A DNA stretch of 64,000 nt from Aquipseudomonas alcaligenes MRY13-0052. GTDB lineage: Bacteria > Pseudomonadota > Gammaproteobacteria > Pseudomonadales > Pseudomonadaceae. Both the position numbers and the translations under genes were made by a program. Below, in pieces: positions 1-64,000 of the stretch (positions are counted from its first letter, which is position 1; each line of letters starts with the position of its first letter). Below the pieces are notes generated by a model, which made no database searches, had not been told where the DNA came from, and was given only the letters and a program-made list of their open reading frames with translations. The DNA is taken from positions 1 through 64,000 of the forward strand of contig BATO01000014.1 in NCBI GenBank assembly GCA_000474255.1, written 5' to 3'.

Positions 1-530
1 ATGACGACGAGCCGCCACCCGGCGACTACGACGATTATTACGAGGCGGACGTCGAATCCATCGCCTACATGGATGAGCTGCCCGTCGCCGAACCTGAAGC
101 CGCTGCCGTGCCGGAGGTGCTACCCGCCGCGCAGCCCGCCACGGGGCTTGCCGCCGAGTGGCTGGACCTGTTCCCGCGCCTGGGCATCAGTGGCCTCACC
201 GGCAACATCGCCGCCAACTGCACCCTGGTGTCCGTGGAGGGCGACGTCTGGCGCCTGCACCTGGACCCGGCGCAGAGCGCGCTGTTCAACTCCACCCAGC
301 AGCGACGCATCAACGACGCGCTGAACCAGTACCACGGCCGTACCCTGGTGCTGGAAGTAGAGGTGCGCAAGCCCGAGCAGGAAACCCCTGCCCAGGCCGC
401 CGCCCGCAAGCGTGCTGCCCGCCAGCGCGATGCCGAGGAATCCATCTCCCTCGACCCGCTGGTACAGAAGATGATCGAACAGTTCGGTGCGAGCGTTCGC
501 CCGGACACCATTGAACCCCTTGACCGCTGA
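1..530 (+). CDS. dnaX: DNA polymerase III subunit tau/gamma (DnaX), C-terminal part
   Basis: Only the last 176 or so codons are present; the reading frame is open from the left edge (codons start at base 3) and ends at TGA 528-530. It is the tau-specific C-terminus: an acidic, Tyr/Asp-rich linker (about DDYYEAD) followed by a compact domain containing [18 protein letters not shown] and ending [12 protein letters not shown], the part of tau that contacts the polymerase alpha subunit in the replisome. The assignment rests on this sequence plus the conserved dnaX-ybaB-recR order of Pseudomonas. ybaB begins 11 bases after the stop, so the genes are very likely cotranscribed. The ATPase domain and any gamma frameshift signal lie outside the window. 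Confidence 0.9.
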
Positions 531-541
531 GGACAACCATC

Positions 542-868
542 ATGATGAAGGGTGGCATGGCAGGCCTGATGAAACAGGCCCAACAGATGCAAGAAAAGAT
601 GCAGAAGATGCAGGAAGAGCTGGCCAATGCCGAGGTTACCGGCCAGTCCGGTGCCGGCCTGGTGAGCGTGGTGATGACCGGTCGCCATGACGTCAAGCGC
701 GTCACCCTGGACGACAGCCTGATGCAGGAAGACAAGGACATCCTCGAAGACCTGATCGCCGCCGCCGTCAACGATGCCGTGCGCAAGGTCGAGCAGAACA
801 GCCAGGAAAAGATGTCCGGCATGACTGCCGGCATGCAGCTGCCGCCCGGCTTCAAGATGCCCTTCTAA
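542..868 (+). CDS. ybaB: YbaB/EbfC family nucleoid-associated protein
   Basis: A 108-residue protein beginning [12 protein letters not shown], the exact size and character of YbaB/EbfC, a dimeric DNA-binding protein that associates with the nucleoid. The N-terminal third is a Met/Gln/Lys/Glu-rich helix ([15 protein letters not shown]), followed by the small alpha-beta core ([14 protein letters not shown]) and the typical [11 protein letters not shown] tail. It lies 11 bases after dnaX with a GAGGACAACC ribosome site. The gene sits between dnaX and recR as in most gammaproteobacteria. Either of two adjacent ATGs (542 or 545) could be used. Confidence 0.95.
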
Positions 869-890
869 GTGGGGAACGCCCAGCCAGCAC

Positions 891-976
891 GCATTACTGC
901 GTTGCGAACGGCTCCGGGCATCCTCATTTACAGACGTAAACTCCGGTGCCCGTAGCCGTTCACGCCTTGTACTGCA
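891..976. repeat. Long imperfect inverted repeat between ybaB and recR
   Basis: The 204-base gap between ybaB and recR holds an imperfect palindrome of about 86 bases. The left arm contains GCGAACGGCTCCGGGCATC and the right arm contains GGTGCCCGTAGCCGTTCACGC. The centre is the perfect small hairpin TTTAC-AGAC-GTAAA at about 928-941. It could fold as RNA in the ybaB-recR transcript or be a dispersed Pseudomonas intergenic repeat. I saw no second copy in this window and no U-tract, so it is not a classical terminator. Confidence 0.6.
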
Positions 977-1072
977 TACCGTCTGATCGCTCCTGGCGAC
1001 AGCTGTTGAGGTAAAGGTCGGAACAGAGCAGGGCACCGGAGCCCGTTTCAGCCCCAATCCCGAGATTTCTTG

Positions 1073-1672
1073 ATGAGCTTCAGCCCGCTGATCCGCCAAC
1101 TGATCGATGCCCTGCGCATCCTGCCCGGTGTCGGGCAGAAGACCGCCCAGCGTATGGCGTTGCAGATGCTCGAGCGTGACCGCAGCGGCGGGCTGCGCCT
1201 GGCCCAGGCGCTGACCTCGGCGATGGAAGGCGTGGGGCATTGCAAGCAGTGCCGTACCCTCAGCGAGGATGATCTCTGCCCGCAGTGCGCTGATCCGCGC
1301 CGCGACGATTCGTTGCTGTGCGTGGTGGAAGGGCCGCTGGACGTGTTCGCCGTCGAGCAGACCGGCTATCGCGGCCGCTTCTTCGTGCTCAAGGGTCACC
1401 TCTCGCCCCTCGATGGCCTGGGCCCGGAAGCCATCGGCATTCCCGAGCTGATGGAACGCGTGGATGCCGGCGCCTTCAGCGAAGTCATCCTCGCCACCAA
1501 CCCCACGGTGGAAGGCGAAGCCACTGCCCACTACATCGCCCAACTGCTGGCCCCCAAGGGCCTGGTGGCCTCCCGCATCGCCCACGGCGTGCCCCTGGGT
1601 GGCGAACTGGAGCTGGTGGACGGCGGCACCCTGACCCACGCCCTGGCCGGTCGCCGCCCCATCGGGCTCTGA
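1073..1672 (+). CDS. recR: Recombination protein RecR
   Basis: A 199-residue RecR, the usual length. RecR acts with RecF and RecO to load RecA on gapped DNA. Seen in order: the helix-hairpin-helix region [17 protein letters not shown] near residues 15-31; the four-cysteine zinc site [16 protein letters not shown] near 57-72; the Toprim domain starting at [16 protein letters not shown], with conserved [15 protein letters not shown]; and the C-terminal [21 protein letters not shown] motif. I chose ATG 1073 ([10 protein letters not shown]), the family start; an in-frame TTG lies immediately before it at 1070. It may be transcribed with dnaX-ybaB through the 204-base gap. Convergent with the GNAT gene on the other strand. 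Confidence 0.95.
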
Positions 1673-1699
1673 TCGCCCCACCGCGTAAACGCGCGCCGT

Positions 1700-1719
1700 A
1701 GCCCGGGCTTCAGCCCGGG
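1700..1719. terminator. Hairpin between recR and the convergent GNAT gene
   Basis: CCCGGGCT and AGCCCGGG form an 8-bp GC-rich stem centred at about 1710-1711. It lies 27 bases after the recR stop and overlaps the last codon of the convergent acetyltransferase gene. No U-run follows, so termination is only plausible; the sequence also resembles a common Pseudomonas intergenic repeat. Confidence 0.4.
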
Positions 1720-2210
1720 GCCGGAGTGGGTTCGTCCACCAACGCAGCCAACGCCTCTGCATTCATCCCATAGGCGATCCACTTGCCGTCCGGCCGCCCG
1801 CCCAGGCGCTGGTAGAAGCGCTCAGCATCACCGTTGCCTGCCAGCACATCCCACTTCATCCGCCCCGCACCGCGTGCCAGCGCACAACGCGCGACGTCGG
1901 CGAGCAGGCGCTCGCCGATGCCGAGCGAACGTGCCGGCGGCGCCACGAACAGCTCCTTGAGCACCAGGGTCGGCTGCAGGTCGTAGGTGAAGGCGATCTC
2001 CAGCGTTACCGCATAGCCAAGCAACCTTCCCGCCGCCTCGGCCACGACTATCCGGCACTGGGGCTGCGGGCCGAAGGCGCGGGCCAGCAGCTGCACCTCG
2101 TCCACCGCGAAGTCCTCCAGGTAGTCCTCGAAGCGGGCCAGTTCGCGCATCAGCGGGAGGAGGGCGGGCACATCCTCGATCCGCGCCTCGCGTATGTCCG
2201 CACTCAGCAT
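1710..2210 (-). CDS. GNAT family N-acetyltransferase
   Basis: A 166-residue protein with a complete Gcn5-related acetyltransferase fold. Its N-terminus IREARIEDVPALLPLMREL is the usual beta1-alpha1 element, LVLKELFVAPPARSLGIGERLL is beta4 plus the acetyl-CoA-binding Q/RxxGxG/A-like loop (here RSLGIG), and MKWDVLAGNGDAERFYQRLGG is the beta5-alpha4 part with the N-x-x-A-x-x-F-Y motif. The acceptor substrate cannot be read from sequence. Its ATG (2210) overlaps the stop of the upstream rhodanese gene (2204-2206), so the two are translationally coupled. Cytoplasmic; no signal or membrane segment. Confidence 0.85.
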   Translation of the reverse strand: MLSADIREARIEDVPALLPLMRELARFEDYLEDFAVDEVQLLARAFGPQPQCRIVVAEAAGRLLGYAVTLEIAFTYDLQPTLVLKELFVAPPARSLGIGERLLADVARCALARGAGRMKWDVLAGNGDAERFYQRLGGRPDGKWIAYGMNAEALAALVDEPTPAPG

Positions 2211-2641
2211 GCGCAGGGGATGCCCTGGCCAGCGGGGCGGACCGCTACCGCCCCGGTGAGGCTCAGCCCCTCATCCAGCCAGCCGGTGATGCCGCCGAGC
2301 ATCTCCTTCACCGCGAAGCCCAGCCCGGCCAGGCGCACGGCGGCGCGGTGCACGCCGTTGCAGTGGGGGCCTGCGCAGTAGACGACGAACAGTGTGTCGC
2401 GCGGGTAGGCGGCCATGAACGCGGCGTCCATCAGGCGGTGCGGGATGTTGATCGCGCCCGGCACGTGGCCGGCGGCGAAGGCCGTCTCACCGCGCACATC
2501 GACCAGCACGTAGTCGATGTCGCCGGCCTGCTGGCTGGCGTTCACGTCCGAGCAATCGGTCTCGAAGGCCAGGCGCTGGTTGAAATGAGCCAGGGCCGCA
2601 TCGGGAGCGGCGGCTGGGAACTGGCTGACGAGGCTGGGCAT
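2204..2641 (-). CDS. Rhodanese-like domain protein
   Basis: A 145-residue single-domain rhodanese. After a short N-terminal helix (DAALAHFNQRLAFETDCSDV) come the signature segments IDYVLVDVRGETAFAAGHVPGAINIPH, about residues 42-67, and the active-site loop VYCAGPHCNGVHRAA, whose first Cys (about residue 88) is the likely sulfur-accepting residue. The family transfers sulfane sulfur to thiols or cyanide. The start at 2641 follows a clear GGAGAACC ribosome site. It is divergent from the FtrA/GlxA-like AraC regulator at 2740, a common pairing, so that regulator probably controls it. The GNAT gene downstream overlaps its stop codon. Confidence 0.88.
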   Translation of the reverse strand: MPSLVSQFPAAAPDAALAHFNQRLAFETDCSDVNASQQAGDIDYVLVDVRGETAFAAGHVPGAINIPHRLMDAAFMAAYPRDTLFVVYCAGPHCNGVHRAAVRLAGLGFAVKEMLGGITGWLDEGLSLTGAVAVRPAGQGIPCAC

Positions 2642-2670
2642 GGTGGTTCTCCATCGGTTGGGTTGATGAC

Positions 2671-2707
2671 GCCACTGTATCCAGCGTCTTTCCTGCTCTA
2701 CAGTGGC
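2671..2707. promoter_or_regulatory. Inverted repeat in the rhodanese/regulator divergent promoter
   Basis: GCCACTGTA (2671-2679) and TACAGTGGC (2699-2707) are a perfect 9-bp inverted repeat with a 19-base spacer, placed in the 98-base region between the divergent rhodanese and AraC-family genes. This is where a regulator controlling both would bind. Inference only. Confidence 0.5.
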
Positions 2708-2739
2708 GGGCAGGACAGCGACTGGTAAGTTTCCGCCAA

Positions 2740-3708
2740 ATGAACGACGACCCCGGCCTGGTGGCCATCCTCGCCTACGACGGCCTGTGCACCTTCGAAT
2801 TCGGCATCGCCGTGGAAGTCTTCGGCCTGCCTCGGCCCGAGTTCGATTTCCCCTGGTACCGCCACTGCATCGTCGGCCTGGACGAGGGCCCCATGCGCGC
2901 CATGGGTGGCATCCAGGTGCTCGCCGACGGCGGGCTGGAGCGCCTGGCCGAGGCCCGCACAATTGTCATCCCCGGCTGGCGTGACCGTGCCGAGGCGCCG
3001 CCCGAGCGGCTGCTGAATGCGCTGCGCGAGGCCCATGCACGCGGGGCGCGGCTGGTGTCCATCTGTTCCGGCGTTTTCGTCCTCGCCGCCAGCGGCCTGC
3101 TGGATGGCCAGCGCGCCACCACCCACTGGCGCTACGCCGAGGAACTGGCGCAGCGCTTTCCGGCCGTCCAGGTGGACCCCGAGGTGCTCTACGTCGACGC
3201 CGGGCAACTGATCAGCTCGGCGGGCAGTGCCGCCGGCATCGACGCCTGCCTGCACCTGGTGGCGCGGGACTTCGGTACCCAGGTGGCCAACACCGTGGCC
3301 CGGCGCCTGGTGATGTCGCCGCAGCGTGCTGGCGGCCAGGCGCAGTTCATCCCCGCCCCGGTGGCCCGGGCGCCGCGCAACGACCTCTCGGCGTTGATGC
3401 ACTGGGCCCGGCAGAACCTGCAGCAACCGCTGGAGGTGAGCCAACTGGCACGCCGCGTGGCCATGAGCGAGCGCACCTTCCTGCGGCGTTTCAGCGAAGC
3501 CACCGGCATGACGCCCAAGGCCTGGCTGCAGCACGAGCGCCTGGCCCGCGCCCGTGAGCTGCTGGAAAGCGGCGTCGACGGCAGCGAGCGCATCGCCGAG
3601 CTGTGCGGCTTCCGCTCGGTGGAAAGCTTCCGCGTGGCCTTCCGCAACGCCGTCGGGTTGCCGCCTTCGGCCTACCGGGAGCGCTTCGGCGCGGCGCATA
3701 CGTCCTGA
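2740..3708 (+). CDS. AraC-family transcriptional regulator with DJ-1/PfpI-like sensor domain (FtrA/GlxA type)
   Basis: A 322-residue regulator. The N-terminal half (about 5-185) is a DJ-1/PfpI-like class I amidotransferase fold: VAILAYDGLCTFEFGIAVEVFG at the start, and ARLVSICSGVFVLAASGLLDGQRATTHW, holding the nucleophile-elbow Cys (about residue 109) in the ICSG loop. The C-terminal AraC domain runs from about 225 to 315, with the two helix-turn-helix units VSQLARRVAMSERTFLRRF and RIAELCGFRSVESFRVAFR, and ends at the standard G-L-P-P-S-A-Y-R-E-R-F. This is the GlxA/FtrA arrangement. It is divergent from the rhodanese gene, so it probably activates that operon; the inducer is unknown. Confidence 0.88.
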   Translation: MNDDPGLVAILAYDGLCTFEFGIAVEVFGLPRPEFDFPWYRHCIVGLDEGPMRAMGGIQVLADGGLERLAEARTIVIPGWRDRAEAPPERLLNALREAHARGARLVSICSGVFVLAASGLLDGQRATTHWRYAEELAQRFPAVQVDPEVLYVDAGQLISSAGSAAGIDACLHLVARDFGTQVANTVARRLVMSPQRAGGQAQFIPAPVARAPRNDLSALMHWARQNLQQPLEVSQLARRVAMSERTFLRRFSEATGMTPKAWLQHERLARARELLESGVDGSERIAELCGFRSVESFRVAFRNAVGLPPSAYRERFGAAHTS

Positions 3709-3734
3709 TCGATGGCGCTTGTCTCGCCTTGAAA

Positions 3735-3752
3735 ACCAAGCAAGCGCTCGGT
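3735..3752. promoter_or_regulatory. Palindromic operator candidate upstream of acyl-CoA dehydrogenase
   Basis: ACCAAGCAAGCGCTCGGT is a dyad of the form ACC-R-AGC-N4-GCT-Y-GGT, ending 32 bases before the dehydrogenase ATG. Position and symmetry fit a TetR-type repressor site for fatty-acid genes. Which regulator binds is not known; the tetR at 6900-7466 has different palindromes around its own promoter. Confidence 0.5.
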
Positions 3753-3784
3753 AAGTTTCTCTGACTTTCTCAGGGAGCTCCGCC

Positions 3785-4933
3785 ATGTCCGCTTGCCAGG
3801 AATACTTCGACGAATCCCATCAACTGGTGCGCGACTCGGTGCGCCGCTTCGTGGAGCGGGAAATCCTCCCGCACATCGGCGACTGGGAGGAGGCCGAGGA
3901 ATTCCCCCGCGAGCTCTACCTCAAGGCTGGGGCCGCCGGCATTCTCGGCATCGGCTACCCGGAGCAGTACGGCGGCAGCCACGAAGGCGACCTGTTCGCC
4001 AAGGTGGCGGCCAGCGAGGAACTGATGCGCAGCGGCTCCGGCGGCCTGGTGGCCGGGCTGGGCTCCCTGGACATCGGCCTGCCGCCGCTGGTCAAGTGGG
4101 GCCGCCCCGAGCTGCGCGAACGCATCGCGCCCCAGGTACTGGCCGGCGAGAAGATCATGGCCCTGGCCATCACCGAACCCTCTGGCGGCTCCGACGTCGC
4201 CAGCCTCAAGACCCGCGCCGTGCGCGAGGGCGATTTCTACCGCGTCAACGGCAGCAAGACCTTCATCACCAGCGGCGTGCGTGCGGACTATTACACGGTG
4301 GCGGTGCGCACCGGTGGCGATGGCTTCGGCGGTGTCAGCCTGCTGCTGATCGAGAAGGGCACACCCGGCTTCAGCGTCGGCCGCAAGCTGAAGAAGATGG
4401 GCTGGTGGGCTTCCGACACCGCCGAGCTGTTCTTCGAGGACTGCCTGGTGCCCGTGGGCAATCTGATCGGCGCCGAGAACATGGGCTTCGCCTGTATCAT
4501 GGCCAACTTCCAGTCCGAGCGGCTGGCCCTGGCCATCATGGCCAACATGACGGCGCAGTTGGCGCTGGAGGAAGCCGAGCGCTGGGCCCGCGAGCGGCAA
4601 GCCTTCGGCAAGCCCATCGGCAAGTTCCAGGTGCTCAAGCATCGCCTGGCGGAAATGGCCACCCAGGTCGAGGTCTCCCGCGAGTTCACCTACCGCCAGG
4701 CGGCGAAGATGGCCGCCGGCAAGAGCGTGATCAAGGAAATCTCCATGGCCAAGAACTTCGCCACCGACATCGCCGACCGCCTCACCTACGACGCCGTGCA
4801 GATGCTCGGCGGCATGGGCTACATGCGCGAAAGCCTGGTGGAGCGCCTCTACCGCGACAACCGCATCCTCTCCATCGGCGGCGGCTCGCGGGAGATCATG
4901 AACGAGATCATTAGCAAGCAGATGGGGCTCTGA
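3785..4933 (+). CDS. Acyl-CoA dehydrogenase
   Basis: A 382-residue FAD-dependent acyl-CoA dehydrogenase of normal length, oxidising an acyl-CoA to the 2-enoyl-CoA and passing electrons to ETF. Seen: the N-terminal helical domain (LVRDSVRRFVEREILPHI), the flavin/substrate beta domain (LAITEPSGGSDVASLKT and VNGSKTFITSGVRADYYTVAVRT), and the C-terminal helical domain with QAFGKPIGKFQVLKHRLAEM and QMLGGMGYMRESLVERLYRD. The short-to-medium-chain or branched-chain preference cannot be decided here. Start ATG 3785 follows CAGGGAGCTCCGCC. It heads a likely operon with the thioesterase and ketoacyl synthase downstream, and has a palindrome at 3735-3752. It corresponds to the gene that follows recR in P. 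aeruginosa. Confidence 0.92.
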   Translation: MSACQEYFDESHQLVRDSVRRFVEREILPHIGDWEEAEEFPRELYLKAGAAGILGIGYPEQYGGSHEGDLFAKVAASEELMRSGSGGLVAGLGSLDIGLPPLVKWGRPELRERIAPQVLAGEKIMALAITEPSGGSDVASLKTRAVREGDFYRVNGSKTFITSGVRADYYTVAVRTGGDGFGGVSLLLIEKGTPGFSVGRKLKKMGWWASDTAELFFEDCLVPVGNLIGAENMGFACIMANFQSERLALAIMANMTAQLALEEAERWARERQAFGKPIGKFQVLKHRLAEMATQVEVSREFTYRQAAKMAAGKSVIKEISMAKNFATDIADRLTYDAVQMLGGMGYMRESLVERLYRDNRILSIGGGSREIMNEIISKQMGL

Positions 4934-5045
4934 CCCAGCCCGCGCGAGGCGCCCATCGGGTGGCCTTGCGCGAGGCCCTGCGCCTCGTTATATGATGATC
5001 GAAATTCAAATCAGGCCGGCAGGCCGAGCGAGAAGGAAAAGTGCC

Positions 5046-5579
5046 ATGAGCGAATCGAGCCGTGAAGAGAAACTGCAGGCCTGGCTGGAAGCCGAGCGCA
5101 GCATGTTGGAGCGCCTGAAGCCCGGCACCCTGAGCATGTCCGAGGTCGTCCAACTGAGCCCCCGTGAGTTCTTCGACGGCATCGGCCGGGGCGACCTGCC
5201 GTCACCTCCCATCGGTGAACTGATGGGCTTCGTGCCTATCGAATGGTCAGAGGAGCGCTTCGTTTTCCAGGGCGTTCCGGATGCCCGCCACTACAATCCA
5301 CTGGGCACCGTGCACGGCGGCTACGCGGCCACCTTGCTGGACTCCTGCATGGGCTGCGCCATCCACATGCACGTCAAGCCGGGGCAGGGCTACACCACCA
5401 CCGACCTGCGCATCAGCTACGTGCGGGCCATGACCGTGAACACGGGGCCGGTGCGGGCGGAGGGGCGGATCATCCACGTGGGGCGCTCGACCGCGCTGGC
5501 CGAGGGTCGCATCTATGACGTGGACGGGAAGCTCTATGCCACCGGTTCCACGACCTGCCTGATACTCGGAGGGAAGTGA
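5046..5579 (+). CDS. PaaI-type hotdog thioesterase
   Basis: A 177-residue hotdog-fold protein of the PaaI thioesterase family, expected to hydrolyse acyl-CoA thioesters. The core is visible: HYNPLGTVHGGYAATLLDSCMG, with the HGG(Y) motif at the start of the central helix, then YTTTDLRISYVRAMTV and GRSTALAEGRIYDVDGKLYATGSTTCLI, the paired hotdog strands. I chose ATG 5046 (MSESSREEKL), which has AGAAGGAAAA before it; an upstream in-frame ATG at 4992 would add an unlikely basic extension. The stop TGA overlaps the ATG of the ketoacyl synthase (ATGA-type junction), indicating translational coupling. The 112-base gap after the dehydrogenase shows no terminator. Confidence 0.85.
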   Translation: MSESSREEKLQAWLEAERSMLERLKPGTLSMSEVVQLSPREFFDGIGRGDLPSPPIGELMGFVPIEWSEERFVFQGVPDARHYNPLGTVHGGYAATLLDSCMGCAIHMHVKPGQGYTTTDLRISYVRAMTVNTGPVRAEGRIIHVGRSTALAEGRIYDVDGKLYATGSTTCLILGGK

Positions 5580-6853
5580 TGAACTCGCAACGTATCGTCG
5601 TCACCGGCATGGGGCTGGTCTCGCCCCTGGGCTGCGGCGTGGAGATCGCCTGGCAACGCCTGCTGGCCGGCCGCTCGGGCGTGCGCGCCCTGCCCGAGGC
5701 CACCGTGCTCGACCTCGCCGCCAAGGTGGGCGGCAGCGTGCCGACCCGGGAGGAGGACGCCGAAGGTGGCTTCGACCCCGACAGCGCCGCGCCGCCGAAG
5801 GAGCAGAAGAAGATGGACCGCTTCATCCTCTTCGCCCTGGCCGCCGCCGACGAAGCGTTGCAGCAATCCGGCTGGGTCGCCGACAGCGACGAGAAGAAGG
5901 CCCGCACCGCCACCGTGATCGGTTCCGGCATCGGCGGTTTCGGCGCCATCGCCGACGCCGTGCGCACCACCGACAGCCGCGGTCCACGGCGCCTGTCGCC
6001 CTTCACCATCCCGTCCTTCCTGGTCAACCTGGCCGCTGGGCACGTGTCCATCCGCCATGGCTTCCAGGGCCCCATCGGTGCCCCGGTGACCGCCTGCGCG
6101 GCGAGCGTGCAGGCCATCGGCGATGCGGCGCGGATGATTCGTGCCGGCGAAGTGGATATCGCCCTGTGCGGCGGCGCCGAAGCCTCCATCGACCGCGTGG
6201 CGCTGGCCGGTTTCGCGGCGGCGCGGGCGCTGTCCACTGACTTCAGCGAGCACCCGGAACAGGCCTCGCGACCCTTCGACAGCCGTCGCGACGGCTTCGT
6301 CATGGGCGAAGGCGCCGGCATGCTGGTGATCGAGTCCCTCGACCACGCCCTGGCCCGTGGCGCCACGCCCATCGCCGAACTGGTGGGCTACGGCACCAGT
6401 GCCGACGCCTACCACCTCACTGCCGGGCCAGAGGATGGCAGCGGCGCCCAGCGCGCCATGCGCACCGCCATCGCCCAGGCGGGCATCGAGCCGCGGCAGA
6501 TCCAGCACCTCAACGCCCACGCCACGTCCACCCCGGTGGGCGACAAGGGCGAGTTGGCGGCGATCAAGGCGGTGTTCGGCGAGGAGGGCGGGGTGGCCGT
6601 ATCCGCCACCAAGTCCGCTACCGGGCACCTGCTTGGCGCTGCCGGTGGGCTGGAAGCGATCTTCACCGTGCTGGCCATCCGCGACCAGGTGGCGCCGCCG
6701 ACCCTGAACCTGGAACAGCCGGACGAGGATGCCGCCGGCGTGGACATCGTCCATGGCGCGGCACGGCCGATGACCATCAACTACGCGTTGTCCAACGGTT
6801 TCGGTTTCGGCGGGGTGAATGCCAGCGTGCTGTTCCGACGCTGGATGGGGTGA
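5579..6853 (+). CDS. Beta-ketoacyl-ACP synthase II-like protein (FabF/KAS family)
   Basis: A 424-residue condensing enzyme of the FabF/KAS II class. The catalytic triad is intact: Cys173 in VTACAASVQ, His314 in NAHATSTPVGDKGEL, and His350 with Lys345 in KSATGHLLGAAG. The N-terminal RIVVTGMGLVSPLG and C-terminal ALSNGFGFGGVNASVLF motifs are typical. The family condenses malonyl-ACP with an acyl primer. An insertion rich in charged residues (about 56-80, EEDAEGGFDPDS) precedes the usual MDRFILFALAAADEAL segment. It is coupled to the thioesterase upstream by a one-base stop/start overlap. Since it sits with an acyl-CoA dehydrogenase rather than with acpP and fabG, it is probably a second, specialised KAS, not the housekeeping FabF. 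Confidence 0.88.
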   Translation: MNSQRIVVTGMGLVSPLGCGVEIAWQRLLAGRSGVRALPEATVLDLAAKVGGSVPTREEDAEGGFDPDSAAPPKEQKKMDRFILFALAAADEALQQSGWVADSDEKKARTATVIGSGIGGFGAIADAVRTTDSRGPRRLSPFTIPSFLVNLAAGHVSIRHGFQGPIGAPVTACAASVQAIGDAARMIRAGEVDIALCGGAEASIDRVALAGFAAARALSTDFSEHPEQASRPFDSRRDGFVMGEGAGMLVIESLDHALARGATPIAELVGYGTSADAYHLTAGPEDGSGAQRAMRTAIAQAGIEPRQIQHLNAHATSTPVGDKGELAAIKAVFGEEGGVAVSATKSATGHLLGAAGGLEAIFTVLAIRDQVAPPTLNLEQPDEDAAGVDIVHGAARPMTINYALSNGFGFGGVNASVLFRRWMG

Positions 6854-6857
6854 GCCA

Positions 6858-6876
6858 AGCGGCCCTTGCGGCCGCT
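6858..6876. terminator. Hairpin between ketoacyl synthase and tetR
   Basis: AGCGGCC-CTTGC-GGCCGCT, a perfect 7-bp stem five bases after the synthase stop and before the stop of the convergent tetR gene. No U-tract, so it is a weak bidirectional terminator candidate. Confidence 0.45.
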
Positions 6877-6899
6877 CCCGTTACATCGAAGCGGCAGGC

Positions 6900-7466
6900 T
6901 CAGGCCTTGCCGCTTTTTTCTTCCAGGCGCGCTGTCAGGTTGGCGCAGGCATCGTCGAGAATGCGCTTGGACAGGGCCTCGTCCGCCACGCTGCGGGACA
7001 GGCTCAGCGCGCCGACCATGGTGGCGACCATCGCCATCGCTTCCTGCGGGTCGCCCGTTTCCTTCTCGATCATCCTCAGCAGGTTGCCCACCACCTCGTC
7101 GCTGATGGGGCTGGCCTGGCCGCGCTGGCCCAGCTCGGACGACATGGTCGGCAGCGGGCAGCCGGCGTCCGGGTGGTCGCGGTGTTCCGGTGACAGGTAG
7201 CGCTTGAACAGGGTCTTCAGCGGTTCCGGCTTGGCCAGCACCTTGGCCCACTGACCGCTGGCGTCGTTGGCCGCTGCGCGCAGGGCTTCCTGCACCAGGG
7301 CGTCCTTGGATTTGAAGTGGGCGTAGAAGCCGCCGTGGGTCAGGCCCAGCGCCTTCATCAGCGGCTGCAGGCCGGTGGCGTCGATACCGTCCGCGCGAAA
7401 GCGGCGGGAGGCTTCGGCGATGATGCGTTTGTGGGTTTCGGCTTTGTGGTCTTCCGAGTAGCGCAT
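6900..7466 (-). CDS. TetR-family transcriptional regulator
   Basis: A 188-residue TetR-family protein. The N-terminal DNA-binding domain is clear: HKRIIAEASRRFRADGIDATGLQPLMKALGLTHGGFYAHFKSKDALVQEAL, residues about 12-63, with the helix-turn-helix ending in GGFYAHF. The C-terminal ligand domain contains GCPLPTMSSELGQRG, a segment typical of the NemR/AcnR-like subgroup. A palindrome ATTGC-N4-GTAAT sits 30-43 bases upstream of its ATG, and a near-identical one lies upstream of the thiolase gene, so it probably represses itself and the thiolase. The ligand is unknown; an acyl-CoA-like molecule would fit the neighbours. Confidence 0.88.
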   Translation of the reverse strand: MRYSEDHKAETHKRIIAEASRRFRADGIDATGLQPLMKALGLTHGGFYAHFKSKDALVQEALRAAANDASGQWAKVLAKPEPLKTLFKRYLSPEHRDHPDAGCPLPTMSSELGQRGQASPISDEVVGNLLRMIEKETGDPQEAMAMVATMVGALSLSRSVADEALSKRILDDACANLTARLEEKSGKA

Positions 7467-7495
7467 GGCAATGGCCTCAACTTCCGGGCGTTAGT

Positions 7496-7509
7496 ATTGC
7501 GATTGTAAT
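7496..7509. promoter_or_regulatory. Candidate TetR operator upstream of tetR
   Basis: ATTGC-GATT-GTAAT, 30 bases before the tetR ATG. Together with flanking bases it matches the site at 8843-8856 upstream of the thiolase, which suggests the same repressor binds both. Confidence 0.55.
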
Positions 7510-7566
7510 TCCACATTTGCCGCCTGTATGCAGTCAGCGTCGCGCGAGTGCTGGTGGCCGACGGAA

Positions 7567-7590
7567 GGGGAGGTGCGAGCGCACCTCCCC
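7567..7590 (-). terminator. Terminator hairpin after the thiolase
   Basis: GGGGAGGTGC and GCACCTCCCC form a perfect 10-bp stem around the tetraloop GAGC, six bases past the thiolase stop on the minus strand. The following minus-strand bases are only modestly T-rich. Confidence 0.7.
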
Positions 7591-7596
7591 GGCGCC

Positions 7597-8730
7597 TCAC
7601 TCGACGCTTTCCAGCAGCGTGGCCACGCCCTGGCCGCCACCGATGCACTGGGTGGCGATGGCGTAGCGGCCGCCGGTGCGCTTGAGCAGCGAAGCGGCCT
7701 TGCCGGTGATGCGCGCACCGGTGGCGCCCAGCGGGTGCCCGATGGCCATGCCGCCGCCGTCGAGGTTGACCTTGGCGACGTCGATGTCCAGTTCGCGGAT
7801 GCAGGCCAGTGCCTGGCTGGCGAAGGCTTCGTTGATCTCGAACAGGTCGATGTCGTTCACCGACAGGCCGCTGCGCTGCAGCAGCTTGCGGGTGGCGTGC
7901 AGCGGGCCCATGCCCATCACCTCCGGCGCGCAGCCGACCACAGCCACCGCCTTGATGCGCGCGAGGATGTCCAGCTTCCAGCGCCGGGCGAACGCCTCGG
8001 TGCACACGAACACCGCCGCCGCGCCATCGGTCAGCGGCGAGGCGGTGCCGGCGGTCACGCTGCCACCGAACGCCGGCTTGAGTTGGGCCAGGGCATCGGC
8101 GGTGGTGCCGGGGCGGATGCAACCGTCTTCGGTAACCGGGCCGTCGGGCGTCTCGATGGTGATGATCTCGTCCTGCAGCAGGCCGCGCAGGCGTGCATCG
8201 GCGGCCTTCTCGTGGGACTGCACGGCCATCGCCTCCTGGTCCACGCGGCTGATGGCGTAGCGCTCGGCGACGATCTCGGCGGTGTGGCCCATGGGGATAT
8301 AGGCCTGGATCTCGCCGCTGGTCAGGCGCGGGTTGGGCGAAATGTTGAAGCCGCCCATGGGCACGCGGGTCATGGATTCCACGCCGCCACAGATGAAGGC
8401 CTCACCGGCGCCGAGCTGGATCTGCCCGGCGGCGAAGTGGATGGAGGTCATGGACGAGCCGCAGAAGCGGTTCACCGTGGCCCCGGCCACGCTCTGCGGC
8501 AGGCCAGCGAGGAAGCCGACGATGCGTGCCAGGTTCATGCCCTGCTCGGCCTCGGGGTAGGCGCAGCCGAGGATCAGGTCCTCGATCTCGTTGGGGTCGA
8601 TGTCCAGGCGGTCCACCAGCCCCTTCACGACCTGGCCGGCGAGGTCGTCCGGGCGGATGTTGATCAGGCCGCCCTTCTTGGCGAAGTGGAAGGGCGAGCG
8701 GGCGAAACCGGCGATGACGATGGATTGCAT
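7597..8730 (-). CDS. Acetyl-CoA C-acyltransferase (thiolase)
   Basis: A 377-residue thiolase with all active-site motifs: the acylated Cys90 in VNRFCGSSMTSIH, His332 in GGGMAIGHPLGATGAR, and the base Cys362 in ATQCIGGGQG. The family cleaves 3-ketoacyl-CoA with CoA to acetyl-CoA plus a shortened acyl-CoA, or the reverse. I chose ATG 8730 (MQSIVIAGFARSPF), the conserved N-terminus, with AAGGACACGAG upstream. The preceding 158-base region is AT-rich near 8815-8860 and carries a palindrome shared with the downstream tetR, so it has its own promoter. It completes a lipid block with the convergent acyl-CoA dehydrogenase operon. Confidence 0.92.
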   Translation of the reverse strand: MQSIVIAGFARSPFHFAKKGGLINIRPDDLAGQVVKGLVDRLDIDPNEIEDLILGCAYPEAEQGMNLARIVGFLAGLPQSVAGATVNRFCGSSMTSIHFAAGQIQLGAGEAFICGGVESMTRVPMGGFNISPNPRLTSGEIQAYIPMGHTAEIVAERYAISRVDQEAMAVQSHEKAADARLRGLLQDEIITIETPDGPVTEDGCIRPGTTADALAQLKPAFGGSVTAGTASPLTDGAAAVFVCTEAFARRWKLDILARIKAVAVVGCAPEVMGMGPLHATRKLLQRSGLSVNDIDLFEINEAFASQALACIRELDIDVAKVNLDGGGMAIGHPLGATGARITGKAASLLKRTGGRYAIATQCIGGGQGVATLLESVE

Positions 8731-8842
8731 ATCTCGTGTCCTTGCGTGGTAGAGCCGGGCGGAGCCGGCGGGAGCGCCAGGGTGAGAGAGCGATACTGCG
8801 GGCGCATGCTTAGGATGATATGCATAATTCAAACGCTTGTAT

Positions 8843-8856
8843 ATTACGGGTGTAAT
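8843..8856. promoter_or_regulatory. Candidate TetR operator upstream of the thiolase
   Basis: ATTAC-GGGT-GTAAT, a perfect 5-bp dyad 113-126 bases before the thiolase ATG, in an AT-rich stretch that probably holds the promoter. It matches the tetR-upstream site at 7496-7509. Confidence 0.55.
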
Positions 8857-8888
8857 CCAATCGTCGGGTCGTTACGGGCAAGGTGGGC

Positions 8889-10082
8889 TCAGGCGTGATC
8901 CCGGCGCGCCAGCCCAATCAGTGCCACCAGCGTCAGCCCGATCAATACCGTCGCGAACCCCGTTGCGGTCGCCACCAGCCCAAAGTGGCGGGCCATTACT
9001 CCCGCCAGCAGCGCCGGCACACAGAACGCCAGGTAGCTGATCACGTAGTAGGTGGCCATCAGCCCCGCGCGCTCATGGGCATGGGCCAGCGGCATCACGC
9101 TGCGCAGCGCGCCGAGGAACCCTGAACCGAAGCCACCGCCGGCCACCAGCGAGGCGAGCAGGAACAGCCACAGCCAGCCGGCCCGCACGGCCACGAGCAT
9201 GGCGCTTACTCCGATCAGCAGCAGGGTGGTGGCGATGCGCAGCACCTGCTGCGCCGTGTGCTGGCGCAGCCACAGGATCGACAGGGCGCCGCTCAGGGTC
9301 AGCGCCGTTACCGCCAGCCCGCCCACCAACGCCGAGTTGGAGCCGGTGGCTGCGCGGATCAACGACGGCGCGAGGGACAGGTAGAAACCGCCCAGGGACC
9401 AGACCGCGACGTTCACCGGTAGCGTGCGCCACAGCGCGCCCCGGGCCTGGGGCGGCACCCGCAGGGTCGGGCGCAGCGAGGCGAGGGCGCCCGGGCGGCG
9501 CGAGATGGTTTCCGGCAACCACCACAGCAGCAGCGCCTGGGCGGCGAACACCAGCAGCAGGACCAGGTAGACCAGGTGCAAGGGCCAGGGCGCCCACTCC
9601 ACCAGCATCCCGCAGCCCAGGGCGCCACAGGCCATGCCCAGTTGCGGCGCCACGCTGTTGAACAGCGGCCCGCGCTCGGGGTTGCGATCCAGCAGCGCCG
9701 CACCCAGCACGCTGGTCGCCATCCCCGTGGCGAAGCCCTGCATCACCCGCGCTGCCAGCAACCAGCCGACGCCATCGGCCTCGATGAACAGCGCCATCGC
9801 CAGCATCTCCAGCAACAGCGCGGCGAGGATCACCGGCCGCCGGCCCAGGTAATCGGACAGCTTGCCCAGGGTGAGCAGCGCCGCCAGCAGGCTGAAGGCA
9901 TAGATGGCGAAGACCAGCGTCAGCATCGCCGGGCTGAAGGCCCAGTGCGCCTGGTACACGGGGTAGAGCGGGGTGGGCGCGCTGGATGCGGCCAGGAAGC
10001 TCAGCAGCGTGCTCGCCAGCAAGGCGATGCCGCTGCGGGTGTGACGCTGGTCGAGGCAGGTATCGGCGGTCTGGACCATCAT
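8889..10082 (-). CDS. MFS transporter
   Basis: A 397-residue inner-membrane major facilitator. About 12 hydrophobic segments are visible (for example SGIALLASTLLSFLAA and MLTLVFAIYAFSLLAALLTL), with the MFS loop motif GKLSDYLGRRPV after helix 2 and RVMQGFATGMATSV in helix 4. The substrate is unknown; the divergent TetR gene at 10170 and the palindrome between them suggest a drug or metabolite exporter induced by its own substrate. Two adjacent ATGs (10082, 10079) are possible. Transcribed towards the thiolase, with 158 bases between. Confidence 0.85.
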   Translation of the reverse strand: MMVQTADTCLDQRHTRSGIALLASTLLSFLAASSAPTPLYPVYQAHWAFSPAMLTLVFAIYAFSLLAALLTLGKLSDYLGRRPVILAALLLEMLAMALFIEADGVGWLLAARVMQGFATGMATSVLGAALLDRNPERGPLFNSVAPQLGMACGALGCGMLVEWAPWPLHLVYLVLLLVFAAQALLLWWLPETISRRPGALASLRPTLRVPPQARGALWRTLPVNVAVWSLGGFYLSLAPSLIRAATGSNSALVGGLAVTALTLSGALSILWLRQHTAQQVLRIATTLLLIGVSAMLVAVRAGWLWLFLLASLVAGGGFGSGFLGALRSVMPLAHAHERAGLMATYYVISYLAFCVPALLAGVMARHFGLVATATGFATVLIGLTLVALIGLARRDHA

Positions 10083-10133
10083 GGGCTCACTAAAGCTAAG
10101 ACATTGCGTTTGCGCAGTCTGCGCGCAGAAATT

Positions 10134-10160
10134 CCTTAACGCAAATTCTTTGTGTTAAGG
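10134..10160. promoter_or_regulatory. Near-perfect palindrome, TetR operator candidate
   Basis: CCTTAACGCAAA, spacer TTC, TTTGTGTTAAGG: 12-bp arms with one mismatch. It ends 9 bases before the ATG of the TetR gene at 10170, so the operator includes the AAGG ribosome site, and it lies 52 bases from the divergent MFS start. Binding would block both genes. Confidence 0.7.
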
Positions 10161-10169
10161 TCCGCCGCC

Positions 10170-10736
10170 ATGGCCATCAAAGAAAACCGCCGCACTGGCG
10201 GGCGCAGCGCCCGGGTGCAGGAATCCATCCACACCGCCGTGCGCGCACTGCTCGACGAGCGCGACCGCGCCGACCTCACCGTCCCGCAGATCGCCGCTCG
10301 CGCTGGCGTCACGCCCTCTACCATCTACCGCCGCTGGGGCGACCTCTCGGCGCTGCTGGCCGACGTCGCCCTGGAACGCATGCTCCCCAGCGAGCCGCAG
10401 GACACCGGCACCCTCGCCAGCGACCTGCACGCCTGGGCCGAGCAATACCTCGACGAGATGAGCTCCGAGCTCGGCCGCACCCTGATCCGCGACGTCGTCT
10501 CCGACCTCGCCGGCGACTACCCCGGCCAATGCGCCGACCTCGTCCGCTGCCAGCTGCAGCTCATCCTCGACCGCGCCGCCCAGCGTGCCGAAGCGGCCCC
10601 CAGCGCCGACCAACTGGTCGACGCCGTGGTCGCCCCGATGATCTACCGCATCCTCTTCGCCCCCCAAGCCCCCAGCGCCGAGCAGGTGAGGGAGTGGGTA
10701 GACGGAGCGCTGCACATTTCCAAACCCCGGAAATGA
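10170..10736 (+). CDS. TetR-family transcriptional regulator
   Basis: A 188-residue TetR-type regulator. The N-terminal HTH domain covers SARVQESIHTAVRALLDE and LTVPQIAARAGVTPSTIYRRWGDLSALLADV (about residues 13-65). The C-terminal domain resembles the TetR_C_11-like group often paired with MFS genes. ATG 10170 follows TTAAGG at a 9-base spacing; a GTG at 10152 is also in frame, but lies inside the operator palindrome. It is divergent from the MFS gene and probably represses it and itself. A strong terminator follows at 10738. Confidence 0.88.
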   Translation: MAIKENRRTGGRSARVQESIHTAVRALLDERDRADLTVPQIAARAGVTPSTIYRRWGDLSALLADVALERMLPSEPQDTGTLASDLHAWAEQYLDEMSSELGRTLIRDVVSDLAGDYPGQCADLVRCQLQLILDRAAQRAEAAPSADQLVDAVVAPMIYRILFAPQAPSAEQVREWVDGALHISKPRK

Positions 10737-10737
10737 A

Positions 10738-10767
10738 CAAGGCCCCGTAAGGGGCCTTGTCGTTTTC
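10738..10767. terminator. Intrinsic terminator between tetR and the RTX gene
   Basis: ACAAGGCCCC-GTA-AGGGGCCTTGT stem followed by CGTTTT on the plus strand. It ends five bases before the stop of the convergent RTX gene and may serve both genes. Confidence 0.85.
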
Positions 10768-10772
10768 AGCGG

Positions 10773-13700
10773 TTACTGCCAGTTCGCGGCGATCACCACC
10801 TCCAGTTGCGCCTTCTGCTCGGGCGTCAGGTTGGAGCTGCCACCCGCCGGCGGCGCGAAGGCCGCCATGGCGTCGACCAGATTCTGCACCTGGCTGTCGA
10901 GCAGCACTTTCCCGTCGCCCGACTCAACGCGCTCCACGCGGGCTGCGTTCGATGAATACCAGCCCTTGATCGAGACTTTGTCCGCCGGGTTGTCGGTCGA
11001 AATCTCCAGATCCGTCCCTACCTGGCGGAACCACAGTTCGTTGGCGTCGATATCCCCACCGAAACGCAGCACATCGGTGACCCCTGAGTAGGTTGAGGTC
11101 TCGATGAGGGTGTCATGGCCATCTCCGGCGTTGAACAGGTAGGTGTCCGAGTAGTAGCTGCCGTAAAGCGTATCGCTACCCGTTCCACCCGCCAGCAGGT
11201 TGCCCTTTGCAGTACTGGCTACCTTGAGCGTGTCATCACCTGCACCACCAAACAGCTGGTTGGTACCGGCGCCGCCGTCCAGCAGGTCATTGCCGTCACC
11301 GCCGTGGAGGCTCTCGTCCCCAGCCCAGCCGTTCAGTGTGTCGCCCTGGGCGGTACCCAGCACGACGATCTGGCCCTGGATCTGATTGACGTCCCAGCTC
11401 GACCCATCGGCGAACTCGATGCGCTCGACCCGGCTGGCATCGACCGCCGTAGCCGTAGATGCCGTGGTGTTGAACCAGTTCCTCACGGTGACCTGATCGG
11501 CGCCATTGCGGTGAGCGAAGACCAGGTCGACGCCGACCTTTTGCACCTGGATATCGCTGGCTGCGACGCCTTCGCCGAAGCGCAGGGTATCCGTTACGTT
11601 GGAGTAGGTAGACGTTTCGACGACCGTGTCCTTGCCGTCGCCCAGGTTGAACATGTAGGTGTCGGCGTAGTAACTGCCGAACAGCGTGTCGTTACCTGTG
11701 CCACCCGCCAGCAGGCTGCCCTTGGCGGTGGTTGCCACCTTGAGCGTGTCATCGCCTGCACCACCAAACAGCTGGTTGGTACCGGCGCCGCCGTCCAGCA
11801 GGTCATTACCGTCACCGCCGTAGAGGGCTTCGTCACCGGCCCAGCCGTTCAGTGTGTCGGCCTGGGTGGTGCCCAGCACGATGATCTGGCTCTGGATCTG
11901 GTTGACGTCCCAGCTCGACCCATCGGCAAACTCGATACGCTCGACCCGGCTGGCATCGACCGCCGTGGCGGTGGATGCCGTGGTGTTGAACCAGTTCCTC
12001 ACGGTGACTTGATCGGAGCCATTGCGGTGAGCGAAGACCAGATCGACACCGACTTTCTGCACCTGGATATCGCTGGCAACGATGCCTTCGCCGAAGCGCA
12101 GGGTGTCCGTGACGTTGGAGTAGGTGGAGGTCTCGACGACCGTGTCTTTGCCATCGCCCAGGTTGAACGCGTAGGTATCGGCGTAATAGCTGCCGAACAG
12201 CGTGTCACTCCCGGTTCCGCCTGCCAGCAAGCTGCCCTTGGCGGTGGTTGCCACCTTGAGCGTGTCATCGCCAGCACCACCGAACAGCTGGTTGGTGCCG
12301 GCGCCGCCGTCTAGCAGGTCATTGCCATCACCGCCGTGGAGGGTCTCGTCACCGGCCCAGCCGTTCAGGGTGTCGGCCTGGGCGGTGCCCAGCACGACGA
12401 TCTGGCTCTGGATCTGGTTGACGTCCCAGCTCGACCCATCGGCAAACTCGATACGCTCGACCCGGCTGGCGTCGACCGCCGTGGCCGTGGATGCCGTGGT
12501 GTTGAACCAGTTCCTCACGGTGACCTGATCGGCACCGTTGCGGTGAGCGAAGACCAGATCGACACCGACTTTCTGCATCTGGATATCGCTGGCAACGATG
12601 TCATCGCCGAAGCGCAGGGTGTCGGTGACATTGGTGTAGGTGGACGTTTCGACGACCGTGTCCTTGCCATCGCCCAGGTTGAACACGTAGGTGTCGGCGT
12701 AGTAGCTGCCATGCAAGACGTCATCCCCCAGGCCGCCACTCAGGACATTGTTCTTCGAGCCATCGGCGACGACGATAAAGTCCTTGCCAGCTTTGCCGCT
12801 GATGACATTCGTCGTCCCGGAACTGGCGTTGATCGACCACTCGGTACCATCGGCGAACCTGATGGTTTGCACCGGGCTCGAGCTGCTTGCTGTCGCTGCC
12901 GAGTAGAAGAAGTTCTCGATGGTGACCTTGTCATCGGTACCGATGGTGAGGACCAGCGAACTGCCGCTGCGGTACGAAGAAACATCTTCGGGACGGATGC
13001 CTTCCGCGAACAGCAAGGTGTTCAGCTTGGACGCCGTCTGGTCGCTGAAGCCCTTGATGATGTCGCTGCCATCGCCGCGCGCAAACACAAAGGTGTTGTT
13101 GCCGGCACCGCCGTTCAGCACGTCATTGCCCTGGCCGCCTACGAGGGTGTCGTCGCCGCCTTCTCCCGCTAGCGTGTCGTTGCCGCTGCCGCCATTGATG
13201 GCATCGGCAGTGGCATAGCCGGTCAGGCTGTCATTGCCTGCCGTTCCGAGCAGGGCCAGCTCCTTGACCGTGGCGATGTCCCAGACGTTGCCGTCGATGA
13301 AGCGGATTTCCTCCAGCTTGTAGCTGCTGGTGCCGTCAGCGTTGAAGTAGTTGGTGACGGTGATGCGATCAGTGCTGCCGATCAGGCTGAGGATCAGGTT
13401 GGTGCCGGAGCGGGTGACGACGATATCGCTGGCGGTGATGCCGGCGCCGAACTCGATGGCATCGACCTTGGCGGTGCCAGCATCGTTGTTGTTGATGCTG
13501 TCCTGGCCCCAACCGCGAGCGAAGCGGTAGGTGTCACTGCCACCTTCGCCGCTCAGGTTGTCGTTGCCGGTGCCGCCTTCGAGGATGTCGTTGCCGTTCC
13601 CACCGAAGAGGTTATCGACACCTTCACCGCCATAGACAACATCGTTGCCTTCGCCGCCGTAAAGGGTGTCGTTACCCTCGGCGCCTTGCAGCAGGTCATT

Positions 13701-16247
13701 GCCGTCTTCGCCGTAGAGGCGGTCGTCGCCCAACTCACCGAACAGCTGGTCATCACCGGCACCGCCGTAGAGCGAGTCATTGCCGGCGCCACCGCTGAGC
13801 ACATCAGCGGTCGCATAGCCGGTCAGTGTGTCGTTGCCGGCGGTATTGAGCAGGGCCAGTTCCTTGACCGTAGTGATGTCCCACACGCTGCCATCGATGA
13901 AGCGGATTTCCTCCAGCTTGTAGCTGCTGGTGCCATCGGCATTGAAGTAGTTGGTGACAGTGATGCGGTCGGTACTGCCGACCAGGCTGAGGATCAGGTT
14001 GGTGCCGGAGCGGGTAGCGACGATGTCACTGGCCGTGATGCCGGCGCCGAACTCGATGGCATCGACCTTGCCGGTGCTGGCGTCGTTGTTGTTGATGCTG
14101 TCCTGGCCCCAGCCACGCGCGAAACGGTAGGTATCGCTACCGCCTTCGCCGCTCAGGAGGTCGTTGCCAGTGCCGCCGTCGAGAACATCATTGCCGTCGC
14201 CACCATAGAGCGAGTCATTGCCTGCTCCCGCCAGCAGCAGGTCATTTCCGCTGTTGCCGTACAGGCGATCATTGCCGTCGCCGCCATCCAGGAAATCGGC
14301 ACCGTCGTTACCGGTCAGGGTGTCGTTGCCGGCTTCGCCAAACAGGAAGTCGGAGCCGGAGCTTCCTACCAGGCTGCTATTGGCGATGGTGTCGAAGACC
14401 ACGTTGCTGGCCGCGCCCAGTTGCGCTTTCAGCGCCTCGACCTGGGATGCATCCAACTGGCGGACCCAGTCGCCGGCAATGGCGATTTCATTGGCCGCCC
14501 AGCCCGCAGTACCTGCAATGGCCGAGCCGAACTCGAGCACGTCGACAATCGCCTTCACCGGGGAGTGGGCGTGGGTCTGGGCGAACTTGTCGAGGGCTGC
14601 ACTGAAGTCCAGGGTCAGCGTGTCCTGGGTCAGTACCAGGGATACGGCGTCCAGATAGGGCTTCAGGCGGGTCTGCAGCAGCAGGCCGTTGTAGACCGAA
14701 TCCAGCAGGGCCTGATAGGCCGCGCGGATGTGTTTCTCCTGGTTCGGGCCGAAGGAGAAGTCCTCCTCCGTAAGGTAGAAGGTCGAACCAAACGCCAGCG
14801 AGCCCCCGGCACTGCCGGATCGCGATTGCACCCCCGCGACGTACGAGAGGTTGATCTTTCCATCCTTGTCGTCATCGGTAACAGGCTTGAAGTCGAAGAA
14901 GTACTGGCCGTTGAACACCTCCAACACACGCACCATCTCCAGCAGCTCTTTCTTGCGGAGCTGGTCGGCGGTGGGCGAGGTGTCCTGGCCGGTACCTACG
15001 GGAATGCCGTTGGTCCCGCCGCTGACGTTCGAGCCACCGCTGCTGGAACCTGCCGCAAAGCCTTTCTTCTTCACTTCCCAGGAGTAGTCGAACTCGATCT
15101 TGTAGGTCTTGCCTTCGGCCAGGTCCGAGATGCGTTCATCGAAGGTGCGGAAGCTGGCGCTATCGGCCCAGGCCCGGACCAGTTGATCCAGCAGCACCTG
15201 CTGGCCCACCCGGGTATCGGCCTGGGAGTAGGTGGCAAGCGCATTGCTCAGGGAGTTGCTGCTGGCCGCAGCCTCACGCAGATCGCGCACGGCCCCTGCG
15301 CCGCGCATATCGGCCACCCCTGCCAGGTTGGCCGGAATCTCGATCGAGTCGGCGAACTCGCGATAGAAGGGGTTGTTCTCGAAATAGACATCACCCGACA
15401 CGCCGTTGCCACCGCCATGGGCAGCATCCCATTTGAAGGTGCCGAAACCGTCGATGTGGTTGTCGTTGCCCAGGGCCTGCTTCTTGCCATCCGAGCCGGT
15501 GGCGATGCTTTCGATGCCCAAGTCCTGCAAGGTGAACAGCTCGCCAGACTGGCTGATACCGTCACCGTTCAAGTCGCGCCAGACGCGCAGATCACCCCAT
15601 ACCGCGTCGTTGGCATCCAGCTTGCCGTCCGCATTGCCGTCCACGGCCTGCATCGCCGCGAAGCCATCCTTGGCCTTGGTGCCATCGGCCAGCAGGGTGT
15701 TCTCGCCGAACAGCTCATGGCCATTGTCGATGGAGCCGTTGTGGTTGCGATCCAGCACGAGCAAGCCGTCGTCCGGCTTGACCCAGCCGGAGCCGTGCTT
15801 GTTGCCATCGCCATCATGGTCGAACAGCGTCTGGCCCTCGGCGCCATAGGTTTCGATACCGTCGCCGTCCAGGTCCAGAACCATGGGGGAGGCGGTTTTC
15901 AGGGCTGAGTCAAAGTTGGTGTTGACCTCCTTGTCCATCTGCTCGATTTCAAACGCGCTCCTGTTCTTCCACCACCAGACGGGTCCGACGGCATCCTGCG
16001 GGATGTCGTCGGCCACACCGGCCTTGTTGAAGAATTTCAGCAGCAGCTTGGCGGGTTTGGAGGCCGCCCCGGCGCCTGCGGCTTCCAGCCCTTCGTCCAG
16101 GGCCTCCAGCGCATCGTGCGCCTCACCGGTACTCATGCCGACGGTATTGCCGTTGACCACCTCATCCTTGGTGTTGATCTCGATGCGACGGCCCTGGTCG
16201 TTCTCGACCACAACGACGTCACCATCCCTTCCTACGTATCGCCACAT
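10773..16247 (-). CDS. Giant RTX protein, type I secreted (1824 residues)
   Basis: A secreted calcium-binding RTX protein. I chose ATG 16247 ([10 protein letters not shown]), which has AAGGAGACGAGG before it; a TTG 30 bases upstream is unlikely. Near residues 130-250 is an EF-hand-like array ([56 protein letters not shown]). A helical part follows, then more than 20 nonapeptide repeats of the GGxGxDxLx type ([20 protein letters not shown]) interspersed with beta modules such as [18 protein letters not shown]. The C-terminal 40 residues (from [10 protein letters not shown] to VVIAANWQ) are nearly the same as in the RTX protein upstream, so they are probably the type I export signal. A catalytic domain is not visible; adhesin or hemolysin-like roles are both possible. 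The T1SS genes lie upstream on the same strand. Confidence 0.88.
11100..12712 (-). repeat. Tandem 516-bp coding repeat in the RTX gene
   Basis: Three nearly identical units plus a diverged fourth, period exactly 516 bases (172 codons), measured from the repeated GTTGAAC...GTAGGT segment at about 11645, 12161 and 12677. Each unit begins GSYYADTY and carries the [14 protein letters not shown] and [19 protein letters not shown] modules. DNA identity looks very high, which fits recent duplication or gene conversion. Confidence 0.85.
13201..14200 (-). repeat. Duplicated 600-bp module in the RTX gene
   Basis: Two copies of a module (around GTCGCATAGCCGGTCAG and TCCTGGCCCC) are offset by exactly 600 bases (13201/13801, 13501/14101). 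Each encodes the [19 protein letters not shown] and [19 protein letters not shown] segments. It is a second, separate duplication inside the same gene. Confidence 0.8.
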
Positions 16248-16444
16248 TGCCTCGTCTCCTTGACTAGAAATATCCAACTCTCCAGGGGCTCGAATGAGCC
16301 ACTGGTCATTTCCAAAACACTCATCCTGATGGGGGCGAGGCGACAGTCATCCGCACAGCTCGGCAAGCCGCGTGATCCATGGAACGTTGGAGTTTCTACC
16401 GAGCGGAACAGAACACCCCTGGTACCCCAGGGCTCCACACCGCG

Positions 16445-16472
16445 GACAGGAGCGCCAATGGGCGCTCCTGTC
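16445..16472. terminator. Hairpin between the two RTX genes
   Basis: GACAGGAGCGCC and GGCGCTCCTGTC, a perfect 12-bp stem with loop AATG, 17 bases after the stop of the upstream RTX gene. The rest of the 242-base gap (16248-16489) holds no gene. It probably contains a promoter for the 1824-residue RTX gene, which would otherwise be cut off by this terminator. Confidence 0.75.
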
Positions 16473-16489
16473 GTTATCGCTGATGCAGG

Positions 16490-19400
16490 TCAGGCCCAGT
16501 TCGCGGCGATCACTACCTCCAGCTGCGCCTTCTGCTCGGGCGTCAGGTGGGAGCTGCCGCCCGCAGGCGGTGCGAAGGCCGCCATGGCGTTGACCAGGTT
16601 CTGCACCTGGCTGTCGAGCAGGGTCTTGCCGTCACCGGACTTGATGGTCTCGATGTGGTTCGAAGTGCTCGAGTACCAGTTATTGATGGTGACCTTGTCG
16701 GTGGAATCGCGCAGTGTCAGCTCCAGGTTGCTGCCGTTGCGTTGGAGCCAGATGTCGTTGGCGGAAATGTCCTGGCCGAAGAGAAGGGTGTCGTTGCCAT
16801 CTGCATCGGCTACCAGGTCCTGGCCATCGCCTTTGGCAAACAAGTAGGTGTCATTACCGTAGCCGCCATTGAGGCTGTCGTTGCCTTCTCCTCCATCGAG
16901 AATGTCGTCACCGGCAGCGCCGTTCAGTACGTCGTTGCCTGCCAGGCCCTTGAAGTGCACGGCATCGTTGCCATAGATCCCGAAGCCGTCGTCACCGGTT
17001 GTGCCGGTGACTCCGAGTTCCATTTCCAGGCTGTTGAGAGTGCGGCTGCTGCCATCGGCGAACTCGACTTTCTCTATCCGCATATACGGATTGGTGTACC
17101 AGTTGGTAAGCGTGATGCTGTCGGTGGCGCTGTAGTGCAGGGTGAGGTTTCTGCCTTCGCGGCTCATGCGCATGCCGGCGACATCGATACCTTCGCCGAA
17201 GCGAATGATGTCGGTATAGAGATAGCTGTCGCTGCCGTTTGCAAAGGTCTCAGTCAGGGTGTCCTGACCATCACCGAGGCTGAAGAGGTAGGTGTCACTG
17301 CCTTCATGGCCGTCGAGGGTGTCGTTGCCTTTGCCGCCGATGAGGACGTCATCGCCGTAGCCGCCGAGGATGGAGTCGTTGCCCGCGCCACCGAGCAGGG
17401 TGTCATTACCGGTTCCGCCATTGAGGCTGTCGTTGTCGTCACCCCCATCGAGGATGTCGTCACCGGCAGCGCCGTTCAGTACGTCGTTGCCTGCCAGGCC
17501 CTTGAAGTGCGCGCCATCGTTGCCATAGGGCGCGAAGCCATCGTCACCGTCTGTGCCGGCGACTCCGAGCTCCATTTCCAGGCTGTTGATGGTGCGGCTG
17601 CTGCCATCGGCGAACTCGACCTTCTCGATCCGCATATACGGATTGGTGTACCAGTGGGTAAGCGTGATGCTGTCGGTGGCGCTGTAGTGCAGGGTGAGGT
17701 CCCTGCCTTCGCGACTCATGCGGATGCCAGCAACATCGATACCTTCGGAGAAGCGAATAATGTCGGTGTAGAGGTAGTTGCCGCTGGTGTTTTCATAGGT
17801 CTCGGCCAGGGTGTCCTGACCATCACCGAGGCTGAAGACGTAGGTATCACTGCCGTCATGGCCGTTGAGGGTGTCGTTGCCCTTGCCGCCGACGAGGGTG
17901 TCATCGCCGTAGCCACCGATGATGGAGTCGTTGCCACCTAGCCCAAGTATGTAGTCGTTGCTTGCCGTGCCGATCAACACGTCATTGGAGGCGTTACCCA
18001 ACTGAATATGCTGAGGGTTGAACTGTGATAGTTGATTGCGAAGTCTATTGAGCTCTTCGGCGGACAGTTGCTCTGCTAATGCAGGGATGAAGGACATTTT
18101 AAGTGAATCTGTGGTTTTTTTGTCTGTCCAGATTCGGGAGAGATCCAGTGCGTCGTTAATAGCGTTGAATGGACTGTCATTCGCCGTAGCGGCGAATAGC
18201 GCGTACATCTGATCGTAGTCAAGCTCCAATCCAGTGGCCGTGAAATTCAGATCAATCGAGTCTGTATACGACTTCAAGCGAGTCTGCAGTAGCAGGCCGT
18301 CATAGATGGACTGTTTGAGGCTCTCATAAGCCTGATTCAGCAAGCCGGTCTGGCCAGCGTTGAAGCCAAGTTGGTTTTCATCAATTACAACACTGCCTTG
18401 GTTCGTGCTGTAGGTGCTATTACTGCTAGCGGTACCTACACCAAGCGACAGCGTCAGACTGTCGGTGCCTGAGCCAACTTTGCCAAACTTGAGGATGTTC
18501 TGCGCATTGAACACTTCGAGCGCTTTCACACGCTCAAGAAGCTTCTGGGTGCTCTGCTGTGCTTTGGTCGGTTGAGCACCGTTGGCCTCCCAGGAGTACT
18601 GGAAACGCACATCGGTGGTGCCGTCATCCAGCGCGTCGATGCGTTCATCGAAGGTCTTGTAGTCGGCGCTCTTGGCCCATTCGGCGATCAGTTGATCCAG
18701 CAGGCCCATCTGTTCTTCGCGGGTCTGCGCCTGGGAATAGGTGGCCAGCAGGGTCTTGAGTTCGGCATTGAGCATCGAGGCTTCGCGCAGGTCACGGACC
18801 GCACCGGAACCTTTCATGTCCGGCAGGGCCTTGGCCGTGTCGTCCAGCGCAATGTGGTCGGTGAATTCGCGATAGAAGGGGTTGCTGACCAGGTCCAGGT
18901 TGGCGGCCAGGCTCTGGTTGGCGTTGACGGTGCCTTCACTGCCATCGCCACGAACGAAGCTGCCGACGGCGCTGATCAGGTTGCCGTTGGAGTTGTGGTT
19001 GCTCGCCGTCGAATCCAGGTTGATGGCGACGATGTTGTGTTCGACCAGGGTCTTGAGCTCGCCTGCCTGGGCGATGCCGTCCTGGTTGGCGTCCTGCCAG
19101 ATCTTCACATTGGCGAATTGGGCATCCTGGGCATCGAAGACGCCATCGCCGTTGCTGTCGAAGTCCTTGAGCGCATCGAAGCCATTGCTGGCTTTCTGGC
19201 CGTTGGCCTTGACGGTGTCGACGCCGAACAGCTCGCCGCCATTGTCGATCTTGCCATTGCCATTGCGGTCCAGCACGAGGAAGCCATCATCACCCTTGAC
19301 CCAGCCGGTACCGGTCTTCAGGCCATCGCCATCGAAGTCGAAGGTGATGCCTGCATTGGCGCCGACGGTTTCGATGCCGTCGCCGTCTAGGTCGAGACTG

Positions 19401-20044
19401 AGGGGATCACGGCGTTCGACGAAGGCGTTGGCTTCATTGAAGTGTTGGTTGGTGGCCACACTAATTTGTGAGCCTGCATCGGTGCCATTGATGGCTGCAT
19501 CAATTTGAGCCTGCCTATTCTTCAGGGCAGAGAAAGCGTTTCCTGCTAGACCACTTGAGACAAAACCATCTTCTTCAGGATCGAACATGTCAGCTGGATC
19601 CCAGTAGAAATCTTCCAGCTCGCCCTTAAATTCGATGAGACCGCCAAGGAAGCTGATAGATGCTTCGCCGGAGAATTTGAAGGCGCGATTGCCATCTTCA
19701 TCAATACCTGTGCTCACGGTTAACTCACTGGAATACTCAGTTCCCCCAATGACTTTTCCAGATAGACCAATAAACATGGAGTCGTAAACGATATTATTGT
19801 TTGCGTCTATCGTTCCCTTGTTTCCGAAATGAAGCGTTGCCAGTCCGCCACGAATCGGAACGTTAACCTGTTCGGTGTATTTGCCTGTCGCGGGATCGTA
19901 GCTGATGCCGAATATGCCAATATCGCCGCTGATCTTTGCTATTCCATTAGCGTCAACTTCAATTGTTGCGCTGTGATTATTGCCTTCGGCTGTTACGGAT
20001 AGCGTGCCGTCGCCATTGTTTTCGATATTCAAATTACCTGACAT
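16490..20044 (-). CDS. RTX protein, type I secreted (1184 residues)
   Basis: A second RTX protein, built like its larger neighbour. After an N-terminal beta-rich region (residues 1-190, unique here) comes the same EF-hand-like array ([56 protein letters not shown]), then a helical part, then RTX nonapeptides (GGAGNDSILG, GGKGNDTLNG) arranged in two large copies 552 bases apart. The C-terminus (from [10 protein letters not shown] to VVIAANWA) is nearly identical to the other RTX protein, marking a common export signal. ATG 20044 follows AAAAGGAATTC. Parts of the gene (about 17.94-18.56 kb and 19.44-20.04 kb) are visibly AT-richer than the surroundings, a sign of mosaic origin. It follows the hlyD-like gene by 76 bases. 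Confidence 0.88.
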   Translation of the reverse strand: MSGNLNIENNGDGTLSVTAEGNNHSATIEVDANGIAKISGDIGIFGISYDPATGKYTEQVNVPIRGGLATLHFGNKGTIDANNNIVYDSMFIGLSGKVIGGTEYSSELTVSTGIDEDGNRAFKFSGEASISFLGGLIEFKGELEDFYWDPADMFDPEEDGFVSSGLAGNAFSALKNRQAQIDAAINGTDAGSQISVATNQHFNEANAFVERRDPLSLDLDGDGIETVGANAGITFDFDGDGLKTGTGWVKGDDGFLVLDRNGNGKIDNGGELFGVDTVKANGQKASNGFDALKDFDSNGDGVFDAQDAQFANVKIWQDANQDGIAQAGELKTLVEHNIVAINLDSTASNHNSNGNLISAVGSFVRGDGSEGTVNANQSLAANLDLVSNPFYREFTDHIALDDTAKALPDMKGSGAVRDLREASMLNAELKTLLATYSQAQTREEQMGLLDQLIAEWAKSADYKTFDERIDALDDGTTDVRFQYSWEANGAQPTKAQQSTQKLLERVKALEVFNAQNILKFGKVGSGTDSLTLSLGVGTASSNSTYSTNQGSVVIDENQLGFNAGQTGLLNQAYESLKQSIYDGLLLQTRLKSYTDSIDLNFTATGLELDYDQMYALFAATANDSPFNAINDALDLSRIWTDKKTTDSLKMSFIPALAEQLSAEELNRLRNQLSQFNPQHIQLGNASNDVLIGTASNDYILGLGGNDSIIGGYGDDTLVGGKGNDTLNGHDGSDTYVFSLGDGQDTLAETYENTSGNYLYTDIIRFSEGIDVAGIRMSREGRDLTLHYSATDSITLTHWYTNPYMRIEKVEFADGSSRTINSLEMELGVAGTDGDDGFAPYGNDGAHFKGLAGNDVLNGAAGDDILDGGDDNDSLNGGTGNDTLLGGAGNDSILGGYGDDVLIGGKGNDTLDGHEGSDTYLFSLGDGQDTLTETFANGSDSYLYTDIIRFGEGIDVAGMRMSREGRNLTLHYSATDSITLTNWYTNPYMRIEKVEFADGSSRTLNSLEMELGVTGTTGDDGFGIYGNDAVHFKGLAGNDVLNGAAGDDILDGGEGNDSLNGGYGNDTYLFAKGDGQDLVADADGNDTLLFGQDISANDIWLQRNGSNLELTLRDSTDKVTINNWYSSTSNHIETIKSGDGKTLLDSQVQNLVNAMAAFAPPAGGSSHLTPEQKAQLEVVIAANWA

Positions 20045-20104
20045 TTTGAATTCCTTTTAATGCTCTGATAGTTCTGCAGCTTGTTATGGCGCGCGATTGT
20101 TTTG

Positions 20105-20133
20105 TGAGGGGGCGTAATGATCACCGCTCCCCC
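20105..20133 (-). terminator. Hairpin spanning the end of the hlyD-like gene
   Basis: On the minus strand GGGGGAGCG and CGCCCCC pair across the stop codon of the HlyD-like gene, with ACAAAAC after it. It may act as a partial terminator that lowers or separates RTX expression from the transporter genes. Confidence 0.4.
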
Positions 20134-21536
20134 AAACTCTCATCCTGATATTCCTTCAACGGACTCAGGAAATAATCGATCACCTTCCTCTTATCCGTTT
20201 TCACCTCCGCCCGCACGGCCATGCCGGGGGAGAGTTCGATGCGGTTGTCGCCGACCTGGATGCTGTTTTCCTTGAGCAGGATGCGGGTGCTGTAGACCAG
20301 GCCGCGTTTTTCGTCATCGATGGCGTCATTGGAGATGCTTTGCACGGTGCCGTGCACCACGCCGTATTTGGTGAAGGTGAAGGTCTCGACCTTGATCTCC
20401 ACTTCCTGGCCGGGGTGGACGAAGCCGATGTCCTTGTTCTCCAGCATGGCTTCCACTTCCACCGGCTGGTCGCTGGGGACGATGACCATCAGCGGCTGGG
20501 CCTCGGTGACCACGCCGCCGTTGGTGTGGATGGCCAGTTGCTGCACGGTGCCGTCCACCGGGGCGGTGAGGCGCATCAGGCGGTCGCGCTGTTCGGCCTT
20601 CTTCAGCTCCTGGGCGAGGGAGGCGGCGCGTTGTTCGGATTCGTGCTGCAGGTCGAGCATGGCGCGGCGGGTCTGGGCCAGCACGGTGTTGCGCTGGCGT
20701 TCGGCGGCGCTGCGGGCGGCGGTGAGTTCGATGACGCGGGCCTGCTGGATGGCCAGTTCACGCTCCTGGTCGAGGCGTGCCTGCTCCTTCTCCAGGTAGG
20801 CGTGCTTGGCGACGTAGGCCTTGTCCAGCAGGCGCTTGTAGTCGGCGGAGAGCTGGCGGGTGATGGGCAGGGATTCCTCCAGCTTGGCCACCCAGGCCTT
20901 GGCCGCCTGGATTTCGGCGACGCGCTGGTCGATCTCCGAGTCGGCCTGGTCGAGGGTGCTGCGCAGTTCCAGGTATTGGCCCTGCAACCAGCGTTGGGCG
21001 GCCAGTTGTTGCTCGGGGCTGGCCTCGGGGATCAGCGCGGCGAGGGAGGTGGGTTCGCCGCCGTCCTGGATGGCGTCGAGCAGGGCGCGGGCGCGGGCGC
21101 TGTCCACCTGGGCGGCGAGCAGGTCGCTCTTCAGGCGGTCGACGTCGGCACCGGTGATCTGCGCGTCGAGGTCCACCAGCAGGTCGCCGGCCTTGACCTT
21201 CTGTCCGTCGTAGACGTGGATCGCCTTGACCACCGCCACCTCGCTGGGCTGGATGATCTTGGTCTTGCCGCTGGGCACGATCTTGCCGGTGGCGGTGGCC
21301 ACCACGTCGATCTCGCCGACGCAGGCCCAGATCAGCGCGAGCACGGCGAAGGCGATGATCGCCCACTGGATGTAGCGCGGCGCCGGGTGCGGCGGCTGCT
21401 CCTGCAGGGCCAGGGCGGCGGGGAGGAATTGCACCTCGTGGCTCAGGCGCTGCGGGGCGTCCATGGCCTTGCGGTGGCGCCAGGCGTGACGCCAGGCGCT
21501 GCGGTAGCGGTTGATCAGTTCGCGTTTTGCGCTCAT
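20121..21536 (-). CDS. HlyD-family type I secretion membrane fusion protein
   Basis: A 471-residue periplasmic adaptor that links the inner-membrane ABC transporter to an outer-membrane TolC-like channel. Seen in order: a cytoplasmic basic N-terminus, one membrane segment (YIQWAIIAFAVLALIWACVG, about 55-74), the lipoyl-like half GKIVPSGKTKIIQPSEVAVVK, a long coiled-coil rich in Gln/Ala/Glu (about 125-310), the second lipoyl half LTAPVDGTVQQLAIHTNGG, and the HlyD signature region ending VIDYFLSPLKEYQDESL. It is 94 bases downstream of the ABC gene and upstream of the two RTX substrates. No TolC-type partner is in the window. Confidence 0.93.
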   Translation of the reverse strand: MSAKRELINRYRSAWRHAWRHRKAMDAPQRLSHEVQFLPAALALQEQPPHPAPRYIQWAIIAFAVLALIWACVGEIDVVATATGKIVPSGKTKIIQPSEVAVVKAIHVYDGQKVKAGDLLVDLDAQITGADVDRLKSDLLAAQVDSARARALLDAIQDGGEPTSLAALIPEASPEQQLAAQRWLQGQYLELRSTLDQADSEIDQRVAEIQAAKAWVAKLEESLPITRQLSADYKRLLDKAYVAKHAYLEKEQARLDQERELAIQQARVIELTAARSAAERQRNTVLAQTRRAMLDLQHESEQRAASLAQELKKAEQRDRLMRLTAPVDGTVQQLAIHTNGGVVTEAQPLMVIVPSDQPVEVEAMLENKDIGFVHPGQEVEIKVETFTFTKYGVVHGTVQSISNDAIDDEKRGLVYSTRILLKENSIQVGDNRIELSPGMAVRAEVKTDKRKVIDYFLSPLKEYQDESLGER

Positions 21537-21575
21537 GGCCTGGGCATCCGTGCATGGGGGGCGAGGTGCGCCCCG

Positions 21576-21598
21576 GCCCTCTCCCGGCGGGGGAGGGC
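21576..21598. repeat. Small inverted repeat between the hlyB-like and hlyD-like genes
   Basis: GCCCTC-T-CCC and GGG-GAGGGC arms. This looks like the short ccctctcccg-type dispersed element common between Pseudomonas genes. It could attenuate transcription between the two genes. Confidence 0.45.
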
Positions 21599-21630
21599 GT
21601 GGTTCGGTTCGGTCCGGGGTTGCATGCGTC

Positions 21631-23769
21631 TCAGCCTTGTTGCAGGCGGTGCAGACGCGAGTAGTGGCCGGCTTGGTGGGTCAGCAGTTCGGCATGGGTG
21701 CCCTGCTCGACGATCTGCCCGCGGTCCATCACCACGATGCGGTTGGCATCGCGTACGGCGGAGAGGCGGTGGGCGATGATGATCACCGTGCGGCCCCGGC
21801 AGATGTCCTTCATGTTCTGCTGGATGATGCGTTCGGACTCGTAGTCCAGCGCGCTGGTGGCCTCGTCGAAGATGAGGATGCGCGGGTTGCCGATCAGCGC
21901 CCGGGCGATGGCCACGCGCTGGCGTTGGCCGCCGGAGAGCGAGGCGCCGTGCTCGCCCACCACCGTGTCGTAGCCCTCGGGCAGTTCGAGGATGAACTCG
22001 TGGGCACCGGCCAGCTTGGCCGCCTGCATCACCACCTCGATGGGGGCGCCCGGGTCGGTGAGGGCGATGTTCTCGCGGATGCTGCGGGCGAACAGCATGT
22101 TGTCCTGCAGCACCACGCCTATCTGCCGGCGCAGCGAGGAGACGTCCGCCAGGGCCAGGTCCATGCCGTCCACCAGCACCCGCCCGCGCTCGGGCGTGTA
22201 GAGGCGTTGCAGCAGGCGGGTGAGGGTGCTCTTGCCGGAGCCGGAGCGCCCGACCACGCCGATCACCTCGCCGGCCTGGATGTTCAGGCTCACCCCGCGC
22301 AGCACCTCGGAGCCGTCCGGGCGGTAGCGGAAGTGCACCTGGTCGAACTCGACGTTGCCACGGATCGGCGGCAGCGCACTGCGCGCCGCCTGGGACAGCT
22401 CGGTGCGGGTGTTGAGGATGTCCCCCAGGCGCTGCACCGAGACACCGGTCTGCTGGAAGTTGGTCCACAGCTGGGCCAAGCGCATGATCGGCTGCGACAC
22501 CCGCCCGGCGAGCATGTTGAAGGCGATCAGCTGGCCGACGCTGAGGTCGCCGTCGATTACCAGCCGCGCACCCAGCCACAGGGTCGCCACGGTCACCAGC
22601 TTGCCCACCAGCCCCACGCCCTCGTTGGCGATGGTCGACAGGGTCTGGGTCTTGAAGCTCGCTGCCACGTAGCCGGCCAGCTGGTTGTCCCATTTGCGGT
22701 TGATCTGCGGTTCCACCGCCATCGCCTTGAGGGTGTCGATGCCGTTGACCGTCTCCACCAGGAAGGCCTGGTTCTCCGCACCGCGGGCGAAGCTCTCGTT
22801 GATCCGTGCGCGCAGCACCGGGGTGATGATCAGCGAAATGAGGAAGTACAGCGGCAGCGACAGCAGCACCACCAGCGTCAGCCAGCCGCTGTAGAAGAAC
22901 ATCACGGCGATGAACACCACCGAGAACAGCACGTCCAGCACCAGGGTGATGGCGTTGCCGGTGAGGAAGCTGCGGATGTTCTCCAGCTCGCGCACCCGCG
23001 CCACCGAGTCGCCCACCCGGCGCGCCTGGAAGTAGGCCAGCGGCAGGGTCACCAAGTGGCGGAACAGCCGTGAACCCAGCTCCACGTCGATGCGGCTGGC
23101 GGTGTGGGCGAACACGTAGCTGCGCAGGCCTGACAGCGCCGTCTCGAACAGCATGATGCCGAGCAGGCCGATGGCGATCACATCCAGGGTCGACAGGCCG
23201 CGGTGCACCAGCACCTTGTCCATCACCACCTGGAAGAACAGCGGCGTCAGCAGCGCGAAGATCTGCAACACGAAGGACACCAGCAGCACTTCGCCCAGCA
23301 GCTTGCGGTACTTGACGATGGCGGGGATGAACCAGGTGAAGTCGAACTTCGCCAGCTCGCCGGCCAGGGACGCCTCGGAGCGGATCAGGATCACTTCGCC
23401 GCCCCAGCGCTCGGCCAGGGCCTCGAACTCCAGCACCTCCGGGCGCTGGGCGCGCGGGTCGTGGATCAGCGCCTTGCCGTCGTCCAGCCGCGCGATGATG
23501 AAGAAGCCGCCCTCGCGGTCACAGGCGATCGCCGGCAGCGGCGTGCGCTCCAGGCGGGCGATGGTGCTGCGGGCGGGGCGTGCCTTGAGGCCGAGCTTCT
23601 TGGCGGCGAGCAGCAGCTCGGCCTTGCCGAATGGGCGGCCGTCTTCGGCGAATTCGTGGGCGAGTTGTTCGGGGGAAGCGGCGACGTTATGGAAACGCGC
23701 GAGCATGACCAGGCACGCGAGGCCCGCGTCGAGCCCTTGCCCTGGCTCGTTAGGGGTGCTGTCCTGCAT
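21631..23769 (-). CDS. Type I secretion ABC transporter/permease, HlyB type with degenerate C39 domain
   Basis: A 712-residue HlyB-like exporter. Residues 1-130 are a C39 peptidase-like domain in which the catalytic Cys position is Ala (DAGLACLVML, near 14-23) and the His region reads GGFFIIARL, so it should bind substrate without cutting it, as HlyB does. About six membrane helices follow (155-425). The ATPase domain is intact: Walker A G507-S514 (GRSGSGKS), signature LSGGQRQRVAIARA from 611, Walker B ILIFDEATSALD from 631, and the switch His in IAHRLS. It is the first gene of the minus-strand set ABC, fusion protein, RTX, RTX. An intact-peptidase bacteriocin exporter is excluded by the missing Cys. 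Confidence 0.93.
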   Translation of the reverse strand: MQDSTPNEPGQGLDAGLACLVMLARFHNVAASPEQLAHEFAEDGRPFGKAELLLAAKKLGLKARPARSTIARLERTPLPAIACDREGGFFIIARLDDGKALIHDPRAQRPEVLEFEALAERWGGEVILIRSEASLAGELAKFDFTWFIPAIVKYRKLLGEVLLVSFVLQIFALLTPLFFQVVMDKVLVHRGLSTLDVIAIGLLGIMLFETALSGLRSYVFAHTASRIDVELGSRLFRHLVTLPLAYFQARRVGDSVARVRELENIRSFLTGNAITLVLDVLFSVVFIAVMFFYSGWLTLVVLLSLPLYFLISLIITPVLRARINESFARGAENQAFLVETVNGIDTLKAMAVEPQINRKWDNQLAGYVAASFKTQTLSTIANEGVGLVGKLVTVATLWLGARLVIDGDLSVGQLIAFNMLAGRVSQPIMRLAQLWTNFQQTGVSVQRLGDILNTRTELSQAARSALPPIRGNVEFDQVHFRYRPDGSEVLRGVSLNIQAGEVIGVVGRSGSGKSTLTRLLQRLYTPERGRVLVDGMDLALADVSSLRRQIGVVLQDNMLFARSIRENIALTDPGAPIEVVMQAAKLAGAHEFILELPEGYDTVVGEHGASLSGGQRQRVAIARALIGNPRILIFDEATSALDYESERIIQQNMKDICRGRTVIIIAHRLSAVRDANRIVVMDRGQIVEQGTHAELLTHQAGHYSRLHRLQQG

Positions 23770-24077
23770 CAGGATTCCGTCCTTGGTGGTGGCATAGCGC
23801 CATGCAATGCGCGCGTCATTCTGCCAATACCCGCTCAGGCCGCAAAGCCGGCAGTTGATGAGCGGTTCTCATTCCTGATGGCGAAAGTGCGCAAGGCCCG
23901 ATTTTGACCGGTCGGGTGGGTTCGCCGGGCGATCTTCCCGGGCGAAACGGGCACAACTAGCTACATTTTCCTCAAGCAGCCGCAGCGCTGCGCATTACGG
24001 GTCAGCGGTCGCCAGGGAATCGACGACGCGTTGGCCGCCCGTTTCCGGGTTTCGCGCATTCAATTCAGGGAAGGCCG
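23770..24077. promoter_or_regulatory. Divergent intergenic region, T1SS operon and histidine kinase
   Basis: 308 bases without a gene, between the divergent hlyB-like and hybrid kinase genes. It must contain both promoters. The stretch from about 23950 to 23975 (ACAACTAGCTACATTTTCC) is locally AT-rich. No long palindrome, terminator or RNA was recognised. The kinase start is preceded by AGGGAAGGCCG. Confidence 0.5.
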
Positions 24078-27542
<3,465 letters not shown>

Positions 27543-27547
27543 AGCAG

Positions 27548-27570
27548 GGCGCGGCGAGGGTCGCCGCGCC
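27548..27570. terminator. Shared terminator hairpin, kinase and propeller operon
   Basis: GGCGCGGCGA-GGG-TCGCCGCGCC, a perfect 10-bp stem filling the 33-base gap between convergent genes. It can stop transcription from either side, though no long U-run follows. Confidence 0.65.
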
Positions 27571-27575
27571 GCTAT

Positions 27576-30554
27576 TCAGCTGCGCAGTTCACGGAGTTCG
27601 CTGGTCAGGGTGTCCAGGCGCAGCAGGCGCCCGGTGCAGTCGAACAGCCGCCAGTCGTGCTCCAGGGAGCGGCTTTGCAGGGGCGTATCGGACGGCCATT
27701 CCAGCTCGGCGCAGGTCTTCAGGGTGCGCGGGTTGACCAGCCGCCAGTGCGTCATCTCCGTATCCGTCGCTGTGCCGAGGAGCAGCCAGCCGTCGGCCAG
27801 CTTGAGGTTCGTCTTGTCGACCTGGTCCGCGCTGACGTCCGGCAGGGCGATCTCGCGGCTGCCGCCGTGGGTGTGTATCAGCAGGCTCTGCTCGCCTGCC
27901 TCGTTGCCGCGGAACCAGACTTCCAGCAACCCGCCGTCCGGGTTGGGGACGTAGAACCCCCCTTCATGGCGGGACGGCAGCACCTCGTAGCGATGGGTCA
28001 GGCGCCGCGTCGGCAGCGCGTAGCGCCAGAGCTCGGTGCCGCCGCGGCCATCTTCCACCAGCCATTGCTCGAAGCCGGCGCAGCCCTGGAAGGCGAGCAA
28101 GTGCCCCGGCAGGTCGCTGACGTGCCAGACCACGGCGAAGGCCCGGTCGACATCCACCACGCGTACGCTGCGGCTGTTGCCGATGGTCCAGGAGGTGCCG
28201 TCGAATTCATAGGCGTGGAAGTCCATCGCCAGCACGCCGAGGTCGGTGGCCTTGCGGCTGACCAGGTCGAGCTTGGTGATGCGCCAGACCTGGTCGCGCC
28301 GGGCCAGCGCCAGGGCCGCGCGGCGGTTGCGGGCGAGGACGATGCGGTGGCCGGGCTCGGCGAAGCGGAACAGCGTTCGGCCCAGGTCGTCCAGCACCGC
28401 CAGGCCGGCTTCACCCAGGGCCACTAGGGTGCGCCCCTCGGCCAGGGGCGCGGCGTCGAGGATGGCCCGCTGGCCGGCCGGCGGAGCCTGCCACTGCAGA
28501 GGCGGGTTCTGTTGCAGCAATGGCGAGGCGTCCTGTTCCGGCAGCCCCTTGGGCGGCAGGTCGGCTTGCAGCAGCTTGTCCTGGCTGAGGTTGAGCAGGC
28601 TCTGCAGGTCGCGCCGCGACAGGTTGACCCGGCTTCGGGCGTGGTCTTCCAGCAGGGGCGGCAGTACCAGCCGCGCCAGCCGTTGCAGCTGTTCGTTGCT
28701 GCGGGTGCGGGGCACGGTGCCGACCCGGTTCAGCGCCTGGGCCAGGGCCAGGCGCTCGCCGGCCAGTGTCGGGTCGTCCCGCAGCGACTTCAGGCGTGCC
28801 GCGTAGGCATCCAGGGTGTCGGGCAGCAGCACGGCGCGCTTCACCAGGGCTTCGGCACTGAGGCCGCCGCCGGCTTCCTCGGCGCACAGCAGCCACTGGG
28901 CGGCCAGTTCCTGCTTGTCCGGCAGCGGCCAGATGACGTCCACGGCTTCCAGCCAGTCGCCTCGGGCCACCAGCATCTCGGCCCAGTCCTGGCGCAGGCG
29001 CTGCGCGGCCTGGGGCCACTTCTTCTCGAGCATCTCCACGGCATTGGCGAAGGCGTTGTCGCGGCGCGCCACCTGCAGCGCGGTGCGCCAGTCGCCGGCC
29101 AGGCAGTGCAGGCGCACGATGCTGTCGGCCGGCATGTCCCAGGCCAGCGCCAGGTCGGCGGCCTGGCGGAAGCGCAGGTGGCGCTCCAGGTAGTCCAGGG
29201 CTTCCTGGCGAGCCTTGAGCAGCTCGGCGAGGATGAACACCGCTTCGTCGATGCGCCCCTCGCGGTCGAGCTTCTCGAAGTGCTGGCGATAGAGCGTGCG
29301 CAGGTGCGCTTCGAGGTCCTCGCCCAGGGAGATGGCGGTGCCCGGGCCCGTGCGCTTGCCGAGGTCGAGATCGTCACGCCGCGTCGGCGTGCCGAAGGCC
29401 TGGCCCAGGTTGCCCTGCTCGCCGCCCAGGGGCAGCGCGTGGCGCAGGGCTTCGGCGATGTCGCCTTCCTCGAACATCTTCAGCATGCGCCGCATGTAGG
29501 CACTCTGGCGGCGGTTGAGCAGCTCGCTGAACTTCGAGGTGATGGCCAGGGAGGTGAGGAAGCGCCGCCAGGCGCTCGGCCCGCGTGGCGCCTGGGTGGC
29601 GCGGGACTTGATGGGCGGGGCGGCAGGGGCCTGGGCCGGTACCTGCGCCGCCGCTTGAGCAGGCGCCGAGGGCTGGGCGGTCCAGCCTTGCGGGTCGCCC
29701 TTGAAGAAGCGTCGCAGCGCGGCGAAGAACAGCATCGCGATAAGCACCGCAAGGGTGACCAGGATGACGATCAGGACGGTGTCCGAACCGTCGCTTGGTG
29801 CTTCCACCACCGGTGCCACGTTGAGGGTGGGCGGCGGGAGGTTCGTTGGTTGCCTCATCGCATCGCGGATGAAGTTGCCCACCATCATGATGGCGAACAG
29901 CGACAGCCAGAAGGCCCAACTGGCGCTGATCCCCGACTTGCCGGAGACAGCGCGTGAGGGGGCCTTGCGCGGGGTAGGTTTGCTGGCGGTGCCTTGGCCG
30001 GCGGCGGCCTGCTGCAGCAGCGACTTGAGGAAGGCGTCGCGCTCCGGGCTCGGCGGCTTGACCTTGCCATCGAGGATGGCGTGGATGTCCTTGATCGGCG
30101 GCAGCACCTCCAGCATCGGCGGCGGCAGGATGGCACGGCAATCGTAGGTGTCCAGCAGCGGGTAGCCGTCGAGGGCGATGTGCTCCTCCAGGGCCAGGCG
30201 CCGGGCATCGACCAGGCGCAGTGCCTGCACCCGGCCGCCACGCACCAGCCAGAGATCGGCGGCCGGCAGCGTTGCGCGCTCTTCGGCGGTCAGTTCCGCA
30301 GAGCACAGGCCTCCATTCTTCAGCGCCAGCAGCGGCCAGCCGACCAGGCCGTCACAGTCCATGGGCCGGGCGCTGGCGAAACGCAGCAGGTCACCTTCGG
30401 CGAAGCGCCAGGCGCTGGCGTCGGCGTGCCAGTGGTGCAGCAGCAACGCCGTGCGTTCCTCGGCGCCCAGCCAGTCGGCCGGCAACCAGAGCCCGGCCAC
30501 CTTGTGGCGGCCCTTGAGCAGCGGCTGGCGAACCTGCGCATCCGGCGCGTTCAT
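27576..30554 (-). CDS. Membrane-anchored ternary-system protein: bpX-like N-terminus, alpha-solenoid, beta-propeller
   Basis: A 992-residue protein, the last gene of the MoxR operon. Residues 1-150 form a small domain (KVAGLWLPADWLGAEERTAL, then VQALRLVDARRLALEEHIAL) that I take to be one of the bpX domains described for MoxR-vWA-beta-propeller systems (bpX6 is my best guess). Two membrane segments follow (about 211-229 and 259-281), then an Ala/Leu-rich helical solenoid (about 320-660; YLERHLRFRQAADLALAWDM, LAGDWRTALQVARRDNA), then a C-terminal region of repeated short strands (about 700-992; GRTLVALGEAGLAVLDDLG, WRITKLDLVSRKATDLGV) that looks like a beta-propeller. Its ATG overlaps the stop of the preceding gene by four bases. 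No enzyme motif is visible; a scaffold role is inferred. Confidence 0.65.
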   Translation of the reverse strand: MNAPDAQVRQPLLKGRHKVAGLWLPADWLGAEERTALLLHHWHADASAWRFAEGDLLRFASARPMDCDGLVGWPLLALKNGGLCSAELTAEERATLPAADLWLVRGGRVQALRLVDARRLALEEHIALDGYPLLDTYDCRAILPPPMLEVLPPIKDIHAILDGKVKPPSPERDAFLKSLLQQAAAGQGTASKPTPRKAPSRAVSGKSGISASWAFWLSLFAIMMVGNFIRDAMRQPTNLPPPTLNVAPVVEAPSDGSDTVLIVILVTLAVLIAMLFFAALRRFFKGDPQGWTAQPSAPAQAAAQVPAQAPAAPPIKSRATQAPRGPSAWRRFLTSLAITSKFSELLNRRQSAYMRRMLKMFEEGDIAEALRHALPLGGEQGNLGQAFGTPTRRDDLDLGKRTGPGTAISLGEDLEAHLRTLYRQHFEKLDREGRIDEAVFILAELLKARQEALDYLERHLRFRQAADLALAWDMPADSIVRLHCLAGDWRTALQVARRDNAFANAVEMLEKKWPQAAQRLRQDWAEMLVARGDWLEAVDVIWPLPDKQELAAQWLLCAEEAGGGLSAEALVKRAVLLPDTLDAYAARLKSLRDDPTLAGERLALAQALNRVGTVPRTRSNEQLQRLARLVLPPLLEDHARSRVNLSRRDLQSLLNLSQDKLLQADLPPKGLPEQDASPLLQQNPPLQWQAPPAGQRAILDAAPLAEGRTLVALGEAGLAVLDDLGRTLFRFAEPGHRIVLARNRRAALALARRDQVWRITKLDLVSRKATDLGVLAMDFHAYEFDGTSWTIGNSRSVRVVDVDRAFAVVWHVSDLPGHLLAFQGCAGFEQWLVEDGRGGTELWRYALPTRRLTHRYEVLPSRHEGGFYVPNPDGGLLEVWFRGNEAGEQSLLIHTHGGSREIALPDVSADQVDKTNLKLADGWLLLGTATDTEMTHWRLVNPRTLKTCAELEWPSDTPLQSRSLEHDWRLFDCTGRLLRLDTLTSELRELRS

Positions 30555-32389
30555 GGCTGGGCTCCTGGGTCATCAGCCAGGGTGCATTGGGCGCGCAGGC
30601 GTATCACACGGCGCTGGCTGCAATACACCACCAGCTCGCGGGCATGGGTAAGGATGGCCAGCAGGCCGCTGGCGGGGCAGACGCTGAGGCGGGCGATGGG
30701 GGCGGGGGAGTCGAAGAACCTGTGGTGGGTGTTGCCGTCGTACAGGCTCAGGCCCTTGCGGTCGCTGGTCATCAGCACCAGAGACAGGTCGCCGCTCTCG
30801 CGGTTGGACACCAGGCCCTGAGCGCTCCAGCCGCCCGGAACATCGAGCATCCAGTTTTCCGCGCCTTGGTCCTCGCGGTATTGGGGACGGCAGAGCCGCC
30901 AGCGTTCCTGGGGGGTGGTCTCCACCAACAGGGCGCATGCGGGAATGAAGGAGGAGTTGGTGACCCGGGCCATGAAGGCCTTGCTGGGCTTACCGGCTTC
31001 ACCCAGGCGCAGGGGGCGGCTGGTCCGGTTGACTGCAATCCCTTGCAGGACGAAGCGCTGGTCGCGCTTGTACAGGTAGTAGACCCGCCCGTCCTCGAAG
31101 CTCGCCATGGCCAGCACGTCGGATTCGATCCGATGCAGCACAGGTGGTTCATGGTTGGGGGCTTTCGCGTCGCGGATCCAGCTCAGCAGGTGTCCGGCGG
31201 CATCCAGCAGGTACAGACGCTGGCCGGCATAGTTGCTGTTGACCAGGGCCATTGGCAGCAGGTTGGCGGTGCCCGGTGGGGCTTTGAGCTCCTCCAGCGG
31301 CGGGCGCTTGATGGCGCCGAAGCCCTGCAACTGCCAGAAACGCAAGTAGGCGCCGGTGTCCACGATGGCGCCGAGGCTCTTGCCCTGGAAGGCCATGGCC
31401 AGCGGCTGGTTGCCGGCGGGCCAGTTCTGCCGGCGCACCTTGGTGACGATGTTCTTCTTGCCGTGGGGCGGTGGCAGCTTGAACACCAGCGCGCCCTTCT
31501 GGTCGAGCAGCGTCAGCGCCACCATCTGCCCGGAGCGGGCGATCACCGGCGGCAGGGTCAGGGCCACTCGCGGGGCGTGCAGCACCCCAGGTTGGGCGAG
31601 TGCCTGTGGCCCGGGCAGGGTCATCAGGCCGAACTGCCCGCTCAGCAGGCGCTTGCCGATGGCGGGTGGCGGCAGCGGCAGGTCCAGGCTGCGACGGCTG
31701 CGGGCCTGTTGCAGGGTGACCTCCAGCGCCTTGCCATCGAGGTGGGTGGTGATCTGCAGCCCGTGGCTGATGCCCGCGTCTTCGGCCGTACCGCCGATCA
31801 GCCAGCGCTCGTCCGGCTCCGTCGGCAGCGCCTCGATCATGGCCTGCCAGGTTTGCCAGTGGGCGGGTTCGGCAGCCGTCCAGCTGCGTGCCTCGAGCAC
31901 CCGGTTGAGGTCGGCGGGGCCTTGCAGGCCCTCATGCCAGGCCGGGCGTTGGAGGATGCCCCAGCGCAGCTCGCCGTCGGCTTCCCGCGCGCGGCGGGCG
32001 AGGAGGATCAGCATCGCCAGGTGGGCCAGACGCGGTGCGCCCAGTTGTCGGGGGCCGGCGTCGAACAGGGCGACGATCAGCCGGCTGCTGTGCCGTGCAC
32101 GCTGCTGGGGGGCGAGGAACAGGTGCTCGCCGCCGGCGGCGCGGCGGAGGAATTCATCGGGAATCTCGTCGGCCAGCAGCCATTCGCTGGAGAGCAGCCG
32201 CTCATAGGGCCCGCGTCGTTGCAGGTCACCCAGGCCATCGGGTTCGGGCGGGCCGTTGGGCGTGCGCTCGCGGAAGGGGCCGACCAGGGCTTGCAGGCGG
32301 CCGAGCATCGCGGCGAGCTGTTCGGCGAGTTCCGGAGCCACGCCTTCCAGCAGGGGGTGCCAGGGCTTCAGGGCGTCGGGCAATTGCAT
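30551..32389 (-). CDS. vWA-like domain fused to beta-propeller, ternary-system core protein
   Basis: A 612-residue protein. Near residues 100-150 the segment RLIVALFDAGPRQLGAPRL followed by LAMLILLARRA resembles a von Willebrand A fold, but the metal site DxSxS is replaced by DAGPR, so it probably lacks a normal MIDAS. From about 240 onwards repeated strand pairs (VALTLLDQKGALVFKLPP, RLYLLDAAGHLLSWI, GRVYYLYKRDQRFVLQGIAV, GLSLYDGNTHHRFFDSP) indicate a beta-propeller. I chose ATG 32389 (MQLPDALKPW), two bases after the preceding stop; the frame is open further upstream but out of character there. The arrangement MoxR, small protein, vWA/propeller matches published MoxR-vWA-beta-propeller ternary systems. 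Confidence 0.65.
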   Translation of the reverse strand: MQLPDALKPWHPLLEGVAPELAEQLAAMLGRLQALVGPFRERTPNGPPEPDGLGDLQRRGPYERLLSSEWLLADEIPDEFLRRAAGGEHLFLAPQQRARHSSRLIVALFDAGPRQLGAPRLAHLAMLILLARRAREADGELRWGILQRPAWHEGLQGPADLNRVLEARSWTAAEPAHWQTWQAMIEALPTEPDERWLIGGTAEDAGISHGLQITTHLDGKALEVTLQQARSRRSLDLPLPPPAIGKRLLSGQFGLMTLPGPQALAQPGVLHAPRVALTLPPVIARSGQMVALTLLDQKGALVFKLPPPHGKKNIVTKVRRQNWPAGNQPLAMAFQGKSLGAIVDTGAYLRFWQLQGFGAIKRPPLEELKAPPGTANLLPMALVNSNYAGQRLYLLDAAGHLLSWIRDAKAPNHEPPVLHRIESDVLAMASFEDGRVYYLYKRDQRFVLQGIAVNRTSRPLRLGEAGKPSKAFMARVTNSSFIPACALLVETTPQERWRLCRPQYREDQGAENWMLDVPGGWSAQGLVSNRESGDLSLVLMTSDRKGLSLYDGNTHHRFFDSPAPIARLSVCPASGLLAILTHARELVVYCSQRRVIRLRAQCTLADDPGAQP

Positions 32390-32391
32390 GG

Positions 32392-32826
32392 TCAGCGTTC
32401 CTGCCAGTGGTCGAGGATGCGCGCCAGGTGGCCCTCGGAGAGCGGCAGCTGGCGGTCCAGCGGCACCGCCCTGGCCGGCGTGGGCCAGAGCAGCAGGGGA
32501 GCGCGGCCGTGGCGCCGGGTGAGGGCGCGGGCGAGCAGGTCCAGCGGCGCATCGGGGCTCAGCCGGGTCGGCAACCAGAGTTCGGGGGCCAGCTCGCAAG
32601 GGGCGGCGTAGTCGATGCCGTCCACCCAGGGCAGGGCCGCGGGCTCGCCGATCACCACCAGCAGGTCATCGCTGGCGGTGGCGTGCAGGCTCGCCAGCTG
32701 TTCATCGGGCAGGGCTGACAGGCGCGCATGCAGGCGCCGGGCGGCTTCGCCCCAGGCCACGGCGGCACGGGGTTCCAGGGCCTGGGCGCGGGGTTGCCAG
32801 CGCCAGGCCTGCTTCAGGGGGCTCAT
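32392..32826 (-). CDS. Small ternary-system protein (bpX5-like)
   Basis: A 144-residue protein between the MoxR and vWA genes, coupled to both: its ATG overlaps the MoxR stop by four bases, and the next gene starts two bases after its stop. It starts SPLKQAWRWQPRAQAL, and has a middle stretch LVVIGEPAALPWVDGIDYAAP and a C-terminal PLDRQLPLSEGHLARIL. I recognise the pattern, with moderate confidence, as the bpX5-type domain of MoxR-vWA-beta-propeller systems. No catalytic or metal-binding motif is evident. A bridging or specificity role between ATPase and propeller proteins is inference. Confidence 0.55.
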   Translation of the reverse strand: MSPLKQAWRWQPRAQALEPRAAVAWGEAARRLHARLSALPDEQLASLHATASDDLLVVIGEPAALPWVDGIDYAAPCELAPELWLPTRLSPDAPLDLLARALTRRHGRAPLLLWPTPARAVPLDRQLPLSEGHLARILDHWQER

Positions 32827-33932
32827 GCGGGTGTGGCGAGGCGGGCGACCAGGCGCTCACGCAGCTCGGCCAGCATCGGCGGCAGGGCGTCGGCGAGGAA
32901 GTTGGCGTCGATCTCCCGCAGCACCGCTTCCACGCTCGCGCCCTGGGCGTCGTCCAGGCAGGCGCGGGCCTCTTCGGCCAGGCGGCTGACCCGCGACAGC
33001 GGCTGCAGGGTGGCTTCTTCCACGGCGTTGAACAGGTTGTCGTTGCTGGCATGGGCGAACAGCTCGCGCAGCACCTCGCGGCCGTGCTGTTGCGCCTCCT
33101 GGGTCGGCAGCACGTAGAGCAGCGGCCAGAGGTCGGCCTCGGTGGCGTGCAGGCGCCCGCCGAGCAGCGCGGCGGCGGCGATCAGGCGCTGGGACTTGAC
33201 GATGCGCCGGTCCGAGAGCTGCACGCCGGCCTGGCGCAGGCGGCGGATGGCATCGGCCAGGGCCGGGCGCGCGGCGTCCAGGTTCACCGTTTTCATGGCG
33301 CGGCCGAGGGTGTCGAGGTAACCCAGGTTGTGCTGCCCGACGATGGGCGTCTGCTCGGCCTGCCAGCCGCCGGCGAGCATGGCTTCGAGCTGGTGGTCCG
33401 GCACCGCCTCGACGAACAGGTGCAGCAGGAAGCGGTCGCCGAAGGCGGCCAGGGCCTCGTCCTCGGGCAGGCCGTTGGCGGCGCCGACGCAGACCCGCAG
33501 CGGGCAGTCGAGCTGGGTGTGGCCACGGCGGAAGCGCCGTTCGTTGAGCACGCCGAGCAGGGTGTTGAGGATGGCGGTGGAGCCGAGGAACACCTCGTCG
33601 AGGAAGGCGATGTCGGCTTCCGGCAGCATGCCGCTGACGTCGGTTTCCACGGTGCCTTCGCGCAGCTTGCGCAGGTCCACCGGGCCGAACAGTTCCGACG
33701 GTTCGGTGAAACGCCCCAGCAGGTATTCGAAATAGCGCCCGCCCATGGCCTGGGCGACGCGGCGCACCACGGCGCTCTTGGCGGTGCCGGGCGGGCCGAC
33801 CACCAGCAGGTGCTCCTGAGCCACGGCGGCGAGGACGATGAGTTCGGCGAGCTGGTTGCGGCCGATAAGGCCGGTGGTGGCGGTGCGGATGGCGTCCCTG
33901 ATGTGCCGGGCGGCCTCGTGGATAGCGTTCAA
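32823..33932 (-). CDS. MoxR-family AAA+ ATPase
   Basis: A 369-residue MoxR-type ATPase, a class that acts as a chaperone with vWA-domain partners. Walker A is GPPGTAKS (46-53), Walker B IAFLDEVF (108-115, acids 112-113), with VGAANGLPEDEALAAFGDRF as sensor-1/arginine-finger region and a helical C-terminal lid. No ATG fits the conserved N-terminus: the frame begins at TTG 33932, with AGGGAAGAAGC upstream, and reads NAIHEAARHIRDAI. A TTG start is therefore the best call. It is the first of four overlapping or abutting genes (MoxR, small protein, vWA/propeller, membrane propeller). It begins 93 bases beyond the patatin terminator, so it has its own promoter in 33933-34025. Confidence 0.88.
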   Translation of the reverse strand: MNAIHEAARHIRDAIRTATTGLIGRNQLAELIVLAAVAQEHLLVVGPPGTAKSAVVRRVAQAMGGRYFEYLLGRFTEPSELFGPVDLRKLREGTVETDVSGMLPEADIAFLDEVFLGSTAILNTLLGVLNERRFRRGHTQLDCPLRVCVGAANGLPEDEALAAFGDRFLLHLFVEAVPDHQLEAMLAGGWQAEQTPIVGQHNLGYLDTLGRAMKTVNLDAARPALADAIRRLRQAGVQLSDRRIVKSQRLIAAAALLGGRLHATEADLWPLLYVLPTQEAQQHGREVLRELFAHASNDNLFNAVEEATLQPLSRVSRLAEEARACLDDAQGASVEAVLREIDANFLADALPPMLAELRERLVARLATPA

Positions 33933-34025
33933 GACTGCTTCTTCCCTGTGAGCGAGGTGCGGATTTTCCGGGAAAAGCAGGCGCTGTCAAAGCGCTATTA
34001 CGGCAGTTCGTCGGCTAACGCACAT

Positions 34026-34057
34026 CCCGGCCCGGCTCCGTGTGGAGCCGGGCCGGG
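34026..34057 (-). terminator. Strong hairpin after the patatin gene
   Basis: CCCGGCCCGGCTCC and GGAGCCGGGCCGGG form a perfect 14-bp stem with loop GTGT, four bases after the patatin stop. It separates the patatin transcript from the MoxR operon, though the stem lacks a good U-tract and read-through is possible. Confidence 0.75.
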
Positions 34058-34061
34058 CGCC

Positions 34062-36737
34062 TCAGTCGATGGTGGGCGAGGCCAGGCGCACGCCGCGCGG
34101 CGGCTTGGCCAGGTAGCTCCACAGGGCATTGGCGATGGCGTTGTGGTTGAGGCCGTCGCCGAACAGCTGCTGGCCGATGCACAGGCCGAGCTGGCGGTAG
34201 CTCTCGAACTGGGCCTCGTCGAAGAACTGGTCGGCGGTGCTCTGGTTGGGGAACACCGGGTTGGCGCGGGCGTAGTTGAACACGTCCACCGGCAGCGACT
34301 CGATCAGCCGCGGCTTGAGCAGGAGGATGCGGCTGGTGAGGGTGCGCGGCGCCTCGGCATCGTCGCGCTCGCCGCTGCTGAACACGTTGAGCAGCATGGC
34401 GCAGCGACGGTCGCCGGCGGCCGGTGGCTGGCGGAAGCCATCGAGGCTGGAGAACACCTGGGACAGCAGCGGGTGGTCGAGCACGTCGCTGTCTTCCTCG
34501 ATCTCCAGGGCGTGGTCGATGCGCGACAGGCGGATGAGGTTGGCCAGGTCGTCGAAGCGGTAGTCCGGGTCGCAGCCGCAGTCGCACATGACGATCAGCT
34601 CGATGTCCCGCTGCGGGCGCACCAGCTCGTAGGTGGCGGTGTTCTCGAAGTGCCCGCCGTCGGTGAGGTAGAGCTTGTCGCGACGATGGCCGTGGAAGTG
34701 CGCGGTGAGTTCGTAGAACAGGTAGGTCTGCGCCGGCAGCCAGCGCGACAGGCGCTCGGAGTTTTTCGACGGGCCGGCCTGGCGTGGCGGGAAGTTGCTC
34801 TGCCACCAGGTGCCCAGGCGCACGTTGGCCAGGCCCAGGGCCAGGGAAGTGCCGAGGCTGGTGGCTCGGCCCAGGCCGGTGCTGAAGGCGGCGCCGGAGG
34901 TGGCCACCCACTGGCCGAGGGACAGCGGCTGGTTGATCTCGCCCTTGCCGCTGGGCGGGATGCGCACCTTGCGTTCGCCATCGAGGATGAAGCTCACCGC
35001 TTCGGCGTCCGGGTTGCCCGGGGCGTACCAGTAGGGCGCCACGCACAGCGGCTTGCCCTTGCGGTCGCGCTGCACCAGCTGCTCGGAGGGGTCCACGGTG
35101 AGGTTCATGGTGACGTTGATCAGGTGCAGCGGGCCGGCGGTGCGGGTGCGGTAGTAGGCGTCCAGGGCGATGTCGTCGCGGGACAGGGTCTGCGCCACGC
35201 TCATGCGCTTGCGGCTCTGCCGGCTGGGCACGTCGAAGCGCTGGCCGTTGGAGGCGCCGAGGTAGGCGCGGGTCAGGCGCGCGGCGTAGAAGGCTTGCAG
35301 GGTGGAGAGGTTGATGAAGCCGATGAACTGGCCGGAGACCCACGCCAGCAGCGCGGCGACCACCGCCAGGCCGATGAGGCGCTGCAGGGCGAAGGGCGGC
35401 ATGGCGTCCGGGCCGGGTACCTGGCCGTTCCAGGCCACCCATTGCACCAGCAGGCCCCAGACCAGGGCTATGCACACCAGCATCACGGTGCCGGCGACCA
35501 GGGCGATCACATCCAGCGGCAGCTTGCTCAGCCAGCTGGGCAGCGGCTTGTCGTCGGAGGAGCGGGCCAGGTGGCGGGCGATCCAGGCCAGCGCCGGCAG
35601 CAGCGCGGCGGGGGCGGAGGCCTGCCAGTAGCCCTGGGCGAGCACCACATAGAGCTCCTGGGCCAGTTGGTGGAGCAGCGCCAGGGCCAGCAGGGCAGCG
35701 GTGAAGGTGATGGACTGGCTCAGGGCGCGGGTCACCCGCAGGCGGTAGTTGCGCACGTTGTTGGCGTCGAGGCCGGCGTCGTCGCGGCTCGGTTTGCGTT
35801 CCTGGGTGAACACCAGCGCGGCGCACCATAGCAGCCCCAGCACGGTGACGACGATCACCAGCCACAGCAGGATTTCCACCGGGTTGGTGGTGTCGGGCGT
35901 GTGGGATTGCAGGTAGATGGCGGGGATGGCCATGGCGATGATGATCACCACCGCGCAGAGGGTCGCCCAGTTGGCCAGGGCTGGGGGTTCGTCCTGGCTC
36001 TTGCGCGAGTAGATCAGCCAGTAGGCGAGCATCAGCGGCGCCACGCTGAGCAGCGTCACTACGCCGGGCACCAGCAGCAGGCTGCCGCAGAAGGGACTGC
36101 CCGGCCAGAAATGGCAGACGGCGCCCTGGGTGAGGGCGATCAGGGCCAGCACCAACAGCATCGGCATGCCGATCACGTACTGCACCGAGAGCCAGTTGCG
36201 CCAGGTCATCGCCAGGGCGTAGATCAGGTCGCCGGCGCCGGTGGGCGTCAGGTAGCGGCCGTTCTCCCGCAGCCAGGCGGTGGGGCCGTCACCCACCGGG
36301 GCGGCCTGGTAGTTGTCGGAGGAGTGGATGCGCCCCGGCGGCTGGTAGCGCATCACCCGGTAGGCGTCGAGGGCGGCCTGGCGGGCCTTTTCCTGCTCGT
36401 CGCCATTGACCGGGCGCAGGCGCTCGGGCTGGAACAGGCTGGAGAAGAACGAGCCCATGTAGCCGCCGCCGCTGACGGTAGAGAGGTAGTCGAAGCGGGG
36501 CAGCAGGCGGGCGCGGGGATCGTCTTCGCTGTTCTTCGGCTGGCGGTTGGCGCCGGGGTCGACGGGCGCGCGGGCCAGGGCCTGGAGCACGCCGAAGCAG
36601 AAGGTGGCGCTGCGGATGCCGCCGCCGGAGAGGGCGACGGCCCAGGGGCGGCGCGGCGACTCGTTGTCGGTGTCGAGGCCGAGGGCCTTGCGGCGCCAGG
36701 TGATCCGGTCCTGTTCCGCCTTGTACTGGTCTTCCAT
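34062..36737 (-). CDS. Patatin-like phospholipase with a transmembrane domain inserted between the catalytic residues
   Basis: An 891-residue protein. ATG 36737 (MEDQYKAEQDR) follows AGGGAGCGGCGG. The N-terminus has the oxyanion motif LSGGGIRSATFCFGVLQAL (36-54) and the nucleophile elbow YLSTVSGGGYMG, with Ser89 as likely nucleophile. Some eight hydrophobic helices lie between residues 184 and 476 (for example MLLVLALIALTQGAV and LDVIALVAGTVMLVCIALVW). The catalytic Asp appears only later, Asp693 in YLTDGGHFENTATYEL. A C-terminal alpha/beta part follows to 891. It should be an integral-membrane Ser-Asp lipid acyl hydrolase; the active site probably faces the cytoplasm. It lies directly upstream of, and on the same strand as, the MoxR ternary-system operon. 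A housekeeping lipase remains possible. Confidence 0.82.
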   Translation of the reverse strand: MEDQYKAEQDRITWRRKALGLDTDNESPRRPWAVALSGGGIRSATFCFGVLQALARAPVDPGANRQPKNSEDDPRARLLPRFDYLSTVSGGGYMGSFFSSLFQPERLRPVNGDEQEKARQAALDAYRVMRYQPPGRIHSSDNYQAAPVGDGPTAWLRENGRYLTPTGAGDLIYALAMTWRNWLSVQYVIGMPMLLVLALIALTQGAVCHFWPGSPFCGSLLLVPGVVTLLSVAPLMLAYWLIYSRKSQDEPPALANWATLCAVVIIIAMAIPAIYLQSHTPDTTNPVEILLWLVIVVTVLGLLWCAALVFTQERKPSRDDAGLDANNVRNYRLRVTRALSQSITFTAALLALALLHQLAQELYVVLAQGYWQASAPAALLPALAWIARHLARSSDDKPLPSWLSKLPLDVIALVAGTVMLVCIALVWGLLVQWVAWNGQVPGPDAMPPFALQRLIGLAVVAALLAWVSGQFIGFINLSTLQAFYAARLTRAYLGASNGQRFDVPSRQSRKRMSVAQTLSRDDIALDAYYRTRTAGPLHLINVTMNLTVDPSEQLVQRDRKGKPLCVAPYWYAPGNPDAEAVSFILDGERKVRIPPSGKGEINQPLSLGQWVATSGAAFSTGLGRATSLGTSLALGLANVRLGTWWQSNFPPRQAGPSKNSERLSRWLPAQTYLFYELTAHFHGHRRDKLYLTDGGHFENTATYELVRPQRDIELIVMCDCGCDPDYRFDDLANLIRLSRIDHALEIEEDSDVLDHPLLSQVFSSLDGFRQPPAAGDRRCAMLLNVFSSGERDDAEAPRTLTSRILLLKPRLIESLPVDVFNYARANPVFPNQSTADQFFDEAQFESYRQLGLCIGQQLFGDGLNHNAIANALWSYLAKPPRGVRLASPTID

Positions 36738-37093
36738 CCGCCGCTCCCTGGTCGTTGTAGGTCTTCGCTGAAGTCCGCCTAGTAAAGCAGGAGTCGGGCC
36801 GATTGCCATTACGGCAAGCGGGCGGCAGGGGCCTGCCGCCTCCGGCAAGCCCTGGCCTCGCCGGAGGCGCGTAGTGGGCTACAAGCCGCGCCCGGCGTGG
36901 GTTTGCAAGCGATTGAAGGCAAAGGTTTTTGTCGCCGGATGCCGGTGTGGTGGGGCAGGGCTGGCACGGCCATTGCTCCCCAGGCCCTGTGCTTGAAATT
37001 CCGTATGGCAGCACACGCCGGCTTGGTGCAGTTGCAAGCCCCAGCCCTCCACCCCCGGCAGCGGTCCGCCGGGCAAGGCCAAAAGGAAACCCC
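36738..37093. promoter_or_regulatory. Divergent intergenic region, patatin gene and hypothetical gene
   Basis: 356 bases with no gene I can support. It should contain the promoters of the patatin gene (minus) and the hypothetical gene at 37094 (plus). No long palindrome was found. AAAAGGAAACCCC before 37094 is the ribosome site of that gene. Confidence 0.45.
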
Positions 37094-37738
37094 ATGAAGA
37101 TCAACGCAGGAGTGAACGACTGGTATTCCTACATCAGGCAGTCCAACGCTATGAAAGACCCCTCGATCTCCGCCCTCGACAAGTCTGTCCAGGTCCAGGA
37201 GGAGAACGCTTCCCGCTACCAGGACAGGGTGTCCATTTCCGCGGAGGCCAAGAGCCTCCTCAGCCAGGTCGATGGAGGTGACCCAGCCCTCGCCGACGAT
37301 CCGTTGAGCCGGGTGGCGCCCGAGGCGACCTACAGCCCTGCCAGCCTGCAATCGTCTGCCGCTGCCAGCGAGCCGGAAGCCCAGGCCGCCACCCGCGATG
37401 GGGTGGCCGTCGACTCATCGGGCCCGCCCTGGCGCGTCTTTTCCGCTGGGCAGCCCCTGACCGCCACCAGTCCGGCCGAGGCTGAGGCGCGTATCGACGA
37501 GATCACCCGCCAACGCGTCGCCCTCTATCAGAAGGCCATGGAGGCTGGTGCCAGTGACGAGGAGATCGGGCGGCAGATGGCCGCCTTCAACGCGGCGTTG
37601 CCGGATGACTACAAGGCCCTTGCCGGCAAGACCGAAGACCCCGCCGCCGCGCTGCGGGTGATGACCGAAGGCGCGGGACTGGCGGTCAGCCAGGAGCCCG
37701 ACGCGCGGCTGAGGTCGCTGGGCATGCAAGTGGGCTGA
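37094..37738 (+). CDS. Hypothetical protein
   Basis: A 214-residue soluble protein I do not recognise. ATG 37094 follows AAAAGGA at good spacing. It begins MKINAGVNDWYSYIRQSNAM and has the short motif RVSISAEAKSLLSQ near residues 45-58, a pattern often seen in small Pseudomonas proteins of unknown role. A low-complexity Ala/Ser/Pro stretch (about 75-125) leads to a helical C-terminal half, EAEARIDEITRQRVALYQKAMEAGASDEEIGRQMAAF. There is no signal peptide or membrane segment. It stands alone between divergent and convergent neighbours, followed by a strong terminator. Confidence 0.7.
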   Translation: MKINAGVNDWYSYIRQSNAMKDPSISALDKSVQVQEENASRYQDRVSISAEAKSLLSQVDGGDPALADDPLSRVAPEATYSPASLQSSAAASEPEAQAATRDGVAVDSSGPPWRVFSAGQPLTATSPAEAEARIDEITRQRVALYQKAMEAGASDEEIGRQMAAFNAALPDDYKALAGKTEDPAAALRVMTEGAGLAVSQEPDARLRSLGMQVG

Positions 37739-37741
37739 TGT

Positions 37742-37775
37742 TCAGTGGGTTCCCGCGCTCGCGGGGGCCCACTGA
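37742..37775. terminator. Two-tier hairpin terminator
   Basis: TCAGTGGG with CCCACTGA outside, and CCCGCG with CGCGGG inside, make a long stem with a small TT/GG internal loop. It starts three bases after the stop of the hypothetical gene and ends 24 bases before the stop of the convergent MFS gene. Confidence 0.75.
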
Positions 37776-37798
37776 CAAGCTCCGCAGGTTTACTTCCC

Positions 37799-39037
37799 CT
37801 ACGGCTTGCTTGTGCACGCCGCGCCCTGTGGCTGGCGCGACAGGTGCAGGGCGATCAGCAGCGCCAGGCTGAGCATCAGGCCGACGAACAGGCCGATGCC
37901 GTTCCAGCCGGCGCGATTCCAGAACAGCCCGCCGACCGTGCCGGCGATCCCCGAGCCCGCGTAGTAGAAGGTCTGGTACAGCGAAGCCGCCTGCCCCTTG
38001 GCCTGCACGGCGCGGCGCCCGACCCAGCTGCTGGCCACCGAGTGGGCGCCGAAGAAGCCGAAGGTGAACAGCAGCATGCCCAGCAGGATCAGCGGCAGCG
38101 GCGTGAGCAGGGTCAGGCCGAAGCCAGCCAGCATCAGCAGGATCACCGCCCAGAGCACCTTCTGCCGGCCGACGCGGTCCGCCAGAGAGCCGACCATCGC
38201 CGAGCTGTAGGTGCCCGAGAGGTAAACGATGGAGAGCATGCCCACCGCCGTCTGGCTGAGGTGGTAGGGCGCATCCAGCAGGTGGAAGCCGATGTAGTTG
38301 AAGACGGTCACCAGGCTGCCCATAAGCAGGAAGGCTTCGAGGAACAGCAGCGGCAGGCGTGCATCGCGAAAATGCAGGGCGAAGCCGCCGAAGAGGTTTT
38401 TCGCGGTGATGGGCCGCGCCTGGAAGTGCCGCGATTCAGGCAGCACGCGCCAGAACACCAGCCCGGCGATCAGCGCCAGGGCGCCGATGCAGGCGAGGGT
38501 CCAGTGCCAGGACACGTAGTCGACCATCACCCCGGCCACCAGCCGCCCGCTCATGCCGCCGATGGCGTTGCCACCGATGTACAGGCCGACGGCGAGACCG
38601 GTGTGGCGCGGGTCGATCTCCTCGCTCAGGTAGGTCATGGCCACGGCGGTCAGCCCGCTCAGCGACAGGCCCACCAGCACGCGCATGAGCAGCACCATTT
38701 CCCAACTCTGCATGGCCGCGCTGGCCAGGGTGAAGAGCCCAGCGCAGAGCAGCGAGACCCCCATCACCCGCTTGCGCCCGAGGGCGTCGGAGAGCGAGCC
38801 GGTCACCAGCAGGCCGCAGGCCAGGGCCAGGGTGGAGACGGAGAGGATCATGCTGCTCTGCGCCGCGCTGATGGCGAAGGCCTGGGCCAGCACCGGCATC
38901 ATCGGCTGCACGCAGTAGAGCAGGGCGAAGGTGGCGAAGCCGCCGCAGAACAGCGCGAGGCTGGTGCGCAGGAAGGCGGGGGTGCCTTTTTCGATATGGC
39001 TGGGCAGGGCGCTGTCCTGGGCGGACGGATTCATCAT
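37799..39037 (-). CDS. MFS transporter (YnfM-like)
   Basis: A 412-residue 12-helix major facilitator. It has the A-motif GSLSDALGRKRVMG after helix 2 and a second copy GSLADRVGRQKVLW in the C-terminal half, plus RVLVGLSLSGLTAVAMTYLSEE in helix 4. The overall sequence resembles the YnfM/arabinose-efflux-like group. The start is one of two adjacent ATGs (39037, 39034), preceded by GCCGAGGTCC. It is divergent from a LysR gene at 39220, matching the ynfM-ynfL arrangement, so that regulator probably controls it. The substrate is unknown. Confidence 0.85.
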   Translation of the reverse strand: MMNPSAQDSALPSHIEKGTPAFLRTSLALFCGGFATFALLYCVQPMMPVLAQAFAISAAQSSMILSVSTLALACGLLVTGSLSDALGRKRVMGVSLLCAGLFTLASAAMQSWEMVLLMRVLVGLSLSGLTAVAMTYLSEEIDPRHTGLAVGLYIGGNAIGGMSGRLVAGVMVDYVSWHWTLACIGALALIAGLVFWRVLPESRHFQARPITAKNLFGGFALHFRDARLPLLFLEAFLLMGSLVTVFNYIGFHLLDAPYHLSQTAVGMLSIVYLSGTYSSAMVGSLADRVGRQKVLWAVILLMLAGFGLTLLTPLPLILLGMLLFTFGFFGAHSVASSWVGRRAVQAKGQAASLYQTFYYAGSGIAGTVGGLFWNRAGWNGIGLFVGLMLSLALLIALHLSRQPQGAACTSKP

Positions 39038-39145
39038 GGACCTCGGCAAGGCTTCATCAGGGCCCCGGCGCCTGTCGTGCAGGCGTGCGCCGTCGCACCC
39101 GCTGATCGGGGGTGGAGTGGCTGCTTTGTTCGGGATATGGGCAAA

Positions 39146-39200
39146 GCCTATCGGCGGGGAGTGATACTTTCCAATATATTGTTCGGCATCTTTGATAGGC
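39146..39200. promoter_or_regulatory. Inverted repeat in the MFS/LysR divergent promoter
   Basis: GCCTATC (39146-39152) and GATAGGC (39194-39200) flank an AT-rich stretch (about 39163-39182) that is a likely promoter. The placement just upstream of the lysR ATG at 39220 fits LysR-type autoregulation. Confidence 0.4.
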
Positions 39201-39219
39201 AGGACATATCATTCCCGCC

Positions 39220-40107
39220 ATGGAACTCCGTCATCTCCGTTACTTCATCGCCGTTGCCGAAGAGCTGCATTTCGGCCGCGCCGCCGAGCTGCTGGGCATC
39301 TCCCAGCCACCCTTGAGCCAGCAGATCCAGGCGCTGGAGGAGGAGCTGGGTGCACGCCTGTTCGAACGCACCAACCGCCGCGTGGCACTGACCGAGGCGG
39401 GGCGGCTGTTTCTCGTCGAGGCGCGCCAGGTGCTGGCCCAGGTGGGGCAGGCCACCGAGGTGGCGCGCCGGGCTCAGCGCGGCGAGCTGGGTGAGCTGAA
39501 GGTCGGTTTCACTTCGTCGGCGCCTTTTACCTCGGTCATACCCGAAGCCATCTTCCGCTTCCGTCGCGCCTACCCGGACGTGCAGCTGGAGGTGCACGAG
39601 ATGGTCAGCCGCGACGTGGCCGAGGCGCTGCTCAACGGGCGCATCCAGGTGGGGCTGATCCGCCCGCTGCCGCTGCCCGAGTCCCTGGTGGCGGTGGAGC
39701 TGTTCCGCGAGCCGCTGGTGGCGGTGCTGCACGCCGACCATCCCCTGGCGACGGACCCGGCCCTGGACTCCGGGCTGTACCTGCAGGCCCTGGCCGCCGA
39801 GCCTTTCGTGTACTTCCCGCGCACTGCCGGTACCGGGCTCTACGACCAACTGATCGCCCTGACCCACGAGATGGGCTTCAGCCCACGCATCACCCAGGAA
39901 TCCCACAGCGCGCTGACCATCATCGGCCTGGTGGCGGCGGGGCTCGGCGTCTCGGTGCTGCCGGCGTCCTTCACGCGCATGCAGTTCGATGGCGTGGTCT
40001 ACCGTCGCCTGCTCGACCCTGTGGCGACCACGGCGGTCTGGCTGGTGCGCCGCAGCGACGAGCGTTCGCCGTTGTCGCGCTCCTTCATCCAGATGCTGAC
40101 GCAATGA
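39220..40107 (+). CDS. LysR-family transcriptional regulator
   Basis: A 295-residue LysR-type regulator. The N-terminal winged HTH is clear: MELRHLRYFIAVAEELHFGRAAELLGISQPPLSQQIQALEEELGARLFERTNRRVALTEAG (residues 1-61, shown as the family signature). A linker helix and periplasmic-binding-like effector domain follow (LKVGFTSSAPFTSVIPEAI, then GLVAAGLGVSVLPASF). It is divergent from the YnfM-like MFS gene and probably regulates it. The effector is unknown. Confidence 0.9.
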   Translation: MELRHLRYFIAVAEELHFGRAAELLGISQPPLSQQIQALEEELGARLFERTNRRVALTEAGRLFLVEARQVLAQVGQATEVARRAQRGELGELKVGFTSSAPFTSVIPEAIFRFRRAYPDVQLEVHEMVSRDVAEALLNGRIQVGLIRPLPLPESLVAVELFREPLVAVLHADHPLATDPALDSGLYLQALAAEPFVYFPRTAGTGLYDQLIALTHEMGFSPRITQESHSALTIIGLVAAGLGVSVLPASFTRMQFDGVVYRRLLDPVATTAVWLVRRSDERSPLSRSFIQMLTQ

Positions 40108-40225
40108 GATTCGCAGGATCAGGCAAGCATCACGCAGGAATCGTCTAACCAGGAAAGCCTTCCCGCCCGTAGTCTTTCGCTGTATCGGCGCTGACTACGG
40201 GCGCCGCATGCCGAGGTCGAAGGCG

Positions 40226-40378
40226 ATGCGAGAGCAACAGCGAAGCAACCCGCGCAAGGCCGATCGTGCAGCACTGCCGGTGATCCTGTGGTTGCTGGTG
40301 CTGACGTCCCTGTTTCTCGCCACGCCATTGATCGAGGCCTGTGTCCTGGGCCACGCGCAAGAGGAGAACAGTCCATGA
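40226..40378 (+). CDS. Small single-pass membrane protein
   Basis: A 50-codon gene: basic N-terminus MREQQRSNPRKADRAA, one membrane helix LPVILWLLVLTSLFLATPLI, and a short tail ending AQEENSP. ATG 40226 has GAGG nine bases before it; ATG 40208 in the same frame would add six residues but has no ribosome site. Its stop codon overlaps the ATG of the following monooxygenase gene (ATGA at 40375-40378), so the pair is translationally coupled. The charge pattern suggests the N-terminus stays in the cytoplasm. The function is unknown. Confidence 0.65.
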   Translation: MREQQRSNPRKADRAALPVILWLLVLTSLFLATPLIEACVLGHAQEENSP

Positions 40379-40671
40379 CCCCATCTCCATCCTTTACCAG
40401 CCTCGCCTCGATCCGCGCCCGCAACGGGCGTTCGTCCGAGTTGGGCGAGCGCCTGCTCGCCCTGGTCGAACCGGCGCGGCGCATCGAGGGTTGCATCAGC
40501 CACGAGGTGCTGCGCGCCCCGGGTGACCCCGATCTGTGGTTGCTGCAGGGCCGCTGGGCCAGCCAGGCGGCGTTGGAGCACTACTGCGACGGCACCTGCG
40601 GCCAATGCCTGGCCGAGGTGCTGCAAGGCGCCCTGGTGCTGGAGGCGAGTTACTCCAGCGACACCCTCTAG
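40375..40671 (+). CDS. Antibiotic biosynthesis monooxygenase (ABM)-like domain protein
   Basis: A 98-residue single-domain protein of the dimeric ABM/quinol monooxygenase fold. It shows FTSLASIRARNGRSSELGERLLALVEPARRIEGCISHEVLR and WLLQGRWASQAALEHY, the usual strand-helix-strand order. Such proteins can be cofactor-free oxygenases, heme-degrading, or stress proteins; nothing here decides which. A CDGTCGQC motif with three cysteines near residue 74 is unusual for the family. ATG 40375 follows GAGGAGAACAGTCC and overlaps the stop of the small membrane protein. Confidence 0.78.
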   Translation: MTPSPSFTSLASIRARNGRSSELGERLLALVEPARRIEGCISHEVLRAPGDPDLWLLQGRWASQAALEHYCDGTCGQCLAEVLQGALVLEASYSSDTL

Positions 40672-40824
40672 CTTCACCGCGGCGCTGCAATGGCGCAGGC
40701 GTACCCGCCCCATCCACGGCGGCTTTCAACCCTATAGATAATCCCTAAGAGCCGCGCCCCGGCTGCTTCCCTATCATCGGCCCACTGATTTCTGCAGCCT
40801 GGCTGCCACTTCAAGGAGAGCCTG

Positions 40825-41343
40825 ATGAGCGAGCAAGACAAAGCGGCCGCGCTGGACGACGCCACCCTGGAATTCGCCAACAAGGTGTTCGACCTGGCCC
40901 GCGCCGGAGATGCACACAACCTGGTGGCACTGCTCGACCAGGGGCTGCCGGCGGACCTGCGCAACCACAAGGGCGACAGCCTGCTGATGCTGGCCAGCTA
41001 CCACGGCCACGCAGACACGGTGCGTGCCCTGCTGGAACGCGGCGCCGACCCGGACCTGCGCAACAACAACGGCCAGACCCCGCTCGCCGGTGCCGCCTTC
41101 AAGGGCGACCTGGCCATGGTCGAGCTGCTGCTCGCCCACGGCGCCGATGTGGAAGGCGCGACGCCCGACGGCAAGACGGCCTTGATGATGGCGGCCATGT
41201 TCAACCGGGGCGAGATCATCGACAGCCTGCTGGCCCACGGCGCCCGCATCGACGCCACCGACGCCGGCGGCGCCACTGCCCTGTCCGCCGCCCGGCAGAT
41301 GGGCGCGGCGCAAGCGCTGGAGCGGCTGTCCGCCCGGCATTGA
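40825..41343 (+). CDS. Ankyrin repeat protein
   Basis: A 172-residue protein made of about four ankyrin repeats: LVALLDQGLPADLRNHKGDSLLMLASYHGHADTV starts the array, followed by ALLERGADPDLRNNNGQTPLAGAAFKGDLAMV, ELLLAHGADVEGATPDGKTALMMAAMFNRGEII and a final DSLLAHGARIDATDAGGATALSAA. No signal peptide, so probably cytoplasmic; the helical N-terminus DDATLEFANKVFDLARAG caps the stack. The role is protein-protein interaction with an unknown partner. No catalase gene (as with AnkB) is adjacent. A ribosome site AAGGAGAG precedes ATG 40825. Confidence 0.88.
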   Translation: MSEQDKAAALDDATLEFANKVFDLARAGDAHNLVALLDQGLPADLRNHKGDSLLMLASYHGHADTVRALLERGADPDLRNNNGQTPLAGAAFKGDLAMVELLLAHGADVEGATPDGKTALMMAAMFNRGEIIDSLLAHGARIDATDAGGATALSAARQMGAAQALERLSARH

Positions 41344-41364
41344 TCCCGGATGGGTTGTGGGCTC

Positions 41365-41590
41365 CCTGTGGGAGCGGATTCATCCGCGATTGGACTCCCT
41401 CCGTGCCCGCCGCATCCCCGTCACCCCGTAGGGCGGGTGAAACCCGCGTTGTCGTGGTACACCCCCTCGTCGGGTTGCACCCGACCTACAGCGGCACGGC
41501 GCCGTAGGTTGGTGCCGAGCGTAGCGAGGCCCAACGTTGCGTGGTTCGGGTCTGTTGCGTTGGGCTTCGTACCTCAGCCCAACCTACGGG
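41365..41590. repeat. Cluster of dispersed intergenic repeats
   Basis: The 598 bases between the ankyrin gene and putA (41344-41941) hold no gene. Three repeat types lie in tandem: a GTGGGAGCGGATTCATCCGCG unit near 41367; GTAGGGCGGGTGAAACCCGCG paired with GTCGGGTTGCACCCGACCTAC (41428-41490); and a larger element bounded by CGTAGGTTGG (41503) and CCAACCTACG (41588). The second and part of the third recur at 52941-53072. Confidence 0.8.
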
Positions 41591-41742
41591 GCTCCGAGTT
41601 CCCAGGCAGCACTGCCTGGTGGATGAAAAGAGCGTCATCCACCCTACAAAAGCTGTCGGCGGCAGGGCATGGAAAGAGGGCGGCTGTAGGGCGGATGCAA
41701 CCCGCGAAAGCCTTCCTCTCAGATTTCCAAACACCAGAAATG

Positions 41743-41777
41743 AAAAAGGAGCGGCGCTTGTGGCGCTGCTCCTTTGC
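41743..41777 (-). terminator. Intrinsic terminator downstream of putA
   Basis: AAAGGAGC and GCTCCTTT with inner GCGC pairs form the stem; on the minus strand it is followed by a T-run (TTTTTCATTT). The 165 bases between it and the putA stop hold further hairpins. Confidence 0.7.
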
Positions 41778-41877
41778 CCGAAGGCCTTGGATGGCGGGAC
41801 GAGCCGCCTGTTGGAAAAGGCGCCAGGCGGATCACCGGGAACCTTGGGTGCCCACATCCCTCTTGAGGAGGCGGGCG

Positions 41878-41936
41878 CCAGGGGCAGAAGCCCCTGGTTG
41901 GAACGGGTGGCGGGCCAGGTGTTCGCCTGGCCCGCC
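41878..41936 (-). terminator. Two tandem hairpins after putA
   Basis: GGCGGGCCAGG and CCTGGCCCGCC (41909-41936), then CCAGGGGC and GCCCCTGG (41878-41897), directly after the putA stop on the minus strand. They are stable but lack U-runs, so they probably protect the 3' end or assist termination. Confidence 0.55.
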
Positions 41937-41941
41937 GGCCA

Positions 41942-44900
41942 TCAGCCGATGGTCATCAGGCTGGCGTTGCCGCCGGCCGCTGCGGTGTTGACGCTCAGGG
42001 CGCGCTCGATCAGCAGGCGCTCCAGCGGTACCGCGGTCTCGCCCTGGGACAGGCCCTGGACGCCGATGATCGGGCCTTTGCGCGCAGCCACTTGTTGGCA
42101 GATGCCGCGCAGCTGGTCCGAGTCACCGTGGTGCAGCACGGCGTCGAATTCCACGCCTTCGGCTTTCCAGTCGGCGACCAGCTGGATGCGCGCCTGTACC
42201 GCCTTGGGCAGCTTGCCGCGCAGGGCCTTGGTGAGGTCGCCGTCCTGCCAGATCACCGCGCTGCCGACCGCGAGGGCGGCAGCCAGCTGTACCAGCAGGT
42301 CGCCTTCGTCGTCGGCCAGGCCCAGCACGTTGGCGCGGGGCTGCAGCATGTAGGTGTTGCGCTCGCCGGTCGGGCCGGGGAGGGTGCGGGTCAGGCCGCT
42401 CTGGGAGAGTTCGGCGAAGCCGTCGCAGAGGCTGGCCAGCTCGGCCTTGCCTTCCTTGCCCGCCCATTCCTTCAGCGCTGCGAGGGGGTTGCCCTGGCGT
42501 TGCTGCAGGCTGGTGCGCAGGTGGGTGTCGGCGGCCTGTTCGTCCATGCGCTTGAAGGTGCGGCTCACCGCGTCCACCGGGCGGGTGGCCAGCAGGCGGT
42601 ACATGTACAGCGGGCCGCCGGCTTTCGGGCCGGTGCCGGAGAGGCCTTCACCGCCGAAGGGCTGCACGCCGACCACGGCGCCGACCATGTTGCGGTTGAC
42701 GTAGAGGTTGCCGGCGTGGGCCTTGTCCACCACCTTGGCGATGGTCTCGTCGATGCGGGTGTGTACGCCCAGGGTCAGGCCGTAGCCGGTGGCGTTGATC
42801 TGGTCCAGCAGCTGGTCCAGGTCCTGGCGCTTGTAGCGCAGTACGTGCAGCACCGGGCCGAAGACTTCGCGCTCCAGCTCGTCCAGGCTTTCCAATTCGA
42901 TCAGGGTCGGCATCACGTAGGTGCCGCGGCTCATCACGTCGCCTTCGGTGCGGGCGACCTGGAACACGTGGCGGCCCTTCTTGCGCATGGCGTCGATGTG
43001 CTTGTCGATGCCGGCCTTGGCTTCAGCGTCGATGACCGGGCCGATGTCGATGGCGAAGTTGTCCGGGTTGCCCAGGCGGCATTCGGCCATGGCGCCCTTG
43101 AGCATTTCCAGCGCGCGGTCGGCGACGTCTTCCTGGATGCACAGCACGCGCAGGGCCGAGCAACGCTGGCCGGCGCTGTCGAAGGCGGAGGCGACCACAT
43201 CTGTGACCACCTGCTCAACCAGCGCGGAGGAGTCGACGATCATCGCGTTCTGGCCACCGGTTTCGGCGATCAGCGGGATCGGGCGGCCCTGGGAGTCCAG
43301 GCGGCCGGCGACGTTGCGGGCGAGGATGCCGGCGACTTCGGTGGAGCCGGTGAACATCACGCCCTTGACGCGCTCGTCGGCCACCAGGGCAGCACCGACG
43401 GTGTGACCTTCACCCGGCAGCAGCTGCACGGCGCCTTCTGGGATGCCGGCTTGCAGCAGGATGCGCACGGCCTGGGCGGCGATCAGCGGGGTCTGCTCGG
43501 CGGGCTTGGCCAGCACGGTGTTGCCGGCGGCCAGGGCGGCGGCTACCTGGCCGCTGAAGATCGCCAGGGGGAAGTTCCACGGGCTGATGCACACCACCGG
43601 GCCCAGGGGGCGGTGGCTGTCGTTGGCGAAGTCGTGGCGCGCCTGGGCGGCGTAGTAGCGGAGGAAGTCCACGGCTTCGCGCACTTCGGCGATGGCGTTG
43701 GCGAAGGTCTTGCCGGCTTCGCGGGCCAGCAGGCCCATCAGCGGCTGGATCTCGGCCTCCATCAGGTCGGCGGCGCGGTCCAGGGCGGCGGCGCGCTCCA
43801 CCGGCGGGGTGGCCTGCCAGATGGGGGCTGCGGTCAGCGAGGCGAGCACGGCGTTGCCGACGTCTTCCAGGCTGGCGTTCTGCACGTGGCCGACGATGTC
43901 GCGACGGTCCGCCGGGTTGGCCACCGGCAGGCTCTCGCCGGCGCTGGCGTTGCAGCCGAGCATCGGCTGGGCACGCCAGTCGGCGTGGCCGCTGCTGAGC
44001 AGGGCGCTGGACAGCGAGCCCAGGCGGTGCTCGTTGGACATGTCGATGCCGCTGGAATTGGTGCGGGCGCTGCCGTACAGGTCACGCGGCTGGGGAATGC
44101 GCGGGTGCGGCTTGCCCAGGGCGCCTTCGGCGGCGGCGATGGCTTCGATGCTGACGACCGGGTCTTCCACCAGTTGCTTGATGGAGATGGTCTGGTCGGC
44201 GATGCGGTTGACGAAGCTGGTGTTGGCGCCGTTTTCCAGGAGGCGGCGGACCAGGTAGGCCAGCAGCGTTTCGTGGGTGCCCACCGGTGCGTAGATGCGG
44301 CACGGGCGGTTCAGCTTGCCTTCGGCGATCTTGCCCACCACTTGCTCGTACAGCGGCTCGCCCATGCCGTGCAGGCACTGGAACTCGTACTGGCCGGGGT
44401 AATAGTTCTGCCCGGCGATGTGGTAGATGGCCGAGAGGGTGTGGGCGTTGTGGGTGGCGAACTGCGGGTAGATGGCATCCGGCACCGCCAGCAGCTTGCG
44501 CGCGCAGGCGATGTAGGAAACGTCGGTGTAGACCTTGCGGGTGTAGACCGGGAAGCCTTCCAGGCCGTCGACCTGGGCGCGCTTGATCTCGCTGTCCCAG
44601 TAGGCGCCTTTCACCAGGCGGATCATCAGGCGATGGCGGCTGCGGCGGGCCAGGTCGATGACGTAGTCGATCACGTACGGGCAGCGCTTCTGGTAGGCCT
44701 GGATGACGAAGCCGACGCCGTTCCAGCCCTTGAGCTGCGGCTCGAAGCAGAGGCGTTCGAGCATGTCGAGGGAGATTTCCAGGCGGTCCGCTTCTTCAGC
44801 GTCGATGTTCAGGCCGATGTCGTACTGCTTAGCGAGCAGGGTCAGCGACAGCAGGCGCGGGTACAGCTCGTCCATCATCCGCTCGTACTGGGCGCGGCTG

Positions 44901-45916
44901 TAGCGCGGGTGCAGGGCGGAGAGCTTGATGGAGATGCCCGGGCCTTCATAGATGCCGCGGCCGTGGGACGCCTTGCCGATGGAGTGGATGGCCTGCTCGT
45001 AGGAAGCCAGGTAGCGCTGGGCGTCTTCCTCGGTCAGCGCGGCTTCACCGAGCATGTCGTAGGAGTAGCGGAAGCCCTTGGTCTCGAAGCTGCTGGCATT
45101 GGCCAGGGCTTCGGCGATGGTTTCGCCGGTGACGAACTGCTCGCCCATCAGGCGCATGGCCATGTCCACGCCCTTGCGGATCAGCGGCTCGCCGGACTTG
45201 CCGATGATGCGGTTCAGCGAGCTGGAGAGGCCGGCCTCGTTGTGGGTCGACACTAGCTTGCCGGTGATCAGCAGGCCCCAGGAGGCGGCGTTGACGAACA
45301 TCGAGGGGCTCTGGCCCAGGTGCTGCTGCCAGTTGCCGTTGCTGATCTTGTCGCGGATCAGGGCGTCGCGGGTGCCCTTGTCGGGGATGCGCAGCAGGGC
45401 TTCGGCCAGGCACATCAGCGCCACGCCTTCCTGGGAGGAGAGGGAGAACTCCTGCAACAGGCCCTGGACGATGCCGGCACGGCCGCTGGCGCTTTTCTGG
45501 TTGCGCAGCTTCTCGGCGATGCCGTAGGCGAGCTTGTAGGTGGCATCGGCCATGTCGGCGGGCAGGCGGGCCTGCTCCAGCAGCATCGGCACCACTTCTT
45601 CCTCGGGGCGGCGATAGGCCCCGGTGATGGCGGCACGCAGCACGGACTGCGGCAGGATGCTTTCGGCGAAGTCGAGGAACGGCTGGTGGATCGGGTCGAT
45701 CAGGGCTTCCACGGCCTCCAGGTCACCCTCGGCCAGGCGCGCGGCGATGCCTTGGAGCTCGGGAAGGGTCTTGCCGCTTTCCAGGGTCTCCAGGTAGCTG
45801 TAGATGGCCTGCTTGATCAGCCAGTGGGGCGTGCGGTCGATCTGGCGGGCGGCCTCTTTCAGGCGCTCACGGGTGGCTTCGTCGAGCTTCACGCCCAGGG
45901 TGGTGGTGGTTGCCAT
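41942..45916 (-). CDS. putA: Trifunctional proline utilisation protein PutA (repressor, proline dehydrogenase, P5C dehydrogenase)
   Basis: A 1324-residue PutA that oxidises proline to glutamate in two steps and represses put genes. Residues 1-45 form the ribbon-helix-helix DNA-binding domain (TTTLGVKLDEATRERLKEAA). The FAD-dependent proline dehydrogenase covers about 180-560, with EGPGISIKLSALHPRYS and LLENGANTSFVNRIAD. The NAD-dependent P5C dehydrogenase covers about 650-1110: ISPWNFPLAIFSGQVAAAL, FTGSTEVAG, and the catalytic Cys in DSAGQRCSALRVL. The C-terminal domain belongs to the long trifunctional class. Four GGTTGCACC-type sites lie upstream at 45986-46163, as expected for autorepression. 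putP is not adjacent. ATG 45916 follows AAGAATGAGGATAAGAAA. Confidence 0.96.
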   Translation of the reverse strand: MATTTTLGVKLDEATRERLKEAARQIDRTPHWLIKQAIYSYLETLESGKTLPELQGIAARLAEGDLEAVEALIDPIHQPFLDFAESILPQSVLRAAITGAYRRPEEEVVPMLLEQARLPADMADATYKLAYGIAEKLRNQKSASGRAGIVQGLLQEFSLSSQEGVALMCLAEALLRIPDKGTRDALIRDKISNGNWQQHLGQSPSMFVNAASWGLLITGKLVSTHNEAGLSSSLNRIIGKSGEPLIRKGVDMAMRLMGEQFVTGETIAEALANASSFETKGFRYSYDMLGEAALTEEDAQRYLASYEQAIHSIGKASHGRGIYEGPGISIKLSALHPRYSRAQYERMMDELYPRLLSLTLLAKQYDIGLNIDAEEADRLEISLDMLERLCFEPQLKGWNGVGFVIQAYQKRCPYVIDYVIDLARRSRHRLMIRLVKGAYWDSEIKRAQVDGLEGFPVYTRKVYTDVSYIACARKLLAVPDAIYPQFATHNAHTLSAIYHIAGQNYYPGQYEFQCLHGMGEPLYEQVVGKIAEGKLNRPCRIYAPVGTHETLLAYLVRRLLENGANTSFVNRIADQTISIKQLVEDPVVSIEAIAAAEGALGKPHPRIPQPRDLYGSARTNSSGIDMSNEHRLGSLSSALLSSGHADWRAQPMLGCNASAGESLPVANPADRRDIVGHVQNASLEDVGNAVLASLTAAPIWQATPPVERAAALDRAADLMEAEIQPLMGLLAREAGKTFANAIAEVREAVDFLRYYAAQARHDFANDSHRPLGPVVCISPWNFPLAIFSGQVAAALAAGNTVLAKPAEQTPLIAAQAVRILLQAGIPEGAVQLLPGEGHTVGAALVADERVKGVMFTGSTEVAGILARNVAGRLDSQGRPIPLIAETGGQNAMIVDSSALVEQVVTDVVASAFDSAGQRCSALRVLCIQEDVADRALEMLKGAMAECRLGNPDNFAIDIGPVIDAEAKAGIDKHIDAMRKKGRHVFQVARTEGDVMSRGTYVMPTLIELESLDELEREVFGPVLHVLRYKRQDLDQLLDQINATGYGLTLGVHTRIDETIAKVVDKAHAGNLYVNRNMVGAVVGVQPFGGEGLSGTGPKAGGPLYMYRLLATRPVDAVSRTFKRMDEQAADTHLRTSLQQRQGNPLAALKEWAGKEGKAELASLCDGFAELSQSGLTRTLPGPTGERNTYMLQPRANVLGLADDEGDLLVQLAAALAVGSAVIWQDGDLTKALRGKLPKAVQARIQLVADWKAEGVEFDAVLHHGDSDQLRGICQQVAARKGPIIGVQGLSQGETAVPLERLLIERALSVNTAAAGGNASLMTIG

Positions 45917-45985
45917 TTCTTATCCTCATTCTTGCCGTGGTCGCGACGGCTTTTGCGGCGCCAAGAGTAGCTGCGCATGAAGCGA

Positions 45986-46163
45986 GGTGCAACCAGGTGC
46001 AACCTAAGTTTTTCCAGTCAATCCGACCATTGGCCGGGCCGTGCAGCAAAAGCCGCACCGCCTTGGTGCCCGTGGCCTGTAGCGCTTCCTTATAAGGTGC
46101 AACCCGGTGGCCGGTGGCAGGGTAACCCGCCAGTCACAAGCCTAGACGCTTTCTGGTTGCACC
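45986..46163. promoter_or_regulatory. Put control region with four PutA-type operator sites
   Basis: GGTGCAACC at 45986-45994, 45996-46004 and 46096-46104, and its complement GGTTGCACC at 46155-46163. The core GTTGCA is the published binding sequence of the E. coli PutA ribbon-helix-helix domain. The first two sites are spaced ten bases apart, one helical turn. The region lies 70-250 bases upstream of putA. Confidence 0.75.
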
Positions 46164-46170
46164 TGTGGAA

Positions 46171-46407
46171 TCAATCGGCGGTCCGACGGGCTGCACCGGG
46201 GCGGCGCAAGGGGTCGAGCAGTGGCTTGAGGCCGTTGTGGTCGATCTCCTGCATGAGGGCGAGCAGTCTGCCGATCTCACCTTTCGGGAAGCCTTCACGG
46301 GCGAACCAGTTGAGGTAATGGCCGGGCAGGTCGGCGAGCAGGCGGCCCTTGTACTTGCCGTAGGGCATTTCACGGGTCACCAGGAGCAGCAGGTCTTCGG
46401 GTTTCAT
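46171..46407 (-). CDS. DUF3820 family protein
   Basis: A 78-residue protein starting MKPEDLLLLVTREMPYGKYKGRLLADLPGHYLNWFAREGF, the signature of DUF3820, small cytoplasmic proteins once annotated as putative quorum-sensing-regulated virulence factors. The PYGKYKGR and LNWF segments are diagnostic. I chose ATG 46407; its ribosome site (GCGAGACCG) is weak, and a longer TTG-started form is less likely. The function is unproven. The gene lies upstream of the put operator region and reads towards putA, though four operators and a 250-base gap separate them. Confidence 0.75.
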   Translation of the reverse strand: MKPEDLLLLVTREMPYGKYKGRLLADLPGHYLNWFAREGFPKGEIGRLLALMQEIDHNGLKPLLDPLRRPGAARRTAD

Positions 46408-46557
46408 CGGTCTCGCGCCGGCCGGGAGGAGGGAAGTGGGCAAGAATACCTGCTAACCGGCTACTGTCACTTGAGCCTGAGTCACGAAGCCGATATTTTT
46501 GAGCCGCCTAATCATTAGTCTGCTACCAAATCGGGCGCGGACCACCCCGGAATCCCC

Positions 46558-47436
46558 ATGAGCACCAACCCCCCATCGCTGCGACGAGAGGAACCCCTGA
46601 AGGGCATCCTGCTCGTGTGCCTGGCGATTTTCCTGTTCTCCAGCCATGACGCGATCTCCAAATACCTGTCGGCCTTCTACCCGATCGTCATGGTGGTCTG
46701 GGTGCGCTACCTGGTGCATACGCTGCTGATGGCGGGCTTCCTGCTGCCCCGCGAGGGCCTGCGCGTGCTGCGTACCCAGCGCCCGCTGCTGCAGCTGGGC
46801 CGGGCGCTGTGCCTGATCGGCACCAGCCTGTTCTTCACCACCGGCCTGCGCTACATCCCCCTGGCGGAGGCCACGGCGGTGAACTTCCTCGCGCCGCTGG
46901 TGGTGACCGCGCTGTCGGTGCCTTTCCTCGGCGAGCGCGTCACCCGTGGGCAGTGGGTGGCGGTGCTGCTGGGCCTGGGCGGGGTGATGCTGATCGTGCG
47001 GCCGGGCAGCTCGCTATTCACCCCGGCGATCCTCCTGCCGCTGGCCTCGGCGCTGTGCTTCGGTTTCTACCAGTTGTTTACCCGGCGCCTGAGCCAGACC
47101 GACAGCCCGGGCACCAGCAACTTCATCACCGGCATCACCAACACCCTGATCATGAGCACCCTGGTGCCGTTCTTCTGGGAAGCACCGACCACCCTGGCCC
47201 ACGGCCTGCTGTTGCTGGCGCTGGGTGCCTGCGGGATGGGCGGGCACGTGCTGCTCACCCAGGCCTTCCGCCATGCCTCACCGGCGCTGCTGGCGCCGTT
47301 CAGCTACGGGCAGATCGTCTTCGCCGGGTTGCTCGGCTTCCTGCTCTTCGGCCACGCGCCGGATGCCATCGGTATCGCCGGCATCCTGGTGATCGTCGGC
47401 AGCGGCCTGTTCACGGCCTACGCGCAGCGGCGCTGA
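46558..47436 (+). CDS. EamA/DMT superfamily transporter
   Basis: A 292-residue inner-membrane protein with ten predicted helices in two EamA repeats (first LKGILLVCLAIFLFSSHDAISKYLSAFYPIVMVVWVRYLVHTLL, second starting FTPAILLPLASALCFGFYQLFTRRL). The motifs PLAEATAVNFLAPLVVTALSVPFLGERV and PFSYGQIVFAGLLGFLLFG are typical of the RhaT/RarD-like drug-metabolite group. The substrate is unknown. Its 3' end overlaps the stop of the convergent hypothetical gene by 26 bases. Confidence 0.88.
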   Translation: MSTNPPSLRREEPLKGILLVCLAIFLFSSHDAISKYLSAFYPIVMVVWVRYLVHTLLMAGFLLPREGLRVLRTQRPLLQLGRALCLIGTSLFFTTGLRYIPLAEATAVNFLAPLVVTALSVPFLGERVTRGQWVAVLLGLGGVMLIVRPGSSLFTPAILLPLASALCFGFYQLFTRRLSQTDSPGTSNFITGITNTLIMSTLVPFFWEAPTTLAHGLLLLALGACGMGGHVLLTQAFRHASPALLAPFSYGQIVFAGLLGFLLFGHAPDAIGIAGILVIVGSGLFTAYAQRR

Positions 47437-47767
47437 AGTCGTCGGCGCTGCGGGCCAGCGTGTGGCTGGCCTGGGCGTTGTCGACGTACTCCTTGAGCCA
47501 GCGCAGCACCTCCACCGGTTCCCAGCGGGCCGGGTCGAAGAGGGCGTAGGCCAGCCCCTGGTAACCCACCACATCGAGCTGCTTGTGGTAACCGGCGCGC
47601 TGGAACAGCGCTTCGATCTCCGCCAGGCAGGTGTTGAAGTGCACCCGTGTGAACGGCGTCTTGCCGTCGGTCACCAGCCCTTCCAGGCGCAGTTCCGCGA
47701 CCGCCTCGCTCACCTCGTCCACGGCCATGCGATTGACCGTGTATTTCAGCTGCAGTACGTCGACCAT
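47411..47767 (-). CDS. Conserved hypothetical protein
   Basis: A 118-residue soluble protein, function not recognised. ATG 47767 (MVDVLQLKYTVNRMAVD) follows GGAGGAGAACAGGG, a strong ribosome site; the frame is open well upstream but without typical codon use. It is mixed alpha/beta, with VSEAVAELRLEGLVTDGKTPFTRVHF and YQGLAYALFDPARWEPVEVLRWLKEYVDN. Its stop codon lies inside the convergent transporter gene. It resembles no family I can name with confidence. Confidence 0.65.
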   Translation of the reverse strand: MVDVLQLKYTVNRMAVDEVSEAVAELRLEGLVTDGKTPFTRVHFNTCLAEIEALFQRAGYHKQLDVVGYQGLAYALFDPARWEPVEVLRWLKEYVDNAQASHTLARSADDFSAAARRP

Positions 47768-47971
47768 CCCTGTTCTCCTCCTCAATGCAGGCCTTGCGCC
47801 TTGTTGCGGCTTCCAGCCGACTGGCGCAGGGGGCGGGGGGCCGGCCGCTTCGGCAAGCGGGGTGGAAAGCCGAGACCGGCGACCTGGGAGACGATGATCC
47901 CAGGGATTTGTGACAGTGGTTTTGGCAAGGCGGTTGGGGCTGAAAGGTTCATAGGACGCTTCTCTGAAATA

Positions 47972-47987
47972 CTGTATATTTATACAT
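47972..47987. promoter_or_regulatory. LexA-like (SOS) box candidate
   Basis: CTGTATATTTATACAT, one base from the consensus form CTG-N10-CAG, with perfect inner arms TGTATA/TATACA. It lies 97 bases upstream of the endonuclease I start, in the 316-base gap 47768-48083, which has no other gene. Confidence 0.5.
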
Positions 47988-48083
47988 CTATCAGCTTCGC
48001 CGCTTCGTTTGCAACCAAACTCCGATGAATAAACGTTGTCAGTGAAGGCCTTGAAAACAGCCGTACCGGGAACCCCAGAAGTA

Positions 48084-48770
48084 ATGATCCGTCTCGTCCT
48101 GCTGCTGAGCCTTCTATTGGCCGGCACCGCCCACGCCTCCGCCCCCCGCACCTTCCAGGAAGCCAAGAAGGTCGCCTGGAAGCTCTACGCCCCCCACCCC
48201 GTCGAGTTCTATTGCGGCTGCCGCTACAGCGGCAACAAGGTCGACCTGAAAAGCTGCGGCTACGTGCCCCGCACCAATGCCCAGCGGGCCAAGCGCATCG
48301 AGTGGGAGCACATCGTCCCGGCCTGGGTCATCGGCCATCAGCGCCAGTGCTGGCAGAAGGGCGGGCGCGAGAACTGCGCCAGGCACGACGCCGCCTTCCG
48401 CCGCGCCGAGGCCGACCTGCACAACCTGGTGCCGAGCATCGGCGAGGTGAACGGCGACCGCAGCAACTACGGCTTCGGCTGGCTTCCACAAAAGCCCAGC
48501 CAGTACGGCGCCTGCCCGATGGTGGTGGACTTCAAGGCACGCAAGGCCATGCCGCGCCAGCAGGTGCGCGGCATGATCGCGCGCACCTACTTCTACATGA
48601 GCGAACGCTACGGCCTGCGCCTCTCCAAGCAGGACCGCCAGCTCTACAGCGCCTGGAACAAGCAGTACCCGGCCGAAGCCTGGGAGCGTAACCGCAACCA
48701 GCGCGTCGCCTGCGCCATGGGCCACGGCAACCACTTCGTGGGGACGGTGAACCTGAAGTTGTGCAAGTGA
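48084..48770 (+). CDS. endA: Endonuclease I, periplasmic
   Basis: A 228-residue secreted endonuclease. ATG 48084 gives a textbook signal peptide, MIRLVLLLSLLLAGTAHASA, cleaved near residue 20; an in-frame TTG 48 bases upstream would bury it. The catalytic His-Me motif is visible as RIEWEHIVPAWVIGHQRQCWQ and the metal/DNA-binding segment as ADLHNLVPSIGEVNGDRSNYGFG. Cysteines (FYCGCRYSG, LKSCGY, RQCW, ENCARH) fit the disulfide-stabilised EndA fold. It should degrade DNA non-specifically in the periplasm or outside the cell. A LexA-like box lies upstream, suggesting damage induction. Confidence 0.92.
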   Translation: MIRLVLLLSLLLAGTAHASAPRTFQEAKKVAWKLYAPHPVEFYCGCRYSGNKVDLKSCGYVPRTNAQRAKRIEWEHIVPAWVIGHQRQCWQKGGRENCARHDAAFRRAEADLHNLVPSIGEVNGDRSNYGFGWLPQKPSQYGACPMVVDFKARKAMPRQQVRGMIARTYFYMSERYGLRLSKQDRQLYSAWNKQYPAEAWERNRNQRVACAMGHGNHFVGTVNLKLCK

Positions 48771-48819
48771 GGGTGGCTGTCTTGCTGCGAAAGAAGGTGT
48801 CGAACCTGATCTGCGCGAT

Positions 48820-49091
48820 GTAGGGGCGACTTCAGTCGCCCAGGGCAACGGAGTTGCCCCGGCCTTGCGGAGGGCAGCCCTGCGGGCTGCTTGGCGACTG
48901 AAGTCGCCCCTACAGGTTGCGCCGCGAATCAGCCGCGAACCCTTCTGGAACATCGCATCGCGAATGAATTCGCTCCCACGAGGCGGCAGTGGAGGCACCC
49001 CTTGTGGGAGCGGCTTCAGCCGCGAAAGACCTTCCGCAGGCGCCCGGTAGCGAATGATCGGACAACCCAGGGCGACTGAAGTCGCCCCTAC
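48820..49091. repeat. Palindromic repeat cluster, REP-like
   Basis: The 422-base gap 48771-49192 has no gene. GTAGGGGCGACTTCAGTCGCC (48820-48840) and its exact complement (48893-48914) form a 95-base hairpin with 21-bp arms; a third copy is at 49071-49091. Between them lie GAATTCGCTCCCAC (48967) and GTGGGAGCGGCTTCAGCCGCG (49004), a related but distinct element. The units are short inverted repeats of the kind dispersed through Pseudomonas genomes. Confidence 0.8.
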
Positions 49092-49192
49092 AGGGCGGCC
49101 TGGCGCTGTATGCCGTTTTTCCCAGTGATCTGTGCCTATCGGCTGCCGCGTGTTGCGCCCTAGCATCGGTCATCGATGAAGAGGGCAGTGCG

Positions 49193-49684
49193 ATGGACGG
49201 AATTCCCGGCGGTATCGAATTTCCTGGCCTGCAGGTGCGGCGGCTGGTGCCGGACGACCTGGAGCGGGTTTGCGTGCACCGCGAGGCGATGTTCCTCGAG
49301 GCGGGAGGCGACCCGGCGGGGCTGCGGGTGATGACCGAGCACTTCCGCCCGTGGCTGCGGGAGCGCCTGGCCGACGGCCGCTACTACGGCTTCGCGCTGA
49401 TGGACGAGGCGCGCATTGCGGCGGCCATCGGCCTGATGAGCATCGAGTGGCCGCCGCATCCTTCCCACCCGGAGCAGGACCAGCGCGGCTATGTGCTGAA
49501 CGTGTTCGTCGAGCCCGACTACCGACGCCGAGGCCTGGCGTCGGCGCTGATGCAGCTGGCGGAGGCCGAATTCACCCGTCGTGGCCTGGGCTTCGCCGTG
49601 CTGCACGCGACCCAGGTCGGCCGCCCGGTATACGAGGCGTTGGGTTGGGCGGCCACCAGCGAGATGGCCAAGGCCATTGGCTGA
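49193..49684 (+). CDS. GNAT family N-acetyltransferase
   Basis: A 163-residue acetyltransferase: LQVRRLVPDDLERVCVHREAMF is the first strand and helix; GYVLNVFVEPDYRRRGLASALMQLAEAE is the beta4 and acetyl-CoA-binding R-R-x-G-L-A loop (about residues 101-128); and LGFAVLHATQVGRPVYEALGW is the terminal strand and helix. The substrate is not known. ATG 49193 follows GAGGGCAGTGCG. It lies between a repeat cluster and the sph genes and shows no clear link with either. Confidence 0.85.
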   Translation: MDGIPGGIEFPGLQVRRLVPDDLERVCVHREAMFLEAGGDPAGLRVMTEHFRPWLRERLADGRYYGFALMDEARIAAAIGLMSIEWPPHPSHPEQDQRGYVLNVFVEPDYRRRGLASALMQLAEAEFTRRGLGFAVLHATQVGRPVYEALGWAATSEMAKAIG

Positions 49685-49738
49685 GTCGCCATCCAGGCAC
49701 TGTCCCTGGCCGGAAATCACCGCGCTGTCCCCTTAAGC

Positions 49739-49761
49739 CCCCCTGGCTGTCCGCGATTGCC
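49739..49761. promoter_or_regulatory. Candidate SphR binding site upstream of sphB
   Basis: Blocks CCCCCTG, TGTCCG and TGCC with fixed spacing (2 and 4 bases), matching 54188-54210 on the other strand. It lies 97 bases before the sphB ATG. Two TG-containing half-sites are usual for AraC-type activators. It is the only such match I noticed near sphB. Confidence 0.6.
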
Positions 49762-49857
49762 CTCAGCCCTTGTCGAGCGGCTGGCTTAACGTTGCCCTCT
49801 ACCCACCACAACAAGAGCCCGTGCCGGCTGCCTGGCACGGTAGAAGAGGGGAGTGCG

Positions 49858-50226
49858 ATGCCGAAACCCAGAACACTGCTGATTCCCGCCACCCTGCTGG
49901 CCCTGGTCGGGCTGCTGGGCGGCTGTGGCGAGGAGGCCAAGCCGGCCGCGCCGCAGAACGCCGCCACCCTGGCCCCCACCGACCCGGCCCTGGCCAAGGT
50001 CTACGACACCAGCTGCAAGCTGTGCCACGCCAACCCCGCCTCCGGCGCCCCGCAGAGTGGCGACACCGCAGCCTGGGCGCCCCGGGTAGCCCAGGGCACG
50101 GACAGCCTGCTGGACCACAGCATCAATGGCTTCAAGGGCATGCCGCCGATGGGCATGTGCATGCAGTGCTCGGAAGAACAATTCCTCGCACTGATCTCCT
50201 TCATGTCCGGTCAGCACCTCGAATAA
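49858..50226 (+). CDS. sphB: c-type cytochrome of the sphingosine locus (SphB-like)
   Basis: A 122-residue lipoprotein cytochrome c. It has a signal peptide with lipobox (ALVGLLGGC, Cys about 22), one heme site CKLCH near residue 59, and a possible axial Met in GMPPMGMCMQC. It should sit in the periplasm, anchored by lipid. It is the first of three same-strand genes (FAD oxidase 10 bases downstream, PLP enzyme next). With sphA and sphR beside them, they match the sphingosine-induced P. aeruginosa locus (PA5325-PA5328), so it probably accepts electrons from the oxidase. The letter order B/C/D is recalled, not checked. Confidence 0.78.
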   Translation: MPKPRTLLIPATLLALVGLLGGCGEEAKPAAPQNAATLAPTDPALAKVYDTSCKLCHANPASGAPQSGDTAAWAPRVAQGTDSLLDHSINGFKGMPPMGMCMQCSEEQFLALISFMSGQHLE

Positions 50227-50236
50227 GGCGTCCTCC

Positions 50237-51631
50237 ATGGTTATGAATCTCACCCGACGCCAACTGCTGCAAAGGGCCGGCGTCGCTGGCGCCTTCACGG
50301 CCCTGGCCTGCACCCCGGCGATGGCGGAACTGGTCCGCGCCCCCCGCCTGATTCCCTGGCGCAACTGGTCCGGCGGGCAGAGCTGCCTGCCCCAGGCGCG
50401 CCTCGCCCCGCAGAACCTGGACGAACTGGTCCAGGCCATCCGCCAGGCCGAAGGCAAGGTCCGCCCGGTGGGCTCCGCTCACTCCTTCAGCGCCCTGGTG
50501 CCCACCGACGGCACCCTGGTGTCGCTCGCCTATTTCAATGGTTTGCTGAGCCACGACCCGGCCACCCTGCAGGCGGAGTTCGCCGCCGGCACGCCGATGT
50601 CGCTGATGGGCCCGGCGCTCAAGGATGTGGGCCAGGCCCTGCACAACATGGCCGACATCGACTACCAGACCCTGGCCGGGGCGATCGCCACCTCGACCCA
50701 CGGCACCGGCGTCGGCTTCGGCTCCTATTCCGACCATGTCACCGGCCTGCAACTGGTGACCGCCAGCGGCGAGGTGCTGGATTGCGCCGCCCAGCGCCAC
50801 CCCGAGGTGTTCAATGCCGCGCGGGTGTCCCTCGGCGCCTTTGGCATCGCCACCCGGGTGCGCATGCAGAACCGCGAGGCCTACCGCCTGCGCGAGAAGC
50901 AGTGGATCGCCAGCACCGAGGAGCTGCTGGAGGACGTGGACAACCTCACCCGTGACAACCAGCACTGGGAAATGCTGGTGATCACCCATTCCGACTACGC
51001 GCTGTCCATCGCCCTCAACGAGACCACCGACCCGGCGACACCGCCGCTGGACCCGGCGGAGGAGGGGGGCAACGAGTTCGTGAAGATCATCGAGAACCTC
51101 GACAAGTACGGCAGCGACTTCCCCGCCGCGCGCCGTGCGCTGCTCAACAGCCTGCGCCATATCGCCAGCTTCGATGACCGGGTCGGCGACTCCTACGAGA
51201 TCTACGCCAACGTGCGCAACGTGCGCTTCAACGAGATGGAGTACTCGGTGCCCGCCGAGCACGGCCCGGCCTGCCTGCGGGAGATCCTTGCGCTGATCCG
51301 CGAGAAGGACCTGCGCACCTGGTTCCCCATCGAGTACCGCTACGTGAAGGCCGACGACATCCCCCTGAGCATGTTCGAGGGGCGCGACAGCTGCTCGATC
51401 TCCGTGCACCAGCACTACGGCATGGACCACCACAACTTCTTCGCCGCCGTCGAACCGATCTTCTGGAAGTACGCCGGCCGGCCGCATTGGGGCAAGTTGC
51501 ACACGCTGAATGCGCGCACCCTGCAGCCGCTCTACCCGCGCTGGAAGGAATTCACCGAGGTGCGCCAGGCGCTGGACCCGAGCGGCAAGTTCCTCAATGC
51601 GCACCTGTCCTCGATCCTCGGCGTGGCCTGA
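50237..51631 (+). CDS. sphC: Tat-exported FAD-dependent oxidoreductase (SphC-like)
   Basis: A 464-residue oxidoreductase of the VAO/ALO (arabinono-lactone, alditol oxidase) family. It starts with a twin-arginine signal, LTRRQLLQRAGVAGAFTALAC. The FAD-binding domain includes VRPVGSAHSFSALVPTDGTL, with a His that could hold FAD covalently, and GAIATSTHGTG. The C-terminal half ends in the ALO signature region RPHWGKLHTLNARTLQPLYPRW. Folded with cofactor, it is exported to the periplasm. Its ATG lies 10 bases after sphB. By family and context it may oxidise the primary alcohol of sphingosine, passing electrons to the cytochrome; the reaction is inferred. Confidence 0.8.
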   Translation: MVMNLTRRQLLQRAGVAGAFTALACTPAMAELVRAPRLIPWRNWSGGQSCLPQARLAPQNLDELVQAIRQAEGKVRPVGSAHSFSALVPTDGTLVSLAYFNGLLSHDPATLQAEFAAGTPMSLMGPALKDVGQALHNMADIDYQTLAGAIATSTHGTGVGFGSYSDHVTGLQLVTASGEVLDCAAQRHPEVFNAARVSLGAFGIATRVRMQNREAYRLREKQWIASTEELLEDVDNLTRDNQHWEMLVITHSDYALSIALNETTDPATPPLDPAEEGGNEFVKIIENLDKYGSDFPAARRALLNSLRHIASFDDRVGDSYEIYANVRNVRFNEMEYSVPAEHGPACLREILALIREKDLRTWFPIEYRYVKADDIPLSMFEGRDSCSISVHQHYGMDHHNFFAAVEPIFWKYAGRPHWGKLHTLNARTLQPLYPRWKEFTEVRQALDPSGKFLNAHLSSILGVA

Positions 51632-51646
51632 TAACAAGGAGAAACC

Positions 51647-52924
51647 ATGAACCGTCGCAACTTCCTCGTCGGTACCGCCGGTGCCGGCGTGCTGCTCGCC
51701 GGTGTCGGTGCCTGGATGCGCCCGGCCGACAAGGGCGCCCCCTACAGCGATTACTTCGCGCGGCTGAACCGCGAGCTCAAGGAGCGGGGGCCGATGCACC
51801 CGGTGATGCTGATCGACCTGGACCGGCTGGACCACAACATCGATGTGGTGATGCAGTCGGTGCGCCGTGCCGGCAAGGCGTTGCGCCTGGTGGAGAAGTC
51901 GCTGCCGTCGCCGCAACTGCTCGACTACATCGCCAAGCGCGCGGGCACCCGGCGGATGATGTCGTTCCACCAGCCCTTCCTCAATCACGACGCCGAGCGC
52001 TTCCCCGATTCCGACCTGCTGCTCGGCAAGCCGATGCCGGTGCGCTCGGCGCAACTGTTCTACGAAAGCCATCGCGGCGCCTTCGACCCGACGACCCAGC
52101 TGCAATGGCTGCTCGACACCCCCGAGCGGCTGGAGCAGTACCTGGCACTGGCCAAGGGCCTGAACACGCGCATGCGCATCAACATCGAGCTGGATGTGGG
52201 GCTGCATCGGGGCGGCGTTCAGGACCAGGCGACCCTGGGGCGGATGCTCGGTCTGATCGGCGCCAACCCGCAGCACCTGGAGTTCGCCGGCTTCATGGGC
52301 TACGACCCCTTCGTCGGCATGGGCGTGCCGGGCATCCTCGGCTCGCCCGAGGAGTTGTTCGCCAAGGTGATGACCCTCTACGACGGCTTCGTCGACTACA
52401 CCCGCATCCAGCACGCCGCGCTGTGGCGCCCGGGCCTGACGCTGAACACCGCCGGCAGCCCGAGCTACCGCATGCACGAGCGCGAGCGCACCAGCAGCGA
52501 GGTGTCGGTGGGCTCGGCGCTGCTCAAGCCCACCCATTACGACCTGCCGTCCCTGGAGGAGCACCAGCCGGCGGCCTATATCGCCACGCCGGTACTCAAG
52601 AGCACCGGTGCGGTGCGGATCCCGGCGCTGGACGGCAAGTCGGCGCTGTTCTCCTGGTGGGACCCGAACCAGCGCGAGACCTTCTTCATCTACGGCGGCA
52701 ACTGGATGGCCGAGCCGGAGTCGCCCAAGGGGCTGCAGTTCAACGGCCTCTACGGGCGCAGTTCCAACCAGGAGATGGTCAACGGTTCCCACGCCGTCGG
52801 CCTGGGCGTGGATGACCAGGTGTTCCTGCGGCCGACCCAGTCGGAATCCATCCTGCTGCAGTTCGGCGACCTGCTGGCGGTGCGCGATGGGCGCATCGTC
52901 GACACCTGGCCGGTGTACAGCTGA
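51647..52924 (+). CDS. sphD: Tat-exported DSD1/alanine racemase-like PLP enzyme (SphD-like)
   Basis: A 425-residue fold-type III PLP enzyme. It starts NRRNFLVGTAGAGVLLAG, a twin-arginine signal, so the PLP enzyme is probably exported folded, which is unusual. The PLP-barrel begins MHPVMLIDLDRLDHNIDVV, with the candidate PLP lysine in LRLVEKSLPSPQLL (about residue 84), and continues TRMRINIELDVGLHRGGV. The C-terminal domain resembles D-serine dehydratase/D-threonine aldolase (DSD1) types, with VGLGVDDQVFLRPTQSE near the end. It is the third gene of the sph operon. An aldolase or lyase acting on the oxidised sphingoid base is likely, but unproven. Confidence 0.75.
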   Translation: MNRRNFLVGTAGAGVLLAGVGAWMRPADKGAPYSDYFARLNRELKERGPMHPVMLIDLDRLDHNIDVVMQSVRRAGKALRLVEKSLPSPQLLDYIAKRAGTRRMMSFHQPFLNHDAERFPDSDLLLGKPMPVRSAQLFYESHRGAFDPTTQLQWLLDTPERLEQYLALAKGLNTRMRINIELDVGLHRGGVQDQATLGRMLGLIGANPQHLEFAGFMGYDPFVGMGVPGILGSPEELFAKVMTLYDGFVDYTRIQHAALWRPGLTLNTAGSPSYRMHERERTSSEVSVGSALLKPTHYDLPSLEEHQPAAYIATPVLKSTGAVRIPALDGKSALFSWWDPNQRETFFIYGGNWMAEPESPKGLQFNGLYGRSSNQEMVNGSHAVGLGVDDQVFLRPTQSESILLQFGDLLAVRDGRIVDTWPVYS

Positions 52925-52940
52925 GTGGATGGCACACCGC

Positions 52941-53072
52941 CGTAGGTTGGCGCCGAGCGCAGCGAGGCCCAACGGTGCGATGCAGGGGCTCGCTACGTAG
53001 GCAGATAAGTAGGGCGGGTGAAACCCGCGTTTGCCCTCGTGCCCAGCCCTGTCGGGTTGCACCCGACCTACA
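52941..53072. repeat. Second copy of the dispersed intergenic repeats
   Basis: CGTAGGTTGGCGCCGAGCGC at 52941 resembles the element starting at 41503. GTAGGGCGGGTGAAACCCGCG followed by GTCGGGTTGCACCCGACCTAC (53009-53072) repeats 41428-41490. The units lie between the end of sphD and the sphA terminator. Confidence 0.8.
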
Positions 53073-53104
53073 AGGCGCATTGCCGCGTGATGCAGGATGC
53101 AAAA

Positions 53105-53136
53105 CGAAAACCCCGGGCATAGGCCCGGGGTTTTCG
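53105..53136. terminator. Bidirectional intrinsic terminator between sphD and sphA
   Basis: CGAAAACCCCGGGC, loop ATAG, GCCCGGGGTTTTCG: a perfect 14-bp stem with A-tract and T-tract on the two sides, giving good U-runs in both directions for the convergent sphD and sphA genes. Confidence 0.9.
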
Positions 53137-53146
53137 TATCGGCCTG

Positions 53147-54097
53147 TCAGAGGGTGAAGGGCAGGTTCAGCTTGGCCCAGAACATCTCGCCTTCCGGGCG
53201 GTTCTCCACGGCGAATTCCTTGGCCCAGCGCATCTCCACGCTGGCGTACTTGAGGAAGGTGAGGTGCACGGCCGGGCCGATGGCGAAGACCTGGCCGCGC
53301 ACGCCGTCGTCCACATCCTCGCCCATGAAGGTCACCGTCCTGCCGAACTGCTCGTCGTCGGTGGTCTGCTTCACGTAGTAGCCGTTCAGGCCCAGGCGCA
53401 GGTTGTCGGTCACCCGGTAGCTGGCGGAGTAGTCGAAGTGGAACAGCTGACCGGAGCGGTAGTCGGTGTCGTGGTTTTCCTCGTTGAAGCTGTAGGTGGT
53501 CTTGATCGACAGCTCGGTGCGGTCGTCGGGCTGCCAGGTCGCCGAAAGCATCGGTTTGTAGGTGTAAAAGTTGTTGCTGGTGTTGGCCGGGCGCGCGGCG
53601 TCGTAGCTGCCGGTGGGGATTGTGATCTCCAGGGCGGCGCCCAGGGTCAGGTCCTTGCCCATGTCCCAGAGGATGACGGGCGCGACGGTGGTGTCGCCCT
53701 GGCTTTCACGTTCGCTCTGCATGCCGAACATGGCCACCTGCTGGCGCATATAGGGCTGCGCGACGTAGCCGCCGACACGGCCACCGAACACCCGCAGCGG
53801 GCTGAGGTAGTCCAGGCGCGGGATGAGTGCGTCGGAGGTGATCTTCACGTCCGGCACCTTGCCGCCGAGGGAGCTGATGTCCAGCTTCTTCGACTCGTAG
53901 TGGTTGTAGTAGAGGTTGAAGGCGAACATGTGGTCCGGCAGGTTGGTCACGTCCAGCGGCAGGACGAAGAAGCCGTCGGTACCGGGGCCGATGTTGTCGA
54001 CACCGTTTTCGGTGGCCTGGGCCGGTGAGGAGAGGGAGGTCGCCATGGCGAGGGAGGCTGCCAGCACGGACAGCCGGGGGACACGGATAGGTTTCAT
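53147..54097 (-). CDS. sphA: Outer-membrane transporter/porin-like protein SphA
   Basis: A 316-residue outer-membrane protein with a cleavable signal (SVLAASLAMATSLSSPAQA). It is rich in short beta strands with alternating residues (FNLYYNHYESKKLDI, HFDYSASYRVTDNLRLGLNGYYVKQ) and ends in Phe-Thr-Leu, as usual for beta barrels. It belongs to the MetA-pathway phenol degradation/SphA-like family. ATG 54097 begins MKPIRVPRLSVLA. It is divergent from an AraC regulator and flanked by sphBCD, the arrangement of sphA (PA5325) and sphR (PA5324) of P. aeruginosa, whose expression responds to sphingosine. Its promoter carries the shared 23-bp site. Confidence 0.82.
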   Translation of the reverse strand: MKPIRVPRLSVLAASLAMATSLSSPAQATENGVDNIGPGTDGFFVLPLDVTNLPDHMFAFNLYYNHYESKKLDISSLGGKVPDVKITSDALIPRLDYLSPLRVFGGRVGGYVAQPYMRQQVAMFGMQSERESQGDTTVAPVILWDMGKDLTLGAALEITIPTGSYDAARPANTSNNFYTYKPMLSATWQPDDRTELSIKTTYSFNEENHDTDYRSGQLFHFDYSASYRVTDNLRLGLNGYYVKQTTDDEQFGRTVTFMGEDVDDGVRGQVFAIGPAVHLTFLKYASVEMRWAKEFAVENRPEGEMFWAKLNLPFTL

Positions 54098-54187
54098 AGT
54101 GAGCTCATTTCTTATTGTTGGCGGACGGCTCCGGGGCGTGGCCCGGGCCGCCGCATAGAAATAAGCGCTCAAGGCCGAGGGATGCAG

Positions 54188-54210
54188 GGCATTGCCGGAC
54201 AATCAGGGGG
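54188..54210. promoter_or_regulatory. Candidate SphR binding site upstream of sphA
   Basis: The minus strand carries CCCCCTG, TGTCCG and TGCC with the same spacing as the sphB element. It lies 91 bases before the sphA ATG and 130 bases from the sphR ATG. The similar distance to both target starts strengthens the case. Confidence 0.6.
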
Positions 54211-54339
54211 CCTTTCGGGGCCAGGCCGCAATATTCAGTTACACCCTCATCTGGGACACCCGCTAACGCGATATGATGGCGCCGCCATGCCCCTACCCAG
54301 AACAAGAATTCCGGGCGCGTGGCTGGGGAACCGCTCGCC

Positions 54340-55392
54340 ATGTCCATTACCACCACCGATGCCCAGTTCGACCTCGCCCTGGTTTCGCCCTTCCTCCTGC
54401 AGACCCTCGCGGAGGTGGCGCACGACAAGGGCGTCAGCGGCGAACGCCTGTGCCGCGGGCTCGGCTTCACCCTCGAAGAGCTGCAGGACCCTGCCCAGCG
54501 CATCTCCTACCGCCAGGCCGTGACCATGATCCAGCGCGCGCTGGCCGCCTTGCCCGAGCGCGGCCTCGGCCTCTGGGTCGGGCACCGCAACGTGCTCGGC
54601 ACCCTCGGCCTGCTGGGCCACGTGCTGTCCCTGTGCAAGACCCTGCGCGACGCCTTCGAGATCGGCCAGCGCTTCCAGCACACCTCCGGCGGCATGGCCG
54701 TCTACACCCTGCGCGAAGGCGCGGGCGAAAGCTTCGTCGAAGTGGAATGCCGGCTGCCCTACGCCGATGTGCAGCTGTTCGCGGTGGAAGAGTTCTTCGC
54801 CAGCCTGGTGGTCTACAACAACGCGCTGATCGGCCGCGAGTTCCAGCCCCTGCGCTTCGAGTTCACCCACGCCGCGCCGGCCTACGAGGCCGAGTACCAG
54901 CGCCTGCTGGGCCCCAACCTGCACTTCGGCTGCCTGCATAACCGCATGGTGATCGACAGCCTCTGGCTGGACATGCAGCTGCCCAGCCACCAGCCCGTCG
55001 CCCTGCGCCAGGCGCTCAACCTGCTGGAGCTGGAGTGCGCCCAGGTGCAACAGAAGATGGGCCTGCTGCAGACGGTGGAGCGGGCCATCGCCCGCGACCT
55101 GGCCCAGGGCTGCCATATCGACAAGGTGGCCAGCGAGCTGAACATGAGCAGCCGCACCCTGCGCCGCCGCCTGACCGAGCACAACATGACCTTCGACGCC
55201 CTGCAGGAGCAGGTGCGCCGCGCGCGGGCCATGAGCCTGCTGAGCAACCCGGAGATGCCCATCGAGCGTATCGCCGAAGAGCTGGGCTACAGCGACATCC
55301 GCGGCTTCCGTCGGGCCTTCAAGCGTTGGACGGGGCTCAGCCCTTCGGCGTATCGCGATGAGGCGCCATCCCTGTCCACGGGCGCTGACTAG
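54340..55392 (+). CDS. sphR: AraC-family sphingosine-responsive regulator SphR
   Basis: A 350-residue AraC-family activator of the OruR/ArgR-like class. The N-terminal ligand domain (about 1-200; DLALVSPFLLQTLAEVAHDKGV, GLLGHVLSLCKTLRDAFEIGQRF) is the Arabinose_bd-type. The C-terminal DNA-binding domain has the two HTH units CHIDKVASELNMSSRTLRRRL and PIERIAEELGYSDIRGFRRAF, ending WTGLSPSAYRDE. ATG 54340 follows GGGGAACCG. It is divergent from sphA and near sphBCD, as in P. aeruginosa, where SphR activates sphA and the ceramidase genes in response to sphingosine. No ceramidase or phospholipase gene is in this window. Confidence 0.85.
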   Translation: MSITTTDAQFDLALVSPFLLQTLAEVAHDKGVSGERLCRGLGFTLEELQDPAQRISYRQAVTMIQRALAALPERGLGLWVGHRNVLGTLGLLGHVLSLCKTLRDAFEIGQRFQHTSGGMAVYTLREGAGESFVEVECRLPYADVQLFAVEEFFASLVVYNNALIGREFQPLRFEFTHAAPAYEAEYQRLLGPNLHFGCLHNRMVIDSLWLDMQLPSHQPVALRQALNLLELECAQVQQKMGLLQTVERAIARDLAQGCHIDKVASELNMSSRTLRRRLTEHNMTFDALQEQVRRARAMSLLSNPEMPIERIAEELGYSDIRGFRRAFKRWTGLSPSAYRDEAPSLSTGAD

Positions 55393-55395
55393 CTA

Positions 55396-55427
55396 GCGGG
55401 CTGGGTGGACGCATCCACCCAGCCCGC
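55396..55427 (+). terminator. Terminator after sphR
   Basis: GCGGGCTGGGTGGA, loop CGCA, TCCACCCAGCCCGC: a perfect 14-bp stem four bases after the sphR stop, followed by CGTCCTTTC. Confidence 0.8.
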
Positions 55428-55438
55428 CGTCCTTTCAC

Positions 55439-55580
55439 TCAGTACTGACAGAACCTGATGCGGTTGCCGAAGGGGTCGTACACCTGCAGTTCCTGGCCCC
55501 AGTCCTGCTGGACGATGTCCGAGCGGCCGTAGTTGTAGCGTTTGCCGAGCAGTTCATCGCGCAGGGTAGTGATAAGGGCT
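55439..55580 (-). pseudogene. Remnant of a VOC/glyoxalase-superfamily protein (5'-truncated)
   Basis: The minus strand reads LRDELLGKRYNYGRSDIVQQ, then DWGQELQVYDPFGNRIRFCQY and TGA at 55439-55441. This is the recognisable C-terminus of a bleomycin-resistance/glyoxalase-like VOC protein (the DPFGNRLRF motif). Upstream of about 55580 the frame loses similarity and runs towards the DUF998 stop with no start codon, so only some 45 codons of a roughly 120-codon gene remain. It probably lost its 5' two-thirds by deletion. Confidence 0.6.
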
Positions 55581-55624
55581 CCCGTGTCGGCGAGCCCGTT
55601 CGTGGTTGAGGGGGGACCCGCGAA

Positions 55625-56272
55625 CTAGCGCCGTGGATCCCGCCACAGGGTGAGCAGCGCCAGGACCGCGACCCAAATCACCGAGACCCCGTAGTTGAGT
55701 CGCTGGTAGAGGCCGAAGAGGTGGCCATCGGCGAAGGCCTTGCCCATCAGCGCCACGGTTGTCAGGGCCAGCACCACGCAGAGCGCCGAGAACAGCCCGA
55801 AGCCGGGGGCGCCGAGCAGGCGCCGGTCGAGAAACACCCACAGTGCGCTGGCCAGGGTCAGCGAGAGGAACATCACCAGCCCCGCCAGGTTGTGCACCTG
55901 TTGCGAGAGCGACGGTTGTGCCGGTGCGCAACCCTGGTCGCAGGGGAAGTAGCCGGTGGCGAAACTGGCCAGGCCGTGCAGGGCGATCAGCGCAGCGCTC
56001 AGCAGGGCCAGGCGCGAGGCCTGGAAGTGCCTCGCCACACCCACCGCGAAGAGCACGAACAGCAGCCCCAGGGGCAGGTTGTTCACCCAGGCGGAGAAGC
56101 CCCGGGTAGGCGCGCCCTCGGCACCCAGCTGGCTCATCGCCTGGTCGAGGTGGCTGTAGCCGGGGTAGGCGAGCGCGGTCAGCGTGACCCCGGCGAACAG
56201 CCAGAACGGAATCAGCACGCCCAGCCCCAGCAGGGCCCGGTCAATCGTCTTCACGGCAGTACTCCCACTCAT
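55625..56272 (-). CDS. DUF998 family membrane protein
   Basis: A 215-residue integral membrane protein with about six helices, starting LLGLGVLIPFWLFAGVTLTALAYPGYSHLDQAMSQLGA, a DUF998 signature. The loop FATGYFPCDQGCAPAQPSLSQQVHNLAG carries the conserved Cys-Gln-Gly-Cys element and the HN pair. The function of the family is unknown. ATG 56272 has no strong ribosome site; a GTG 18 bases inside, with GGGAG before it, may be the true start. It is divergent from a LysR gene, with about 130 bases between. Confidence 0.78.
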   Translation of the reverse strand: MSGSTAVKTIDRALLGLGVLIPFWLFAGVTLTALAYPGYSHLDQAMSQLGAEGAPTRGFSAWVNNLPLGLLFVLFAVGVARHFQASRLALLSAALIALHGLASFATGYFPCDQGCAPAQPSLSQQVHNLAGLVMFLSLTLASALWVFLDRRLLGAPGFGLFSALCVVLALTTVALMGKAFADGHLFGLYQRLNYGVSVIWVAVLALLTLWRDPRR

Positions 56273-56408
56273 CACGGATAGCGTTCCGACTCCTGCGGAA
56301 TAACGGCTCCATGCTAGGGCGCGCCCCTGCCGACGGTTACCGAATTTTTTGCAAGGCAGCTTGCGCATGCGTCATCCTGTCGCCCCATCGATCCACGGAT
56401 GGCCACCG

Positions 56409-57287
56409 ATGACCAGACGCCTGCCCAGCACCTCCGCCTTGCTCGCCCTGGAGGCTGCCGCGCGCCACCAGAGCTTCGCCAGGGCCGCGCAGGAACTCTC
56501 GCTGAGCGAAGGCGCCATCAGCCGGCAGATCGCCAAGCTGGAACAGTTCCTCGGGGTGCGCCTGTTCCTTCGCGTGGGCAACCGGGTCGAGCTTTCGAGC
56601 GCCGGCACCCGCTACGCGGCGCAGATGCGCACGCTGCTGGCGGACATGGAGCGCCACACCCGCCAGGTGATGAGCGAGGCATCCGCTGGTACCGCTCTGG
56701 AGATCGGCGTCATCCCCACCCTGGCCAGCCGCTGGCTGATTCCCCGGCTCGCACGCTTCCGCCAACGCCACCCCGATATCGAGATCAACCTGCGCGAGCG
56801 CACGCAGCCCTTCACCCTGGAGGACAGCGACCTGCACGCGGCGATCAACTACGACCACCCCATCTGGCGTTCCATGCAGGTGCAGCCGCTGTTCGAGGCG
56901 CCGATGGTCGCGGTCTGCCACCCGCGCCTGGCGGACGAGGTGCACGCACGCATGCCGCTGCTGCACAAGCACGGGAGCCCCTATGGCTGGTCGCGCTACG
57001 CGGAGCTGGCCGGCATGGCCCTGCCCAGCGCCACGACGGGCCCGGTCTATGACCGCTATGCCTTGCTCATCGAGGCTGCCAAGGCGGGCTTCGGCATGGC
57101 GCTGGTGCCGCGTCGCTACGTCGAGGACGAACTGGGCGAAGGCCGGCTGAGCGCGCCCTGGCCGACGCTGCCGCAACTCAGCGAGCGCTACGTGCTGGTG
57201 ACCCGGCCCGCCGCCGAATCGCCGCCTGCGCTCGCGACCTTCACCCGCTGGCTGCTCGCCGAAGGCGAAGCTCCATCGTCGATGTGA
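56409..57287 (+). CDS. LysR-family transcriptional regulator (GcvA-like)
   Basis: A 292-residue LysR regulator starting RRLPSTSALLALEAAARHQS, the GcvA/AmpR-subgroup beginning, followed by the HTH core FARAAQELSLSEGAISRQIAKLEQFLGVRLFLRVGNRVELSSAG. The effector domain runs from about 90 (LEIGVIPTLASRWLIPRLARF). ATG 56409 was chosen by family length; an upstream ATG at 56367 would add 14 residues. It is divergent from the DUF998 gene and 39 bases upstream of the DinB-like gene; either could be its target. Confidence 0.85.
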   Translation: MTRRLPSTSALLALEAAARHQSFARAAQELSLSEGAISRQIAKLEQFLGVRLFLRVGNRVELSSAGTRYAAQMRTLLADMERHTRQVMSEASAGTALEIGVIPTLASRWLIPRLARFRQRHPDIEINLRERTQPFTLEDSDLHAAINYDHPIWRSMQVQPLFEAPMVAVCHPRLADEVHARMPLLHKHGSPYGWSRYAELAGMALPSATTGPVYDRYALLIEAAKAGFGMALVPRRYVEDELGEGRLSAPWPTLPQLSERYVLVTRPAAESPPALATFTRWLLAEGEAPSSM

Positions 57288-57326
57288 CGACTCCGTTTCC
57301 GAGCCACCCGACCCCGAGGACCGCCG

Positions 57327-57821
57327 ATGTTGACCAAGGCCTTTCAGTACAAGTGCTGGGCGGACCGACGCGCGCTGGAGGCCATCGGCCTCATCGACGC
57401 CGAGCGCTTCCCCGACTCGCTGGCCTTCACCCTGCAACAGCTCAACCACATGGTGATAGTCAAGGACCTGTTCCGCGCGCGGCTCACGGGCACGGCGGAA
57501 CCTCACCCGGCTACCAACACCGAGGCGGTGCCGGGTTATGAGGTGTTGCAGCGCCGGCTGCTCGCTTCCGGCCAGTGGTACGCCGAACAGGTGGCGGCGC
57601 TGGAGCCTGCCGCCGCCGCCGAGGCCATCACCTTCCGCTTCACCGATGGCCGCATGGGCCGGTTGACCCGCGAAGAGATGTTCTTCCACGTGCTGAACCA
57701 CGCCACCTACCACCGCGGCAACATTGCCCACGCGCTGGACCTGGCCGGCGTGGCGCACCCGGCGGACACCTACACGGTGTTCGTGCACGCCACCGAGCCG
57801 GCACGCCGGGAAACCACCTGA
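57327..57821 (+). CDS. DinB-family protein
   Basis: A 164-residue four-helix-bundle protein of the DinB/YfiT-like metalloenzyme superfamily. The three metal-ligand histidines are in place: LQQLNHMVIVKDL in helix 2 (about residue 41) and EEMFFHVLNHATYHRGNIAHAL in helix 4 (about 124-137). Some members are bacillithiol or mycothiol-type transferases; no thiol partner is visible and Pseudomonas lacks those thiols, so the reaction is unknown. It follows a LysR gene by 39 bases on the same strand, so may be coregulated. Convergent with the hydrolase gene, only 6 bases apart. Confidence 0.85.
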   Translation: MLTKAFQYKCWADRRALEAIGLIDAERFPDSLAFTLQQLNHMVIVKDLFRARLTGTAEPHPATNTEAVPGYEVLQRRLLASGQWYAEQVAALEPAAAAEAITFRFTDGRMGRLTREEMFFHVLNHATYHRGNIAHALDLAGVAHPADTYTVFVHATEPARRETT

Positions 57822-57827
57822 CGACCC

Positions 57828-58466
57828 CTAGGGGCGGGTGCCTTCCGCACCGGCCAGGGGCTCTTCGAGGCGCGGTTTGTAGAACAGCAGGCGCTTGGTC
57901 TGCGCCGTGCGGGTGAACGTCTTCGCCCAGGACGGCGAGACGTTGCGGTCGTGGAAATACAGGGCGCCGTGGGTGCGGTCCTGCAATTGCCCGTTGAGGG
58001 CCTTGCGGGCGATTTCGCGGGCGAGGGTGAAGCGTTCTTCTTCCACGGCTTCGTCGGGGCGGCCATCGCACCACCAGGAGAACTGGCAGCTCTTGGTTTC
58101 CGAGCCTTGCTTGACCACTGCGCAAACGGTCTTGGGGAACTGCTCGTTGCCGAGGCGGTTCATCACCACGTTGGCCACCGATTCCATGTCCTGCGCCGGG
58201 GCGCCCTTGGCTTCCCAGTAGATGGAGCGGGCGAGGCAGGTGATGGGGTCGTCCAGCGGTGCTTCGCCGGCCGGGTCCACGGCCTTGGCTTCGCTGCGGG
58301 TGATGGGCGGGGTGCCAGCGGGGAGTGGTGCCTGGTTGGCGGCTTTTTCTTCCAGCACCTCGGCCTTGGTTTCCGCCGCCTGGGCTTTTTGCCGGGTTTC
58401 CCCGGCGAAGGTTGGACCGCCGATCAGCAGGGCGGCGACGCAAAGCATTCCTGATATCCAGCGCAT
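57828..58466 (-). CDS. Exported cell wall hydrolase (SleB-like)
   Basis: A 212-residue secreted protein. ATG 58466 has GAGGTCGATC before it and starts a signal peptide, MRWISGMLCVAALLIGGPTFA; an upstream ATG at 58481 has no ribosome site. A charged coiled segment (KAQAAETKAEVLEEKAANQ) is followed by the Hydrolase_2/SleB domain: ITCLARSIYWEAKGAPAQDM, with the conserved Glu, MNRLGNEQFPKTVCAVVKQG, and CQFSWWCDGRPDEAV. Such domains cut peptidoglycan glycan strands. It ends 6 bases from the DinB-like gene stop (convergent). No partner genes nearby suggest sporulation, which Pseudomonas lacks. Confidence 0.85.
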   Translation of the reverse strand: MRWISGMLCVAALLIGGPTFAGETRQKAQAAETKAEVLEEKAANQAPLPAGTPPITRSEAKAVDPAGEAPLDDPITCLARSIYWEAKGAPAQDMESVANVVMNRLGNEQFPKTVCAVVKQGSETKSCQFSWWCDGRPDEAVEEERFTLAREIARKALNGQLQDRTHGALYFHDRNVSPSWAKTFTRTAQTKRLLFYKPRLEEPLAGAEGTRP

Positions 58467-58584
58467 GATCGACCTCGCCATCGCTGTGCGTTCGGGGCCG
58501 CCCCTGGGGGCAAGGCGGGGCGGTTGTCGGCGTGGCTGCCGTCTGGCTTGCCGCGCTTGAGGGATAGACTGCGGCGCCGCTCAA

Positions 58585-58956
58585 TCATTCCCCGGTGGCG
58601 GGCGCGACCTGGGTGAAGGCCAGGGTGTAGCCGTTGCAGTCGCGGATGCCGAACTCCCTTGAGCCGTAGTCCATTTCCTGCAGGGGCCAGGCGATCTCGG
58701 CCTTGTCCCTTACCTGCTCGCAGTAGCGGGCGACGTCGGCGATGGCGAGGTAGAGGGTGCCGGAGCAGGCGACGGGAGCGGCCCACAGGTCCTGCTCGGT
58801 GAAGATCAGGCGGCAATCCTGCAGTTGCACGGTGAGGCTCGCGTGCGCCGAGTCGAGGGTGGTGAAGCCCAGGGCATCGCGGTAGTGACGGCGGGTGGCG
58901 CCCAGGTCGTGGCAGCGCAGCAGGGGCGCGAGCGGCGTGGGTGGCTCCGGTGGCGT
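58585..58956 (-). CDS. VOC-family (glyoxalase/bleomycin resistance-like) protein, start codon missing
   Basis: A VOC-superfamily protein of about 123 residues: LAPLLRCHDLGATRRHYRDALGF is the typical first strand-helix, then LQDCRLIFTEQDLWAAPVACSGTLYLAI and a DYGSREFGIRDCNGYTLAFTQ end. Yet the frame has no ATG, GTG or TTG between an upstream TAG and a GTG at 58830, which is too late and cuts off the first motif. The best candidate is ACG at 58956, so an ATG-to-ACG change or a non-standard start is likely. The gene sits just after the EAL phosphodiesterase gene on the same strand. It may be dead, or translated poorly. Confidence 0.6.
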   Translation of the reverse strand, partial: TPPEPPTPLAPLLRCHDLGATRRHYRDALGFTTLDSAHASLTVQLQDCRLIFTEQDLWAAPVACSGTLYLAIADVARYCEQVRDKAEIAWPLQEMDYGSREFGIRDCNGYTLAFTQVAPATGE

Positions 58957-59004
58957 GGCTCGAGGACACCTTTTACCGCTGCGGAACCGTCTTGCCAGTT
59001 GCGC

Positions 59005-60396
59005 CTACGACATGCCGCTGCCCGCGCGGCTTTCCCGTTCGGTGATGGCCTGGGTGAAGTCCAGGAAGGCGTCCAGTGGCAGCGGCTTGCTCAGCAGGTA
59101 GCCCTGGAACTGCGCGCAGCCGTGGCGCAGGAGGAAGTCCTTCTGCGCTTCGGTTTCCACCCCTTCGGCGATCACCGTCAGGCCCATGCTCTGGCCCAGG
59201 GCGATGACGCTGCGCACGATGGCTTCGCTGCTGGCGTCGGTGAGCAGGTCGCAGATGAACGAGCGGTCGATCTTCAGCTTGCCCAGGGGCAGCCGCTTGA
59301 GGTGGCTGAGGGAGGAGAAGCCAGTGCCGAAGTCGTCCAGGGAGAAGGACACGCCATGCTGCACCAGGACCGACATCTTTTGCGTCAGGTCTTCCAGGTC
59401 CTGCACCAGCACGGTCTCGGTCAGCTCCAGTTCCAGGCGCCGCGCGTCCATGCCGTAGCGCCGCAGCATCTCCAGGACCTCGGGCACGAAACTGGCCTGG
59501 CGGAACTGCTTCTGGCTGATGTTGACGGCCAGGCACAGGTCGCAGCGGGCCGGGTCGTCCGCCCAGGTGCGCAGTTGCGCGCAGGCCTGCTCCAGCACCC
59601 ACTTGCCGATGGGGATGATCAGCCCGCTGCGCTCGGCGTGGTCGATGAACTCGCCGGGGGGCAGCAGGCCCCGCTGCGGGTGGCGCCAGCGGATCAGCAC
59701 CTCGGCGCCGATCACCCGGCCGGCGACGTTCAGCTGGGGCTGGTAGTGGAGCTCGAACTGCTGCTCGCGCAGCGCGGCCTGCAGCTCGCGCTCCAGCACC
59801 GAGCGCTCGGCGGCGTCGGTCTGCAGCACGTGGAGCAGGGCGAAGAACATCGCCATCGCCGCCCCGGCCTGGCCCCAGGAACCCGGCGTGCGCACCTCGT
59901 CCGGCAGGCTGTAGCCGAGGACGGGCGCCCAGTTGCTGGAGGCGAGGCAGGTGAAGGTGAGCAGGCACAGCAGGGCGATGCCGTAGCGCAGCCACGGGCC
60001 CTCGTCGCGGAACGCCATCAGCGCGGCGAGGGTGAGGGGCAACAGGTACAGGTGGGTGGCGCGGGGCGCGGCGGCATTGGGCACATCGAGCACGATGGCG
60101 GTGCCGGCGATGATCACGATCAGCACGCTGAACAGGATGAGGTTGGCGCTGCGGGCCTTGTTGCGCACGGTGAGCATCAGCACGGTGAGGCCAGAGACGA
60201 TGAGCACCGCATCCATCGCGACGATGGCCCAGAACCCCCGCAGGGCGAAGATCACCGCCCAGATCACCCCCAGCACCAGCATCACGCAGCTCGCCAGCAA
60301 ACGCATGCGCCGCTCGCGGCGTTGGGCCACCGACACCAGGTCGGCGGCGTGCCAGAGCTGTCTGACGCGCTTGAAGAAACGTGATTTCGCAATCAT
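59005..60396 (-). CDS. Membrane-anchored c-di-GMP phosphodiesterase (EAL domain)
   Basis: A 463-residue protein with about six N-terminal membrane helices (residues 30-190) and a complete EAL domain (about 205-455). Catalytic motifs are intact: the EAL-equivalent [64 protein letters not shown] and QGYLLSKPL. There is no GGDEF domain. It should hydrolyse c-di-GMP to pGpG at the inner membrane, favouring motility over biofilm. The membrane part resembles no named sensor that I can identify. ATG 60396 follows GGGAACGCCGA. Confidence 0.92.
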
Positions 60397-60547
60397 TCGG
60401 CGTTCCCGTGCAGCCTGCGCTCCACAAGGCTCCCTGCAGGCTGGAGTGGATTATAGAAGGCGCTTTTCGAGGGCGTCGGGATGGCGATGTCGCCGCTGGA
60501 GAAAGTGACCTGGGGCAGCGCGTCGGCGGTGAACGGCGCGGTGACGC

Positions 60548-60570
60548 AAAGCCGGCCCCGGGCCGGCTTC
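60548..60570 (-). terminator. Hairpin after the sugar kinase
   Basis: AAGCCGGC and GCCGGCTT with a short C/G loop, about 20 bases after the kinase stop on the minus strand, followed by TTTGCGTCAC. It is the end of the rpiR-aminoacylase-ridA-kinase operon. The EAL gene has its own promoter in the 151 bases between. Confidence 0.6.
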
Positions 60571-60588
60571 GTCATTGTCGGTTTTAGC

Positions 60589-61494
60589 TCAGATGGGCAT
60601 CGCGCTGCGGGTGATGATCGCGCCCGGATGCTGGATCACGGCTGCAGCCAGGCGGTGCCCGCTTTCCGCCGCCAACCGGAGTGGCTGCTGCTGGATGCGT
60701 GCGGCGAGGTAGCCGGCGGCGAATGCATCGCCCGCCGCGCAACTGTCCACCACCCGGGCCACCGGGCGGGCGGGGACCTCGATGCGCTGCTCCGCCGTGG
60801 CTACCAGGCAGGGTTCGTCACCGCGCTTGATCACCACTTCCGTGCAGCCCAAGCCCAGGGCGCGATCAGCAGCGGCCTGTGCGCCCAGCGTGCCGTGCAG
60901 CAGGCATTCGTCAGCCAGCGTCAGCAGGGCGGTGTCGGTCAGTGCCAGTACCTGATCGTGAACCGGGCGGGCGTGCGTGGCGCTCCAGAGTGCTGGCCGC
61001 AGGTTGTTGTCGAAGCTGATGTGGCCCCCTTCGGCCTTGAATGCGGCGAGCGCGACCAGCAACTCCTCCCTGCGCGGCGGCGGGAACAGCGCGAGGCTGA
61101 TGCCGGAAAGATAGAGCATGTCGATGCGTGAGCGGTCGACCCAGCGCGCCAGTGCTGCGCCGCTGGAGAAGCAGTGGCGTGCGGCACTGTCTTCGCGCCA
61201 GTAGTGGAAGCGCCGTTCGCCCAGCGCGTCCACCTCCACCAGGTAGAGGCCGGGGCGACGACCCGGTAGCCGTAGCACTTCCCGGGTGTCGATGCCTTCT
61301 TCGATCCAGCTTTGCTCCATCTCCTCGCTCAGGGTGTCATCGCCGAGGGCGCTGAGGTATTCGACCCGGTGCGCCGTCCCGGCCAGCAGGCGGGCGAGGT
61401 AGAGCGCGGTATTCAGGGTGTCGCCACCGAAGCTGCGTCGCAGCGGGTTGCCGGCGAGCTCCACCATGCATTCTCCAAGGCAGGCGATGCGCAT
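60589..61494 (-). CDS. PfkB-family carbohydrate kinase (2-keto-3-deoxygluconate kinase-like)
   Basis: A 301-residue ribokinase-fold kinase starting MRIACLGECMVELAG, with ATG 61494 behind GGGAGGTAG. The substrate part has GGDTLNTALYLARLL, and the C-terminal nucleotide/catalytic motif is RVVDSCAAGDAFAAGYLAA, with Asp acting as base. The family usually has D-T-x-G-A-G-D; here it is DSCAAGD, a modest deviation. Similarity is closest to 2-keto-3-deoxygluconate kinases, though the operon (D-aminoacylase, RidA, RpiR) suggests an amino-sugar or N-acyl compound substrate. It lies 4 bases after ridA. Confidence 0.82.
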   Translation of the reverse strand: MRIACLGECMVELAGNPLRRSFGGDTLNTALYLARLLAGTAHRVEYLSALGDDTLSEEMEQSWIEEGIDTREVLRLPGRRPGLYLVEVDALGERRFHYWREDSAARHCFSSGAALARWVDRSRIDMLYLSGISLALFPPPRREELLVALAAFKAEGGHISFDNNLRPALWSATHARPVHDQVLALTDTALLTLADECLLHGTLGAQAAADRALGLGCTEVVIKRGDEPCLVATAEQRIEVPARPVARVVDSCAAGDAFAAGYLAARIQQQPLRLAAESGHRLAAAVIQHPGAIITRSAMPI

Positions 61495-61498
61495 GCGG

Positions 61499-61879
61499 CT
61501 ACCTCCCTTCGGGCGCACGGTAGGCGATGCAGTCGACCTCGATGACCATGCTGGAGACCACGCAGGCCCTGGCTGGCGGGTGGTCGCCGAAGAACTCGAG
61601 GAACACCGCGTTGAAGGCGCCGAAGTCCCTCGGGTCATCCAGCCAGACCCCGCAGCGCACCACGTGCTCGGGTCGATAACCGGCCTCGTCGAGAATCTCC
61701 AGCAGGTTGTTCAGGCACTGGCGGGCTTGCGGGACGATGCCGCCATCCACCAGCACACCGTCGCGGAGGGGCGTCTGCCCGGAGACGTGGAGCCAGCCAT
61801 CGGCCTGTACGGCGCGGGCGAAGGGCATGGGTTGGCCGGCGGTGCCGCTGGCGCGGGTGTAGCGTTTGAGTTCGGTCAT
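61499..61879 (-). CDS. RidA/YjgF family enamine deaminase
   Basis: A 126-residue RidA-like protein: a strand-rich start RYTRASGTAGQPMPFARAVQADGWLHVSGQTPLRDG, then VPQARQCLNNLLEILDEAGYRPEHVVR and the conserved Arg in PPARACVVSSMVIEVDCIAY. This is the trimeric active-site arrangement that hydrolyses reactive 2-aminoacrylate-type enamines to keto acids and ammonia. Found between the D-aminoacylase (12 bases upstream) and the kinase (4 bases downstream), it is probably part of the same catabolic pathway. Confidence 0.85.
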   Translation of the reverse strand: MTELKRYTRASGTAGQPMPFARAVQADGWLHVSGQTPLRDGVLVDGGIVPQARQCLNNLLEILDEAGYRPEHVVRCGVWLDDPRDFGAFNAVFLEFFGDHPPARACVVSSMVIEVDCIAYRAPEGR

Positions 61880-61891
61880 GGGGTGCTCCTT

Positions 61892-63346
61892 TCAGTTCAC
61901 GGGGGAGGGGGTGTCGCGGGCCAGGAAGCGGCCCGCCCTGTCTGGGCAGGCCTCCCCCGGGCAATAGGCCAGGGTGCCGTTGACCCAGACGGCGTGGATG
62001 CCGGTGGCGGGGCGTTGCGGGTCGGTGTAGCTGGCGACGTCGGAAAGGGTCAGGGCGTCGAACAGCACCAGGTCGGCCCAGTAGCCGCGGGCGACCACGC
62101 CTCGTTCATGCAGGCCGAAGCGGTTGGCGGGAAGCGAGGTCATCTTGCGCAGCGCCTCTTCGATGCTGAACAGGCCGATGTCCTGGGCGTAGTGGCCGAG
62201 CACGCGGGGGAAGGTGCCCCACAGCCGCGGGTGGGGTTGCGGGTCTTCCGGAAGGCCGTCCGAGCCGATCATGGTCAGCGGGTGGGCGAGGATGCGCTGC
62301 ACGTCCGCTTCGCTCATGCAGTGGTACACCGCACCGGCGGGCTGCAGGCGCCGCGCGGCCTCCAGCAGGGGAAGCGCCCAGTCGGCGGCGATCTGCACCA
62401 GCGTGCGCCCAGCCATATGGGGGTACGGCTCCGACCAGGTGATGAGGATTTCGTAGGCGTCGGTGACCTGTTTGAGGTCGAGGGTGGACGAACTGGCGGC
62501 GTAGGGGTAGCAGTCCCAGCCCAGGGGTTGCCCGGTGCTGGCGGCGTCCAGGTGGGCGAGCACCTCGGCGCTTCGGCCCCAGTTGCCGACACCGGCGCAT
62601 TTCAGGTGGGACACCACCACCGGCCTGTCGATATGGCGGCCGGTCGCGAGCGCTTCGTCCAGCGCACCGAGGATGCCGTCGAACTCGTCGCGCAGGTGGG
62701 TGGTGTAGAGCCCGCCAAAGCGGCTCAGCTCTTCGGCCAGCTGGCGCACCTCGTTGACGTCGGCTGCATGGGCCGAAGCGTAGGCCAGGCCGCTGCTCAG
62801 GCCGATGGCGCCCTCGGCCAGGCTGGCTGCCAGCTCGCTGCGCATTGCGCGTATCTCGGCTTCGGTGGCGCTGCGGTCGAGGCGGTCCAGGTGGTTGTTG
62901 CGCAAGGCGGTGTGCCCCACCAGTGCCGCGACGTTGACCGCCGGACTGACCCGTTCCACCGCCGAGCGATAGTCCGAGAAGCGCGGGTAGCAGAAGGCTT
63001 CCGCCGTCCCTAGCAGGTTCATCGGGTCCGGCGGAGAGCCGGTCAGGCGCACGGGGGCGGCACTGATGCCGCAATTGCCGACTATCACCGTGGTCACGCC
63101 CTGGCTCAGCTTGGCCAGCATGGCCGGGTTACGGATGAGCGCCAGGTCGTCGTGGGTGTGCACGTCGATGAAGCCCGGGGCCAGGGTCAGCCCATCGGCA
63201 TCGACGGTGCGCTCGGCCGTGGCATCGCCGGCCTCGCCGATCAGGGCGATGCGGCCGTCCAGCAGGCCGACGTCGGCGACGAAGCCTTGCGTCCCGCTGC
63301 CGTCCATGACCTGTGCGCGGCGGATCAGTGTGTCGTAGTGGTTCAT
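61892..63346 (-). CDS. N-acyl-D-amino acid deacylase (D-aminoacylase family)
   Basis: A 484-residue amidohydrolase releasing free D-amino acids from N-acyl-D-amino acids. Metal-binding motifs fit the subtype-III D-aminoacylases: His63 and His65 in IDVHTHDD, the bridging Cys92 in VIVGNCGIS, GLYTTHLRDE and VVVSHLKCAG with the middle His residues, and the catalytic Asp in TMIGSDGLPED. A small beta-barrel (VADVGLLDGRIALIGEAG) surrounds the barrel. It is expected to be cytoplasmic; no signal peptide. It lies between an RpiR-type regulator and RidA, three bases after the regulator stop. Peptidoglycan or sugar-derived D-amino acids are likely substrates. Confidence 0.9.
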   Translation of the reverse strand: MNHYDTLIRRAQVMDGSGTQGFVADVGLLDGRIALIGEAGDATAERTVDADGLTLAPGFIDVHTHDDLALIRNPAMLAKLSQGVTTVIVGNCGISAAPVRLTGSPPDPMNLLGTAEAFCYPRFSDYRSAVERVSPAVNVAALVGHTALRNNHLDRLDRSATEAEIRAMRSELAASLAEGAIGLSSGLAYASAHAADVNEVRQLAEELSRFGGLYTTHLRDEFDGILGALDEALATGRHIDRPVVVSHLKCAGVGNWGRSAEVLAHLDAASTGQPLGWDCYPYAASSSTLDLKQVTDAYEILITWSEPYPHMAGRTLVQIAADWALPLLEAARRLQPAGAVYHCMSEADVQRILAHPLTMIGSDGLPEDPQPHPRLWGTFPRVLGHYAQDIGLFSIEEALRKMTSLPANRFGLHERGVVARGYWADLVLFDALTLSDVASYTDPQRPATGIHAVWVNGTLAYCPGEACPDRAGRFLARDTPSPVN

Positions 63347-63349
63347 GTG

Positions 63350-64000
63350 TCAGTCCCCCAGCGGAAGTCGGTCCTCGCCCTGGCGATAGCCGTCCAGCGC
63401 CAGCTTCACCCGGCGCAGGAGTTCCTGGCTGGCTTCGGCGTTGCGCAAGGCGAGCTCGGTGGCGAGGAGGTCGATGATCAGCAGCATCCCGTAGCGGGCG
63501 GCTGTCGGTTTATGGATGAACTCGGTTTCGTCCAGGTGCACGGGCAGCACGATGTCGGCCAGCGCGGCGAGGGGGCCGTCCGCCCGGGTGAGGGCGAGTA
63601 TCCGGGCGCCGTAGTCCCTGGCCAGGCGCAGGACGCTCGGCAGGTCGGGCGGCGTGCCGGTGAGCGACAGCACGATCAGCAGGTCGCCCTCCGCGAGGGT
63701 GGAGGCCACCATGCGCATCATCACCGGGTCGTGGTAGGTGGACACCGGGTAGCCCAGCCTCACCAGCCGGAACTGGAACTCGGTCGATAGCAGCGTGGAG
63801 CAGCCGCCCATGCCGAAGGCGTAGAGGCGGCGGGCGGAGGCCAGCAGGTCCACTGCGGCACTCAGGTGCGCTTGGTCGAGTCCGTCGAGGTGGTGGCGCA
63901 GGCTGTTTTCCACGTCTGCCAGGATCTGTTCGTGGAAAGGCAGCGCCGGTGTGGCAGCCCCGGCGAGGAAGCGGCGGCCGACGAGGGAGGCCCGGGCCAG
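63350..64000 (-). CDS. MurR/RpiR-family transcriptional regulator (partial)
   Basis: The gene runs off the right edge; only the C-terminal 216 codons are present. The sugar-isomerase (SIS) effector domain is complete: AAVDLLASARRLYAFGMGGCSTLLSTEFQFRLVRLG, then LLIVLSLTGTPPDLPSVLRLARDYGARILALT. The frame remains open beyond residue ENSLRHHL up to base 64000 (LARASLVGRRFLAGAATPAL), the end of the N-terminal HTH domain or its linker. It is the first gene of the operon with D-aminoacylase, RidA and kinase, and probably regulates it in response to a sugar phosphate or related ligand. Confidence 0.88.
   Translation of the reverse strand: MARASLVGRRFLAGAATPALPFHEQILADVENSLRHHLDGLDQAHLSAAVDLLASARRLYAFGMGGCSTLLSTEFQFRLVRLGYPVSTYHDPVMMRMVASTLAEGDLLIVLSLTGTPPDLPSVLRLARDYGARILALTRADGPLAALADIVLPVHLDETEFIHKPTAARYGMLLIIDLLATELALRNAEASQELLRRVKLALDGYRQGEDRLPLGD

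Follow-up and report, generated by a model that had tools for sequence, protein, structure and literature searches.

Four genes on the minus strand of the window (the 64,000-nucleotide stretch of Aquipseudomonas alcaligenes MRY13-0052 analysed here) almost certainly constitute a MoxR-vWA-beta-propeller ternary system of the kind set out in Kaur et al. 2020 (PMC7159879), whilst the membrane patatin-like hydrolase encoded just upstream is very probably an independent neighbour and not part of that system. New here is a peak of divergence against a same-species genome, in residues 376-612 of the third operon product (hereafter P2). Kaur et al. described these systems, their vWA-MoxR subsystem 4, from comparative genomics, reported them in plant-pathogenic Pseudomonas and argued on genomic grounds for a role in biological conflict without a conventional effector. 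With the patatin out of the picture, the strain-variable C-terminus of P2 provides a concrete, testable domain in a four-gene Pseudomonas operon belonging to such proposed effector-less conflict systems.

The operon spans positions 27576-33932 in the order bpMoxR–bpX5–P2–bpX6, with overlaps of four bases between the MoxR and bpX5 genes and between the P2 and bpX6 genes, and a gap of two bases between bpX5 and P2; this arrangement, which the gene coordinates bear out as an earlier sequence-only reading had given it, suggests coupled translation. The first product is a 369-residue AAA+ ATPase (32823-33932, minus strand, TTG start) that matches PF20030 at 9e-91 and carries the P-loop GPPGTAKS, unchanged in eight of eight aligned sequences and in agreement with the published GXXXTAKS (PMC7159879). 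Because PF20030 also matches ordinary MoxR proteins, the high score and the P-loop carry weight here and the bare match does not; a PF20030 survey of class genomes, having returned matches in 283 of 321 genomes and in 12 of 14 controls, was accordingly not used for counts. The 144-residue second product (32392-32826, minus strand) matches bpX5 (PF19921, 4.3e-54), with the conserved stretch LPW..G..Y.......P.L.LPT in a 14-row alignment, and the 992-residue fourth product (27576-30554, minus strand) contains a bpX6 domain at residues 8-177 (PF19922, 8.8e-64), both domains scoring over the Pfam cut-offs. These searches uphold the earlier assignment to a MoxR-vWA-beta-propeller ternary-type operon with bpX domains, names that originate in Pfam and are absent from the main text of PMC7159879. 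All alignments cover part of the loci (8 rows for MoxR, 14 for bpX5, 17 for P2, 15 for the bpX6 protein and 7 for the patatin).

P2 (612 residues; 30551-32389, minus strand) is assigned by its position and by the family description of Kaur et al., on which the presumed degenerate vWA domain of P2 and the presumed C-terminal propellers of P2 and the bpX6 protein likewise rest. The presumed vWA region holds an LFDxGP stretch at approximately residues 100-200; P2 matched no Pfam family at E<=1, nor at E<=10. Among 17 P2 homologues there were weak matches to DUF7407 (three), Shufflon_N (two) and VMAP-M20 (one), with a best E of 0.0096. Comparison of P2 with the PDB by sequence profile gave a single match at chance level. 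The same kind of PDB comparison was uninformative for bpX5, the bpX6 protein and the patatin, as was matching the P2 profile to that of the bpX6 protein; the P2 profile did not match the one ivWA protein of an FtsH system with which it was compared. By simple hydropathy the bpX6 protein has two hydrophobic segments (211-229 and 260-278), C-terminal of which would lie a presumed solenoid and the presumed propeller. Beyond the N-terminal domain, there were weak matches in some of its 15 aligned homologues (TPR_GEMI5 in two, best 7.2e-4; TPR_ELP1 in one, 0.28; a propeller model in one, 0.11). Both segments are absent in loci L114, L115, L136 and the frameshifted L131, and a single one is present in L019, L022 and L133. 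Of the gene products named in the sequence-only reading, the MoxR ATPase and the 144-residue protein (bpX5) are confirmed, and the labels "vWA-like/propeller" and "solenoid/propeller" rest on the family description of Kaur et al.

All four genes occur in identical order in each of 24 loci picked by bpX6, one of which (L114) belongs to another family of the class; the more distant relative L115 retains MoxR, bpX5, P2 and a third component. In genomes of other composition the genes of these loci were located by tblastn. The operon was present in 17 of 398 family genomes (excluding G033, G190 and G058, where bpX6 matches fell below the cut-off) and in 3 of 398 phylum genomes, the window's own genome being in both counts. 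With the system of Kaur et al. the operon shares a bpMoxR with GXXXTAKS, bpX5 and bpX6 domains, a third component with an N-terminal domain and membrane segment, and the want of a conventional effector; it differs in that the vWA and propeller of P2 are undetected by profile, and whereas Kaur et al. stress the N-terminal region of the third component, the variable parts here are the P2 C-terminus and the third component's linker. A comparable set appears in the table rows of PMC9677677 for RGP_32, a region of genome plasticity of P. syringae clade 2b-a, where ravA, bpX5, a third gene and bpX6 are listed together without a patatin; those rows differ from the present case in making no functional claim.

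The patatin-like protein (891 residues; 34062-36737, minus strand, 129 bases upstream of MoxR) matches Patatin (PF01734) at 6.3e-6, with 27.0 bits against a cut-off of 27.7, and passed the cut-off in a genome scan (28.6 bits). Its predicted catalytic residues are Ser89 (TVSGGG) and Asp693 (DGGHFEN); STVSGGG and DGGHFEN are invariant in all seven aligned rows and SGGGIRS is present in six, the seventh being truncated at that stretch. We take GGGxR to form the oxyanion site, the Ser to be the nucleophile and the Asp-Gly to be catalytic; Thr, not Gly, stands two residues before the nucleophile. Simple hydropathy gives seven hydrophobic segments (six to eight across the seven rows). The motifs and segments place it in a membrane patatin-like family of Pseudomonas, Cupriavidus and other Burkholderiales, from most members of which it differs in its surroundings: among 79 public patatin loci obtained out of 342 relatives (some with flanks below 10 kb), 78 have no operon nearby, and the single exception is P. 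otitidis, of the same genus. The patatin adjoins the operon in 3 of the 24 bpX6 loci, all three of the window's genus; six operon loci were checked for a patatin within 20 kb each, and in L029 and L031 a contig end cuts the sequence off a short way upstream of MoxR, although the corresponding genomes, G386 and G286, have no patatin match. Across the family, 14 of 17 operon carriers lack the patatin and 11 of 14 patatin carriers lack the operon, and the genus genome G017 keeps the patatin (93%) with the operon absent.

The sequence-only reading had the patatin as the effector, and these counts, which go against it on the refuting condition that the reading itself had set for patatin homologues, led us to reject that role. 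An effector switched on by the MoxR operon would account for the two being same-strand neighbours in all three operon-bearing genomes of the genus, for the 72% identity retained by the P. otitidis patatin, and for co-occurrence in three family genomes against approximately 0.6 expected from 17 and 14 of 398. However, the three co-occurrences come from one genus, two of them from one species, and, in addition to the survey figures, the operon has a promoter-like site of its own, so that we consider this explanation very improbable; the link between patatin and operon may be acquired and specific to the genus. The site in question, a predicted sigma70-like promoter (TTGACA-16-GAAAAT; 33963-33990, minus strand) upstream of MoxR, is the only one found in 27400-37200, and in P. 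otitidis it recurs with TTGACA identical and CAAAAT in place of GAAAAT. Between the two genes there is also, as the earlier reading had it, a strong GC hairpin (34026-34057, minus strand) with a perfect 14-bp stem and a four-base loop, the 129-nt intergenic stretch folding at -64.7 kcal/mol (z -4.67). No T-run accompanies it, and P. otitidis lacks the left arm; because the hairpin is not conserved there, the promoter-like site is the better evidence against co-transcription, and the earlier conclusion against simple co-transcription probably holds.

Against the same-species genome G008, P2 residues 376-612 (30551-31264, minus strand) form a peak of allelic divergence (dN 0.157, dS 0.37, dN/dS approximately 0.42, i.e. 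below 1), dS being 0-0.03 in the rest of P2, bpX5 and MoxR. Over 23 loci (the frameshifted L131 left out), mean pairwise identity is 0.83 for MoxR and 0.68, 0.49 and 0.40 for P2 residues 1-205, 206-375 and 376-612, the bpX6 linker (178-330) being more variable still at 0.31. We regard a recognition role for the P2 C-terminus, which this pattern may indicate, as a tentative proposal; as far as P2 is concerned, the strain-level peak lends some support to the earlier suggestion that the trigger is sensed by the propeller proteins. That this half is a polymorphic recognition module exchanged by recombination in the manner of an allelic immune receptor, about a nearly fixed MoxR-bpX5-vWA core, is a more doubtful extension; if true, it would represent a MoxR-vWA sensor diversified without any retroelement. 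A comparison may be made with the VMAP ternary systems, which, in the passages of PMC10907252 describing them, share the MoxR-vWA logic and have a vWA-bearing protein whose variable domain is proposed as antigen sensor; their variation is produced in C-type lectin domains by diversity-generating retroelements. In the window/G008 peak, by contrast, all twelve substitution types are present, which is unlike a diversity-generating retroelement, and mutation of that type was rejected. Silent donor cassettes were likewise rejected, the C-terminal half having a single match in each of G000, G008, G004 and G314; G301 and G346 each have one strong match and a weak one (E 0.21 and 0.39, respectively), and the operon-less G017 has one 25% match (E 0.006).

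The peak could instead reflect chance, i.e. a handful of tracts acquired independently by recombination with divergent donors in the absence of selection for diversity, an explanation to which we give appreciable weight without thinking it the probable one. The dN/dS inside the peak is compatible with this, and other divergent tracts between window and G008 are present: up to 32% at 15.5 kb (an adhesin gene, poorly aligned), up to 20% at 48.5-48.8 kb and patches of 8-11% in 2.2-7.8 kb. Similarly, in 9 of 16 pairs with MoxR dS below 0.6 (including window/L010, L023/L024, L026/L027, L026/L028 and L020/L031) P2 376-612 does not have the highest dS; it is clearly highest in six, five of them from one Pseudomonas cluster (L018, L021, L023, L024), and marginally so in L009/L114. 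Chance does less well with the location of the maxima: for L018/L021 (P2 376-612 dS 0.98 against 0.32 for MoxR) and L021/L023 (1.79 against 0.38), the well-aligned maxima of 20-kb profiles fall on P2 and on the bpX6 N-terminal part or linker, the next highest elsewhere being 15% and 29%, respectively, and that same part of P2 is where the window/G008 peak lies.

Our reading as a whole, of a four-gene MoxR-vWA-beta-propeller system with its own promoter-like site, recognition by the P2 C-terminus and an independent patatin, is one that we hold to be nearly, if not quite, evenly balanced. Its starting point is the observed fixed set and order of overlapping or near-touching genes. From family knowledge, the MoxR AAA+ ring would remodel a client via the vWA part of P2. 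The bpX6 protein may dock to P2 by contact between their propellers, which in most members would take place at the inner membrane. On evolutionary grounds the C-terminal half of P2 might be the surface that recognises a ligand of foreign or rival origin, with ATP hydrolysis setting a threshold for the bpX6 protein to change the membrane or recruit a partner; this output step is the part that we think unlikely as formulated.

The same components might alternatively form a housekeeping chaperone. RavA-ViaA pairs a MoxR AAA+ protein with a vWA protein, and we know of no bpX proteins in it; here, MoxR and vWA would similarly assemble or load a membrane enzyme, with the propeller proteins as scaffold and the P2 peak arising from relaxed constraint and ordinary recombination. 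The best conserved parts, MoxR and the N-terminal part of P2, are in keeping with this, and within NCBIfam the MoxR has its best relative in RavA, although the window protein differs from it in lying far below the RavA cut-off (156.1 bits against 681). Such a role sits less easily with the sporadic distribution of the operon, with localised high-dS divergence that recurs at one position in two separate lineages and with the occurrence of the P. syringae operon in a plasticity region in the rows cited above (PMC9677677), and we consider it rather unlikely. The surroundings are more favourable to it: the bpX6 protein matched no phage record and one plasmid record, over 21% of its length, and transport and metabolism genes neighbour several Pseudomonas loci, the six operon-neighbour genes scanned encoding three transporters, a beta-lactamase-family protein, a GFA-type enzyme and a histidine kinase. 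Compared with the anti-phage systems of PADLOC, the five proteins of the window gave only weak matches of MoxR (best 5.5e-4). Of ten neighbours scanned against PADLOC three had matches, namely two adjacent genes in L022 (mad2, 2.8e-13; MkoB, 1.7e-7) and a third matching pVip (3.1e-4).

The operon lies on contig C224 (genome size 6.88 Mb) and comprises, all on the minus strand, genes for a MoxR ATPase (32823-33932), a bpX5 protein (32392-32826), the 612-residue protein P2 (30551-32389) and a bpX6 protein (27576-30554). These coordinates bear out the sequence-only reading of four minus-strand genes with 4-base overlaps (MoxR/bpX5 and P2/bpX6) or a 2-base gap (bpX5/P2), and the profile search for bpX domains that it had proposed gave very strong Pfam scores for bpX5 and bpX6, as also for bpMoxR; P2 had no match in Pfam. 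All four proteins were matched, in one order and on one strand, at 24 of 24 operon loci, i.e. 17 from a survey of the family, one from a different family within the class and six from 144 relatives of genome G301.

The operon thereby fits the MoxR-vWA-beta-propeller system type of Kaur et al. 2020 (PMC7159879), the folds being presumed for both P2 and the bpX6 protein. The earlier assignment to this type stands as far as the three Pfam families are concerned; its vWA and propeller labels are presumptive, profile comparisons having established neither a vWA domain and propeller in P2 nor a solenoid and propeller in the bpX6 protein. An LFDxGP stretch in P2 is nearly invariant (D, G and P in 17 of 17 aligned rows), and may represent a MIDAS motif that has lost its serines. 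In the main text of PMC7159879 such systems are termed "enigmatic" because no conventional effector was seen, and plant-pathogenic Pseudomonas and Xanthomonas are among the carriers named; a term search of that main text found neither "patatin" nor "bpX". Among the titles and abstracts listed in literature searches, with subscription journals mostly outside their range, none described an experimental study of a MoxR-vWA-beta-propeller system. An FtsH-type ternary system comprising fvmX7, a MoxR and ivWA is encoded in another genome of the class (L118:803-6072).

Divergence is unevenly distributed along the operon. Mean pairwise identity across 23 loci was 0.83 for MoxR and 0.60 for bpX5, fell along P2 from 0.68 (residues 1-205) through 0.49 (206-375) to 0.40 (376-612), and in the bpX6 protein was 0.53 for the bpX6 domain, 0.31 for the linker, 0.63 for the solenoid part and 0.49 for the C-terminal part. 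Compared with the same-species genome G008 the window differs by a median of 1% per 300 bases (57,058 aligned bases), rising to 22% at 30.5-31.4 kb, corresponding to the C-terminal half of P2. Within this peak dN is 0.157 and dS 0.37; outside it dS is 0.013 in P2 residues 1-375 and about 0 in MoxR and bpX5. We take the high dS to mean that a divergent allele was swapped in, rather than that point changes accumulated under selection alone. Differences of more than 8% are also seen in patches within 2.2-7.8 kb (8-11%), a single comparison window at 55.4 kb, 48.5-49.1 kb (up to 20%) and the adhesin region at 15.5-18.5 kb (up to 32%, in poorly aligning repeats).

A similar peak occurs in Pseudomonas, in profiles from which non-aligning stretches were excluded. 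Loci L018 and L021 differ by 18-32% over the C-terminal half of P2, against mostly 2-12% elsewhere, with a second spike of 16-32% in the bpX6 linker, and L021 and L023 by 22-41% across a large part of P2 and the beginning of bpX6; in the latter pair a single further stretch, near 2.4 kb, is at 29%. When dS was compared over nine segments in each of the 16 pairs whose MoxR dS was under 0.6, P2 residues 376-612 were clearly highest in six (window/G008 and five within the cluster of L018, L021, L023 and L024), marginally so in L009/L114, and not highest in nine, e.g. window/P. otitidis, L023/L024, L026/L027, L026/L028 and L020/L031; these pairs being non-independent, the peak is present in effectively two lineages and absent from the others. 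A search of seven genomes yielded no second strong copy of the P2 C-terminal half, and the donors of the divergent alleles would therefore be other strains.

The patatin-like membrane hydrolase (34062-36737), whose gene ends 129 bases upstream of MoxR, had been proposed as the effector of the system. Within the genus (18 genomes) bpX6 was found in three genomes and the patatin in four; all three bpX6 genomes carry the patatin, adjoining the operon in each. Among 398 genomes of the family, a sample from a larger group, bpX6 exceeded the cut-off in 17 and the patatin was matched in 14 (ten at no less than 49% identity, four at only 36-37%), with both in three. A patatin match accompanies three of the 24 operon loci, and in a scan of public genomes (342 relatives) operon proteins lay within the fetched flanks of one of the 79 patatin loci listed, namely L035 (P. 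otitidis, a contig of G004). There is thus no patatin-operon link outside the genus, and the proposed effector role is disfavoured, most surveyed operons (21 of 24) occurring without the patatin and most patatin loci (78 of the 79 listed) without the operon. Relatives of the membrane patatin (L035-L113) are known from Pseudomonas, Cupriavidus and other Burkholderiales, the operon being absent from the fetched flanks save at L035; the seven rows examined have 6-8 hydrophobic segments between nucleophile and Asp, and the motif reads TVSGGG where GxSxG is expected.

Genome G017, of the same genus, retains a patatin 93% identical and both flanking neighbours as in the window and lacks the operon, which would therefore have been gained or lost independently of the patatin. 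Its alignment with the window breaks off where the patatin gene ends and restarts where the histidine kinase gene ends, the interval being filled by an unrelated reading frame (L011:12268-12885, 205 codons as scanned) with no Pfam match at E<=0.01. Since the kinase (24078-27542; a CHASE3-GAF protein containing three receiver domains, its gene convergent with the operon) is kept in both G017 and P. otitidis, the operon is located between the kinase gene and the patatin.

Directly upstream of MoxR, TTGACA-16-GAAAAT on the minus strand is the sole promoter-like site in 27400-37200 (one observed, against 0.1 expected from shuffles). The P. otitidis patatin-MoxR spacer is much changed, yet retains TTGACA and AAAATCCGC, making this a conserved candidate promoter; weaker sites (7-8 of 12 matches) lie upstream of MoxR in nine of the 14 other Pseudomonadaceae loci scanned, the remaining five having none. 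The hairpin between patatin and MoxR is a strong fold without a T-run, and is not conserved in P. otitidis.

As a working model, the proteins may form a complex acting as a membrane-proximal AAA+ machine for surveillance; the C-terminal half of P2 would recognise a variable target, and the bpX6 protein would carry the response. In some members the bpX6 protein lacks the hydrophobic pair, so a response via the membrane may not be general.

The bpX6 protein had no match among 50,697 phage records and one, covering 21% of the protein, among 72,556 plasmid records. The patatin matched 39 plasmid records, of which three, all Cupriavidus replicons of 2.6-2.8 Mb, span at least 80% of its length. For P. 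syringae clade 2b-a, PMC9677677 lists ravA and bpX5 together with a third gene and bpX6 within a single region of genome plasticity. Elsewhere in the window, a type I secretion locus (10773-23769) encodes two large minus-strand proteins, that at 16490 with RTX repeats, together with HlyD and peptidase-C39 ABC transporter genes, and within it 10925-15537 has no alignment in the comparison with the same-species genome. Two genes adjoining a Pseudomonadaceae bpX6 operon (L022:4830-6084) gave the strongest defence-type matches among ten neighbours scanned (PADLOC mad2, 2.8e-13; MkoB, 1.7e-7).
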